DNA of 41,764 nt from Planctomycetaceae bacterium. GTDB taxonomy: Bacteria > Planctomycetota > Phycisphaerae > Phycisphaerales > SM1A02. The notes under the pieces are model-generated. The model was not told where the DNA came from, did not search any database, and worked only from the letters and a program-made list of their open reading frames with translations. Below are positions 1-41,764 of the stretch, piece after piece. Each line of letters begins with the position of its first letter. Within the stretch, counting starts at the first letter, position 1. The position numbers were made by a program, and so were the translations under genes. The DNA lies in NCBI GenBank assembly GCA_947474065.1, contig CANJHD010000017.1, forward strand, positions 1 through 41,764. Direction: 5' to 3'.

Positions 1-352
1 CGCGCTTCATGCGGTCAATGCACTCGCCGACTGCTGCCAATGCCTCTGCGCGATGGAGCGTATGCACGGTCAGCCGGAACGATCGCTGCCCCACCGGGAC
101 TTCGCCGCGGCTGTGCTCAACCATGATTGAAACGAGCCCGTGCTTTGCCAGCATCTCGCGACCGAGTTCGGCGAGCATGTTCGAAGCCATCGGCTCGTAC
201 ACCTCGTAGTTCAGTGCGCGGATAGTGCGTCCATCTTCATCGGAACGGACAACACCGTCAAACACGATGGCCGCACCGAATTGCGCTGATGGCGGCAGCA
301 CAGGTGCTGGATCACCAAGCGCACCGTCAATGATTCGAACAGTCGCGCTCAT
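1..352 (-). CDS. moaE: Molybdopterin synthase catalytic subunit MoaE (C-terminus cut by window edge)
   Basis: MoaE is the large subunit of molybdopterin synthase, which moves sulfur from the MoaD thiocarboxylate onto cyclic pyranopterin monophosphate. I translated the minus strand from the ATG at 352; the frame stays open for 117 codons to the window edge. It shows the family landmarks: a GVVR segment near residue 34, NYEVYEPMA near 48, HSRGEVPVGQ near 80, and THLHRAEAL-like HTLHRAEAL followed by MKR near the cut end. The start codon overlaps the moaD stop by four bases (ATGA), so the two are probably translationally coupled. The C-terminus, with the remaining active-site lysine region, lies outside the window. 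Identification is firm. Confidence 0.93.
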   Translation of the reverse strand, partial: MSATVRIIDGALGDPAPVLPPSAQFGAAIVFDGVVRSDEDGRTIRALNYEVYEPMASNMLAELGREMLAKHGLVSIMVEHSRGEVPVGQRSFRLTVHTLHRAEALAAVGECIDRMKR

Positions 353-594
353 CCGCCGCCCACCAGTTCAACCAGTGCGATCTCGTCACCAGCGCGGAGT
401 GGTGCATCTGCTGGCCGGAACGAATGATTCACTGCGAGCCGCGCCCCACGAAAGAATGTCGATTTGTGCGGATGACACGCGGCAAGCGCCTCATTGACAT
501 CGCGTACAGAAGCGCTGTCAGGGACTTCAACGGCAATGCTTGCACACGAAAGTTCGCGGGCAAGTGAACCGAAGATGAGCACACGAAACACCAT
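349..594 (-). CDS. moaD: Molybdopterin synthase sulfur carrier subunit MoaD
   Basis: This encodes an 81-residue ubiquitin-like protein that fits the MoaD family in length and ends in the diagnostic Gly-Gly (LVELVGGG), the tail that is adenylated and converted to the thiocarboxylate sulfur donor. The N-terminus (VFRVLIFGSLAREL) and the AGDEIALV segment before the tail are typical. I chose the ATG at 594. The frame stays open upstream, but that part is a shadow of moeA on the other strand. The stop overlaps the start of moaE (ATGA). No Shine-Dalgarno sequence is visible; a TACACT hexamer ends seven bases upstream of the start, so the message may be leaderless. Confidence 0.92.
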   Translation of the reverse strand: MVFRVLIFGSLARELSCASIAVEVPDSASVRDVNEALAACHPHKSTFFRGARLAVNHSFRPADAPLRAGDEIALVELVGGG

Positions 595-601
595 GAATTG
601 C

Positions 602-628
602 AGTGTAACATTGCGCCTCGCTATCCAA
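602..628 (-). promoter_or_regulatory. Candidate moaDE promoter giving a leaderless or near-leaderless mRNA
   Basis: Reading the minus strand, TTGGAT (623-628), a 15-base spacer and TACACT (602-607) lie directly upstream of the moaD ATG, with seven bases between the -10-like box and the start. The -10 matches the one I propose for rpsO, but the -35 is weak and the spacer short. This is inference from sequence only. Confidence 0.35.
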
Positions 629-670
629 TTCGATACCGCCTGCACCTTGCCCCGCGCGATCGATGGAATC

Positions 671-1951
671 ATGTTCATGACAGCATCGAACCCCATCGCC
701 GCACCAACGGAGCCACAGTCGCCGAGCGCGGCGATCGATGCTGTGTGTGCACATCTGGATGCCCTAGAGACTGAATCGATTTCGCTAGCACAATCACCAG
801 GACGAGTGCTCGCTGAGGCAGTGCGCGCTGACCGCGCAAGCCCGGCGCTTGACATGAGTTCGATGGACGGATTCGCGGTGCGCGTTGCAGACCTCAACGC
901 GATGACCTCGACTACCGGTCTTCCAATTGCGACTGGCTCGAATTGCGAAGCGAGCATCGGTCATGCGCCAGTTTCCATGCAGCCCGCGCACGCGATCCGT
1001 ATCGTGACCGGCGCGCCGATTCCTATCGGCGCGGACGCCGTGGTGCGACATGAAGATGTCCGCGTCGCGAATGGCTTTGCGTTTTTAAAGATTGCCGCGA
1101 ACGCGGTGCTACCCGGCGCGTTCATCCGGCGTGCGGGTGAAAACGCATCGAAAGGTGCTGAAATTCTGCAAGCCGGAACACTGATCGGAGCGGCTGCAAT
1201 CGGAGCGCTCGCCACGTTCGGCGCGGCCAGCGTTCGCGTCCATCGCCGCGTGCGCGTGGCGATCATCATCACTGGTGATGAGTTAGTAACCACTGACCGA
1301 ACGCCCGCGCCGTGGCAGATTCGCGACAGCAACGGAAGTGTGCTCGCGGCGCTCCTCAGCGCGCGACCGTGGATCGAAGTGGTGTCACACCTGCACGCCA
1401 CGGACGATGCCGATGCGCTCGCGGCGACGCTTGCAACGGCGCTTGAATCAGCGGACGCGGTGATCCTGACTGGCGGCGTCTCCATGGGTCACCACGACCA
1501 CGTTCCGCAGGTGATCAAGTGTCTTGGTGCGGTCACGGTGTTCCACCGACTTCCGCAGCGACCAGGGCGACCGATGCTCGCGGCGGTGCTGCCGCGCGCT
1601 GGCACTCGGGCGCCGCGGCTGATTCTTGGCCTGCCGGGCAATCCTGTTTCAGTCATGGTCACGGCACGCCGCCTCGGAATTCCCATGCTTGGCAAGCTGG
1701 CCGGACTTCCCCACGGCGAGTTCACCGCGCCGCGCCTGCACACTGATGGCGATGACGGCGTACAACTCGGCATGTGGTGGTTCCGACTCGTCAGCGAGCG
1801 AGTCTCCGCGGAAGGCGAACGCCGACTGCACCTGCTGCCAACAAAGAGTTCAGGTGATATCGCTGCCGCCGCAACAAGCACTGGGTTTGTAGAAGTAGCG
1901 CCACACCAAAGCGCCGCGGGTCCAAACGCCTTCTATCCATGGATGCACTGA
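671..1951 (+). CDS. moeA: Molybdopterin molybdotransferase MoeA
   Basis: MoeA inserts molybdate into adenylylated molybdopterin, the last step of basic Moco synthesis. The 426-residue product has the usual length. Visible signatures are SSMDGFAVR near residue 60 (MoeA N-terminal domain), RIVTGAPIP and RHEDV near 110, TGDELV and RDSNG around 205-220, the MoCF-type LTGGVSMG near 270, and LPGNPVS near 320. I chose the ATG at 671 (an in-frame ATG at 677 is equally possible); the open frame further upstream runs through moaD on the other strand. It is divergent from moaD and is followed after 18 bases by moaC. It serves the molybdenum-dependent xanthine dehydrogenase encoded nearby. Confidence 0.93.
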   Translation: MFMTASNPIAAPTEPQSPSAAIDAVCAHLDALETESISLAQSPGRVLAEAVRADRASPALDMSSMDGFAVRVADLNAMTSTTGLPIATGSNCEASIGHAPVSMQPAHAIRIVTGAPIPIGADAVVRHEDVRVANGFAFLKIAANAVLPGAFIRRAGENASKGAEILQAGTLIGAAAIGALATFGAASVRVHRRVRVAIIITGDELVTTDRTPAPWQIRDSNGSVLAALLSARPWIEVVSHLHATDDADALAATLATALESADAVILTGGVSMGHHDHVPQVIKCLGAVTVFHRLPQRPGRPMLAAVLPRAGTRAPRLILGLPGNPVSVMVTARRLGIPMLGKLAGLPHGEFTAPRLHTDGDDGVQLGMWWFRLVSERVSAEGERRLHLLPTKSSGDIAAAATSTGFVEVAPHQSAAGPNAFYPWMH

Positions 1952-1969
1952 ACTACGAACGGAACCGCG

Positions 1970-2524
1970 ATGGCAACGAAGAAATCAACGAAACGCACTG
2001 CGAAGACACGACCCTCTTCACCATCACTATCGCACCTTGATGCGCATGGGCGCGCTGCCATGGTTGATGTCGGCGCGAAGCCCGTCACGCAACGCCGCGC
2101 CGTGGCCGAAGCCCGCGTGAAGATCTCGCCCGCGCTCGCGGAGCGAATCGCGCACAACACGCTTGCCAAAGGCGACCTGCTCGCGGTGGCGCGTCTTGCT
2201 GGGATACAAGCCGCCAAGCGCACTGATGAATTGATTCCGCTCTGCCATTCGTTGCCACTCGACTCCGTTGATGTGCGCGCAGAGTTACGCACCGACCATG
2301 TGTACCTCTGGGCGGAAGCGAAAGCGACCGCCCGAACCGGCGTTGAGATGGAAGCACTCACAGCGGTATCCATCGCCGCACTCACCGTGGTTGACATGGG
2401 AAAGTCAATTGATCGAACGATGACCATTGATGGACTTCGACTCTTAGAGAAAGAAGGCGGCCGAAGCGGTCACTTTCGCGCTGCTGCAGCATCGACAAAT
2501 AAAAACAAGCGAGCGGGCGCATGA
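1970..2524 (+). CDS. moaC: Cyclic pyranopterin monophosphate synthase MoaC
   Basis: MoaC converts the GTP-derived MoaA product into cyclic pyranopterin monophosphate. The 184-residue protein carries the whole family signature: LSHLDAHGRAAMVDVG near residue 20, KGDLLAVARLAGIQAAKRT near 65, IPLCHSLPLD near 90, VEMEALTAVSIAALTVVDM near 125, and GGRSG near the end. The PLCH and MEALTAV stretches hold the expected active-site residues. A basic extension of about 18 residues precedes the domain. The stop overlaps the start of the next gene (ATGA at 2521-2524). No moaA lies in the window, so the first Moco step must be encoded elsewhere. Confidence 0.96.
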   Translation: MATKKSTKRTAKTRPSSPSLSHLDAHGRAAMVDVGAKPVTQRRAVAEARVKISPALAERIAHNTLAKGDLLAVARLAGIQAAKRTDELIPLCHSLPLDSVDVRAELRTDHVYLWAEAKATARTGVEMEALTAVSIAALTVVDMGKSIDRTMTIDGLRLLEKEGGRSGHFRAAAASTNKNKRAGA

Positions 2525-3069
2525 GCACTGCCCCTTGCGTGGTCATTCTGACTGTCAGCGAGCGCTGCTCGCGCGGCGAGACCGTTGATACATCTGGCCC
2601 GACGCTGCAGGCCTTGGCAACGCAGCATCTCGGCGCCACTATCGCGCACGCCGAGTGCCTTCCGGATGACATGGCCGCGCTGGCTCAGTTCTTTGCGCAT
2701 TGGTCAGAAGAAACGCGCCATATTGACCTGATTCTAAGTACTGGCGGCACCGGTCTTGCCCCGCGTGACATCACTCCCGAAGCCCTGCGCACCGTCATGC
2801 ACCGAGAGCACGCCGGTCTCATGGACCTTTCGCGCCTGCGCTGTCTTGAGAAGACGCCACGCACATTTCTTTCACGAGGCATTGCAGGAACGATCAATCG
2901 CACGCTTGTCATCACGCTGCCCGGCTCGCCACGTGGATGCACCGAAATGTTTGAAGCGATCGCAGACATTCTTCCACACGCGATCGAAACGCTACGTGGC
3001 GATGTGCAAGATGATGGTCGACCAGAACTCGGTGGCGGGAACAAAGGCGTCATTCATCACCGCGACTGA
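2521..3069 (+). CDS. mogA: Molybdopterin adenylyltransferase (MogA/MoaB family)
   Basis: This 182-residue MoCF-domain protein should adenylylate molybdopterin before MoeA inserts molybdenum. It begins with the beta strand and ligand loop typical of MogA/MoaB (VVILTVSERCSRGE), has the nucleotide and pterin-binding STGGTGLAPRDITPEA near residue 77, and LPGSPRG near 140. MogA and MoaB cannot be separated safely by eye, so the symbol is tentative. It is coupled to moaC through a four-base overlap and is the last gene of moeA-moaC-mogA. Its 3' end overlaps the convergent xdhC by 13 bases, leaving no room for a separate terminator. Confidence 0.9.
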   Translation: MSTAPCVVILTVSERCSRGETVDTSGPTLQALATQHLGATIAHAECLPDDMAALAQFFAHWSEETRHIDLILSTGGTGLAPRDITPEALRTVMHREHAGLMDLSRLRCLEKTPRTFLSRGIAGTINRTLVITLPGSPRGCTEMFEAIADILPHAIETLRGDVQDDGRPELGGGNKGVIHHRD

Positions 3070-3890
3070 GGCGCTGCAGCATCGCGTTCTTGCAGCAATT
3101 GCGCTCCGATACTCACTGCAATTTCTGCAGGAGAGTTCGAACCGATTGGCAGCCCGACCGGGCAGCGAATCCGCGCGACAACATCCTTTGCGAATCCGTC
3201 TTTCACCAGTGCGCTTCGCAACGTGCGGGCCTTCGGCTCACTGCCAATGACCCCAACGAAAGCTGCATCGCCGCGGCGCAAGATCTCGCGAACGATGGGT
3301 AAATCCGTTGCGTGCCCCTGCGACATGCAAAGGAAGAATGTCCCCGCTGGCAACACGGCGACTGCGTGGGCAGGTTCCGCCGCAAGCACCTTTCGCACAT
3401 TCGGGCGCACAACGATCCGCGAAATCCATTCCTCGCGTGGATCAAAGCAAGAAAGGCTGCAATCGAACGTGGAAAGAAGCGACACCGTCGCCTGCGCAAC
3501 ATGCCCCGCGCCAAACACCGCAATGTTCCAACGAGGGAGCGTCGAGATCTCGTAGAAGAAAGTGGCTGCGCCGCCACACACCATGTTGAGATCTCGCTGC
3601 AATTCGTAGCGGACGATCTCAGGAGGAATGGATTGCGCATGGGAATGGCTTGACCCAAGCCCAGTCTCCGCGCGCGCGATCATCTCCTGGGCATGCACAA
3701 TCGCCCGCGCCTCAAGCCTGCCGCCGCCGACCGTTCCCCAAGCGAGCCCGGCGGCGGTGATGATCGCCTTGGCACCAATGTCTTGCGGAACATGTCCCTC
3801 TGGCTCGATCAGCGTGACTGTGACAAAGACCACGCCGCGCTCAGAAAGCGCGCTGGCATGTTGGAGGTAATCACGCATAGAACAAGTCAT
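3057..3890 (-). CDS. xdhC: XdhC family Moco insertion/maturation factor for xanthine dehydrogenase
   Basis: XdhC binds Moco, supports its sulfuration and delivers it to the XdhB subunit of xanthine dehydrogenase. The 277-residue product has the family hallmarks: WGTVGGGRLE near residue 51, MVCGG near 103 (the conserved cysteine for Moco binding), a Rossmann-like VFGAGHVAQA near 125 and FDPREEW near 148, with IGSEPKART in the C-terminal half. It lies 16 bases after xdhB and is the last gene of the leftward fusion-xdhA-xdhB-xdhC set. An in-frame ATG five codons in is an alternative start. The tail overlaps mogA on the opposite strand. Confidence 0.93.
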   Translation of the reverse strand: MTCSMRDYLQHASALSERGVVFVTVTLIEPEGHVPQDIGAKAIITAAGLAWGTVGGGRLEARAIVHAQEMIARAETGLGSSHSHAQSIPPEIVRYELQRDLNMVCGGAATFFYEISTLPRWNIAVFGAGHVAQATVSLLSTFDCSLSCFDPREEWISRIVVRPNVRKVLAAEPAHAVAVLPAGTFFLCMSQGHATDLPIVREILRRGDAAFVGVIGSEPKARTLRSALVKDGFAKDVVARIRCPVGLPIGSNSPAEIAVSIGAQLLQERDAAAPQSR

Positions 3891-3906
3891 AGAACCATCT
3901 CATAAA

Positions 3907-6423
3907 TCACTGCTGGCCACCATTCGCCACTTGCATGTCACGAGCGTCCCAGGCGGCGAACATCTGCGGCGACAGCCCGCGCAAGACGCGTTCTGCAGTG
4001 GCTGGAATCGCCAACGGTACAAGTTGGGCATGCTGACCACTCGAAACGGATGCATCACTCGACCGCGCCGACATGATCGCATCGCGAACCGCGGTCCACA
4101 CTGAGATCGACAGAAGGAGCGGTGGCTCGCCCGATGCCTTCGACCCGCGCACATTCACCGAATTTCCATGGTTAAAGATGAGGTCTGCATTGAAGACACG
4201 TGGCGTGTCCTGGACACTGGGAATCTTGTACGTACTTGGCGAATGCGAAAGCAATTTGCCGTTTCCGTCATACACCAGATGCTCCGTGGTGAGCCACCCC
4301 ATCCCTTGCACGAATCCGCCCATCACTTGCCCCATGTCGAGCGCGTGGTTCACCGGTCGACCCATGTCCATGAGAATGTCGACGCGTCGCACCTTCACTT
4401 CGCCGGTGTCGCGATCAAGCTCCACCTCACTCGCGGCGACGCCCTGCGTGAAGTACAGGAACGCTCTGCCCTTGCCGGTGAGCTTGTCGAATCCAAGGTC
4501 CGGGATGCTGTAATGCGCGTACTCGCTGACTGAAATTCGATTGAGGTACGCCTCGCGGACAAGTTCTGCAAACCCAACGGTAAACACTGATCCAGAGCGA
4601 TCCGTCACGGTCACCACGCCGTTGCGGAATTCCACACGCTGCTCGTCGGTGCCGCGCGGACTGACTCCTGAGCCCACCGCGATTTCTGGCATTGTTCCGA
4701 GCCCGGCAGTCTTTTTTGCCCACGATTCCGGTGGAATCGACCGCAGGCGGATCGCCAACGCTGACAGACGAGCGCAAATAGTCTCGCACGCCTGAAGCGC
4801 TGCGGCACCATTGATATCCGTGCCTGTGGATGCAGCGGTCGGCGATGTATTCGCGTTCTTCTCCGTCGATGTCGGCATAATCCGTACCGATCCCGTCGGC
4901 AATCCGAACTGCTCCGCAACGATCGCTGCAATGCGCGCATTCACGCCCTGCCCCATCTCGACTGCGCCGGTTGAAACCTGCACAGTGCCGTCGCGATGGA
5001 GATTGACGAGCGCGTTGCCTTGGTTCAAAAACCGCGTTGTGAACGAAATACCAAACTTGACCGCCGTCAGCGAAAGACCGCGCGAATGCCCGTCCGGATT
5101 GCGCGCGCGATCGGCGTTCCACGCTGCGATTTCCGCGCGGCGCGCGCGGTACGCGCACCGCTCCGTGAGCGTTGCGAACAGTTCCGGCAAGTGGTTGTCC
5201 TCAACGCGCTGCCCATAAGGCGTCATGTCTTGTCCGGGTCCGTAGCAATTCAACACGCGAACATCAAGCGCGTCGCGATCAACAACGCGTGCAATGTCCT
5301 CAATGACGGACTCAATGAGTGCAACGCCCTTCGGGCCACCGAAGCCACGGAATGCCGTGTGTGGATGGAAATTGGTGCGGCACACCTGCCCCCGCACACG
5401 CATATTCGGAATGAAATACGCGTTATCGCAGTGCAACATCGCTCGTTCCATAATCGCCGTGGAAAGATCGGCATACGCACCGCCATCAGCATGCAACATT
5501 GCATCCAGCGCAATGATTCGGCCGTCCGCATCGAAGCCGCACTGATACTCAATCCGGAAGGGATTTCGCTTCCCGGTGATGATCATGTCATCGTCCTTTG
5601 AAAGAACGAGACGCGCCGCGCGGCCAGTCTGCTTCGCAACCAATGCGGCATACGCGGCAATCGGAGCCGCCTGCGATTCCTTGCCACCAAACCCGCCACC
5701 GAGTCGCTTAGCAATGCACACCACATCGCTGAATCGCACGCCGCACGCTTCCGCAACCACATGTTGCGTTTCGGTTGGATGCTGCGTCGACGAGTGCACT
5801 TCAAGTTGCCCGTCTTCGCGCGGATACACCACCGCCGCCTGACTCTCAAGATAGAAGTGGTCAGCGCCCCCGATCTCCAGCGTTCCCGCAACGCGGTGAG
5901 GCGACCGCGCAAGCGCAGCCACTGCGTCACCGGTTGCGATCGTGCGTTCGGAGCCGATGAAACTCTTCGCGGCAACCGCTTCTGCCACGGTGCGAATGGC
6001 TGGCAATTTCTCCCATTCCACTACAACCTCAGTTAAACCCTTCGCCAGTGCTTCCTTGGTCTCGGCCGCCACCACAGCAACCACTTCCCCAACAAAGTTC
6101 ACTTCGGCCGCTGCAATGATCGGCTGGTCTTGAAAGATGGTGCCCCACGCGTTGTGCGCCACATCCGCGGCAGTCACAGCGCACACAACACCAGGAACAG
6201 CCAGCGCGGGCGCAATGTCCAGCCGACGAACGCGTGCATGCGCATACGGGCTGTACACCAGCCCGCAGTGCAGTTCGCCCTTCACCATTGGGCGGTCATC
6301 AACATATTCTGACTTCCCTGTGACATGAGTGACCGATGAATCGTGCGGCGCCGATCCCGGATCGGCAATGATCGCAGCGAGCCGACCGGGTGCTTCGGAG
6401 TGTTCAGCCACGGAGCACCTCAT
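3907..6423 (-). CDS. xdhB: Xanthine dehydrogenase molybdenum-binding subunit XdhB
   Basis: This 838-residue large subunit holds the Moco site where xanthine and hypoxanthine are hydroxylated to urate. Residues matching the bovine xanthine pocket are visible: E249 in GGGFGGKE (bovine E802), R327 in MERAM (R880), F361 in FRGFGG (F914), F461-T462 (F1009-T1010) and E766 in SGEPP (catalytic E1261). The spacings 249-327-361 equal the bovine 802-880-914 exactly. Aldehyde oxidases lack the Glu/Arg pair, so xanthine dehydrogenase is well supported. There are about 50 extra residues between positions 560 and 620 relative to the animal enzyme, as also seen in some bacterial XdhB. The start overlaps xdhA by 20 bases; xdhC follows. 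Confidence 0.96.
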   Translation of the reverse strand: MRCSVAEHSEAPGRLAAIIADPGSAPHDSSVTHVTGKSEYVDDRPMVKGELHCGLVYSPYAHARVRRLDIAPALAVPGVVCAVTAADVAHNAWGTIFQDQPIIAAAEVNFVGEVVAVVAAETKEALAKGLTEVVVEWEKLPAIRTVAEAVAAKSFIGSERTIATGDAVAALARSPHRVAGTLEIGGADHFYLESQAAVVYPREDGQLEVHSSTQHPTETQHVVAEACGVRFSDVVCIAKRLGGGFGGKESQAAPIAAYAALVAKQTGRAARLVLSKDDDMIITGKRNPFRIEYQCGFDADGRIIALDAMLHADGGAYADLSTAIMERAMLHCDNAYFIPNMRVRGQVCRTNFHPHTAFRGFGGPKGVALIESVIEDIARVVDRDALDVRVLNCYGPGQDMTPYGQRVEDNHLPELFATLTERCAYRARRAEIAAWNADRARNPDGHSRGLSLTAVKFGISFTTRFLNQGNALVNLHRDGTVQVSTGAVEMGQGVNARIAAIVAEQFGLPTGSVRIMPTSTEKNANTSPTAASTGTDINGAAALQACETICARLSALAIRLRSIPPESWAKKTAGLGTMPEIAVGSGVSPRGTDEQRVEFRNGVVTVTDRSGSVFTVGFAELVREAYLNRISVSEYAHYSIPDLGFDKLTGKGRAFLYFTQGVAASEVELDRDTGEVKVRRVDILMDMGRPVNHALDMGQVMGGFVQGMGWLTTEHLVYDGNGKLLSHSPSTYKIPSVQDTPRVFNADLIFNHGNSVNVRGSKASGEPPLLLSISVWTAVRDAIMSARSSDASVSSGQHAQLVPLAIPATAERVLRGLSPQMFAAWDARDMQVANGGQQ

Positions 6424-7879
6424 TGCCGAAGCGTCGGAAGATATTTGCAGCAGTCACGCGCCGGTACGCACCGCTGCCGCGAACATCAGAGATCGGCGCG
6501 ATTGATCCAGCGATCAGTTCCGCCACCGATTCGATGCGCGCCGGCGTGAGTTCGCCGCACAGCGCCTGCTCTGCATCCGGCATACGGACGGGCGTCGCTG
6601 CAACTCCACCGTAAGCGATCCGCGCAGACGCCACACACGGCGCCGATTTGCCGCGACGCCCAGCGCTGAGCGTCACCGCAAATGCCCCGCTCACTGCACT
6701 GATATCCAGATCCTTGCGCTGCGAAACTTTGCAGAGTCGCAGTACTTCGCGCGAAGGTGTCCGCTGAAACGACACGTGAGTAATGATCTCGCCCGGCTCA
6801 AGCGCTAGTTGTTTGTATCCAACATACAAATCGGTCATTGCAATGGTGCGCTTGCGAATCGGTCCCTTGCCGCCAGGTCGCCCAGCGACATGCACCGTGC
6901 CGCCTGCAATCAACAGGAACGGCAGCGTGTCCCCAATCGGCGAAGCGTTCGCAATGTTTCCGACCAGCGTTGCAACGTTCTTAATCTGCGGCGACGCAAA
7001 CAAGTTGAGGAACCGCGCGAACTCCGGAGCAACGTCCTCGCTCACGCGGCGCACCTGTGCAAGCGTCACGCGCGCGCCGAAGGTGGCACCACCGCGCGTC
7101 ACCTTGGTTTCATAGAGCTCCGGTACAAGGTGCAAGCTTAGAAGCGCCGTGGGCATGGGCTTACCTTTGTTGACCTGCACGCCAAGATCAGTAGCTGCCC
7201 CGATGACCCGGAATCCCGGATGGATCGCAGCAAAGGTGACTGCCTCGCGCAGCGTTGCTGGCGCGAACAATTCCACGCCGTCATGTTGCACTCGCATCGA
7301 CTGCTCGGTTGTCGCGATCGATTCAGCAACTGCGAACATATCGGAATATCGAAGCGCCACGGAATGTTTCTCAGTAGCGCGCACGGTAAGTGCCGCCTGA
7401 ATGATCGGCGCATATCCGGTACAGCGGCACAAATTGCCCGTGAGATAGTTCATTGCGGTCCGCTCATCGGCCTGCGCATGCTTCTCCAACATACCGCTCA
7501 ATGCCATCACGAAACCCGGCGTGCAATAGCCGCACTGCGATGCATGACACGCGCGCATGGCATCCTGCGCTGGCGATAGCTCGCTACCGGACTGCATCCC
7601 TTCCACCGTGACGATGTGCGCGCCGTCCATCTGCGCCACGGTCGCAATACAAGAATTCATTGCCTCATATTCAAACGCCACACCCGCGGCAAAGGCTGCG
7701 CCTGGCCGCGGAAATGCACGCAACACCGTGCACGCTCCGCAGTCCCCTTCCGCACACACAATCTTTGTGCCAGACAGGCCGGCTTCCTTGCGCAACCACT
7801 CCGCGAGCATCATCAAGGCCTCGCGACCTCGGATCTCTCGGCGCACGCCATTCACATGAATAAGTGCATAATTGCGCAT
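6404..7879 (-). CDS. xdhA: Xanthine dehydrogenase small subunit XdhA (2Fe-2S and FAD domains)
   Basis: XdhA carries electrons from the molybdenum site through two 2Fe-2S clusters to FAD and NAD+. In the 491-residue product the plant-type ferredoxin cysteines are C42, C47, C50 and C77 (CAEGDCGAC, then NSC), and the second cluster has C116, C119, C151 and C153 (CGYC and CRC). The FAD domain begins near residue 200 with RVIGAATDLG, followed by NVATLVGNIANASPIGD. This is the split Rhodobacter-type arrangement. I prefer the ATG at 7879; a GTG two codons upstream (7885) is the alternative. It begins about 35 bases after the 1575-residue fusion gene and overlaps xdhB, so the three are probably one transcript. 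Confidence 0.95.
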   Translation of the reverse strand: MRNYALIHVNGVRREIRGREALMMLAEWLRKEAGLSGTKIVCAEGDCGACTVLRAFPRPGAAFAAGVAFEYEAMNSCIATVAQMDGAHIVTVEGMQSGSELSPAQDAMRACHASQCGYCTPGFVMALSGMLEKHAQADERTAMNYLTGNLCRCTGYAPIIQAALTVRATEKHSVALRYSDMFAVAESIATTEQSMRVQHDGVELFAPATLREAVTFAAIHPGFRVIGAATDLGVQVNKGKPMPTALLSLHLVPELYETKVTRGGATFGARVTLAQVRRVSEDVAPEFARFLNLFASPQIKNVATLVGNIANASPIGDTLPFLLIAGGTVHVAGRPGGKGPIRKRTIAMTDLYVGYKQLALEPGEIITHVSFQRTPSREVLRLCKVSQRKDLDISAVSGAFAVTLSAGRRGKSAPCVASARIAYGGVAATPVRMPDAEQALCGELTPARIESVAELIAGSIAPISDVRGSGAYRRVTAANIFRRFGNEVLRG

Positions 7880-7914
7880 CGGCACGATCGTAGCACCCGC
7901 AGCAGGCGCGCTAC

Positions 7915-10900
7915 TCAGGGCGCGGCGAACACCCGCACCCGATTCATACCGCCATCGGGAAACACCGTGACACGAATCTGCTCACACGGGCCAACCCCGC
8001 CCACCTCGAAGGCGATGACATTTCCAGCGAACGCCTTGACGTCCGTCCGAGCAACCAATGGAACCCACTCCGTGCCGCGCAAGCCGTCGATCTCCACCTC
8101 GCGCGGATTGTTGTTGACGAAATGGCTGAAATCCAACTCAATTCGGCCGATCTTCGCCGGTCGCCCAAGCCTGATCACCACATTCTCCGAGTGACCCGGC
8201 TCGCGACTGCGCGCCGACTCGAGCCCGTCCACCATGCTCAGTGGCGGATACGGCGAGATGACCTGAGTGGCTGGCGAATAGTGCTCGTTGGAAGCGGACA
8301 CCACCTGACCACCAAAGGCTGCGCTCGCAAGATCCGCCAACCCACTGCCGACCCGGGTGATGTTGGCAGCGATCTCCGCAGTGGTCGCCGAGTATTTCGG
8401 CGTCATCGGCTTCTTCGTTTGCGGATCAAAGGCCGGCCAAGCGCGGATCGCGGGCGAAAGCATGCGCGTCTTCTCAGCAACAGGAAGATCATTCCCGTAC
8501 AGCGCGAGGCGTGTGACGCCCCCATCGGGGTACATGCGCACGCGGATCCGCTGAAACTGAGCACTGCCCGAAACAGACTCCACCGCGTGAGCCGCGTGCC
8601 CATAGAGTTGCATCGGCGTCACAATCGCCTGCCACTCTCCGCGCACTGCATCCCAACCCTCGATTTCAAGCCCCTCGGCATGATTTCCAAGATGGAACTG
8701 CGTCGACACCGCCACACAACTGACGGCCGCAGCGCGCGGCATTTCAAAGATCATCCAATCGAACGGTTCCGGATTGTGGCGAACCGTTTCCCAACTATCC
8801 ATGATCTTTCCCTGGCGACCAAAGAGCGACGGATCGAACGTTGGCAGATACGGCGACAGCAGATTCTCTGCGCGCGCAAATCGCTGGTTTGAAACGTCTT
8901 CGACACGCGCGCCCACTGCATGATTGAAATCAGCGAGCGGATCGCGTGCGCCGTGCGCAATGATTTGCTCAGGAAGATCCGCTGCACATGCTGCGAACAC
9001 CAATTCGCGGTAGCCCGCATTCACGCGCTGTTCAATTGGAATGCCGCCGAATGCCAGATCACTCCGAAATCGGTCCGTGTCTACGCCGCGCATTCCAAAG
9101 TGCCGCAGGATGATCTGCGCTGCCTCCGCTACGAACAACATGCCCGCGTGCTCGCCGTTACACAACACCACGAAGCCGTTCCCCGCGTCTGGTCCCGCAT
9201 AGCAATGGACGAAAAGCGCACGGAATCCATCGTTCGCGCCCTGATGTATCGCAAGACGATTCGGTCCTGCTTCCGATGTGAAGATGCCAAGACCCATGGT
9301 GCAGCCCATAAATTCACGACATCCCTTATCGAATCCATGCAACATCCGCACTGCCGTCTCATGTGAAATCGGCCCGCATCCGCCGAGGCTCTGGTGCGCG
9401 TCACTTAGCGCCACAAGGAACCGCGCTATGTCAGCTGCCGATGCCACTGCACCAGCAGCGATCGCGGGGAACACCTTGCGCGTTCCAACCACCGGCTCGC
9501 CAGAATCAAGGAAGCCGGTGGCGCATTCCGACCCAACCAATGCATCCTCACGGAACGTGCATCCGTCCATCCCAAGCTCGCGCAAGAACGCGCTCATCTG
9601 CACATGAACGGGCGAGCCGCCCATGCACTCGATGAGGTGTTGGAGTACCAAGAATCCACCGCCCGAATATTGGAACCGCGTTCCCGGCGCATTCACAACA
9701 CCCACTGGCTCGTACCCATGTCGCTCGTTACCGTTCAGTAGTTCCACGATCGGCGGAAATGCCTGGTTTGCAGGCACGCCATTCACATAATGCATGTTCA
9801 AGCCCTGGTGCGACATCAGGTGCGCCACCGTGACTTGATCTGCCCATTCTGGATGCGCGGCGTCAAGAGACCGGATTCGAAACTTCGAACCCGCCTTTGC
9901 AAACAGCATGTTCACGCTGGTAGAAATCGGAATGCCCGCCTGGCGGAGTTGCTCCATCACAAAGCACGTACCGATGCTCTTACTGAGTGAGGCAATCTCA
10001 AAGCCCGTCTGCGGAGTCACTGCATGAAGCGCATCGCGATTACCAAACTGAAGCGACTGCAGATGATTTCCTGGCGAGGCTACGCACACCGACGCACCAT
10101 TCACCCCGTGCCGCGCCAGTGCGGCGGCGAGTTCATCCATCACCGTATCCACTGGCTGTACTTGCAATCGACCCTTGGTGATCTGCCACAGCGCATCGCG
10201 CGCGTTCTCCAACTCCACTTCGTGTGATTGGTTGATCCGCGTTCGCAGCGCCTCAAGCAGTTCTGCTCCGGAACGCCCCTTGGCCGCCACCAAGAATTTG
10301 AAGCCGAACTGCCCTCGGTATCGGCTGCCAAGGGCGCGAAGTTCCTGCGCAACCTCGGCCGCGTCTCCCAAGACCTTCGCCTGCTCCTGCGCCGCTGTCG
10401 CGTCAAGCGTCCGAGCAGCCTCTCCAATATCACCGTGAAAGTGCGCGGCCTCATTGATCTCATGGATGTCAAAGCTGCGCACCAACTGCTCGGCCTTGGA
10501 AAAATCCAACACCGAATCCAGCGCCATCTGCTCCGCAAACCGCTGACTCCCACACGCTGAGAAGAATGCGTGCAGGCGAGCGAGCCGCTTCGGAATCACA
10601 TATTTGTTCCGATCGACCGCCTGCATCGCCGCCCACGGATCGTCTTGCATTCGGATCGCATCAAGCGTGAAAGGCAGCAGTAATTCTGTAGCGAATTCAA
10701 CCGGGGACTCGCCGCCCATCAGTTGCAGCATCAAATTCATGGCCACCGGATACCACTTCCGCGTGCGATCGTCCCACTTCACTTGCACAATCTTGCGTTG
10801 GTCCGAGAGATCCTTGCGGATGAAATGCATTTCCTCGTGCGCGAGGCGCATGAAATCTGCGCACGAAAATCGCCCGTGATGCAATTCGTGCCAAACTTCC

Positions 10901-12642
10901 CAGCGCGATCGCTCGGCGGTGGCCAAATCATCCATCACACGCACAGGCACGCCATCGATATTCGCTGGAAGTGCAACGCAACCGTTGCCGCTCAACCAGT
11001 CGGTGAGGTACTGCAGCGCCTGGAAGATGTTGTAACGAATCTCCTCCGGGTCATTGTTGGCAACGAACCCCGGCGCGTTTCGATCCGCCACAAGCAGCGA
11101 CCGCGGATACAACGGATCGTTCCGATCCAGACCACGCACATCTGGACCATGGATAAAATTCAGCACCTCACGCTGGTGTTCAGGCAAGAGAAGCTCCGTG
11201 ACAAGCGCGTCCAGCGACGCGCCGTCTCCCTGCTTCGCCCGCTGCCACGCCTCCACGAGTGCCAACCCCAATCGAACGAAATCTGGGTGCGCCACCCAGA
11301 ATCCAGAGAGATCACGCTTCATCTGCGTGATGACATCCTTAATAAATCCCTTGATAGCCACCTGAAATGATGCGCCACGAACATCCCCGTCGGCGGGCAG
11401 TACGCCGTACATACCGCCAACCTTGATGCCGCCGCGTGAACCAACCACCTGCGCAAGAAGATCATGTGACGCCTTGATGTAATTGATGACGATGCCCGGA
11501 TCCGCCTTCACGGGGATCCGATAGTTGCCGTCATTCTTCATCAGCCGCGCCGTCGATGCAAGGAAGTCATGCCACCCAAGCGACGCGCCCGCGAAGTACG
11601 GATGCAGCGCATCCATGATCTCATTCACACGGAACATCGCGCGTGGATTCTCCAACACAATGAGCAGTCGAATACTGCCAATTCGATACTCCGGATGTTG
11701 CGTAGCAATCAACTGCTCCGCCCGCTCAAGCATCACGCGAATGTACGCTGCCTCCTCATCCGTCTCCAGTTTCGGAACGTAGAAGGCCAATGCTTGCGGA
11801 TTGTTCCAGTTTGCATAGAGGTGCAGCGCAAAGTCGTAGAGATGGAGCGGAAGCGGATTGCCGTGCAGGAAGAGAAACGGGCACGGCAATGCCAACCCCG
11901 GAAACCGCTTGATCGGCACTGATCGATGCGACGCCGCCAGCCGATACTCCTTGCCAGAGCGCGGATCGTCATACGAAATCGTTCCCTGCAGACAGCCAGT
12001 GAGATTCTCGCCCGCAAGTACAAGATCACCGCGCAGCGGCGTCTTGGAATCCTCGTCGTCAGCGCCCCATTTCGCGGATCCTGAAAAATCTTTCAGCAGT
12101 TCCGCCACGATCGCCGGCTCGCCGGGAAGTGTTCGATGAAATGCATTCATCGCATTGATGGAAAGTTTCGCATCGTCTGGCGGACCAAACAGCGTCACAT
12201 GGCTTCCCTGCAGAAACTCCGGAATCGGCGCAATCGGCGCCCCGCCTCCTGACGTGCAGTAATGACTGTTGCGCGGACCAATCACCACGCGACCCTCCGC
12301 GTCTTCCTGCCCAATCACGGTGCGATACGCCGGATCGCCGTAATCAACATGAAGCGTCGCATTGAGTTCGAAGCACGCGCGCGTTCTTTCATCAATAAAC
12401 GCACGATCCGCCACGCGCTGCTTCAACACAGCAGCCAGATCCGGTCGAACCGCTTCGTACAAATCACAGAGAAATCGCAGCGATTCTGGGCTTTCAAGAC
12501 CACCTCCGGCCCCCAATTGCAACAGACCTGCCACCTCCGCAACGGGCATCATCTGCGGTTCAAGGTGCCCGATCAGCTCCGCGGAAATGTAGTCGCGATA
12601 GGGGGGGATATCGGGCAACTTCACAACGCCTCGTGCGGTCAT
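7915..12642 (-). CDS. Multidomain urate-degradation protein: malate synthase + OHCU decarboxylase + beta-lactamase-fold hydrolase + allantoicase
   Basis: One uninterrupted 1575-residue frame. Residues about 60-670 resemble malate synthase A: E331 and D359 have the 28-residue spacing of the family's magnesium ligands, FYVPKLET lies near 287, and MDDLATAE at 570-577 matches MEDAATAE with catalytic Asp at D572. Residues about 690-830 are OHCU decarboxylase: FFSACGS, H736 in HGDIG, E753-Q754, FGFKF at 780, R825. Residues about 833-1180 are a serine hydrolase of the class C beta-lactamase/S12 type: S885-x-x-K888, Y992-S-G, H1133-Q-G. Residues about 1233-1384 and 1435-1575 are the two allantoicase repeats (YPDGG, FPDGG; MDSWET, MVDGLES). 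No signal peptide, so probably cytoplasmic. It heads the xdhABC operon and faces uraH-uox. The beta-lactamase domain's role is unknown. Confidence 0.88.
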   Translation of the reverse strand: MTARGVVKLPDIPPYRDYISAELIGHLEPQMMPVAEVAGLLQLGAGGGLESPESLRFLCDLYEAVRPDLAAVLKQRVADRAFIDERTRACFELNATLHVDYGDPAYRTVIGQEDAEGRVVIGPRNSHYCTSGGGAPIAPIPEFLQGSHVTLFGPPDDAKLSINAMNAFHRTLPGEPAIVAELLKDFSGSAKWGADDEDSKTPLRGDLVLAGENLTGCLQGTISYDDPRSGKEYRLAASHRSVPIKRFPGLALPCPFLFLHGNPLPLHLYDFALHLYANWNNPQALAFYVPKLETDEEAAYIRVMLERAEQLIATQHPEYRIGSIRLLIVLENPRAMFRVNEIMDALHPYFAGASLGWHDFLASTARLMKNDGNYRIPVKADPGIVINYIKASHDLLAQVVGSRGGIKVGGMYGVLPADGDVRGASFQVAIKGFIKDVITQMKRDLSGFWVAHPDFVRLGLALVEAWQRAKQGDGASLDALVTELLLPEHQREVLNFIHGPDVRGLDRNDPLYPRSLLVADRNAPGFVANNDPEEIRYNIFQALQYLTDWLSGNGCVALPANIDGVPVRVMDDLATAERSRWEVWHELHHGRFSCADFMRLAHEEMHFIRKDLSDQRKIVQVKWDDRTRKWYPVAMNLMLQLMGGESPVEFATELLLPFTLDAIRMQDDPWAAMQAVDRNKYVIPKRLARLHAFFSACGSQRFAEQMALDSVLDFSKAEQLVRSFDIHEINEAAHFHGDIGEAARTLDATAAQEQAKVLGDAAEVAQELRALGSRYRGQFGFKFLVAAKGRSGAELLEALRTRINQSHEVELENARDALWQITKGRLQVQPVDTVMDELAAALARHGVNGASVCVASPGNHLQSLQFGNRDALHAVTPQTGFEIASLSKSIGTCFVMEQLRQAGIPISTSVNMLFAKAGSKFRIRSLDAAHPEWADQVTVAHLMSHQGLNMHYVNGVPANQAFPPIVELLNGNERHGYEPVGVVNAPGTRFQYSGGGFLVLQHLIECMGGSPVHVQMSAFLRELGMDGCTFREDALVGSECATGFLDSGEPVVGTRKVFPAIAAGAVASAADIARFLVALSDAHQSLGGCGPISHETAVRMLHGFDKGCREFMGCTMGLGIFTSEAGPNRLAIHQGANDGFRALFVHCYAGPDAGNGFVVLCNGEHAGMLFVAEAAQIILRHFGMRGVDTDRFRSDLAFGGIPIEQRVNAGYRELVFAACAADLPEQIIAHGARDPLADFNHAVGARVEDVSNQRFARAENLLSPYLPTFDPSLFGRQGKIMDSWETVRHNPEPFDWMIFEMPRAAAVSCVAVSTQFHLGNHAEGLEIEGWDAVRGEWQAIVTPMQLYGHAAHAVESVSGSAQFQRIRVRMYPDGGVTRLALYGNDLPVAEKTRMLSPAIRAWPAFDPQTKKPMTPKYSATTAEIAANITRVGSGLADLASAAFGGQVVSASNEHYSPATQVISPYPPLSMVDGLESARSREPGHSENVVIRLGRPAKIGRIELDFSHFVNNNPREVEIDGLRGTEWVPLVARTDVKAFAGNVIAFEVGGVGPCEQIRVTVFPDGGMNRVRVFAAP

Positions 12643-12716
12643 CCTCGCACGATACCCGTGCCACCAACACCGCTACGGAATGAATCGACGGTGCCGACGC
12701 AAGTTTCACTGCAACA

Positions 12717-12745
12717 TTGACCAATGCCGCAATCTGCTTTAGCCT
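12717..12745 (+). promoter_or_regulatory. Candidate promoter of uraH-uox, probably leaderless
   Basis: TTGACC (12717-12722), a 17-base spacer and TAGCCT (12740-12745) precede the GTG start of uraH, which begins six bases after the -10-like box. Transcription starting at the usual distance would begin at or next to the start codon, which fits the absence of a Shine-Dalgarno sequence. The 109-base gap is shared with the divergent fusion gene, so a common regulator site could lie here, but I see no clear operator palindrome. Confidence 0.4.
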
Positions 12746-12751
12746 CACGGC

Positions 12752-13102
12752 GTGACACCTACCGCAGACCTCGGCCTTTCAACCCATGTCCTGAACACGT
12801 CGAATGGTCTACCGGCGTCAGACATGCTGATTCGCCTCGAAATGCTTGAGGGAACTGCATGGCGCGAACTAGACACAGCGCGCACTGATGCCGATGGTCG
12901 TGCCCGCGGCCTCTCCAAGGGCGCTCTCCGCGCTGGGGATTACCGCCTGAACTTTGCCACTGGCGCATGGTTCGCCGAACGAGGCGTGGAATGCTTCTTT
13001 CCCGCGGTCATGATTGAGTTCCGAGTCTCCGATCCCAAACGCCACCACCACGTACCGCTCCTTCTGAGCCCGTTCGGATACTCAACGTATCGAGGAAGTT
13101 AA
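12752..13102 (+). CDS. uraH: 5-hydroxyisourate hydrolase (transthyretin-like HIUase)
   Basis: This 116-residue protein hydrolyses 5-hydroxyisourate, the urate oxidase product, to OHCU. The transthyretin-fold signatures are all present: LSTHVLN near the N-terminus (active-site His), TDADGRA near residue 45 (active-site Arg), HHHVPLLLSPFGY near 97, and the diagnostic C-terminal YRGS. Translation starts at a GTG with no visible ribosome binding site. Uricase begins three bases after the stop, so the two form an operon. The divergent fusion protein carries the next enzyme, OHCU decarboxylase, giving a complete route from urate to allantoin. Confidence 0.96.
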   Translation: MTPTADLGLSTHVLNTSNGLPASDMLIRLEMLEGTAWRELDTARTDADGRARGLSKGALRAGDYRLNFATGAWFAERGVECFFPAVMIEFRVSDPKRHHHVPLLLSPFGYSTYRGS

Positions 13103-13105
13103 ATC

Positions 13106-14017
13106 ATGGCAATCATTCTTGGCGAAAATCGATATGGCAAAGCGGAGAACCGGGTGTTCCGCGTTACCCGTACCGGCGACATTCATGAGGTACTTGATCT
13201 CAATGTCTCGGTGCAACTCAGCGGTGACTTTGATGACACGCATACCGTCGGTGACAACGCGAATATTCTTCCGACCGATACGCAGAAGAACACCGTCTTC
13301 GCCCTGTCTCATCAACACGGCGCCATGGAACCGGAAGCATTTGGCTTGATCATTGCGCGCCACTTCATCGCCTCGCAACCGCACATCACCAAGGCTGAAG
13401 TCCGAATTGAGAAGTTCCAATGGGACCGGATTATTTCGCAAGGCTCTCCGCACCCGCATGCCTTTCAACGCAACGGTTCAATGACGCGCACTGCCACGGT
13501 GCTGATATGCCGCACTGCAGAAAGCACCCGCGAATTCGTCGTGTCGGGCCTGGAAAATCTAGTTGTACTCAAGACAACTGGTAGCGAATTTACGGGTTAT
13601 TTACGCGACCAATACACCACTCTCGCCGAGACCACCGACCGAATCATGGCCACGCAAGTCTCCGCACGCTGGCGTATTGCCGCGACGGATGCGCCCACAC
13701 TCGACGGCATGAACTGGGCAAAGATCTTCCGCGAATCGCTCGACGCGATGCTCACCGCATTCGCCGAACACCACAGCCTTTCGCTACAGCAGACCCTGTT
13801 CACCATGGGCGAGTGCGTGCTCTCCGATGAACCGGCAATCGCGGCGATCCGGATATCGCTCCCCAACAAACATCACTTTGCGGTTGACCTGACGCCGTTC
13901 GGTCGTGAAAATCGCAACGAGGTCTTCATTGCAGCGGATCGCCCATACGGTCTCATCGAGGCGGTCATCGAACGGGACGACACGCCACCGATGACGGATG
14001 GGTGGCCGTCATGGTGA
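13106..14017 (+). CDS. uox: Urate oxidase (uricase)
   Basis: Cofactor-free urate oxidase turns urate, O2 and water into 5-hydroxyisourate and H2O2. The 303-residue length is usual. Family motifs: ENRYGKAENRV near the N-terminus (catalytic Lys), KNTVFAL near residue 70 (the Thr of the Lys-Thr dyad), LKTTGSEF and a DQYTTL segment near 155-170, TDRIMAT, and the PNKHHF urate-site region near 255. No signal peptide is visible, although many peroxide-producing uricases are kept apart from the cytosol in eukaryotes. A GGAAG ribosome binding site overlaps the end of uraH. The gene converges on the ABC transporter ATPase with 33 bases between stops and no clear terminator hairpin. Confidence 0.96.
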   Translation: MAIILGENRYGKAENRVFRVTRTGDIHEVLDLNVSVQLSGDFDDTHTVGDNANILPTDTQKNTVFALSHQHGAMEPEAFGLIIARHFIASQPHITKAEVRIEKFQWDRIISQGSPHPHAFQRNGSMTRTATVLICRTAESTREFVVSGLENLVVLKTTGSEFTGYLRDQYTTLAETTDRIMATQVSARWRIAATDAPTLDGMNWAKIFRESLDAMLTAFAEHHSLSLQQTLFTMGECVLSDEPAIAAIRISLPNKHHFAVDLTPFGRENRNEVFIAADRPYGLIEAVIERDDTPPMTDGWPSW

Positions 14018-14050
14018 TACACAGCGCCCCGCATTGCGCACCAAACTAAA

Positions 14051-15190
14051 TCATCGATCGCCGCGACGGTAATCCAGGCTCGGTCGCCGATGACTCCGCG
14101 CCTCTAGCTCCGGCGTACGCCAGCAGCCCACCCACCGATTCGGGCGCACTTCAACAAGCACATGTTCATCACGGTCCGGCGCGCCTTCCGGGCGAACGCC
14201 GGGTGGCATATCTGGCCACCACGGAATCACACCAGGAATCTTGCGGAATTCAGCTGGATCGTGCGTTACATCCTTGATAGTCACCAGGCGCTCGCGGGTG
14301 TCACGCAGCATCGGAATTGAACGGAACAAACCGCGCGTGTATGGATGCAACGGCTCATCAAAGAGCTCAAACACGTTGGCGTATTCCACCACGCGACCCG
14401 CATACATGACGCACACGACATCTGCGTTCTCAGCAACCACTCCTAAATTGTGAGTGATGAGCATGATGCCCATATCACGAGTGCGCTGTAATTCACGCAG
14501 CAATTCCAGAATCTGCGCCTGAATAGTCACGTCAAGTGCGGTGGTCGGCTCGTCAGCAAGCAACACCTTTGGTCGGCAGGCGAGCGCCATCGCAATCATC
14601 ACGCGCTGGCGCATACCGCCGGAGAATTGATGCGGATACATCGCCAGCCGTTCTTCCGGCTTCTTGATGCCAACATCTTTCATCGCCTGCACAGCAATCC
14701 GCTTTGCTTCATCCGGGCCAACCTTCTGATGTAAGAAGATTGCTTCCATCAACTGATCGCCAATGTTGTAGACGGGGTTGAGACTCGTCATCGGCTCTTG
14801 GAAGATCATGGCGATTTTCCCGCCACGAATAGAGAGCATCTCTTCTTCGCTCAAGCTGACAATGTCACGCCCTTCAAACAAAATGCTGCCGCGGTCAAAT
14901 CGTCCCGGCGGGCGCGCGATCAACTGCATGGTGCTCATGGCAGTGACGCTCTTGCCGCAACCAGACTCACCAACCACCGCCAGCGTTTGCTGAGGAAACA
15001 GCGTCATATGGACGCCATTGACTGCCTGAATGCGCGGTCCACCCGAGGAGTTGTCGAAGCTGACCGCAAGGTCGGCAACCTCCAACACCGGAATCGCGAG
15101 GCGCTCCGCGCTGCCAACGCCACCACTCATGGCGCGCACTGCGTCCTGTGTGGATTGATCATGTGATGTCTTGACTGCAGATGGGCTCAT
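14051..15190 (-). CDS. Oligopeptide/dipeptide ABC transporter ATP-binding protein (OppD/DppD type)
   Basis: The 379-residue ATPase has Walker A GESGCGKS at residues 74-81, the Q-loop in [13 protein letters not shown] signature FSGGMRQRV, Walker [13 protein letters not shown] and the switch His in LITHNLG. After the ATPase core comes the oligopeptide-type extension ([11 protein letters not shown] and onwards). An unusual polar tail of about 70 residues follows. It is the last gene of a five-gene leftward transporter operon, and its start overlaps the stop of the upstream permease (ATGA). No OppF/DppF partner is visible, so either it works as a homodimer or the partner is elsewhere. Substrate cannot be read from the sequence. 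Confidence 0.92.
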
Positions 15191-16698
15191 CAGTGTGCCG
15201 CCTTCCGAAGTTTCGGGTCAATGGCGTCGCGCATCGCTTCGCCAAGCATGTTGTAACTCAGTACTGAAAGGAAGATTGCCAACCCAGGGAACACTGCCAA
15301 CCACCACACAAATGTTCCGGTGGCTGCGGTTGCGCTCGAGAGCAACTTGCCCCACGAAGCCTGACCGTCTGGCCCAAGGCCAAGATATGAAAGCGTCGCC
15401 TCAATGGAAATAGCGGCAGCAATCGCAAAGCTTGCGTCCACCAACACGGGCGTCACTCCGTTCGGCAGCATGTGTCGAAAGAGAATCGCACGGAGCGGCA
15501 ATCCCGTTGCCTTTGCCGCCTGCACAAAATCTTGATTGCGCAACTTCATGAACTCGGCTCGCGTAAACCGCGCCGCGCCCGTCCAACTGAAGCAGCCGAT
15601 GATCGCCATCATCACGTAGGTGTCGCGCGGCAACACGCCCGCAGCAACGATTAAGAGAAAGAGCACCGGCACAGCCATGAAGATCTCCACAACGCGGAAG
15701 AGAATCATGTCGACCTTCCCGCCGAAGTATCCCATGATGGCGCCCATCGTCACGCCGATGACTACTGAAATACCCGTAGAAACCAGCCCGATAGAGATGG
15801 AAAGCCGGCACGCCCAGAGCATCTGCGAAAGGACATCCCCACCAAGCGCGTCGGTGCCGAGCAACACACGGCGCTCACCGAACGAAGTCCCCTTGAACTG
15901 CGCTAACTGCTCAACATCCGCAATGCGCTCGCCCGGCGCGATCGCAACCATGTCGCTGCGCGAGTATTGCGGCGACCACGGGACGAGCGTCCAAGTGACT
16001 TCGCGGATCGCGCCCGACTTCTCGTCCTCCATGTAGCGCTCAAAGTTGATGAGCGTGGCTCCCCCACTCGCGCCAGAAAGTCCCCAGCCGACGAGCAGCG
16101 CAAGAACAGCTGCACCCACACGCACTCGGCGCGAGTCGACCGTCGGTATCCACGCCCCAGCCAGAGCAAACAGCACTGAAACCACACCGATGATTGTCCA
16201 CGGACCAGCACCGCTGCGCGCGAACGCCTTGACCCACTCGGCGCGACCTGGATCTTGCGCCCATCCGACGATGGCGCCCGCGATCACAATAGTGAAGCCC
16301 ACCTGAAGCGCGGCCACCACGAAGATCCCCAGTCGCTGCGCACGCGTGAGGCTGCGTGGCCCAACGAAGATCCATGGCAGTCCAACAAAGCATCCGATCA
16401 GGAGCGCCCAATCCGTGGGGGTGAGATTCGCAAGCAACGGCCACTCACGCACTGCCATGCCGCCAGCACCCACACGCACTAACGTCAGCGGATGCGCATT
16501 GGCCACTATTGGCCCAAATACAGCAAAGAACGCGATCACACCGATCCAGCAAATTCCAAAGATCGCGCCGGGGCGCTTCAGAACGCGCTCCCACGCATCG
16601 GCCCAGAATCCCTTGGCGCGCACCGCGCCAACGCCGCGCATCACATCGATGCCGGAGATCGCTGCAGGAATAGCGGCTGTGTCCTTACTCTCAGTCAT
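15190..16698 (-). CDS. DppC/OppC-type ABC permease with a large membrane insertion
   Basis: The C-terminal half, from [14 protein letters not shown] near residue 280 onward, is a standard binding-protein-dependent permease with the cytoplasmic EAA-like loop ([21 protein letters not shown]). The protein has 502 residues, whereas DppC proteins usually have about 300. The excess lies between the first membrane helix (about residues 46-66) and the core and contains about four extra hydrophobic segments (near 96-112, 124-148, 166-188 and 194-210) plus a polar stretch. The gene overlaps its neighbours on both sides (8 bases with the DppB-like gene, 1 base with the ATPase gene). The insertion's purpose is unknown. 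Confidence 0.88.
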
Positions 16699-18211
16699 AA
16701 CTCACCCGCGGGTCGGCCGCTGCATAGAGGATGTCCGCCAAGAGAAGTGCCAGCATGTTGACGCAGGCAATCAGAAATGTGTCCGCCAAAATCAACTCCC
16801 GGTCGCGAAGATCAATGGCCTCAATCACCAGGCTGCCCATGCCAGGCACGCTGAAGATGCGCTCGATCACCACGCTGCCAGCGAGCATTGCCGGGAAGAT
16901 GCCAACGAACATCGTGATCAGTGGAAGCAAACTATTGCGGAAGACGTGTCGCAGCACTACATCCTTGCGCGGCACGCCCTTCGCCTTCGCGGTGCGGACA
17001 TAGTCGGCACTAAAGTTGTCGAGCATTGAGGCGCGCGTCTGCTTCGAAAGCACAGCAAAGCTGCCGTACACCAAGCACAGAACCGGCAGACCAACATGCC
17101 AGAGCGTGTCGAGCAGATAGCCGCGCTGCCACACACCAGAAGCGTCCGTGAACGGCATGAATGTGTACGCCTCGGAGCCGCTCTCGTGCAGCCCGCTCAC
17201 CGGGAACCACCCCAAGTATTGCTTGTTCGCCAAGAACCCAATCGCGAATACTCCGGCGAGCACCGTCGGGATGGAATACAGCGACAAGTACAGGAACCCA
17301 GAGAACGTATCGAACAACCCACCACGACGAACGCTTGCAAGCACGCCCGTCGGCACCGCAATCAGATACGAGATCGGGAATGCAATCAGGTTGATGAGAA
17401 GCGTGACAGGAAGCGCTGCCGCAATCAGATCCCATACCGGACGATTCTTTGAGAATGCCACGCCCAGGTCGGGCGTGTCGAGGCTCACCACATCCGGAAT
17501 AATCGGGATGCCACTCGTCGGATACGGGTGCGCGTGAAACGCTTCCGTCGCCTGTACCTGCGCCACGACCGCGGCGGTATGCGCCGTGTGCATGTCCGCG
17601 GCAGCCTTCTCCAATTTCGGCCACGCCGCATTCGAATGATCGAACGCAACATCACTGAAATCGCGCGGGTCGGCGCCGCCCTTGCCGTTCAATCGCTCTT
17701 TCAGCGGACTACCAGCTGCACGCGCATAGTCGGCGATGGCATCCTTGAAGAGACGCACCTTGCCCACGTACTCGCGTCGCGTTCCCTCCGCATCGCGCTG
17801 CAACTTCTTGAATTGCGGGATCGCGCCTTCGCCGGTCGCAATGGCCAAGGACGGCACCGTGACCGCTGGCACTGGGAACGCCGTAGCAAGCGGCGGATCA
17901 TCAATCGCGCGCGGAGCTGGCACGCGCTCGCCGTTGCCATCGCGCAGATCGCGGGTACCAAACTTCACTGGCGAAAGGCGTCCAAGCCAACGCACGTACT
18001 GCACGATCACTGGATCGTTCAGCCCGTAGCGGTCTTCCAGATACGCCTGCATCTGCGCCACGCGGCTCGTGTCAGACATCTGCCCGCCCTGCACTGCTAA
18101 CCCCGCACCGATACCGCCCGGCGCAAGCGCCAACAGCATGAACACCATCAGCGTGATTCCGAGGAGGGTCGGAACCATGAATGCGAGGCGTCGTAAGAGG
18201 TAGGAAAGCAT
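16691..18211 (-). CDS. DppB/OppB-type ABC permease with a large periplasmic insertion
   Basis: The N-terminus MLSYLLRRLAFMVPTLLGIT is the classic DppB opening, and the C-terminal 220 residues carry the permease core, including the TAKAKGVPRKDVVLRH EAA loop and the closing ADPRVSYD. The product has 506 residues against about 310-340 for usual DppB. About 165 extra residues, mostly polar and helical, split the conserved periplasmic loop 1: its first half ends near residue 95 (SPVKFGTRDL) and the DLGVAF half resumes near 249. The insert should be exposed in the periplasm, where it could contact the binding protein. It lies 18 bases after the solute-binding protein gene. Confidence 0.88.
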   Translation of the reverse strand: MLSYLLRRLAFMVPTLLGITLMVFMLLALAPGGIGAGLAVQGGQMSDTSRVAQMQAYLEDRYGLNDPVIVQYVRWLGRLSPVKFGTRDLRDGNGERVPAPRAIDDPPLATAFPVPAVTVPSLAIATGEGAIPQFKKLQRDAEGTRREYVGKVRLFKDAIADYARAAGSPLKERLNGKGGADPRDFSDVAFDHSNAAWPKLEKAAADMHTAHTAAVVAQVQATEAFHAHPYPTSGIPIIPDVVSLDTPDLGVAFSKNRPVWDLIAAALPVTLLINLIAFPISYLIAVPTGVLASVRRGGLFDTFSGFLYLSLYSIPTVLAGVFAIGFLANKQYLGWFPVSGLHESGSEAYTFMPFTDASGVWQRGYLLDTLWHVGLPVLCLVYGSFAVLSKQTRASMLDNFSADYVRTAKAKGVPRKDVVLRHVFRNSLLPLITMFVGIFPAMLAGSVVIERIFSVPGMGSLVIEAIDLRDRELILADTFLIACVNMLALLLADILYAAADPRVSYD

Positions 18212-18229
18212 CGGTAGCGCCGGAGCGCG

Positions 18230-20155
18230 TCAGTTCGCGGAGGGAGTTGGTTGAGCACTACCGGAGACGCGGAAGAACTCCTGCGGCTCCAGACCGGACT
18301 TATAGGTATTCACATTGCCGAAGTCCCGCTTGACGAAGCGCAACCACGGTGCAACGCGGACAAAGGTGTACGGCTGGTCCTCAGCGACGCACGCCTCAAA
18401 TTGGCGCCACACTTCCATGCGCGTTGCCTCGTCCATGGTGCGACGACCCTTCTCAATGAGCGCGTCGCAGTCCTTGTTGACCCACTGCGTAAAGTTGTCG
18501 CCGCCTTCCTTGATGCTCTCCGAGTGGAAGATCTGCCGCGGGTCGCTTTCGGGCGCGTTGGCGCCCCAACCCATAGTGATCGCATCAAAGTCACGCAGTT
18601 TGAGCAGCTCTTGGTAGCGGCTCCAGTCCACCGGACGCGTCGTCACGATGATCCCGGCCTTCCCGTAGCTGTCCTTCACGAACCGCGCGAGGCGCTCAGA
18701 AATTTCACCACCGGTGGCGTAGGTGTATTCAAAGGTGAACTTGTCACCCTTCTCGTTCTCCAAGATGCCATCACCGTCGCGATCCTTCCAGCCAGCCTCT
18801 GCAAGCAGTTGCTTCGCCTTGTCTTGATCGAATGGAAGTGCCTTCACCGCCGGGTCACTCGCCGGGCTCTCCGGATTGTTCGGACCCTTGGAAACAATGC
18901 CGATGCCGTCCCAGATGTCGCGGATCATGCGCTCGCGGTCGAGCAACATGGTCATCGCCCGGCGCACGCGCTTGTCAGCAAATGGCGTCAGATTCTTGCC
19001 CGAACGCGGGCCGCACTGCCACGCGATAAAGCTGTAGCCGCACCGCATGTTGGTCCACTTCAGTGCGTAGTTTGACTTCTCAAAGTCCCGCTCTTCTTTC
19101 AGCACCTTGTTGAACTGCGGCGATGTCGGAAGCATCATCGAACCCTCGCCGTTGCGGTATGCAACCAAACGACCGAGGTCATCCTTAATGCTCTTAAAGC
19201 GCATGCGCTCCAGCGAAGGCTTCTCTGCCCAGTACTGCTCGTTGCGAACCAACACCACATCTTCGCCGGGCGTCCATTGGTTCGAAAGATCCTCTGGACC
19301 AGATGGCAGCTTTGACAAGCGGAACGGGCCGGAACCCATCGTCATGCCCGTGCCCTGATTGACCTGCGAAGGCTCAAACTTGCTGTAGTAATGCTTCGGC
19401 AAGATCGGATCGCCAAGTGCGATCAGAATGTTTGTGAAGAACGCCTCCTTGAAGATGAAGTCGACGGTGAGCCCGTCCACCACCTTCACATCCTTGAGGT
19501 TGTCCTGCGTGCTGCGAGTGCGCTCCGCCTCAATGAGCGGGTTGTTGATGAAGTCCATGTAGGTCCAGCGGATGTCCTCGGAGGTCACCGGCTTCCCGTC
19601 GCTAAAGCGCGCGCGCGGATTGATATGCGCACGAATCCACAGACCGTCAGGGTCGATCTGCCAACCGTCAGCAAGTGCCCCAACCAAGCGAAGCGTCTTT
19701 GGGTCGAAGCTACTGAGACTTTCGCACACTCGGTCGAGGACGCGCGTCGAATACACGTCGCTCGAGATGTACGGCGTTAACTTCGCAGGCTGCGCCTCAA
19801 ACAATTCCGTGAACTCACCGCCCGTACCAAATCCGGGAATGGTGGACGGATCAATAGCGCAGTGCGGTGCCGCCCAGTGCTCCACTTTCACGCCAGGACG
19901 AGCCCATGTGTCGTCCGTCGCAACTCCATTGACCGCGGACGAAGTCGCCGTCGTGCCGCGCGCAACGCCAGCGCCCAACTCCAGCTTGCGGTTGACCTGC
20001 GCCACTTGCTGCTCAATATCCGCGAGCTTCGCGGACACGCCCTGCTGCGCGAGTTCCATCCGCGTCTTCTGCACCATGGAAAGCCACACGCTTCCGAGCG
20101 TTGCAAGGAGCACAACCAAGAACACGAAGTCTTTGATTCCGAATCGATTCTGCAT
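18230..20155 (-). CDS. Membrane-anchored extracellular solute-binding protein family 5 (oligopeptide type)
   Basis: The 641-residue protein has the family 5 solute-binding fold from about residue 105 to the end: LADGWQIDPDG, an SDGKPVTSEDI segment, LVRNEQYW, and ending with the typical NVNTYKSGL-like region. The N-terminus is unusual: a short basic start, one membrane helix (about residues 9-28), no lipobox cysteine, then a heptad-like stretch (about 31-60, AKLADIEQQVAQVNRKL) that could form a coiled coil. It is therefore probably held in the inner membrane by an uncleaved helix instead of a lipid. An AGAGG ribosome binding site lies six bases upstream of the ATG. Peptides are the likely ligand class. 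Confidence 0.9.
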   Translation of the reverse strand: MQNRFGIKDFVFLVVLLATLGSVWLSMVQKTRMELAQQGVSAKLADIEQQVAQVNRKLELGAGVARGTTATSSAVNGVATDDTWARPGVKVEHWAAPHCAIDPSTIPGFGTGGEFTELFEAQPAKLTPYISSDVYSTRVLDRVCESLSSFDPKTLRLVGALADGWQIDPDGLWIRAHINPRARFSDGKPVTSEDIRWTYMDFINNPLIEAERTRSTQDNLKDVKVVDGLTVDFIFKEAFFTNILIALGDPILPKHYYSKFEPSQVNQGTGMTMGSGPFRLSKLPSGPEDLSNQWTPGEDVVLVRNEQYWAEKPSLERMRFKSIKDDLGRLVAYRNGEGSMMLPTSPQFNKVLKEERDFEKSNYALKWTNMRCGYSFIAWQCGPRSGKNLTPFADKRVRRAMTMLLDRERMIRDIWDGIGIVSKGPNNPESPASDPAVKALPFDQDKAKQLLAEAGWKDRDGDGILENEKGDKFTFEYTYATGGEISERLARFVKDSYGKAGIIVTTRPVDWSRYQELLKLRDFDAITMGWGANAPESDPRQIFHSESIKEGGDNFTQWVNKDCDALIEKGRRTMDEATRMEVWRQFEACVAEDQPYTFVRVAPWLRFVKRDFGNVNTYKSGLEPQEFFRVSGSAQPTPSAN

Positions 20156-20178
20156 GGATTACCTCTGAGACGGAGCAG

Positions 20179-20201
20179 CGTAGCGGAACTGCTGCGCTAC
20201 G
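20179..20201 (-). other. Inverted repeat in the leader of the solute-binding protein gene
   Basis: CGTAGCG at 20179-20185 and CGCTACG at 20195-20201 form a perfect 7-bp stem around a nine-base loop, just upstream of the solute-binding protein start. There is no T tract, so a terminator is unlikely. It may stabilise or process the mRNA so that the binding protein is made in excess over the permeases, or it may be an operator. Confidence 0.4.
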
Positions 20202-20246
20202 GGCCGATCATCCGAATACGAACCACCGCGCGTTATTGACGCGTCA

Positions 20247-21227
20247 TCACCAGCGCGCACGCGTGGCGGTCGGGTCAAAGCGCGCCCGCAGCGAGTCGCC
20301 GATGAAGTTAAGTGCCACCAAGGTCAGCGCAATGAGCGCACACGGCGCCGCAAGCAGCCACCAACGGCTCGTGACGAGGTTCACCTCCGAGAGACCTGCA
20401 CTCGCCAAGTTGCCCCAGCTCGGAACAGGCTCGCGCACACCAATACCTAGGAAACTCAGGAAGCTCTCGCTAAGTATTGCGGATGGCACAGTCAGAGTGG
20501 CATAGACCACCATGGGACCGACCAAATTCGGCAATACGTGCACGCGGAACTGTCGCATCGGCGGCACTCCCACGGCGCGGCATGACTCCATGAATGGCTG
20601 CGCGCGCAGGCTCAGCACTTGCCCGCGGATCACGCGCGACATCGTCAGCCAACTCGTGCCTCCGATCGCCACCAAAAGCACTGCAAGGCCAACCAATTGC
20701 GACACCCCTGGTGACAATTTGCTGCCGACACGGCCGACAATTCCTTCGACCGCAACCGCAAGCAACACCACCAACAAGATCGAAGGCAGACCGTACAGCA
20801 CATCCACCGTGCGCATGAGTAATGCGTCAATCCGCCCGCCCGCAAATCCTGCGAGCGATCCCCACAATGTGCCAATCACTACTGCCACAGCGGCTGCAGA
20901 CAACCCAACCGCCATACTAAAGATGCCGCCCGCTAACACGCGCGCAAGCACGTCGCGCCCAAGCGCATCCGTACCGAGGACACGCCCCGGCACGTACGCG
21001 GTGCCCGCAGCGTTGCGTTCAATGCGAGCTGCATCATCAACTGACAACGAATGCCAGTACGGCGGCAGCAAATTCAATTCAAGATTCGAGGCTGCATAGC
21101 GCGGTGCATCAATGGTTCCCACACGCACCGAACCGAAACTCCACGGTGCAGAGAACACGCACAAGCCCACCACAAAGGCGATCGTCAACCAACCAAAGCG
21201 AGCCCAGCGACGCTGCGAAAGTTCCAC
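20247..21227 (-). CDS. Second DppC/OppC-type ABC permease of normal length
   Basis: This 326-residue protein has one N-terminal membrane helix (about residues 14-30), then VLGTDALGRDVLARVLAGG and the permease core with the EAA loop ESCRAVGVPPMRQFRVHVLPN, and ends in RFDPTATRARW. It fits DppC without any insertion, unlike the paralogue at 15190-16698. It begins with GTG, 18 bases after the exported protein gene 21246-22085, and is followed by the solute-binding protein gene. No second DppB partner is present, so it might replace the other DppC as a partner of the single DppB, or work with one encoded elsewhere. Confidence 0.9.
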   Translation of the reverse strand: MELSQRRWARFGWLTIAFVVGLCVFSAPWSFGSVRVGTIDAPRYAASNLELNLLPPYWHSLSVDDAARIERNAAGTAYVPGRVLGTDALGRDVLARVLAGGIFSMAVGLSAAAVAVVIGTLWGSLAGFAGGRIDALLMRTVDVLYGLPSILLVVLLAVAVEGIVGRVGSKLSPGVSQLVGLAVLLVAIGGTSWLTMSRVIRGQVLSLRAQPFMESCRAVGVPPMRQFRVHVLPNLVGPMVVYATLTVPSAILSESFLSFLGIGVREPVPSWGNLASAGLSEVNLVTSRWWLLAAPCALIALTLVALNFIGDSLRARFDPTATRARW

Positions 21228-21245
21228 GCCCGCAGTCTACGGCTG

Positions 21246-22085
21246 TCAGGGATTTGCGGCTGCGGGTTGCTCTGGACGCGACTTGCCACGGCGCTCGCCG
21301 CCGGCACCGCCCGAACCACCCTCGCCAAACATGCCACGTTCCTGAATAGGTTGACCCTTCTTCACGGCGTCAATGCGTTCAGCAACGCGTGCATCGGTGC
21401 CACGCTGCTCTTGAACCAAATCATCGCGCATGGCCTTCATCTGCTCATCAAGCGCGATCAACTCTTGGGCGCGCGCTTTCAGGTCAATGTCCACCTGCGC
21501 ACGAACCTTGGCTGCAATCTGCACGCCGAGCGCGGCAGCCTTGGATGCATCGCCCGCCTCCTGAGCCGCGCGGTACGCGTCACCAAGAGTGCGCAACTCA
21601 AGCTGTAACCGCACATCTTCAACTCGAATGGCATACAGATTGGGATTTCGCTCTTTGATGACTGCCAAAGCCACCAAGCGCCGCGCGCTCTGGCGCATCG
21701 CCTGCGACATTTCATCCGGAGCCATGGTGCGCCGTTCTTCCAACTGCGCGGCGAGTTCCGGAGAAACATCCCGCGCCACAGCGATCACGCGGTCAATCAT
21801 TTCCGGGGGCATCGGGCCATCGGGACGCCATCGCATGGCATCGCCGCGACGTGGCTCACCGGGCTCGCCGCCTGACTTTGCCCCGGGTTTATCACCTTGC
21901 TTGTCCACCTGCTTCGCGGCGGGCGCACTTGCCTGCTTCTGCGCTGCGCCATCCTTCGCGACGGCAGTGCTGTCATCCGTTGCCGCCATGCCGCCGCAAG
22001 TGATCGCAGCGCAGACAGCGGTAACAAGAAATAGTGATGCGCACGGATTGCGGAAGCCGTTCACCATACCCACTACTCGGCTCAT
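21246..22085 (-). CDS. Exported alpha-helical protein of unknown function, linked to an ECF sigma factor
   Basis: No family is recognised with certainty. The 279-residue product starts with a signal-peptide-like hydrophobic stretch (about residues 15-35), then a low-complexity Lys/Ala/Gly/Pro linker (about 38-85), a long predicted helical region rich in Gln, Arg, Glu and Ala (about 92-245), and a Gly/Arg-rich tail. This resembles small periplasmic helical stress sensors of the CpxP/ZraP kind in overall shape, but I see no clear LTxxQ repeats. The start overlaps the stop of the anti-sigma-like gene (ATGA), so it belongs to the sigma operon and is likely exported to the periplasm. Confidence 0.65.
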   Translation of the reverse strand: MSRVVGMVNGFRNPCASLFLVTAVCAAITCGGMAATDDSTAVAKDGAAQKQASAPAAKQVDKQGDKPGAKSGGEPGEPRRGDAMRWRPDGPMPPEMIDRVIAVARDVSPELAAQLEERRTMAPDEMSQAMRQSARRLVALAVIKERNPNLYAIRVEDVRLQLELRTLGDAYRAAQEAGDASKAAALGVQIAAKVRAQVDIDLKARAQELIALDEQMKAMRDDLVQEQRGTDARVAERIDAVKKGQPIQERGMFGEGGSGGAGGERRGKSRPEQPAAANP

Positions 22086-22579
22086 CGCTTGCCCCCAGCA
22101 GCGAGCAACTCATCAAGTTCAACGGTCACATCATTCACAGAGCGCCCGGTTGTCAAACCAATCGCACTCGCATCGAACGCGCTTCCGCCATCAGACGAGC
22201 CAAGCGCGGTATCTCCATCAATGAACGCCACGAGCAATGCTTCCGATCCGCCCATCGGCGTGAGCTCAACCGCGCGAGCAGTCATGATGTTGGGCGCGCG
22301 ACGCGGCGTGCCACCAAAGACAAAGATCGCAACAGATCCAGCGAGCACAACAATTGCTGCCGCCGCAAGCGCCCAGCGACGTGTCCGCTCGCCTACAAAC
22401 TGGAATGTCGCGGGCAATTGCTCTGCGCGCAACTCCGTGACACTGCGCGCAAAGACTCGATCAGCCAAACCGGGACGCTCCTGACCGTACGACGCGGCAG
22501 ACAACTCAAGTCGAGTTGCGATGGCGCGAAGTGCGTCGTCAGTGAGCAGGTCATGGGAATCGTTGTGAATGTCACTCAT
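22082..22579 (-). CDS. Putative anti-sigma factor, single-pass membrane protein
   Basis: The 165-residue product has an N-terminal cytoplasmic part (about residues 1-66) beginning DLLTDDALRAIATRLEL, one membrane helix (about 69-90) and a C-terminal extracytoplasmic part of about 75 residues. It lacks the His-x3-Cys-x2-Cys zinc motif of ZAS-type anti-sigma factors. The role is inferred from position: it follows an ECF sigma gene by 100 bases and overlaps the next exported protein by four bases. A strong GGAGGA ribosome binding site lies eight bases upstream of the ATG, so its translation is probably independent of the sigma gene. Confidence 0.6.
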   Translation of the reverse strand: MSDIHNDSHDLLTDDALRAIATRLELSAASYGQERPGLADRVFARSVTELRAEQLPATFQFVGERTRRWALAAAAIVVLAGSVAIFVFGGTPRRAPNIMTARAVELTPMGGSEALLVAFIDGDTALGSSDGGSAFDASAIGLTTGRSVNDVTVELDELLAAGGKR

Positions 22580-22679
22580 TGCTTGTTCCTCCTATCGAAC
22601 GCCCGCCAATGGGGGCGCATTGCACGGCGGGCAGTCCCGCAGGTCGGATAATCCGGTAAATCACTGTCGATACGAACAT

Positions 22680-23321
22680 TTACGGACGCCTTTCCCCTGA
22701 TCGAGCCGCCTCGGCGGCCGTTCCCTCCAACAATCCACGCAATTTGGCCAGCGCCCGGTGGTGCCGCGCCAACAGGGTGCCGAGCGGCTCCCCAAGGTGC
22801 ACCGCCATCTCTTTGAAGCTCATACCGCCCACGTGGCGCAGATCGATGACCTCGCGGTCAGAATCGGAAAGCCGCTCCACCGCCGCCCGGAGCGCTCCAA
22901 GTTCTTCCGGCTGGGCACGACCCGAATTCGGATCCGGAGCCGCTCCCGCGAGTCCCTCAAGTACCTCATTTGCGCCGGCTGGCTTGGCGTGACGACGCTT
23001 ACGGCGTGCATCGTCTCGCAGACGATTCATGGCTATTCGAAACAACCAACTCTCGAAGCGCCCCCCCTCAACATAATCAACTAATTTGGCTGCAATTGTG
23101 CAAAAGACAGACTGCGTGATCTCTTCTGCAAGTTCTGGACCCGCGCCCTGCGAGCGAAGCAACCCGTACACACGACCGGAGTACTCGCCCACGAGAATTC
23201 GCCAAGCATCTTCCTCGCCGCGCGCGGCACGAGCAAGAACTGCCGCTGATACTGGACCATCCTCTGGCATTGCCGGGGATGAACGCGCTCCCTGCCGCTC
23301 CCTTGCATCAGGTTCCGTCAC
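22680..23321 (-). CDS. ECF-type RNA polymerase sigma factor
   Basis: Regions sigma-2 (about residues 30-105: DAWRILVGEYSGRVYGLL, ELAEEITQSVF, FESWLFRIAMNRLRDDARRK) and sigma-4 (about 145-195: LSDSDREVIDLRHVGGMSFKEMA, then the GTLLARHHRALAKL helix) are clear. I propose the GTG at 23321, which overlaps the dnaB stop as GTGA and has GGAG about ten bases upstream; the product is then 213 residues. The ATG at 23270 (196 residues) is the alternative and still includes both domains. The longer open frame, up to 23432, runs inside dnaB. The anti-sigma-like gene downstream is the expected regulator. Confidence 0.88.
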   Translation of the reverse strand: MTEPDARERQGARSSPAMPEDGPVSAAVLARAARGEEDAWRILVGEYSGRVYGLLRSQGAGPELAEEITQSVFCTIAAKLVDYVEGGRFESWLFRIAMNRLRDDARRKRRHAKPAGANEVLEGLAGAAPDPNSGRAQPEELGALRAAVERLSDSDREVIDLRHVGGMSFKEMAVHLGEPLGTLLARHHRALAKLRGLLEGTAAEAARSGERRP

Positions 23322-24826
23322 CCGGTCATATCTCCGTAGTCCGGGGACGAGTCCGAACGACCCGCATACTCGACGCCCCGCGCAGATCCATGCTGAACCA
23401 GATTGCGGAATGCGGTGGAACTGCTGTCCCACAGGAGTTCGACGGTCCCGGTCGGTCCGTTTCGCTGCTTGGCAACAATGACCTCCGCAACATTCGCCTT
23501 TGACTGATTCGCTTCGACCCAGTTGGGATCGGACTTGTGATAGTAGGCCTCACGGTGCAGCATCATCACCACGTCCGCGTCCTGCTCAATAGATCCTGAC
23601 TCACGAAGATCGCTCATACGCGGTCGATGACCCTCGCGACCTTCCGCCTGGCGATTCAGCTGGCTCAGGCAGACAACCGGAACATCGAGTTCGCGCGCCA
23701 TTGCCTTCACGCCACGGGAAATTTCACTTACTTCCACCTGGCGACTCTCAACGCGCGTTCCGGAGCTCATCAGCTGCAGGTAGTCAATCACCACCGCGCC
23801 GATGCCATGCTTCTCCTTCATGCGCCGCGCCTTGGAGCGCATTTGCAGGAGCGTCAGACCGGGCGTGTCATCGATGAAAATAGGCGAATCCTTCAGACTT
23901 CCGCACGCGCCCATGATGCGGCGCCATTCCTCGCGGGAAAGCATGTTTTTACGAAGTTTCTGCCCGTCCACGCCACCCTTGGCGCACAAGATGCGCTGCA
24001 CTAGTTGCTGCTTACCCATTTCCAAACTAAAGAATGCAACACCATTCGAAGCAGCCGCCATGTTCTCCGCCATATTGAGAGCGAATGCTGTCTTACCCAT
24101 GGATGGGCGCGCCGCCAAAATAATCATCTCGCCGCGCTGAAGTCCACTGAGCATCTCATCAAGTTCATCAAAGCCGGTCGGCACGCCAGTGACGTGCTTG
24201 CCTTCATTCTGCTCGAGCGTTCGGATGGTTTCGTCTAGCAATTCCCGCAAAGTGGAAGCGGCGCGCGCTTCGCGGCGCTGTGCGATCGCAAAGATGCGCG
24301 ACTCTGCTTCGCCAAGCGTGATGACTGGATCTTGACGCGACTGATGTGCATCAACCAAGATCTCGCCCGCGGCGCGAATGAGTTCCCGCAGTGTGGCCTT
24401 CTCGCGAACAATGCGCGCGTATTCCGCAGCATTGGCAGCGGTGGCCACGCCTTCAGCCAAGTCCATCAAGTACGAAGCGCCGCCGACATCATCAAGAACC
24501 CCGTGATCCTTGAGGCGCTGCACCAGCGAAACAATTTCCATGGTGGCCGTGGCGTCGTAAAGCGCCACCATGTGCTGAAAGATTGTGCCGTGCCCCGCCT
24601 TCGCAAAGTCATCAGGCTGACTAACAATTCCAATGACATCAGCGATCATCTTTGGATCGACGATCATCGCGCCCAACAAACTCATCTCTGCCTCAGGAGC
24701 TGCCGGGGGCAACGCCGAGAAGAGCCGCGCCACCTCAGTGGGGTCGGAAACCGTTCTGCGTACCGCATCGCGGCGACGAGAGGAACGATCGCCTGTGCGA
24801 CCGTTGAAACCTGACTGATCTTCCAT
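23318..24826 (-). CDS. dnaB: Replicative DNA helicase DnaB
   Basis: DnaB is the hexameric helicase that unwinds the replication fork. The 502-residue protein has the N-terminal primase-interaction domain (PAAPEAEMSLLGAMI from about residue 41), the linker (LRELLDETI), and the RecA-like ATPase with VPTGFDELDEMLSGLQRG, Walker A ARPSMGKTA at 239-247, FFSLEM, Walker B-like IGAVVIDYLQLM, and the LRESGSIEQDADVV arginine-finger region. A basic N-terminal leader of about 35 residues precedes the domain. A GAGGAG ribosome binding site lies upstream. It follows the HU gene by 47 bases and overlaps the sigma factor gene. Confidence 0.97.
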   Translation of the reverse strand: MEDQSGFNGRTGDRSSRRRDAVRRTVSDPTEVARLFSALPPAAPEAEMSLLGAMIVDPKMIADVIGIVSQPDDFAKAGHGTIFQHMVALYDATATMEIVSLVQRLKDHGVLDDVGGASYLMDLAEGVATAANAAEYARIVREKATLRELIRAAGEILVDAHQSRQDPVITLGEAESRIFAIAQRREARAASTLRELLDETIRTLEQNEGKHVTGVPTGFDELDEMLSGLQRGEMIILAARPSMGKTAFALNMAENMAAASNGVAFFSLEMGKQQLVQRILCAKGGVDGQKLRKNMLSREEWRRIMGACGSLKDSPIFIDDTPGLTLLQMRSKARRMKEKHGIGAVVIDYLQLMSSGTRVESRQVEVSEISRGVKAMARELDVPVVCLSQLNRQAEGREGHRPRMSDLRESGSIEQDADVVMMLHREAYYHKSDPNWVEANQSKANVAEVIVAKQRNGPTGTVELLWDSSSTAFRNLVQHGSARGVEYAGRSDSSPDYGDMTG

Positions 24827-24873
24827 GCCTGCTGCTCCTCAGTTGCGCGTTTGACCGCGCGATGCGCGTCGGA

Positions 24874-25203
24874 TCACTCAGCTCCGGAAGCGCTTCCAGC
24901 AAGCACAGGGACTGCTGACTCTTGGTCGACACACTGCTTCATCAATCGTCCAACGCGGAAGCGTGCCGTTCGCTTGGCAGGCACCATCACGCGCTCAAGC
25001 GTCTTTGGATTCTGAGCAACTCGCTCGGCGCGCTCGCGCACATCGAAGATTCCAAAGTCGCGGAACTCAAGCCGATTGCCTTTGCCCAATTCATTGATGA
25101 CTTCATCAAGAAATCCCTGAACCACTTGGCGAACATCTTGTCTCTTCAGCCCTGACTGTTCGGCAAGCCGTTCAATCAGTTCCTTCTTGGTGACCGTGGA
25201 CAT
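24874..25203 (-). CDS. HU/IHF family DNA-binding protein
   Basis: This nucleoid protein bends DNA. The 109 residues include the HU helical dimerisation part (TKKELIERLAEQSGLKRQDV) and the beta-arm region with FRDFGIFDVRERAER, RxxRNPxT-like AQNPKTLERVMVPAKRTARF. The usual RNP tip is altered to QNP. A tail of about 20 residues beyond the HU fold (CVDQESAVPVLAGSASGAE) is unusual. An AGGAG ribosome binding site lies six bases before the ATG. It is transcribed in the same direction as dnaB 47 bases downstream, so the two may share a promoter and connect nucleoid structure with replication. Confidence 0.94.
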   Translation of the reverse strand: MSTVTKKELIERLAEQSGLKRQDVRQVVQGFLDEVINELGKGNRLEFRDFGIFDVRERAERVAQNPKTLERVMVPAKRTARFRVGRLMKQCVDQESAVPVLAGSASGAE

Positions 25204-25258
25204 GAGTTGCTCCTGAGTGAATGCGGTCCCGGGGCTTCATCGCCCAACGAGTTGACAC

Positions 25259-25287
25259 AGTATGCGGCGCACGGACATCTGAGTCAA
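25259..25287 (-). promoter_or_regulatory. Candidate sigma-70-type promoter of the HU-dnaB-sigma operon
   Basis: On the minus strand, TTGACT (25282-25287), a 17-base spacer and CATACT (25259-25264) lie about 55 bases upstream of the HU start. It is the best promoter-like pair in the 185-base gap after lpxK. The rest of the gap shows only short inverted repeats without T tracts. Confidence 0.5.
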
Positions 25288-25388
25288 GGCGCGTGCAAGG
25301 TGCAAGTGTCCGCTGACTAAAGGGTTGCGAGGATTACTACTTGACAAACTGTCCCCCGATCGGTCATGAATCGGGATAGTTATAAGCC

Positions 25389-26483
25389 TCATGGCCGTGG
25401 CGAGACGCCAACGAGAGCCGCCCGAACAGCCGCTTCCCCGGCCAAAAACTCCATCCCAACCCTTACAACGAGCCATTCGACCCCGGCTGGCTCGCGAACA
25501 AGGCGTGAGAGCTTCGCCCAATCCTTCCCCGAGCAGATGACCGCCGCTCCCTTGGCTCGGGCGCGCGTTGCAATCTTCTCCACATCCTCCGCAGTAAATG
25601 CGTGGTGGTCGCGAAACCGGAAATCACCCGCAATGCGCCCACCGTGCGCTGCCACATCAGCAACGAATGCATCGGGTCGTGCCAGTGCCGTGGCCACCAC
25701 CAAGTGCGCGCCATCTAGCGCCGCCAATGGCATGTCCCGACCGCCGGCACCGAATCGCTCAATGCGCATCCAGGCGTGGCGCGTCCACGCTGCGGGCGGT
25801 GCTCCGTGCAGCCGCTCAATCTGCGCTGAGAGCGCGGAGTCAATATGTGTTGCGCGCGTCACAATCACCATGCTTGCCCGGCGCAGCGCAACCGATGGTT
25901 CGCGAAGCCACCCTGCAGGAAGCAGTGCTCCGTTGATCGCAGGGCGACCTGCATCAACAAGCACAATGTCAAGGTCTCGGGCAATCTGTCGATGCTGAAA
26001 CGCGTCGTCGAGAACTGCACAATCGATTGTCGGATGTGCAACACGCATACGCGCAATCGATGCGATTCGATCTGCGCCAACAGCCACGGGTACTCCAGGA
26101 AGCATGACTCGAAACTCTTCGGCTTCGTCAGAGATTCCATCACACGTTCCGTAGCCACGCAGCGCAATCACAGGATGATTCCCGGTTGCCTGCAATGCTT
26201 CAACGCACCAACGAACAAAGGGGGTCTTTCCAGTGCCACCGACCGAAACATTGCCAACACTGATCACCGGAATTCCTATGCGCGTCGGTGTTCGAAGATT
26301 CACATCCCAGAGTGAATTGCGAGCACGAACAGCCATTCCGTAAGCAAATGCAGCAACATGAGCAAACGGCGCAAGCGCCGAATGAAGTGGCCCTGCGGCA
26401 TTCGCCGAAGACGTGGCGGCCGCACTCTTGGCAACGCTCACTGAAGTTGTCGCAGTATCCGCAGTGTGCTCGGGTTGATTCAT
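25389..26483 (-). CDS. lpxK: Tetraacyldisaccharide 4'-kinase LpxK
   Basis: LpxK phosphorylates the 4' position of the lipid A disaccharide, at the cytoplasmic face of the inner membrane. The 364-residue product has VISVGNVSVGGTGKTP (Walker A, residues 73-88), LRGYGT, VGADRIASI, the VLDDAFQHRQIARD segment typical of the family, and CSGKDWAKL near the C-terminus. An N-terminal low-complexity extension of about 30 residues precedes the domain. Its start overlaps the maf stop (ATGA). Its presence means this bacterium makes lipid A and so has a Gram-negative outer membrane. Confidence 0.93.
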   Translation of the reverse strand: MNQPEHTADTATTSVSVAKSAAATSSANAAGPLHSALAPFAHVAAFAYGMAVRARNSLWDVNLRTPTRIGIPVISVGNVSVGGTGKTPFVRWCVEALQATGNHPVIALRGYGTCDGISDEAEEFRVMLPGVPVAVGADRIASIARMRVAHPTIDCAVLDDAFQHRQIARDLDIVLVDAGRPAINGALLPAGWLREPSVALRRASMVIVTRATHIDSALSAQIERLHGAPPAAWTRHAWMRIERFGAGGRDMPLAALDGAHLVVATALARPDAFVADVAAHGGRIAGDFRFRDHHAFTAEDVEKIATRARAKGAAVICSGKDWAKLSRLVREPAGVEWLVVRVGMEFLAGEAAVRAALVGVSPRP

Positions 26484-27121
26484 GATGCACCTGCAATTCC
26501 AAGCGCGGGAAGGACCAATCGGGTTGGTAGACCCATGACTGTTTCTGGGTCGCCTGCGCAGTTGAGTGGCCAGCCAGCTGCCAACCGCTCAGCGTAGTTG
26601 TATCCGCCAGCCTTGCCTCGCCATGCGCCGCTCGCCGCATAATCAGCGATTGCAGCATCGGAAAGTTCCCCAAGTTCCACACGCGCCGTGTCCGCAAAGA
26701 TCCGTCGATCACCAGAGCGCCGGTCGAGCACACACATCCCGGTGACGACATCGTGTGCGCCACCAACAAAGCTGCGCACCATGCGCTCGGCCTCAAGTGC
26801 GTCATGCGGCTTGCCGATCACTGCACCGCCAGCAACGCACATGGTGTCCGCTGCAAGTATCCAGCGCGGACCGCCACTTGCAAAGCGAGCGACCGCATCT
26901 GCAAGAACCTGCCTCGCCTTGAACCAAGCCAAACTCATGACAAATCGTTCTGGATCGCGCCCGTCAGCTGGTGCATCAGCGTCATCAATCGCGGGAACCA
27001 TAATGATGAATGGAACACCAGCAGCGGTAAGCAACTCGCGCCGACGAGGCGAGCCACTCGCCAAAATGACATCTGCGGCGTGCATCGCGTCGGCCGAATC
27101 TGCAACATCGGCTGTGCTCAC
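26480..27121 (-). CDS. maf: Maf family nucleotide pyrophosphatase
   Basis: Maf proteins hydrolyse non-canonical or modified nucleoside triphosphates and are linked to cell-division arrest. The core starts at VILASGSPRRRELL, and the ILAADTMCVAGGAVIGKPHD stretch holds the acidic metal site, with GGAHDVVTGMCV and YAERLAAGWPLNCAGD downstream. I suggest the GTG at 27121 because it overlaps the GT9 stop (GTGA) like the other gene junctions here; an upstream ATG at 27148 and a downstream ATG at 27085 are alternatives, and all keep the core. It is the middle gene of GT9-maf-lpxK. Confidence 0.88.
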   Translation of the reverse strand: MSTADVADSADAMHAADVILASGSPRRRELLTAAGVPFIIMVPAIDDADAPADGRDPERFVMSLAWFKARQVLADAVARFASGGPRWILAADTMCVAGGAVIGKPHDALEAERMVRSFVGGAHDVVTGMCVLDRRSGDRRIFADTARVELGELSDAAIADYAASGAWRGKAGGYNYAERLAAGWPLNCAGDPETVMGLPTRLVLPALGIAGAS

Positions 27122-28098
27122 GCGCTCACCGCCATGCAGTCGGTGCATTGAAGCGCTGCATGCGCGCGTGCTGCCACTCTGTCCACAGCCACGCGGCGCA
27201 TCAATCGATCATCGAGACGGCGGTCGCGATAGTGAAGCGGAGGCTCGCACTCGGCGAAATCACCCTGTAATGCCCAGCGCGCTTCGCCCAAGAATCCGCT
27301 TCGGCGCGGATCCGTTGGGCCAAACATCCCAACACACGGCGTGCCGAGCCCAGCAGCTACATGGAGCGGAGCGGAATCAATGGAAATCACCAGCGAAGCA
27401 CTCGCGGTCGCCGCGAGCAGCGCTCCAACGTCCGTGCACCCGCACACATTGACGCAGCGCACACGCAATGCAGAGTCCGCTGGCATGAAAGCACGTACGG
27501 CGTCCTGCTCGCCTTCCAATCCAACGAACGCAATCGTTTCGATGTCGCTATCGAGCACCTCAGCGGCCAGTACATGCCAACGCTCCGACGGCCAACGCTT
27601 GGATTTCCAGCGCGAATATGGTGAAAATATCGCGTAGCGGCCGTGCAGTCCTAAGCCTGCGCGCGCATCAAGCCAACGTTCGGTGTCATCAGTTGCAACA
27701 AACAATCGCGCATCACGCACAGGAGCGCTCCGTACATCCGGCGCCCCAAGCCGCTGCGGCGCGCGTGTCCACCACGAACACAATCGACTAAATGCCGTTC
27801 CGTGCACGTCAACCACTCGGTCGTAACTTGGACGCCGCAGCGCACTGTTCATCCAACGAAACTCCACGGCCAACTGCGAAGGATTCCAAACCGACCGCGC
27901 CACGCGTGCCGGACAAGGAATCGCTGCATCAAGCATGGGATGCGCGCGAACGGCATCCATGAGTGATTCTTGAATAATCCAGTCAATCTGAGCATCCCCA
28001 CACTCGGCGCGCAGCGAGGTCAACACAGGTACTGCCCGGCAGACATTCTTTAGGGAGTTCGGTCCCACCATGAGGATGCGTCCGGGCGGTGGGTGCAT
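27118..28098 (-). CDS. Glycosyltransferase family 9 (LPS heptosyltransferase-like)
   Basis: GT9 enzymes such as WaaC and WaaF add heptose to the LPS core from ADP-heptose in the cytoplasm. Signatures: RILMVGPNSLKNVCRAVPVL at the start (the GDxxxxxP-type opening, degenerate), YDRVVDVHG, FSPYSRWKSKRWP, and SIDSAPLHVAAGLGTPCVGMFGPTDP near residue 275. I chose the ATG at 28098, giving 326 residues; the longer open frame to 28242 runs into the divergent kinase region. The first motif lacks the usual Gly-Asp, so the acceptor and sugar cannot be named. Together with lpxK it points to an LPS pathway. Confidence 0.82.
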   Translation of the reverse strand: MHPPPGRILMVGPNSLKNVCRAVPVLTSLRAECGDAQIDWIIQESLMDAVRAHPMLDAAIPCPARVARSVWNPSQLAVEFRWMNSALRRPSYDRVVDVHGTAFSRLCSWWTRAPQRLGAPDVRSAPVRDARLFVATDDTERWLDARAGLGLHGRYAIFSPYSRWKSKRWPSERWHVLAAEVLDSDIETIAFVGLEGEQDAVRAFMPADSALRVRCVNVCGCTDVGALLAATASASLVISIDSAPLHVAAGLGTPCVGMFGPTDPRRSGFLGEARWALQGDFAECEPPLHYRDRRLDDRLMRRVAVDRVAARAHAALQCTDCMAVSA

Positions 28099-28131
28099 GG
28101 GTCGACCCTGCGCGGTGCGCAAGGAAATACA

Positions 28132-28139
28132 AGTATAGT
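28132..28139. promoter_or_regulatory. Overlapping divergent -10-like boxes between the GT9 and kinase genes
   Basis: The sequence AGTATAGT reads TATAGT (28134-28139) on the plus strand, 48 bases before the kinase start, and TATACT (28132-28137) on the minus strand, 33 bases before the GT9 start. Neither has a convincing -35 box, so both calls are weak. Confidence 0.3.
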
Positions 28140-28187
28140 TCGCACCCCGGCAGGAACCCCACTGCACAGACCGCGAATTGTTTGACG

Positions 28188-29558
28188 ATGTCCGACTCAC
28201 CACAAAAGCCAACCAGTACGCCGGACTCCGCTGAGCGCGCACGACTCGGCACCACTATGTCTGGTGCCAATGCCAAGCATTCCATAGAGACACTCATCGG
28301 CCGCGCTGCTGTAGAGCGCGGATTGGCAACGCGCGACCAAGTACTTGCGGCGTTCGAAGTGCTCAAGCAAATTCCCAAGGAAGAACGCGCGGCACAATTT
28401 GTGCGCGTCTTCACTGGTCGCGGCGTACTCACGACCGAGCAGATCGAAACACTCCGCGGCTGGATCGGTGAGGACAGCGACCCATCCTCAAAGTCCGGAT
28501 CAAGCATGGCTGGACCGCCCGTCACCGCCGCCCTTTCCATTCCTGGCTACGAAGTCATGAAGAAGCTCGGCGCCGGCGCAATGGGCACCGTCGTACTCGC
28601 TAAGCAGCTCAGCCTCGACCGATTGGTTGCCATCAAACTATTGCCCAAGAAGTTCGCCTCTGATGCGCAGTACATCGACCGCTTCTATAAAGAAGGCAAG
28701 GCTGCTGCCAAACTGAACGATCCAAACATCGTGGCGGCATACGACGTCGGTCGCGCCCCGGGCGGCGAGTACTTCTTTGTGATGGAGTACATCGACGGAG
28801 ACACCGTGTTCGACCGCATCCAAGTGAAGCGGCGCATTCCAGAGGTGGAAGCAATTCATATCGCTCGGCAGGCCGCCAGTGCGCTCAAGCATGCGCATGA
28901 AAAGGGATTCATTCACCGCGACGTGAAGCCGAAGAATCTCATGATCAATAAGGCCGGCGTTGTGAAGTTGGCTGACCTCGGCTTGGCACGCGCAGGCGAT
29001 GACTCCGCCGCTATTACTGAGGAAAAAGGCAAAATCTTCGGTACCCCGTACTACATCTCGCCGGAACAAATCCGCGCGCGCGATGTGACGCCAGCCACCG
29101 ATATCTATGGTCTCGGTGCCACGCTCTACCACATGGTGACGGGGCGCGTTCCTTTCGATGGCACTGCCCCGAAAGATGTGATGCAGAAGCATCTGCGCGA
29201 GCAACTCGTTCCCCCCGATCAGATTGCTACCAATCTCTCCGGCGGGCTCTCCATGATCATTGAGATGATGATGGCAAAGGATCAGCGCGAGCGATACCAC
29301 TCCGCTGGAGACCTGATTGAAGATCTCGATCTTGTGGCTGCCGGTGATGCTCCAGTGCACGCGCGCCCGAAGCTCGATAGCCCCATTTCCGGAATGGATT
29401 CGCTGGGTACCACAGGAGACGAAGTGGCAATCGCCTCCATGCCACGAGCACCGAGCCCATGGTCAACACCAGTGGGAATCATTGTCCTCGCTCTGCTCGC
29501 AGTCAGCGTGATCGGCAACCTGCTACTTCTCGCGCTCAACATGCGCGGCGGGAAGTAA
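28188..29558 (+). CDS. Membrane-anchored Ser/Thr protein kinase (PknB-like)
   Basis: The 456-residue protein has an N-terminal cytoplasmic part of about 110 residues (LIGRAAVERGLATRDQVLAA, helical; this resembles small modules found before planctomycete kinases), a Hanks-type kinase domain (about 120-385) and one C-terminal membrane helix (about 429-451) with almost no outer part. Kinase motifs: LGAGAMGTV glycine loop, K150 in VAIK, HRDVKPKN at 243-250, DLG at 263-265 replacing DFG, GTPYYISPEQ activation segment, and D305 in ATDIYGLG. All catalytic residues are present. There are no PASTA or sensor repeats, so it is probably controlled from inside the cell. Start chosen at the ATG 28188; a second ATG lies at 28257. 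Confidence 0.93.
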   Translation: MSDSPQKPTSTPDSAERARLGTTMSGANAKHSIETLIGRAAVERGLATRDQVLAAFEVLKQIPKEERAAQFVRVFTGRGVLTTEQIETLRGWIGEDSDPSSKSGSSMAGPPVTAALSIPGYEVMKKLGAGAMGTVVLAKQLSLDRLVAIKLLPKKFASDAQYIDRFYKEGKAAAKLNDPNIVAAYDVGRAPGGEYFFVMEYIDGDTVFDRIQVKRRIPEVEAIHIARQAASALKHAHEKGFIHRDVKPKNLMINKAGVVKLADLGLARAGDDSAAITEEKGKIFGTPYYISPEQIRARDVTPATDIYGLGATLYHMVTGRVPFDGTAPKDVMQKHLREQLVPPDQIATNLSGGLSMIIEMMMAKDQRERYHSAGDLIEDLDLVAAGDAPVHARPKLDSPISGMDSLGTTGDEVAIASMPRAPSPWSTPVGIIVLALLAVSVIGNLLLLALNMRGGK

Positions 29559-29565
29559 GCGGGCT

Positions 29566-29594
29566 AGGCTTGGGCTAGGGCGAGGCCCGGGCCT
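29566..29594. terminator. Candidate bidirectional terminator between kinase and ridA-like gene
   Basis: AGGCTTGGGC (29566-29575) pairs with GCCCGGGCCT (29585-29594) in a 10-bp stem with two G-T pairs and a nine-base loop. It lies between two convergent stops (29558 and 29631). The following T content is poor, so it may be a weak or factor-assisted terminator. Confidence 0.45.
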
Positions 29595-29630
29595 GAGCCA
29601 CGGCGTTTCATTTCAGCCGCAGACTGAGCG

Positions 29631-30092
29631 TTAGCGCACCTCAACAAGCAATTCGATCTCCACGCTCGCGCCCAATGGGAGCGCGTTCGTGCCGACCGCT
29701 GCGCGCGCATGTCGGCCAGCCTCGCCAAAGAGTTGCTGCAGTAGTTCGCTGCCGCCGTTGGCAACCTTCGGCTGATCCGTCCAACCATTGTCTGATTGCA
29801 CGAATACGCCAACGCGCACAATCCGGACGACGCGCGAAAAGTCGCCGCCGATCTGGTCGCCAATCACTGCAAGTCCGTTCAGCACGCACTGTCGCGCGGC
29901 TGCCTGCGCAGCCTCGAACGAACAAACCGAAGGCACTGGTCCCGTTGCCATGAGCTGACCATCCTTCATGGGAAGTTGCCCGGACACGTAGATCAGATTC
30001 CCAGTGCGAACCGCCGGGATGTAGGCGGCAACGGGCTTGGGGGCGGCAGGCAGGGTCAATCCAAGAGTGGCGAGTTGCTGTTCGAATGTCAT
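29631..30092 (-). CDS. RidA/YjgF/UK114 family protein
   Basis: The 153-residue product resembles the longer RidA subgroup often called YjgF/chorismate-mutase-like. Visible parts are the YIPAVRTGNLIYVSGQLPMKDG opening, AAARQCVLNGLAVI, a VRIVRVGVFV strand, and the C-terminal ARAAVGTNALPLGASVEIELLVEV. RidA proteins remove reactive enamine/imine intermediates; this subgroup lacks a settled function, and the Arg of the active site (AAVG where RidA has TRxxVG) looks different. It is convergent with the kinase and stands alone on its strand. Confidence 0.85.
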   Translation of the reverse strand: MTFEQQLATLGLTLPAAPKPVAAYIPAVRTGNLIYVSGQLPMKDGQLMATGPVPSVCSFEAAQAAARQCVLNGLAVIGDQIGGDFSRVVRIVRVGVFVQSDNGWTDQPKVANGGSELLQQLFGEAGRHARAAVGTNALPLGASVEIELLVEVR

Positions 30093-30458
30093 GTGGGCAT
30101 CCTAATGAGGGACACGGATGGCGGGGCGAGGTACTTATTGGAACCAGCTATTGGAAAATTCTCGCAATTCAGATCGAGGACTTGCCAACACTTGGGGGCA
30201 GACCGCCGTATCTTTCTCCTGGACAGACGGAGCGATTGCCTCGCCTGCTCGACATCCCGACGCGCCTGGAGCACAAAGCGCTTACCTCTCGACTGCGGCA
30301 TCCCCCGCGTTCTGCCTCGCAGAACGGTCCCTCACAATGTGTGACGGACTTTACGGAACATGAACTGATGCCATACCTGCGCCGCATGAGAGGTGCCCCG
30401 CACCGCCGGACCTGAGTGTCCCGACGGCATCCCCAGACGCCTGAGCCACCCCGCCCAA

Positions 30459-30501
30459 CGATCGCGTTGCGATCGCGTTTCGGATCGCATATCGCGATTC
30501 G
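30459..30501. repeat. Two tandem GATCGC-based hairpins
   Basis: CGATCGC (30459-30465) and GCGATCG (30469-30475) form a perfect stem with a three-base loop. Directly after, CGGATCGC (30481-30488) and GCGATTCG (30494-30501) form a second stem with one G-T pair. The unit GATCGC occurs four times in about 45 bases, counting both orientations. It resembles short palindromic repeats such as REP-type elements or GCGATCGC-rich sequence, but copies elsewhere cannot be checked here. Confidence 0.5.
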
Positions 30502-30561
30502 GACTCTCGGCGGTCATAGCACAGGCGCCAGCCCCAACGCGCATTCTGAAGTTGCTTTGTA

Positions 30562-30598
30562 GATGCCTTGTTGGCATCAGAACTCGCTCGTGCGAGCG
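30562..30598 (+). other. Paired short hairpins in the leader of the first pseudopilin gene
   Basis: GATGCC (30562-30567) pairs with GGCATC (30573-30578), and CGCTCG (30585-30590) pairs with CGAGCG (30593-30598). Neither is followed by a T tract. They sit 57-93 bases before the start codon and would fold in a long 5' leader, perhaps stabilising the message. Function is not known. Confidence 0.35.
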
Positions 30599-30654
30599 GT
30601 TGGTTATTCAAGTGGTTGCTCTCTCCGAATCGTCTCATTTAGGAGTCACTGAAC

Positions 30655-31593
30655 ATGAAGAAGCGCGCATTCACGCTCGTTGAGTTGCTGGTGGTCGTGG
30701 CCATCATCGCCCTGCTGGTTGGTCTCCTGCTCCCGGCCCTGGCCAAGGCGCAGCAGACCGCTAAGACCGTCAAGGACTCAAACCAGATCAAGCAGATCCA
30801 CACCGCGATGATTGGTCGAGCCAACGAGACCAGGGGTGGCAGGATGCCCACGCCTGGCCTCATCAATCGCCTGGCCTACGGCGGTGCGCAGATCCCCGGC
30901 GAAGGCGACGAGGACTTCGCTCAGAACAAGACGCAGAACTTGTATTCCGCGTGCGTTGCCCAGCAACTCTTCAATACAGACATCCTGTTCGGCGCCACCG
31001 AATGCAACCCAATCGTCAAGGCGTACACCAACTACAACTACGCTGCCTACCGCCCCGCAACAGACAGTTATTGGGATCCCAATCTGCAGGCGAAGATCGA
31101 TGGCACAGTCGGCACCAACGAGTGCAACGTGTCATTCACAACACTGATCCTCTGCGGTCTGCGCAAGCAGCAGCATTGGCGTAACAACTTGGACTCCGGC
31201 AAGCCGCACATGTCGACCCGTGGCTGCAAGAACGGCGTAGTCACTGGTGACGAATACGAGCAGAGTCCAACCCTGCGCCTACACGGACCCCAGAAGAGTT
31301 GGGAAGGCAATATTTGCTTCGGCGACACGCACATGGAGTTTGTGGAAACCTTCCGCCCAGACGGCGTCTTCTACGAGTGCGGCACCTACAACGGCGGAAA
31401 CCTAACAAAGGACAATCTCTTCGCTTGCGGCGGCACCGTGCCGGCTGAATTCACAGGCAACGGCTGCCTCGATGTCAACACTAGTAATGCACCACAGCCA
31501 TGGGCCGGTGGCGACACGATGCTTGGAATCTGCCCGAACGGGGTAACAAAATGGATAGCCATCCCGTCATATGACAAGCTTGACAATCAGTGA
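30655..31593 (+). CDS. Pseudopilin-like secreted protein with H-X9-DG motif (copy 1)
   Basis: The 312-residue protein starts with a class III prepilin signal: basic MKKRA, cleavage before F6, then FTLVELLVVVAIIALLVGLLLPALAKA, with the required Glu at mature position 5 (E10). A PilD-type peptidase should process it. The C-terminal half has the planctomycete pre-pilin-like H-X9-DG motif exactly: H226, nine residues, D236-G237. The middle is rich in Asn, Gly, Tyr and Cys, including several possible disulfides. The AGGAG ribosome binding site lies nine bases upstream. Such proteins are common in Planctomycetes, often in many copies; their surface role is not established. Its paralogue follows at 31648. 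Confidence 0.88.
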   Translation: MKKRAFTLVELLVVVAIIALLVGLLLPALAKAQQTAKTVKDSNQIKQIHTAMIGRANETRGGRMPTPGLINRLAYGGAQIPGEGDEDFAQNKTQNLYSACVAQQLFNTDILFGATECNPIVKAYTNYNYAAYRPATDSYWDPNLQAKIDGTVGTNECNVSFTTLILCGLRKQQHWRNNLDSGKPHMSTRGCKNGVVTGDEYEQSPTLRLHGPQKSWEGNICFGDTHMEFVETFRPDGVFYECGTYNGGNLTKDNLFACGGTVPAEFTGNGCLDVNTSNAPQPWAGGDTMLGICPNGVTKWIAIPSYDKLDNQ

Positions 31594-31647
31594 TTCAACT
31601 CCACCCGTATTTTCAATTACCAACACCCTGACATGAGAAATACTTAC

Positions 31648-32580
31648 ATGAAGAACCGCAACCACAACAAGGGCTTCACCCTCGTCGAACTGCTCGTCGT
31701 GATGGCGATCATCGCACTGCTTCTGGGCCTCCTGCTCCCGGCACTTGCCAAGGCTCGCGCTACGGCTCGCCAGGTCAAGGATGCAACCCAAGTCAAGCAG
31801 ATTCACCAAGGCTGGCTCACTGCAGCCAATGACTCGCAGGGCATATTGCCGCTGCCTGGCGAAATCAACCGCTCCGGGGGAGTGCCCGGTCGCGGCGATA
31901 TTGACGAGATTCAGAATAATCACGCCAACTTGCACGGCGCCATGATTGGTCGTGGATACGTCAATGCGCAGATCTTGGTGTCACCCGCCGAGGTCAGCGC
32001 TAAGGTTGTTCCGTGCTCTACATACAACATGAACCAGATTAAGCCAGCGAACGATGTTTACTGGGATCCGGGAGCGGGAACGGGCTTCAAGGCCGACCTG
32101 CTAGTGCAGAGCAATACGTCTTATGCATCCATGCCGATTGACCCCGCGGCGCGCCGCAAGACGGAGTGGAAGAATTCCGGCAACTCGCGCTTCGCCATTC
32201 TCGGAAACCGTGGCCCCAAGTCCGGCGCCGTGACTGGCGACGACTACACCAACTCCAAGACGCTGCTGATTCACGGCGGTACCAAGGAGTGGGACGGCAA
32301 CCTCTGTTACAACGACAACCACGTTGACTACGGTCGTACCTCGTACCCAGAAAATGTCAAGCCACTCAACCAGGCCGCCTGCAGCGGTGGACCGGCAGAC
32401 TTGGTGATCAGCACCCTCTCGCAGGACAACATCTTCAAGAACGACACTGGCTGCCAGACCGGCGGCAAGAAGAATGTTGACAGCGTCCTATGGATTCAGA
32501 AGACGTCGGCAAACACCACTGCAACCGGTACAACGACGCTCGACATCTACAGCGGCTCAGATTTCGTTACCTGGGACTGA
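31648..32580 (+). CDS. Pseudopilin-like secreted protein (copy 2, degenerate H-X9-DG)
   Basis: This 310-residue paralogue of the preceding gene has the same layout: MKNRNHNKG, cleavage after G9, FTLVELLVVMAIIALLLGLLLPALAKA with E14 at mature position 5, then a helix whose QVKQIHQGW matches the copy 1 QIKQIHTAM. The shared blocks SGAVTGDDY, LLIHGGTKEWDGNLCYNDNH align with copy 1, but the final motif is H225, nine residues, then E-N instead of D-G. I chose the ATG at 31648 by comparison with copy 1; an ATG at 31633 adds five residues. A strong terminator follows, so both copies are probably co-transcribed. Confidence 0.87.
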   Translation: MKNRNHNKGFTLVELLVVMAIIALLLGLLLPALAKARATARQVKDATQVKQIHQGWLTAANDSQGILPLPGEINRSGGVPGRGDIDEIQNNHANLHGAMIGRGYVNAQILVSPAEVSAKVVPCSTYNMNQIKPANDVYWDPGAGTGFKADLLVQSNTSYASMPIDPAARRKTEWKNSGNSRFAILGNRGPKSGAVTGDDYTNSKTLLIHGGTKEWDGNLCYNDNHVDYGRTSYPENVKPLNQAACSGGPADLVISTLSQDNIFKNDTGCQTGGKKNVDSVLWIQKTSANTTATGTTTLDIYSGSDFVTWD

Positions 32581-32604
32581 TGGCTGCATCGAATTTGACC
32601 TTTC

Positions 32605-32641
32605 CCGCGGCCGGCAATCAACGCCGGCCGCGGTGCTTTTT
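32605..32641 (+). terminator. Strong intrinsic terminator after the pseudopilin pair
   Basis: CCGCGGCCGGC (32605-32615) and GCCGGCCGCGG (32623-32633) make a perfect 11-bp stem with a seven-base loop, followed by TGCTTTTT to 32641. It ends 25 bases before the start of the nfeD gene, so that gene must have its own promoter within or right after it. Confidence 0.9.
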
Positions 32642-32666
32642 GGGCGGGATATCCTGTACAAATCTC

Positions 32667-34388
32667 ATGCAGCACTCAGGGGAAGCAATTCACCGACGGT
32701 TGATCGCAACGACGATCCTGGTACTCGTGGCTCTCCTTGCCCCGGCAGTGCGCGCGCAGGCACCTGCAGATGCGGTTGCGGTCCCTGCATGGCGCCAGGC
32801 AACGCGACTCGCGGTGATAACTGTGCATGGCGAAATTGATGCCATCACGCGAAGCAGCGTCGAGCGGCGGATCAACGAAGCCGCCGCGAGTGGATTCAAC
32901 GCTGCCGTCCTTGAGATCGACACACCTGGCGGCGACATGTATGCCACTCTTGAACTGTGCCTCTTCCTGAAGGATCGCGCACCGCTGCCGGTGTGGGCGT
33001 GGGTACATACCAAGGCGTACAGCGCGGGTGCAATCATCGCGCTTGCCTGCCGCGGGATCATCGTTTCTCCTGGCGCTGCGTTTGGTGATGCTGCACCGAT
33101 TGCCGTCCTTCCCGGCATGGGATTGCAGCCGCTACCAACCGCCGAGCGCGCCAAGATGGAAGCTCCGGTACTCGCCGAGGTGGTCGATAGCGCCCGGCGG
33201 CGCGGCTACGACGAAAATCTTGTTCGCGCATTCGTCAGCGCGCCTGACGAAGTATGGCTTCTCGAGCGAGTCACTCCGGAAGCAACTGGGGGCGCGCGAA
33301 TTTTTGTCGGCAGGCCAGAGTATCGCGAAGCCTTCGGAACCGATCCGCCCACCATGCGGTCAGCAGGCACACAACGGACCACGATTGCTGATGGAGCGCC
33401 TGCCATTCCATTTGTTGACCTTTCGCTGCGACGGCGCCCCGACGATGGTCCAAGCAACGCGGCCGAGCGCGATGTCATGGTTGAAGATCAACAGACCCGC
33501 CCGCCGGTTCGCGAGCGTCTAACCGCCGTAACGGCGAAGGAGTGGCGTGTCGTTGCACAAGTGGATGGCGCAGAAGAGCTACTCGTTACCTACGCTCCAG
33601 AAGCGATCGCTTTCGGACTTGCTGATCGTGAAGTCGGCACCGACCGGGAACTGGCTTCGTATTTCGGCGCAACATCGCAGCAGCGGCTTGATGAGAATGC
33701 TGGCGACGCGCTCGTGCGATTCTTGACGAGTTGGCCCGTGCGCCTCATCTTGGTTGTGGTACTTCTTGGCGGATTCCTCATCGAAATTGCCGCGCCCGGA
33801 ATCGGATGGTTCGGAGCCGCAGCCGGCTTGGCACTCGCGCTGCTCGTTGGAGCCCCTGCCTTTGCAGGGGTCACTACTTGGTGGCCGTTGTTAGTGGTTC
33901 TCTTGGGCGCCGCGCTTGTGCTCGTTGAGATATTCCTAATTCCTGGCGTTGGCGTAGTGGGCTTCCTCGGCGGCGCATGCATATTGGTTGGGCTCGTCGC
34001 CGGGTTCCTCGATGAGCCACTTTCGTCGCCAGAAGGTCGTGATGATCTCACTACCGCTATTGGCGTGGTCGCTGGTGGAGGCATTCTGGCGATCGGCGCT
34101 GCGTGGGCGCTACTGCGCGTTGTGCCGCAATCACGACTGCTGCACGGCGCGATCTTGGGCGCTACCACAGGCGGCGTGGGCCCATCGATACTTGCGCTTT
34201 CATCCGGTGCGGTTCCGGTGGGTACGCGCGGAATAGCCGTTTCGCCACTCCGTCCGGTCGGCAAAGCGGAATTTCAGGGCGTTCTCATGGATGTGCAAGC
34301 GATTGGACCAATCATCGCTTCCGGCGCGCAGATCGTGGTGGTGCGCTCCACCCCGTACGCTCTTGAGGTGGAAGAAGTCAACGAATGA
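32667..34388 (+). CDS. NfeD-type membrane serine protease (long form, ClpP-like + NfeD)
   Basis: Long NfeD proteins are membrane proteases linked to flotillin/stomatin function. The 573-residue product has a signal peptide (about residues 8-31, cleavage near VRAQA), a ClpP-class protease domain (about 45-225) with VLEIDTPGGDM, the nucleophile S119 in AYSAGAII and a candidate catalytic Lys K163 (the archaeal PH1510 protease has a Ser/Lys pair at similar spacing), several membrane helices (about 357-490), and an OB-fold NfeD domain at the C-terminus (GTRGIAVSPLRPVGKAEF onward). I chose the ATG at 32667 because the signal peptide starts there; the longer frame runs through the terminator and the pseudopilin gene. 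It overlaps the next gene (ATGA). Confidence 0.9.
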   Translation: MQHSGEAIHRRLIATTILVLVALLAPAVRAQAPADAVAVPAWRQATRLAVITVHGEIDAITRSSVERRINEAAASGFNAAVLEIDTPGGDMYATLELCLFLKDRAPLPVWAWVHTKAYSAGAIIALACRGIIVSPGAAFGDAAPIAVLPGMGLQPLPTAERAKMEAPVLAEVVDSARRRGYDENLVRAFVSAPDEVWLLERVTPEATGGARIFVGRPEYREAFGTDPPTMRSAGTQRTTIADGAPAIPFVDLSLRRRPDDGPSNAAERDVMVEDQQTRPPVRERLTAVTAKEWRVVAQVDGAEELLVTYAPEAIAFGLADREVGTDRELASYFGATSQQRLDENAGDALVRFLTSWPVRLILVVVLLGGFLIEIAAPGIGWFGAAAGLALALLVGAPAFAGVTTWWPLLVVLLGAALVLVEIFLIPGVGVVGFLGGACILVGLVAGFLDEPLSSPEGRDDLTTAIGVVAGGGILAIGAAWALLRVVPQSRLLHGAILGATTGGVGPSILALSSGAVPVGTRGIAVSPLRPVGKAEFQGVLMDVQAIGPIIASGAQIVVVRSTPYALEVEEVNE

Positions 34389-34930
34389 ACTACTGCGCGG
34401 CCATCACTTTGCTTGCTGACATAACTACAAGTGGCGATTCCTCCATTTGGATTGCTGCCGGATTCGTACTTCTTGCAGTAGCCGTGGTGCTCGGAGTGCT
34501 CGAACTCTTTGTGCCAACGGGTGGCGTGCTTGCAGTAGCAACTGCGAGTTGCCTCGTTGCATCGATCATCGCATTCTTCATGCACGGAATGCTCTGGGGC
34601 TTTGCTGCACTCCTTGCCTATTCCGCAGGCGCGCCTTTCGCGGTCGTATTTGGATTCAAGTTGTGGACGCGAACGCCCATTGCGCGCCGGATGGTTCTTG
34701 GAAACTCAGAGAGCGACGCAGATGGCCAGGTCCCTAGCACCCCGGCAATTGCCCCGGTCGCCATCGGCACCGAGGGAGTGGCGCTCACCCCGCTACGCCC
34801 CATCGGGTTCGTTCGATTTGGGGAATTGCGAATCGAAGCCGCTGCTGAAATGGGGATGATCGATATCGGCGCCCCAGTGACGGTTGTGGAGTCCAGCGGC
34901 GACCGAGTGGTGGTTCGAGTGCGCGGCTAA
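34385..34930 (+). CDS. Short NfeD-like membrane protein with OB-fold domain
   Basis: The 181-residue protein has about two or three membrane helices (near residues 20-41, 44-63 and 66-92; VLGVLELFVPTGGVLAVA is the usual NfeD helix pair) and a C-terminal OB-fold (GTEGVALTPLRPIGFVRFGELRIEA) like that of the long NfeD just before it. It is the NfeD1a-like short form, without a protease domain. It overlaps the long form by four bases and lies nine bases before floA. The order protease-NfeD, NfeD, flotillin is known from other bacteria, including Bacillus, where flotillin and NfeD proteins act together. Confidence 0.88.
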   Translation: MNYCAAITLLADITTSGDSSIWIAAGFVLLAVAVVLGVLELFVPTGGVLAVATASCLVASIIAFFMHGMLWGFAALLAYSAGAPFAVVFGFKLWTRTPIARRMVLGNSESDADGQVPSTPAIAPVAIGTEGVALTPLRPIGFVRFGELRIEAAAEMGMIDIGAPVTVVESSGDRVVVRVRG

Positions 34931-34939
34931 CATCCGCGC

Positions 34940-36010
34940 ATGACTACAGAACACGCTGCTCGCCACGGATTTGCCCTACTTGCGCAATCGGCGCCGGTTC
35001 CAGCACTCAGCGGCAACTTCAACATCATCTTCTGGGTTGTGCTCGCCATCGTTGGTCTCATCGGCTTCGTGATGCTGATTGTGATCAGCCAGTACATCCA
35101 GTTAGCAGTGCAGGCGTGGCTCTCGGGCGCGCCGGTCAGCCTTCTGAAACTGGTGATGATGCGCCTGCGCAAAGTCTCCCCGACGGAGATCGTATTCAAC
35201 AGAATTTCCGCGAAGAAGGCAGGGCTTGAGATCGATTCCGATCAACTTGAAAGCCACTTCCTTGCCGGTGGAAACATTGAGCGCGTGGTGCGCGCGATGA
35301 TCGCAGCAGACAAAGCCAAGATCGACTTGCCCTGGGATCGCGCCACCGCGATCGATCTCGCCGGGCGTGACATCCTTGACGCCGTCAAGACCAGCGTTGA
35401 CCCGAAGGTGATTGATTGCCCAAGCGTGCAGTCCGGTCGACAGACCATCGACGCGGTGGCGAAGGACGGTATCCAGTTGAAGGCGCGCGCCCGCGTCACC
35501 GTGCGAACCAACATCGCGCGGCTCGTCGGCGGTGCCACGGAAGAGACCATCATCGCGCGCGTCGGCGAAGGCATTATTTCCACCATCGGCAGCGCTGAGG
35601 ATCACAAGAGCGTTCTTGAGAACCCCGACAAGATTTCCAAGACCGTGCTCGCCAAGGGTCTTGACTCGGGAACCGCATTCGAAATTCTGTCCATTGATAT
35701 TGCAGATATCGATGTCGGCGAGAACATCGGTGCCAACCTGCAGACCGCGCAGGCCGAGGCTGATACGAAGCGATTCCAAGCACAAGCCGAGCAACGCCGA
35801 GCGCTGGCTGTTGCCCTTGAAGCTGAACACCAAGCCGAGGCAGAAAAGAACCGCGCGCTCGTGGTACTTGCCGAAGCAGAGATCCCCAAGGCGATCAGCG
35901 AAGCGCTGCGCAGCGGCAATCTGGGCCTGATGGACTACTACAAGATGCAGAACATCATGGCCGATACAAGCATGCGCTCCTCGCTCGGTAAGCCTGAGCA
36001 GCAATCCTGA
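34940..36010 (+). CDS. floA: Flotillin-like protein FloA
   Basis: FloA scaffolds membrane microdomains. The 356-residue product has one N-terminal membrane helix (about residues 28-50), the conserved [21 protein letters not shown] segment near 76, the [13 protein letters not shown] and [15 protein letters not shown] stretches of the PHB domain, [11 protein letters not shown], and an Ala/Glu-rich heptad-like region (about 265-315) typical of flotillins, ending in [14 protein letters not shown]. It extends about 20 residues more at the N-terminus than Bacillus FloA. It follows the two NfeD genes closely, which matches known nfeD-floA pairing. Confidence 0.95.
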
Positions 36011-36035
36011 CATCGAGCGCCGGACTGTCACACGT

Positions 36036-36797
36036 ATGCCAATTCTCCATGTGGTGATGCCAGTCTTCAATGAGGGACCAACCCTCGCGGAGATCGTTCG
36101 CCGCGTACTCGAAGCACCAATGCCCGCCGGGTGGACCGTTCAGCTGATCATGATTGATGACGGCAGTCGACCGGATGCAGCGCAAGCGACGGCGAAGTGT
36201 GCATCAAGGAGCGGCAGCGCAGCGCAACTCATCATTCATCCGCACAACCGAGGCAAAGGTGCCGCTCTGATGACCGGCTTCGGCGCAGTACTCGCCCGGG
36301 CTAACAGTGCCGATGCCATGCTTGTCCAAGATGCAGATCTTGAATATGACCCTGCCGACTTTCGTGCGCTCGTTGATGCGCTCGCCAACCCATCCATCGG
36401 TGCCGTATTTGGAAACCGCTGGGGCGGAAACAGAGAACGCACTGGCTACCGACGCCTGCACGCCTTTGCGAACCGCACACTCACGTGGGTAAGCAACCGA
36501 GCCACTGGGCTTGGCGTCCACGACATGGAATGCTGCTACAAGTTGCTGCGAATTCCGGTACTTCGCACCGTGCAGCCTTGGCTTTCTGAAGAACGCTTCG
36601 GAATTGAGCCGCAGATTGCTGCCGCACTGGCGCGTGCACATATCCGCGTAGCTGAGGTGCCCGTAAAGTATTCGCCGCGTACCTTCGCTGAAGGCAAAAA
36701 GATCCGCTGGACTGATGGCGTGCGCGCCCTATGGGTCATCGTGCGGGAACGCCTGCGACGCAACCCGCCCCACGCAACAAGCAGTACCCACTCATGA
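36036..36797 (+). CDS. Glycosyltransferase family 2 (dolichol-phosphate-mannosyltransferase-like)
   Basis: The 253-residue protein is a GT-A fold enzyme of the DPM1/polyprenol-phosphate sugar transferase kind: VVMPVFNEGPTLAEIV at the start, DDGS at 41-44, NRGKGAALMTGF near 71, the metal-binding DAD at 99-101 with LEYDPADF, and EVPVKYSPRTFAEGKKIRW near the end. There is no membrane anchor. Its stop overlaps the start of a multi-pass flippase-like gene (ATGA), suggesting joint use in a lipid-linked sugar pathway. It begins 25 bases after floA. Confidence 0.88.
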   Translation: MPILHVVMPVFNEGPTLAEIVRRVLEAPMPAGWTVQLIMIDDGSRPDAAQATAKCASRSGSAAQLIIHPHNRGKGAALMTGFGAVLARANSADAMLVQDADLEYDPADFRALVDALANPSIGAVFGNRWGGNRERTGYRRLHAFANRTLTWVSNRATGLGVHDMECCYKLLRIPVLRTVQPWLSEERFGIEPQIAAALARAHIRVAEVPVKYSPRTFAEGKKIRWTDGVRALWVIVRERLRRNPPHATSSTHS

Positions 36798-37807
36798 ACG
36801 AACAGCCCATCGAACTCACTGGCTTCCGTTCCATGATGAAGCGGTTCCTTGCGCCAAAGCGCGCCATCATGCAGGCCATTGGATTCCTTGTCGGGCTCGC
36901 CCTTGTGGCGTGGGTGGTGAAAGGGGCCATTGACGTCGCCTCCGATCCAACCCGCGCAGGAATCCTCGAGAGCGTCCGTGCGGCCTGGAACGAACGCCCA
37001 TGGCTCGTGCTCGGAATCGCACTCACAACAACGGTGAGTTTGATCATCGATGGCGCACTCTTCTGGATGGTGTTAGTTCCAGTCCGACGCCTTGGTTTCA
37101 TGGAAATCCAGTGGCTGACATTCGTGACCGCCACCAGCAACTTCTTCCCCGTACGCCTGGGAATTCCGGTGCGTTACGCCTACGCGCTGCTAGCCAATCG
37201 ACTGACATTCATGCAGGCAACTGCGTGGTTTATTGCGGTAACGCTCGTGGTGTTGGTTTCACTCGGCGCGGTCATCGCCGCCACGGCGCTGATACCCATA
37301 CCCGGCCTGGGTTGGGCGGGACTCGTTCTTGTTGCGCTCGCGATCGGCGGATTCCTGCTGCAGCGCGTCGCTCATCTGCCGATTGCCGCGCGTCGCTTTG
37401 GCGAATGGACGCGCATGCTCACCACGCCCAGCACCTACTGGGCCGGCACGGTGCTACGCGTGATAGAGGTGCTTCTGTGGATTGTGCGCATGTGGTGCGC
37501 TGCAGAAATACTCAACCTTGGCCTGTCCTTCGCTACCGTCACTGTGCTCGGCGTCGCTGCCATCGCCGTGATGCTCAATCCGTTTGGACGCATCGGATTC
37601 CGCGAAGCAACCACAGTCCTTGTTGCCAACTGGATGGCTGGCGGCGGCATCGATGTATCGCACGCGGATGGCGGATTCAAGCAACTTGCACTGCTCGAAA
37701 GTCTGGGTGAAATGTTCACCACCATTCCGCTGGGGCTGATCTCCTTGCCATTCGTAATTTCTTGGTATCGAATGCGGCGCCGCGAACTAGCAGTCAAGCC
37801 GAATTGA
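36794..37807 (+). CDS. Flippase-like integral membrane protein (LPG synthase TM / UPF0104 type)
   Basis: The 337-residue protein shows about eight hydrophobic helices and is consistent with the lysylphosphatidylglycerol synthetase transmembrane family, also called AglD-type flippase-like proteins. Visible parts are the VSLIIDGALFWMVLVP region near residue 78, NFFPVRLGIPVRYAYALL near 116 (the N-x-x-P-x-x-x-G segment common in this family) and NPFGRIGFREATTVL near 260. I chose the ATG at 36794 because it overlaps the GT2 stop and removes a polar leader. It may translocate or modify a lipid carrier. Its 3' end overlaps the convergent gene by 14 bases. Confidence 0.72.
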   Translation: MNEQPIELTGFRSMMKRFLAPKRAIMQAIGFLVGLALVAWVVKGAIDVASDPTRAGILESVRAAWNERPWLVLGIALTTTVSLIIDGALFWMVLVPVRRLGFMEIQWLTFVTATSNFFPVRLGIPVRYAYALLANRLTFMQATAWFIAVTLVVLVSLGAVIAATALIPIPGLGWAGLVLVALAIGGFLLQRVAHLPIAARRFGEWTRMLTTPSTYWAGTVLRVIEVLLWIVRMWCAAEILNLGLSFATVTVLGVAAIAVMLNPFGRIGFREATTVLVANWMAGGGIDVSHADGGFKQLALLESLGEMFTTIPLGLISLPFVISWYRMRRRELAVKPN

Positions 37808-39062
37808 TGAGCGCGCATGTCGCAACGCGGCGCAGACCATCATCCACTCGCAGAAACCCCATGCGCATTGCTTCGGCACGGCTACCAAGCCACGGAGCGC
37901 GTCCACAAGAGCGATCCACACGACCGATCGCAGCTCGCAAGTCTTCAAGCGCTGGCTCGGCACGACTGAAGGCTGCCGCATGCGCGCGCGCAAGCCAACA
38001 TGCGCATGCAACATTCAACGCCAATGCCTGAATTCCAGCAGGAACTGACCACCCGTAGTACCCGCTTCCCCACGCGCGACCGCCCAGGATCGTGGCGCGC
38101 ATCCACCGCACCAAGAGTTCCTCACATGCTGGCCACTCCTTTGAATCCGTAAGCGAACGCACTCGATCAATTGCCGCGAACTCTGCCGATGGCCAGCGGT
38201 CACCCATCGCAGGCATCATTCCAGCACCCTTCGCAAATGCGCGACTGCGCAAGTACTGACCGAAGATCGCGCGCACCCGACCAACCCGGCGAAGTTCGCC
38301 GATCTTCGGATCCTCAAGCCGAAAGAACGCGGCCTGGCGAAGCGTCGCCCGTTGCGCGCGCGTCGCTGGCTGCACTGAATGCAGCGGAAGCTCCTTCGGC
38401 AATGCATCTACGAGCGTCTCCATCAGCTCCTGAAGCCGCGCTCCACGAACCTTACTAAAGCGTGCCCCGGAGAGTTGCTGACCAAGCCATGCAAGGCCAT
38501 CGATGCGAACAGAAAGTGGAATGCCGCCATTCGCAATCCATCTATCGAGCGCATCCGCAACATACTGAAGTTCCTCTGGAGTCGCCTCAGTTGCATCATC
38601 AAGCATTGTCCGAATCGGCGTCAACTCCGGAACTGCATCTGCCATGCGCCGCACCTCGCGCATATGTGAAGGCAACGCCGCGCCTTGATTTGCTAACACG
38701 CTTGCGCACGCAAAGCTGATGCCAACCCGCGCGGTACCCGTGTCGGGAGCAAAGTTAAATGGGAACAACTGACATGCCAAAGGCTTGGCTTCTAAGCCAA
38801 ATTCAGCATGGATTCTGCACTTTCCATCCTCCAAAAGAAACACGCAGGCGCCGTCCGGTCGCTGTGCAAGAAAGCGCTTCCCGCGAAATTCAACAGTGAC
38901 TTCGCCAAGCGAACGTTCCCACGCCTGCGCGCGCAATTTTTCTAAATCCGCCTCGCGCAACTGCACTGTGAAATCCCGGCAGCAATTTCCGCACCCGTGA
39001 CAGCTATAACGCTGTGATGGCAATGGAAGAATCGTCAACGGAATAGTTGCCGCGCGCTTCAT
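37794..39062 (-). CDS. YkgJ-type cysteine cluster protein with a long C-terminal domain
   Basis: The N-terminus has the CxxCxxCC cluster (C21, C24, C27, C28 in CHGCGNCC), followed by DGACVFLLEDGKCRIHAEFGLEAKPLACQLFPF, which carries the second set of cysteines. This is the zinc/iron-cluster module of the YkgJ/flagellin N-methylase-like family. The product has 422 residues, far longer than minimal YkgJ proteins, and residues from about 130 onward (helical, Arg/Leu/Ala-rich) match nothing I recognise. I chose the ATG at 39062; a GTG at 39074 overlapping the region after rdgB is the alternative. It is downstream of rdgB on the same strand. Confidence 0.78.
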   Translation of the reverse strand: MKRAATIPLTILPLPSQRYSCHGCGNCCRDFTVQLREADLEKLRAQAWERSLGEVTVEFRGKRFLAQRPDGACVFLLEDGKCRIHAEFGLEAKPLACQLFPFNFAPDTGTARVGISFACASVLANQGAALPSHMREVRRMADAVPELTPIRTMLDDATEATPEELQYVADALDRWIANGGIPLSVRIDGLAWLGQQLSGARFSKVRGARLQELMETLVDALPKELPLHSVQPATRAQRATLRQAAFFRLEDPKIGELRRVGRVRAIFGQYLRSRAFAKGAGMMPAMGDRWPSAEFAAIDRVRSLTDSKEWPACEELLVRWMRATILGGRAWGSGYYGWSVPAGIQALALNVACACWLARAHAAAFSRAEPALEDLRAAIGRVDRSCGRAPWLGSRAEAMRMGFLRVDDGLRRVATCALINSA

Positions 39063-39067
39063 ATCAG

Positions 39068-39688
39068 TTACCACGAAATCCGTTTGTGTATCAACAGATA
39101 AGCCAAACGTCGAACTGCACGTCCACGATGACTCAAGGCATTCTTTTCATCCGGCGACAATTCTGCGCTGGTCATGCCACGCTGCGGAAGCCAAAGGTGT
39201 GGGTCGTATCCAAATCCATGCACACCGCGCGGCTCATCGGCGATTACGCCGTCGAATTCACCGCGCGTTTCGATATGCACCATGCCGTCCGGCGTAGCGA
39301 TACACATGGTGCACACAAATCGAGCGCCGCGCTGCTCCACTGGTATGCCGCGCATCGATCCCACCAACTTTGCATTGTTGCGCGCGTCGCGATCCGCGCG
39401 CGAGCCCTCTGTCCCAGCCCAGTACGCACTATGGACACCGGGCGCACCCTGCAGCGCGTCCACTTCTAGCCCGCTGTCATCTGCCAGCACGGCCTCACCG
39501 AGTGCCGCCGCGTAGTAACGAGCCTTGATTCGTGCATTTTCTTCGAATGTTGACCCAGGCTCATCAGGCTCCGCCGGCACCGGTCGCCCAAGTTCCGACA
39601 ACGACACTACAGCAAATCCCATCGGCGCCAACACTGCACGGATCTCATCCACCTTGTGCGGGTTACCAGTTGCGATCACGATTCGCAT
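39068..39688 (-). CDS. rdgB: XTP/dITP diphosphatase RdgB (HAM1 family)
   Basis: RdgB hydrolyses deaminated purine triphosphates (XTP, dITP, ITP), keeping hypoxanthine and xanthine out of nucleic acids. The 206-residue product has MRIVIATGNPHKVDEIRAVL, TFEENARIKARYYA, the DDSGLEVDALQGAPGVHSAYWAG signature and FGYDPHLWLP near the C-terminus, with the closing SHRGRA. All hallmark residues are in place. It follows the carboxylase gene by 20 bases and precedes the cysteine cluster protein. Confidence 0.96.
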   Translation of the reverse strand: MRIVIATGNPHKVDEIRAVLAPMGFAVVSLSELGRPVPAEPDEPGSTFEENARIKARYYAAALGEAVLADDSGLEVDALQGAPGVHSAYWAGTEGSRADRDARNNAKLVGSMRGIPVEQRGARFVCTMCIATPDGMVHIETRGEFDGVIADEPRGVHGFGYDPHLWLPQRGMTSAELSPDEKNALSHRGRAVRRLAYLLIHKRISW

Positions 39689-39708
39689 GACTCGCTCCTC
39701 TTCGTTCC

Positions 39709-41358
39709 TTAGGTTTGCAGCACGCCAGTGCGAAACGGTGCTTCGACCGGCGCTTGGTACGCAACACGCATCGCGGCCACCAGCTCATCACGGGTGTGCG
39801 GCGGATCAATGATTCGGTCGACCCAGCCACGGCTCGCCGCATACTTGATGTCTTGCTGTTCGGAATAACTGCGCGTGATGGCTTCGAGCAACTGCGCGCG
39901 CATGCCCTCGTCAATCTTCTCACCTTTGCGTTCGCGCGCCGCAAGATCTATCTGCAGCAGTGTGCTCGCCGCCTGTGCCGCGCCCATCACACTGCACTTG
40001 GCATTTGGCCATGCAAGCGTCAGGAGCGGATCGAACGCGCGACCACACATGGCGTAGTTGCCAGCCCCATAACTTCCGCCAACAATCAAGACGAGTTTGG
40101 GAACGACGCAATTCGCCATCGCGTTCACCATCTTGGCGCCGGAGCGAATGATGCCGCCCTGTTCACTATCGCGACCAACCATGAATCCGTTGGTGTCGTG
40201 CACAAAGAGGATGGGAATCTTGCGCTGGTTGCAATCCATGATGAAGCGCGCAGCCTTATCAGCGCTGTCGTCATAAATGACCGCGGGCATGTTGGTGGCA
40301 ACCGAAGGCCCAGCCTTGCCGCCGGCCATCTTCTTCTGCGTCAATTTCTTCTGGTTCGCAACAATTCCCAGCGCGAACCCACCTATGCGCGCGTAACCGC
40401 AGACGAGCGACTGACCATACTCAGCGCGATACTCATCCATGCTGTTTGCATCGACAAGGCACCCGAGCAACTCCATCATGTCGTATTGCTGCCCGGGCTC
40501 AACGCGAATCACGGAAGTCACTTCAGCAGGTGCGCGCGAGGGCTGCACAGACGCAACCGCCGGTGTCGGAGTCGGCAACGCAGCGCGGCTCGCCTGCAGC
40601 AAACTGCGCAATCGCGTGATGCATGCCGGATCGTCCTTCTCGCGGAAATCAATCGTGCCAGAGATCTGCGCATGCATGGCCGCGCCGCCCAAATCTTCGC
40701 TGGAAACCTCTTGTCCAATCGCAGCCTTGACGAGCGCTGGACCAGCCAGATACAGACCGCTTCCCTCGGTCATCAACAGTGTGTCGCAGAGCACCGGCAA
40801 GTATCCGCCGCCCGCCACGCAATTGCCCATGATGGCGGCGTACTGCGGAATGCCCATGGCACTAAACACGGCGTTGTTGCGGAAAATTCGCCCGAAATCA
40901 TCCGTGTCAGGGAACACGTCTTCTTGCAACGGCAAGAACACACCAGCACTGTCAACTAAATACAAGAGTGGCAAACGAGCCCGCTCGGCAATCACCTGCG
41001 CGCGAATGATCTTCTTGCAGGTCATCGGAAAGAACGCCCCAGCTTTCACCGTGGCGTCATTGGCAATGATCATCACCAGCCGTCCCTGCACCGTGCCGAT
41101 GCCAGTGATCACGCCTGCTGCAGGTGCGCCGCCGTATTCGCGGTACATGTTCCACGCCGCAAACAATCCCAGTTCCGTAAACGCAGTCCCAGGGTCCACA
41201 AGCAACGCGATCCGCTCTCGTGCCGTCAATCGACCATGACGATGCTGCCGTTCGATCCCCGACGGACCTCCGCCTTGCTCGATCTTGGCGCTTTCAGCGA
41301 TGAATTGGGCGATCGCCCCTGGAAGTCCTGCGGGAGCGGCGGAAGGGGCGTCAGCCAT
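39709..41358 (-). CDS. Acyl-CoA carboxylase, carboxyltransferase (beta) subunit, methylcrotonyl-CoA-like
   Basis: The subunit transfers the carboxyl group from biotin to an acyl-CoA. The 549-residue protein has two crotonase-type carboxyltransferase halves: RLTARERIALLVDPGT, IIANDATVKAGAFFPMT, VDSAGVFLPLQEDVFPD, NCVAGGGYLPVLCD, SSEDLGGAAMH in the first, and FVHDTNGFMVGRDSEQGGIIR, VGGSYGAGNYAMCGRAFDP in the second. The first-half pattern is closest to methylcrotonyl-CoA carboxylase beta, but propionyl-CoA or another substrate cannot be excluded. No biotin-carrier alpha subunit is nearby. I chose the ATG at 41358; the longer frame to 41439 adds a leader without conservation and reaches the rpsO promoter. 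Confidence 0.9.
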   Translation of the reverse strand: MADAPSAAPAGLPGAIAQFIAESAKIEQGGGPSGIERQHRHGRLTARERIALLVDPGTAFTELGLFAAWNMYREYGGAPAAGVITGIGTVQGRLVMIIANDATVKAGAFFPMTCKKIIRAQVIAERARLPLLYLVDSAGVFLPLQEDVFPDTDDFGRIFRNNAVFSAMGIPQYAAIMGNCVAGGGYLPVLCDTLLMTEGSGLYLAGPALVKAAIGQEVSSEDLGGAAMHAQISGTIDFREKDDPACITRLRSLLQASRAALPTPTPAVASVQPSRAPAEVTSVIRVEPGQQYDMMELLGCLVDANSMDEYRAEYGQSLVCGYARIGGFALGIVANQKKLTQKKMAGGKAGPSVATNMPAVIYDDSADKAARFIMDCNQRKIPILFVHDTNGFMVGRDSEQGGIIRSGAKMVNAMANCVVPKLVLIVGGSYGAGNYAMCGRAFDPLLTLAWPNAKCSVMGAAQAASTLLQIDLAARERKGEKIDEGMRAQLLEAITRSYSEQQDIKYAASRGWVDRIIDPPHTRDELVAAMRVAYQAPVEAPFRTGVLQT

Positions 41359-41417
41359 GATGAGGCGAAGGATACGGCGGTTTCGTCCGTCCCGATAACG
41401 CTCATCGCTCCCCCGGC

Positions 41418-41445
41418 TTGAGTTAAGCGGGATATTCACTACACT
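41418..41445 (+). promoter_or_regulatory. Candidate rpsO promoter
   Basis: TTGAGT (41418-41423), a 16-base spacer and TACACT (41440-41445) lie 35 bases before the rpsO start, followed by an AAGGAAA ribosome binding site (41464-41470). It is the cleanest sigma-70-type promoter in the window. Confidence 0.55.
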
Positions 41446-41480
41446 ACGCGGCTCAATTCAAGCAAGGAAAGCCAGAAGCA

Positions 41481-41750
41481 ATGTCGATCTCCGCAACGAA
41501 AAAAGCCGCTGTCATCAGCGTCAACCGCACCCACGCTACTGACACCGGATCTCCGGAAGTCCAAGTGGCCATCCTCAGCGAGCGCATCACCACGCTGCAG
41601 GACCACTTCAAGGCAAACCCCAAGGATCACCACGGCCGCCGCGGCCTGTTGTTCATGGTTGGTCGCCGTAACCGTCTGCTCACCTACCTCGCGCGCACTG
41701 ACCGCGATCGGTACCAGACCCTCATCAAGCGTCTCGGTCTTCGCAAGTAA
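41481..41750 (+). CDS. rpsO: 30S ribosomal protein S15
   Basis: S15 binds 16S rRNA early in 30S assembly. The 89-residue product is full length with the family landmarks: [15 protein letters not shown] near residue 22, [16 protein letters not shown] near 42, and the C-terminal RNRLLTYL and [13 protein letters not shown]. It is divergent from the carboxylase gene. In many bacteria pnp follows rpsO, but the window ends 14 bases after the stop. Confidence 0.98.
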
Positions 41751-41764
41751 GGCTCGCAGCCGCA

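Follow-up and report, generated by a model that had tools for sequence, protein, structure and literature searches.

The Planctomycetaceae genome studied here encodes a single protein that likely carries out several steps of urate breakdown, with a serine beta-lactamase-fold domain predicted to act as a serine-hydrolase allantoinase. We consider this reading about two-thirds probable, and we infer every reaction in it. The gene lies within a 41,764-nt stretch of DNA, here called the window, and a preliminary description had proposed that its product joins most of the lower urate-degradation pathway. The four domains, their order, their residues and the genomic setting put forward in that proposal all stand, but the proposal left the beta-lactamase fold without a role, and this domain is now the likely allantoinase.

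Table 1. Coordinates of the fusion gene, its domains and motifs, and the neighboring purine genes in the window
Feature	Position	Strand	Remarks
XdhC, xanthine dehydrogenase cofactor insertion protein	3057..3890	-	
Xanthine dehydrogenase large (molybdopterin) subunit	3907..6423	-	
Xanthine dehydrogenase small subunit (FeS/FAD)	6404..7885	-	
Four-domain protein gene	7915..12642	-	1575 aa, stop codon included
Allantoicase repeat 2	7918..8340	-	residues 1435-1575
Allantoicase repeat 1	8464..8922	-	residues 1241-1393
Serine beta-lactamase-fold (CubicO-like) domain	8968..10158	-	residues 829-1225; predicted allantoinase
H1133 of HQG motif	9244..9246	-	
Y992 of YSG motif	9667..9669	-	
S885-x-x-K888 (SLSK) motif	9979..9990	-	
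OHCU decarboxylase domain	10159..10575	-	residues 690-828; H736, E753, Q754 invariant
Malate-synthase-A-like domain	10648..12642	-	residues 1-665
5-hydroxyisourate hydrolase (HIUase, PF00576)	12752..13102	+	divergent from fusion gene
Uricase (PF01014)	13106..14017	+	

The fusion is encoded in one intact frame, as first described, which starts with ATG, spans exactly the interval in Table 1 and contains 0 internal stops. A Pfam search recovered all four domains in the claimed order and over their curated cut-offs: malate synthase TIM barrel (PF01274, residues 250-461, 64.8 bits against 26.4) and MS_C (PF20659, residues 533-652, 40.5 against 23.1), OHCU_decarbox (PF09349, residues 715-827, 77.5 against 24), Beta-lactamase (PF00144, residues 839-1176, 84 against 27), and Allantoicase in two stretches (PF03561, 178.5 against 27). 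Sequence matches to solved structures agree with these assignments, and include yeast allantoicase, malate synthase A, OHCU decarboxylases and a DD-peptidase. Across 19 aligned fusions, 24 of 25 key positions over the four domains are invariant, which bears out the conservation of catalytic residues noted initially; the exception is D1563 in the second allantoicase repeat. A structure model of the last three domains (residues 666-1575) reached a pLDDT of 92.2 and a pTM of 0.91, with the OHCU decarboxylase domain as a folded part; a single-sequence prediction of residues 825-1575 (pLDDT 34.7) was left unused. In the fold comparison the best Foldseek row was yeast allantoicase 1o59 (E 9.5e-27), with a large rmsd over the repeat pair and a TMt of 0.42, and the VIA rows covered mainly model residues 41-527.

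Stricter models place several parts of the protein at the margins of their families. In NCBIfam searches, the scores stay below the equivalog cut-offs for malate synthase A (TIGR01344, 134.1 against 594.5 bits), OHCU decarboxylase (TIGR03180, 70.8 against 139.4; TIGR03164, 34.1 against 96.25) and allantoicase (TIGR02961, 199.2 against 277.9), and these three parts are therefore regarded as divergent family members. Judging by sequence, the malate-synthase part is a related subfamily outside malate synthase A proper, although both of its Pfam domains score over their cut-offs. OHCU decarboxylase membership rests on PF09349 and on H736 and E753, invariant in the 19 fusions, which we take to be the catalytic His and Glu. 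Allantoicase membership is indicated by the two PF03561 stretches and the match to the yeast structure, and PF00144 hydrolase membership by the fold together with the SxxK, Tyr and HxG residues. A role as an antibiotic-resistance beta-lactamase is rejected on the score of the class C model (bla_class_C, 17.6 against a cut-off of 415 bits) and by the pathway setting.

The purine-catabolism setting claimed for the gene is evident on both sides. Only 109 bp separate the fusion gene from the divergent HIU hydrolase and uricase genes, and xanthine dehydrogenase, XdhC and molybdenum cofactor (Moco) genes lie on the other side. Genes for MoaC and a MoCF protein occur at 349-3069, near xanthine dehydrogenase and XdhC; the opposite strand carries a ThiS-type protein and two unassigned frames. 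Directly past the uricase, at 14051-21227, are oligopeptide-type ABC transporter genes (ATPase, permeases and solute-binding protein); this putative transporter may import purines or ureides. Scanning the window for tRNAs and for Rfam families at gathering score gave 0 matches.

Similar neighborhoods recur at 80 fusion loci, where gene clusters were built by BLAST and each named from one representative. An HIUase cluster was found in 66 of the 80 loci, a urate oxidase cluster in 58 (PF06181 in 49 and PF01014 in nine), and both in 52; xanthine dehydrogenase clusters occur in 24 and PF00383 deaminase clusters in ten. The HIUase gene adjoins the fusion in 64/80 loci. In 49 of them the two genes share a strand, and the median gap there is 5 bp when the earliest start codons are used. 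It is absent from the gene calls in 14/80, some of which are cut contigs and others (e.g. L011, L012, L013, L059, L073) not. One fusion thus occurs with two urate oxidase families, either PF06181 (Urate_ox_N; the representative has 545 aa, L077:8000-9634) or PF01014 uricase. Because HIUase and urate oxidase accompany the fusion, the urate pathway could need only three gene products.

An allantoinase is required to link the OHCU decarboxylase reaction to that of allantoicase, and assignment of the beta-lactamase-fold domain to this step depends on a comparison of genomes. The fusion set comprises 51 genomes, the window's (79% complete) and those of 50 of the 80 loci, chosen before any allantoinase result; the fusion genomes may be incomplete, and the 30 loci outside the set include short contigs, partial matches and some full-length copies (e.g. 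L059 and L073). As controls we used ten other allantoicase-bearing genomes, of 11 among 246, all from the same phylum and without the fusion. The two known allantoinase types are AllB (TIGR03178), of the amidohydrolase family, and the PuuE type (TIGR03212), which is polysaccharide-deacetylase-like. Neither model matches the fusion protein (NCBIfam, E <= 1); the reaction that it is proposed to have in common with both types is allantoin to allantoate. AllB was over its cut-off in 0/51 fusion genomes, in contrast to 9/10 controls, where 53-431 bp separate it from the allantoicase match (Fisher p 5.8e-10, a value that ignores shared ancestry). In the tenth control, which is 66% complete, the matches are fragments, and one of these, scoring 30 bits, adjoins the allantoicase. 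PuuE-type matches, sought in the fusion genomes only while AllB was sought in both sets, were over cut-off in 0/51, with weak matches under 30 bits in seven. Because no match to the known types is over cut-off in the 51 fusion genomes while AllB is over cut-off in nine of ten controls, the beta-lactamase domain is likely the allantoinase.

The controls also show how the pathway is arranged without the fusion. Pfam scans of one frame in each of nine controls (G131 was left out) revealed no beta-lactamase or malate synthase domain. Allantoicase and OHCU decarboxylase share a frame in five (G095, G116, G181, G184 and G200), whereas the scanned frame holds only allantoicase in G056, G108 and G134 and only OHCU decarboxylase in G152. 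In G181, the one control operon that was read widely, AllB, the allantoicase-OHCU decarboxylase protein, HIUase and urate oxidase are encoded together; this is the same pathway with AllB in place of the beta-lactamase domain.

It could instead be that allantoin is hydrolyzed by an unfused enzyme, such as a dihydropyrimidinase, a dihydroorotase relative or some other protein, and that the beta-lactamase domain is structural or an unrelated hydrolase. D-hydantoinase is over its cut-off in 18/51 fusion genomes and cyclic amidohydrolase matches below cut-off occur in all 51, as this explanation would lead one to expect, but 33 of the 51 lack AllB, the PuuE type and D-hydantoinase alike over cut-off. 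Sixteen of the regions with sub-cut-off matches were fetched, and all ten proteins classified from them fit dihydropyrimidinase or dihydroorotase models best. The D-hydantoinase match in the window's genome is a dihydropyrimidinase that belongs to a reductive pyrimidine-breakdown set (L084, 227-8123), alongside dihydropyrimidine dehydrogenase-like subunits, a carbon-nitrogen hydrolase and a class III aminotransferase. Since the beta-lactamase domain also shows no variation in its catalytic residues, we regard an unfused allantoinase as unlikely.

Those residues, S885, K888, Y992 and H1133, are unchanged in the 19 aligned fusions, and the motifs ASLSK, YSG(G/A)G and HQG(A/S)N each occur in 120/120 of the fusions listed among 640 relatives. 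By family analogy, the Ser of SLSK is presumably the nucleophile and its Lys the general base; the third position of YSG is Gly where YxN enzymes have Asn. The nearest solved folds include the amide hydrolases D-amino acid amidase (Ochrobactrum anthropi) and R61 DD-peptidase (Streptomyces). The fusion domain differs from these and from CubicO-like esterases, all serine beta-lactamase-fold hydrolases, in forming its own clade, in carrying YSG where they have YxN and in sitting within a pathway fusion; identity is ~20%. Together with free-standing relatives it makes up one starred clade (100/100), separate from general CubicO proteins, in a tree whose 'solo' rows include pieces of cut fusions and from which rows of <370 or >520 aa were excluded. 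Free-standing relatives of the domain (among P0125-P0174) include some from eukaryotic records, with entries named Prymnesium parvum (P0135) and Effrenium voratum (P0142) and a EukProt transcript (P0155). A link to purine breakdown was sought for these free-standing proteins, and none was established. On the basis of the genome comparison, the beta-lactamase-fold domain is likely a serine-hydrolase allantoinase. That it represents a new kind of allantoinase, a serine beta-lactamase-fold enzyme working through an acyl-enzyme inside a urate-to-malate fusion of planctomycetes and Bdellovibrio-like bacteria, with free-standing algal relatives that would be allantoinases as well, is a proposal toward which the balance tilts slightly.

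At the other end of the protein, residues 1-665 form one malate-synthase-like unit, since the sequence ahead of the TIM barrel can be aligned both to free-standing relatives and to the N-terminal region of AceB. R246, E331, D359 and D572 align with R166, E250, D278 and D447 of E. coli AceB and are invariant in the 19 fusions; we take the AceB residues to be catalytic, with the two Asp serving respectively at the metal and as acid/base. Sequence kinship and these four residues are what the fusion has in common with malate synthase A, represented by AceB and by DAL7 of the yeast DAL cluster. Unlike malate synthase A, however, it is divergent, scores below TIGR01344, is fused and has lost AceB R168 and H171, which are P248 and A251 in the fusion. 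Subfamily motifs unlike those of AceB are widespread among the 120 fusions listed of 640, with PIKRxPGLAxP in 108 and GASLGWHD in all 120.

A large free-standing malate-synthase-like family of ~680 aa, ~51-63% identical to the fused domain (among P0193-P0312), occurs in Desulfogranum, Desulfosediminicola, Myxococcota and other records, where its members bear names such as malate synthase or aldolase/citrate lyase family. In the nine free-standing proteins that were aligned, all four catalytic residues of AceB are present, but the pocket is distinct. A search of 392 genomes of the phylum for a free-standing gene matched two, and no free-standing neighborhood could be read there because both matched frames are long: that of the window has 1585 aa and the other has 1682 aa.

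The genomes were also searched for other malate synthases and isocitrate lyase. Besides the fusion, 16/51 fusion genomes have a full-length match to malate synthase A (seven over the curated cut-off and nine at 479-518 bits), and the same 16 have an isocitrate lyase match of >150 bits on the same contig; malate synthase G was over cut-off in 0/51. Strong isocitrate lyase matches occur in 5/10 controls. Weak partial matches to isocitrate lyase (38-53 bits, spanning ~100 positions out of 526) that exceed the Pfam cut-off were left out of these counts; they occur in the window's genome, in 11 other fusion genomes outside the 16 and, in addition to the strong match, in some of the 16 themselves. 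In the remaining 35 of the 51 fusion genomes, including the window's, the fused domain is the sole malate synthase found and there is no strong isocitrate lyase match, so the domain likely consumes purine-derived glyoxylate. Such a source is plausible, and in yeast the malate synthase DAL7 likewise disposes of glyoxylate derived from allantoin (PMC3646786).

Alternatively, the malate-synthase-like domain might be a lyase using the same metal site, for example one that converts ureidoglycolate to glyoxylate and urea. The TIGR01344 score far under the cut-off, the altered motifs with the loss of R168 and H171, and the failure to find another ureidoglycolate lyase could all be read in this way. 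Yet the four AceB catalytic residues are all conserved, the same subfamily is free-standing in other bacteria, and in 35 of the 51 fusion genomes no malate synthase other than the fused copy was found; we therefore think a lyase rather improbable and favor a glyoxylate-consuming malate synthase.

Cleavage of ureidoglycolate is the step to which no domain of the fusion is assigned, so the route from OHCU to malate needs either a spontaneous reaction or a domain acting in an unaccustomed role. Ureidoglycolate lyase (PF04115) was found in 0/51 fusion genomes and also in 0/10 controls, and its absence was accordingly dropped as a telling gap. The same absence, and the position of the beta-lactamase domain directly before allantoicase, would fit a beta-lactamase domain that acts on ureidoglycolate or another ureide in place of allantoin. 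We give this little credence, because it is AllB that separates the fusion genomes from the controls, which lack PF04115 as well, and because ureidoglycolate is described as decaying spontaneously to glyoxylate and urea (PMC3793230). Allantoin thus remains the favored substrate of the domain.

The fusion itself is recurrent. A search of 5.8 billion proteins returned 640 relatives at E <= 0.001, and the 120 listed show 95-100% query coverage, 54-94% identity and all five Pfam families. This coverage indicates a conserved family and not a chance joining or chimera. When genome contigs were scanned with each species represented by a single genome, 120 stretches encoding the fusion came up; the 80 that were kept belong by record title mostly to Planctomycetota, Bdellovibrionales, Bacteriovoracaceae or Oligoflexia. 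Carriers include named isolates on long contigs, such as Bdellovibrio sp. HCB337 with the fusion on a 4.28-Mb contig. Although the window comes from a draft assembly of 133 contigs, the open frame, the near-complete coverage in listed relatives, isolates included, and the encoding stretches fetched from other genomes rule out a chimera or frameshift and make the chance of an assembly or frame artefact negligible. One 819-aa relative (P0233) ends just past the OHCU decarboxylase domain; it may be a form with two domains, malate-synthase-like and OHCU decarboxylase, or else a copy that is broken.

The four-part form was new to the preliminary description; it recurs in other genomes, and the combination of domains was already visible in databases, where one entry is called 'allantoicase/malate synthase/CubicO group peptidase'. 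Other relatives are called, for instance, 'serine hydrolase' or 'malate synthase', and if the proposed functions are right, caution with such annotations would be warranted. Among the matches listed in a search of PMC full texts, neither a four-part fusion nor a beta-lactamase-fold allantoinase was described, and fusions of consecutive urate-breakdown enzymes are known (PMC3646786, PMC7710942). In the parts of those two papers that concern them, the fusions have two activities each and neither malate synthase nor a beta-lactamase fold is named; Cryptococcus neoformans is described as keeping a separate allantoinase, DAL1 (PMC3646786). Two-part pathway fusions are thus already on record, and the literature searched in PMC suggests that the four-part form is undescribed. 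The bifunctional allantoicase/OHCU decarboxylase of the five controls (e.g. L112, 10013-11512) combines two of the fusion's activities in a single chain, but with allantoicase first and OHCU decarboxylase second, without malate-synthase or beta-lactamase domains, and with a separate AllB adjoining; in G181 it stands beside HIUase and urate oxidase.

We propose the following course for the pathway. Uricase and HIU hydrolase, encoded by the divergent neighbors, would produce OHCU, which the OHCU decarboxylase domain would convert to (S)-allantoin. Attack on a ring amide of allantoin would come from Ser885, acting together with Lys888, Tyr992 and His1133, and would give an acyl-enzyme, whose hydrolysis would release allantoate. 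The allantoicase domain would then yield urea and ureidoglycolate, and the latter would break down to urea and glyoxylate, either spontaneously or aided by some further site. Finally, the malate-synthase-like domain would condense glyoxylate with acetyl-CoA to form malate, removing a reactive aldehyde.

If this is true, a gap in the textbook pathway would be filled by a fold better known from antibiotic resistance and cell-wall peptidases, and an unassigned CubicO-like clade would gain a function. Purine degradation would be contained in three gene products (urate oxidase, HIU hydrolase and the fusion), with urate carbon passing to malate, and most of the genomes searched that would have this route show no sign of a glyoxylate shunt. 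Channelling of intermediates may occur, being compatible with the high-confidence model that covers residues 666-1575, and the fusion would offer a ready system for the channelling of unstable ureides.
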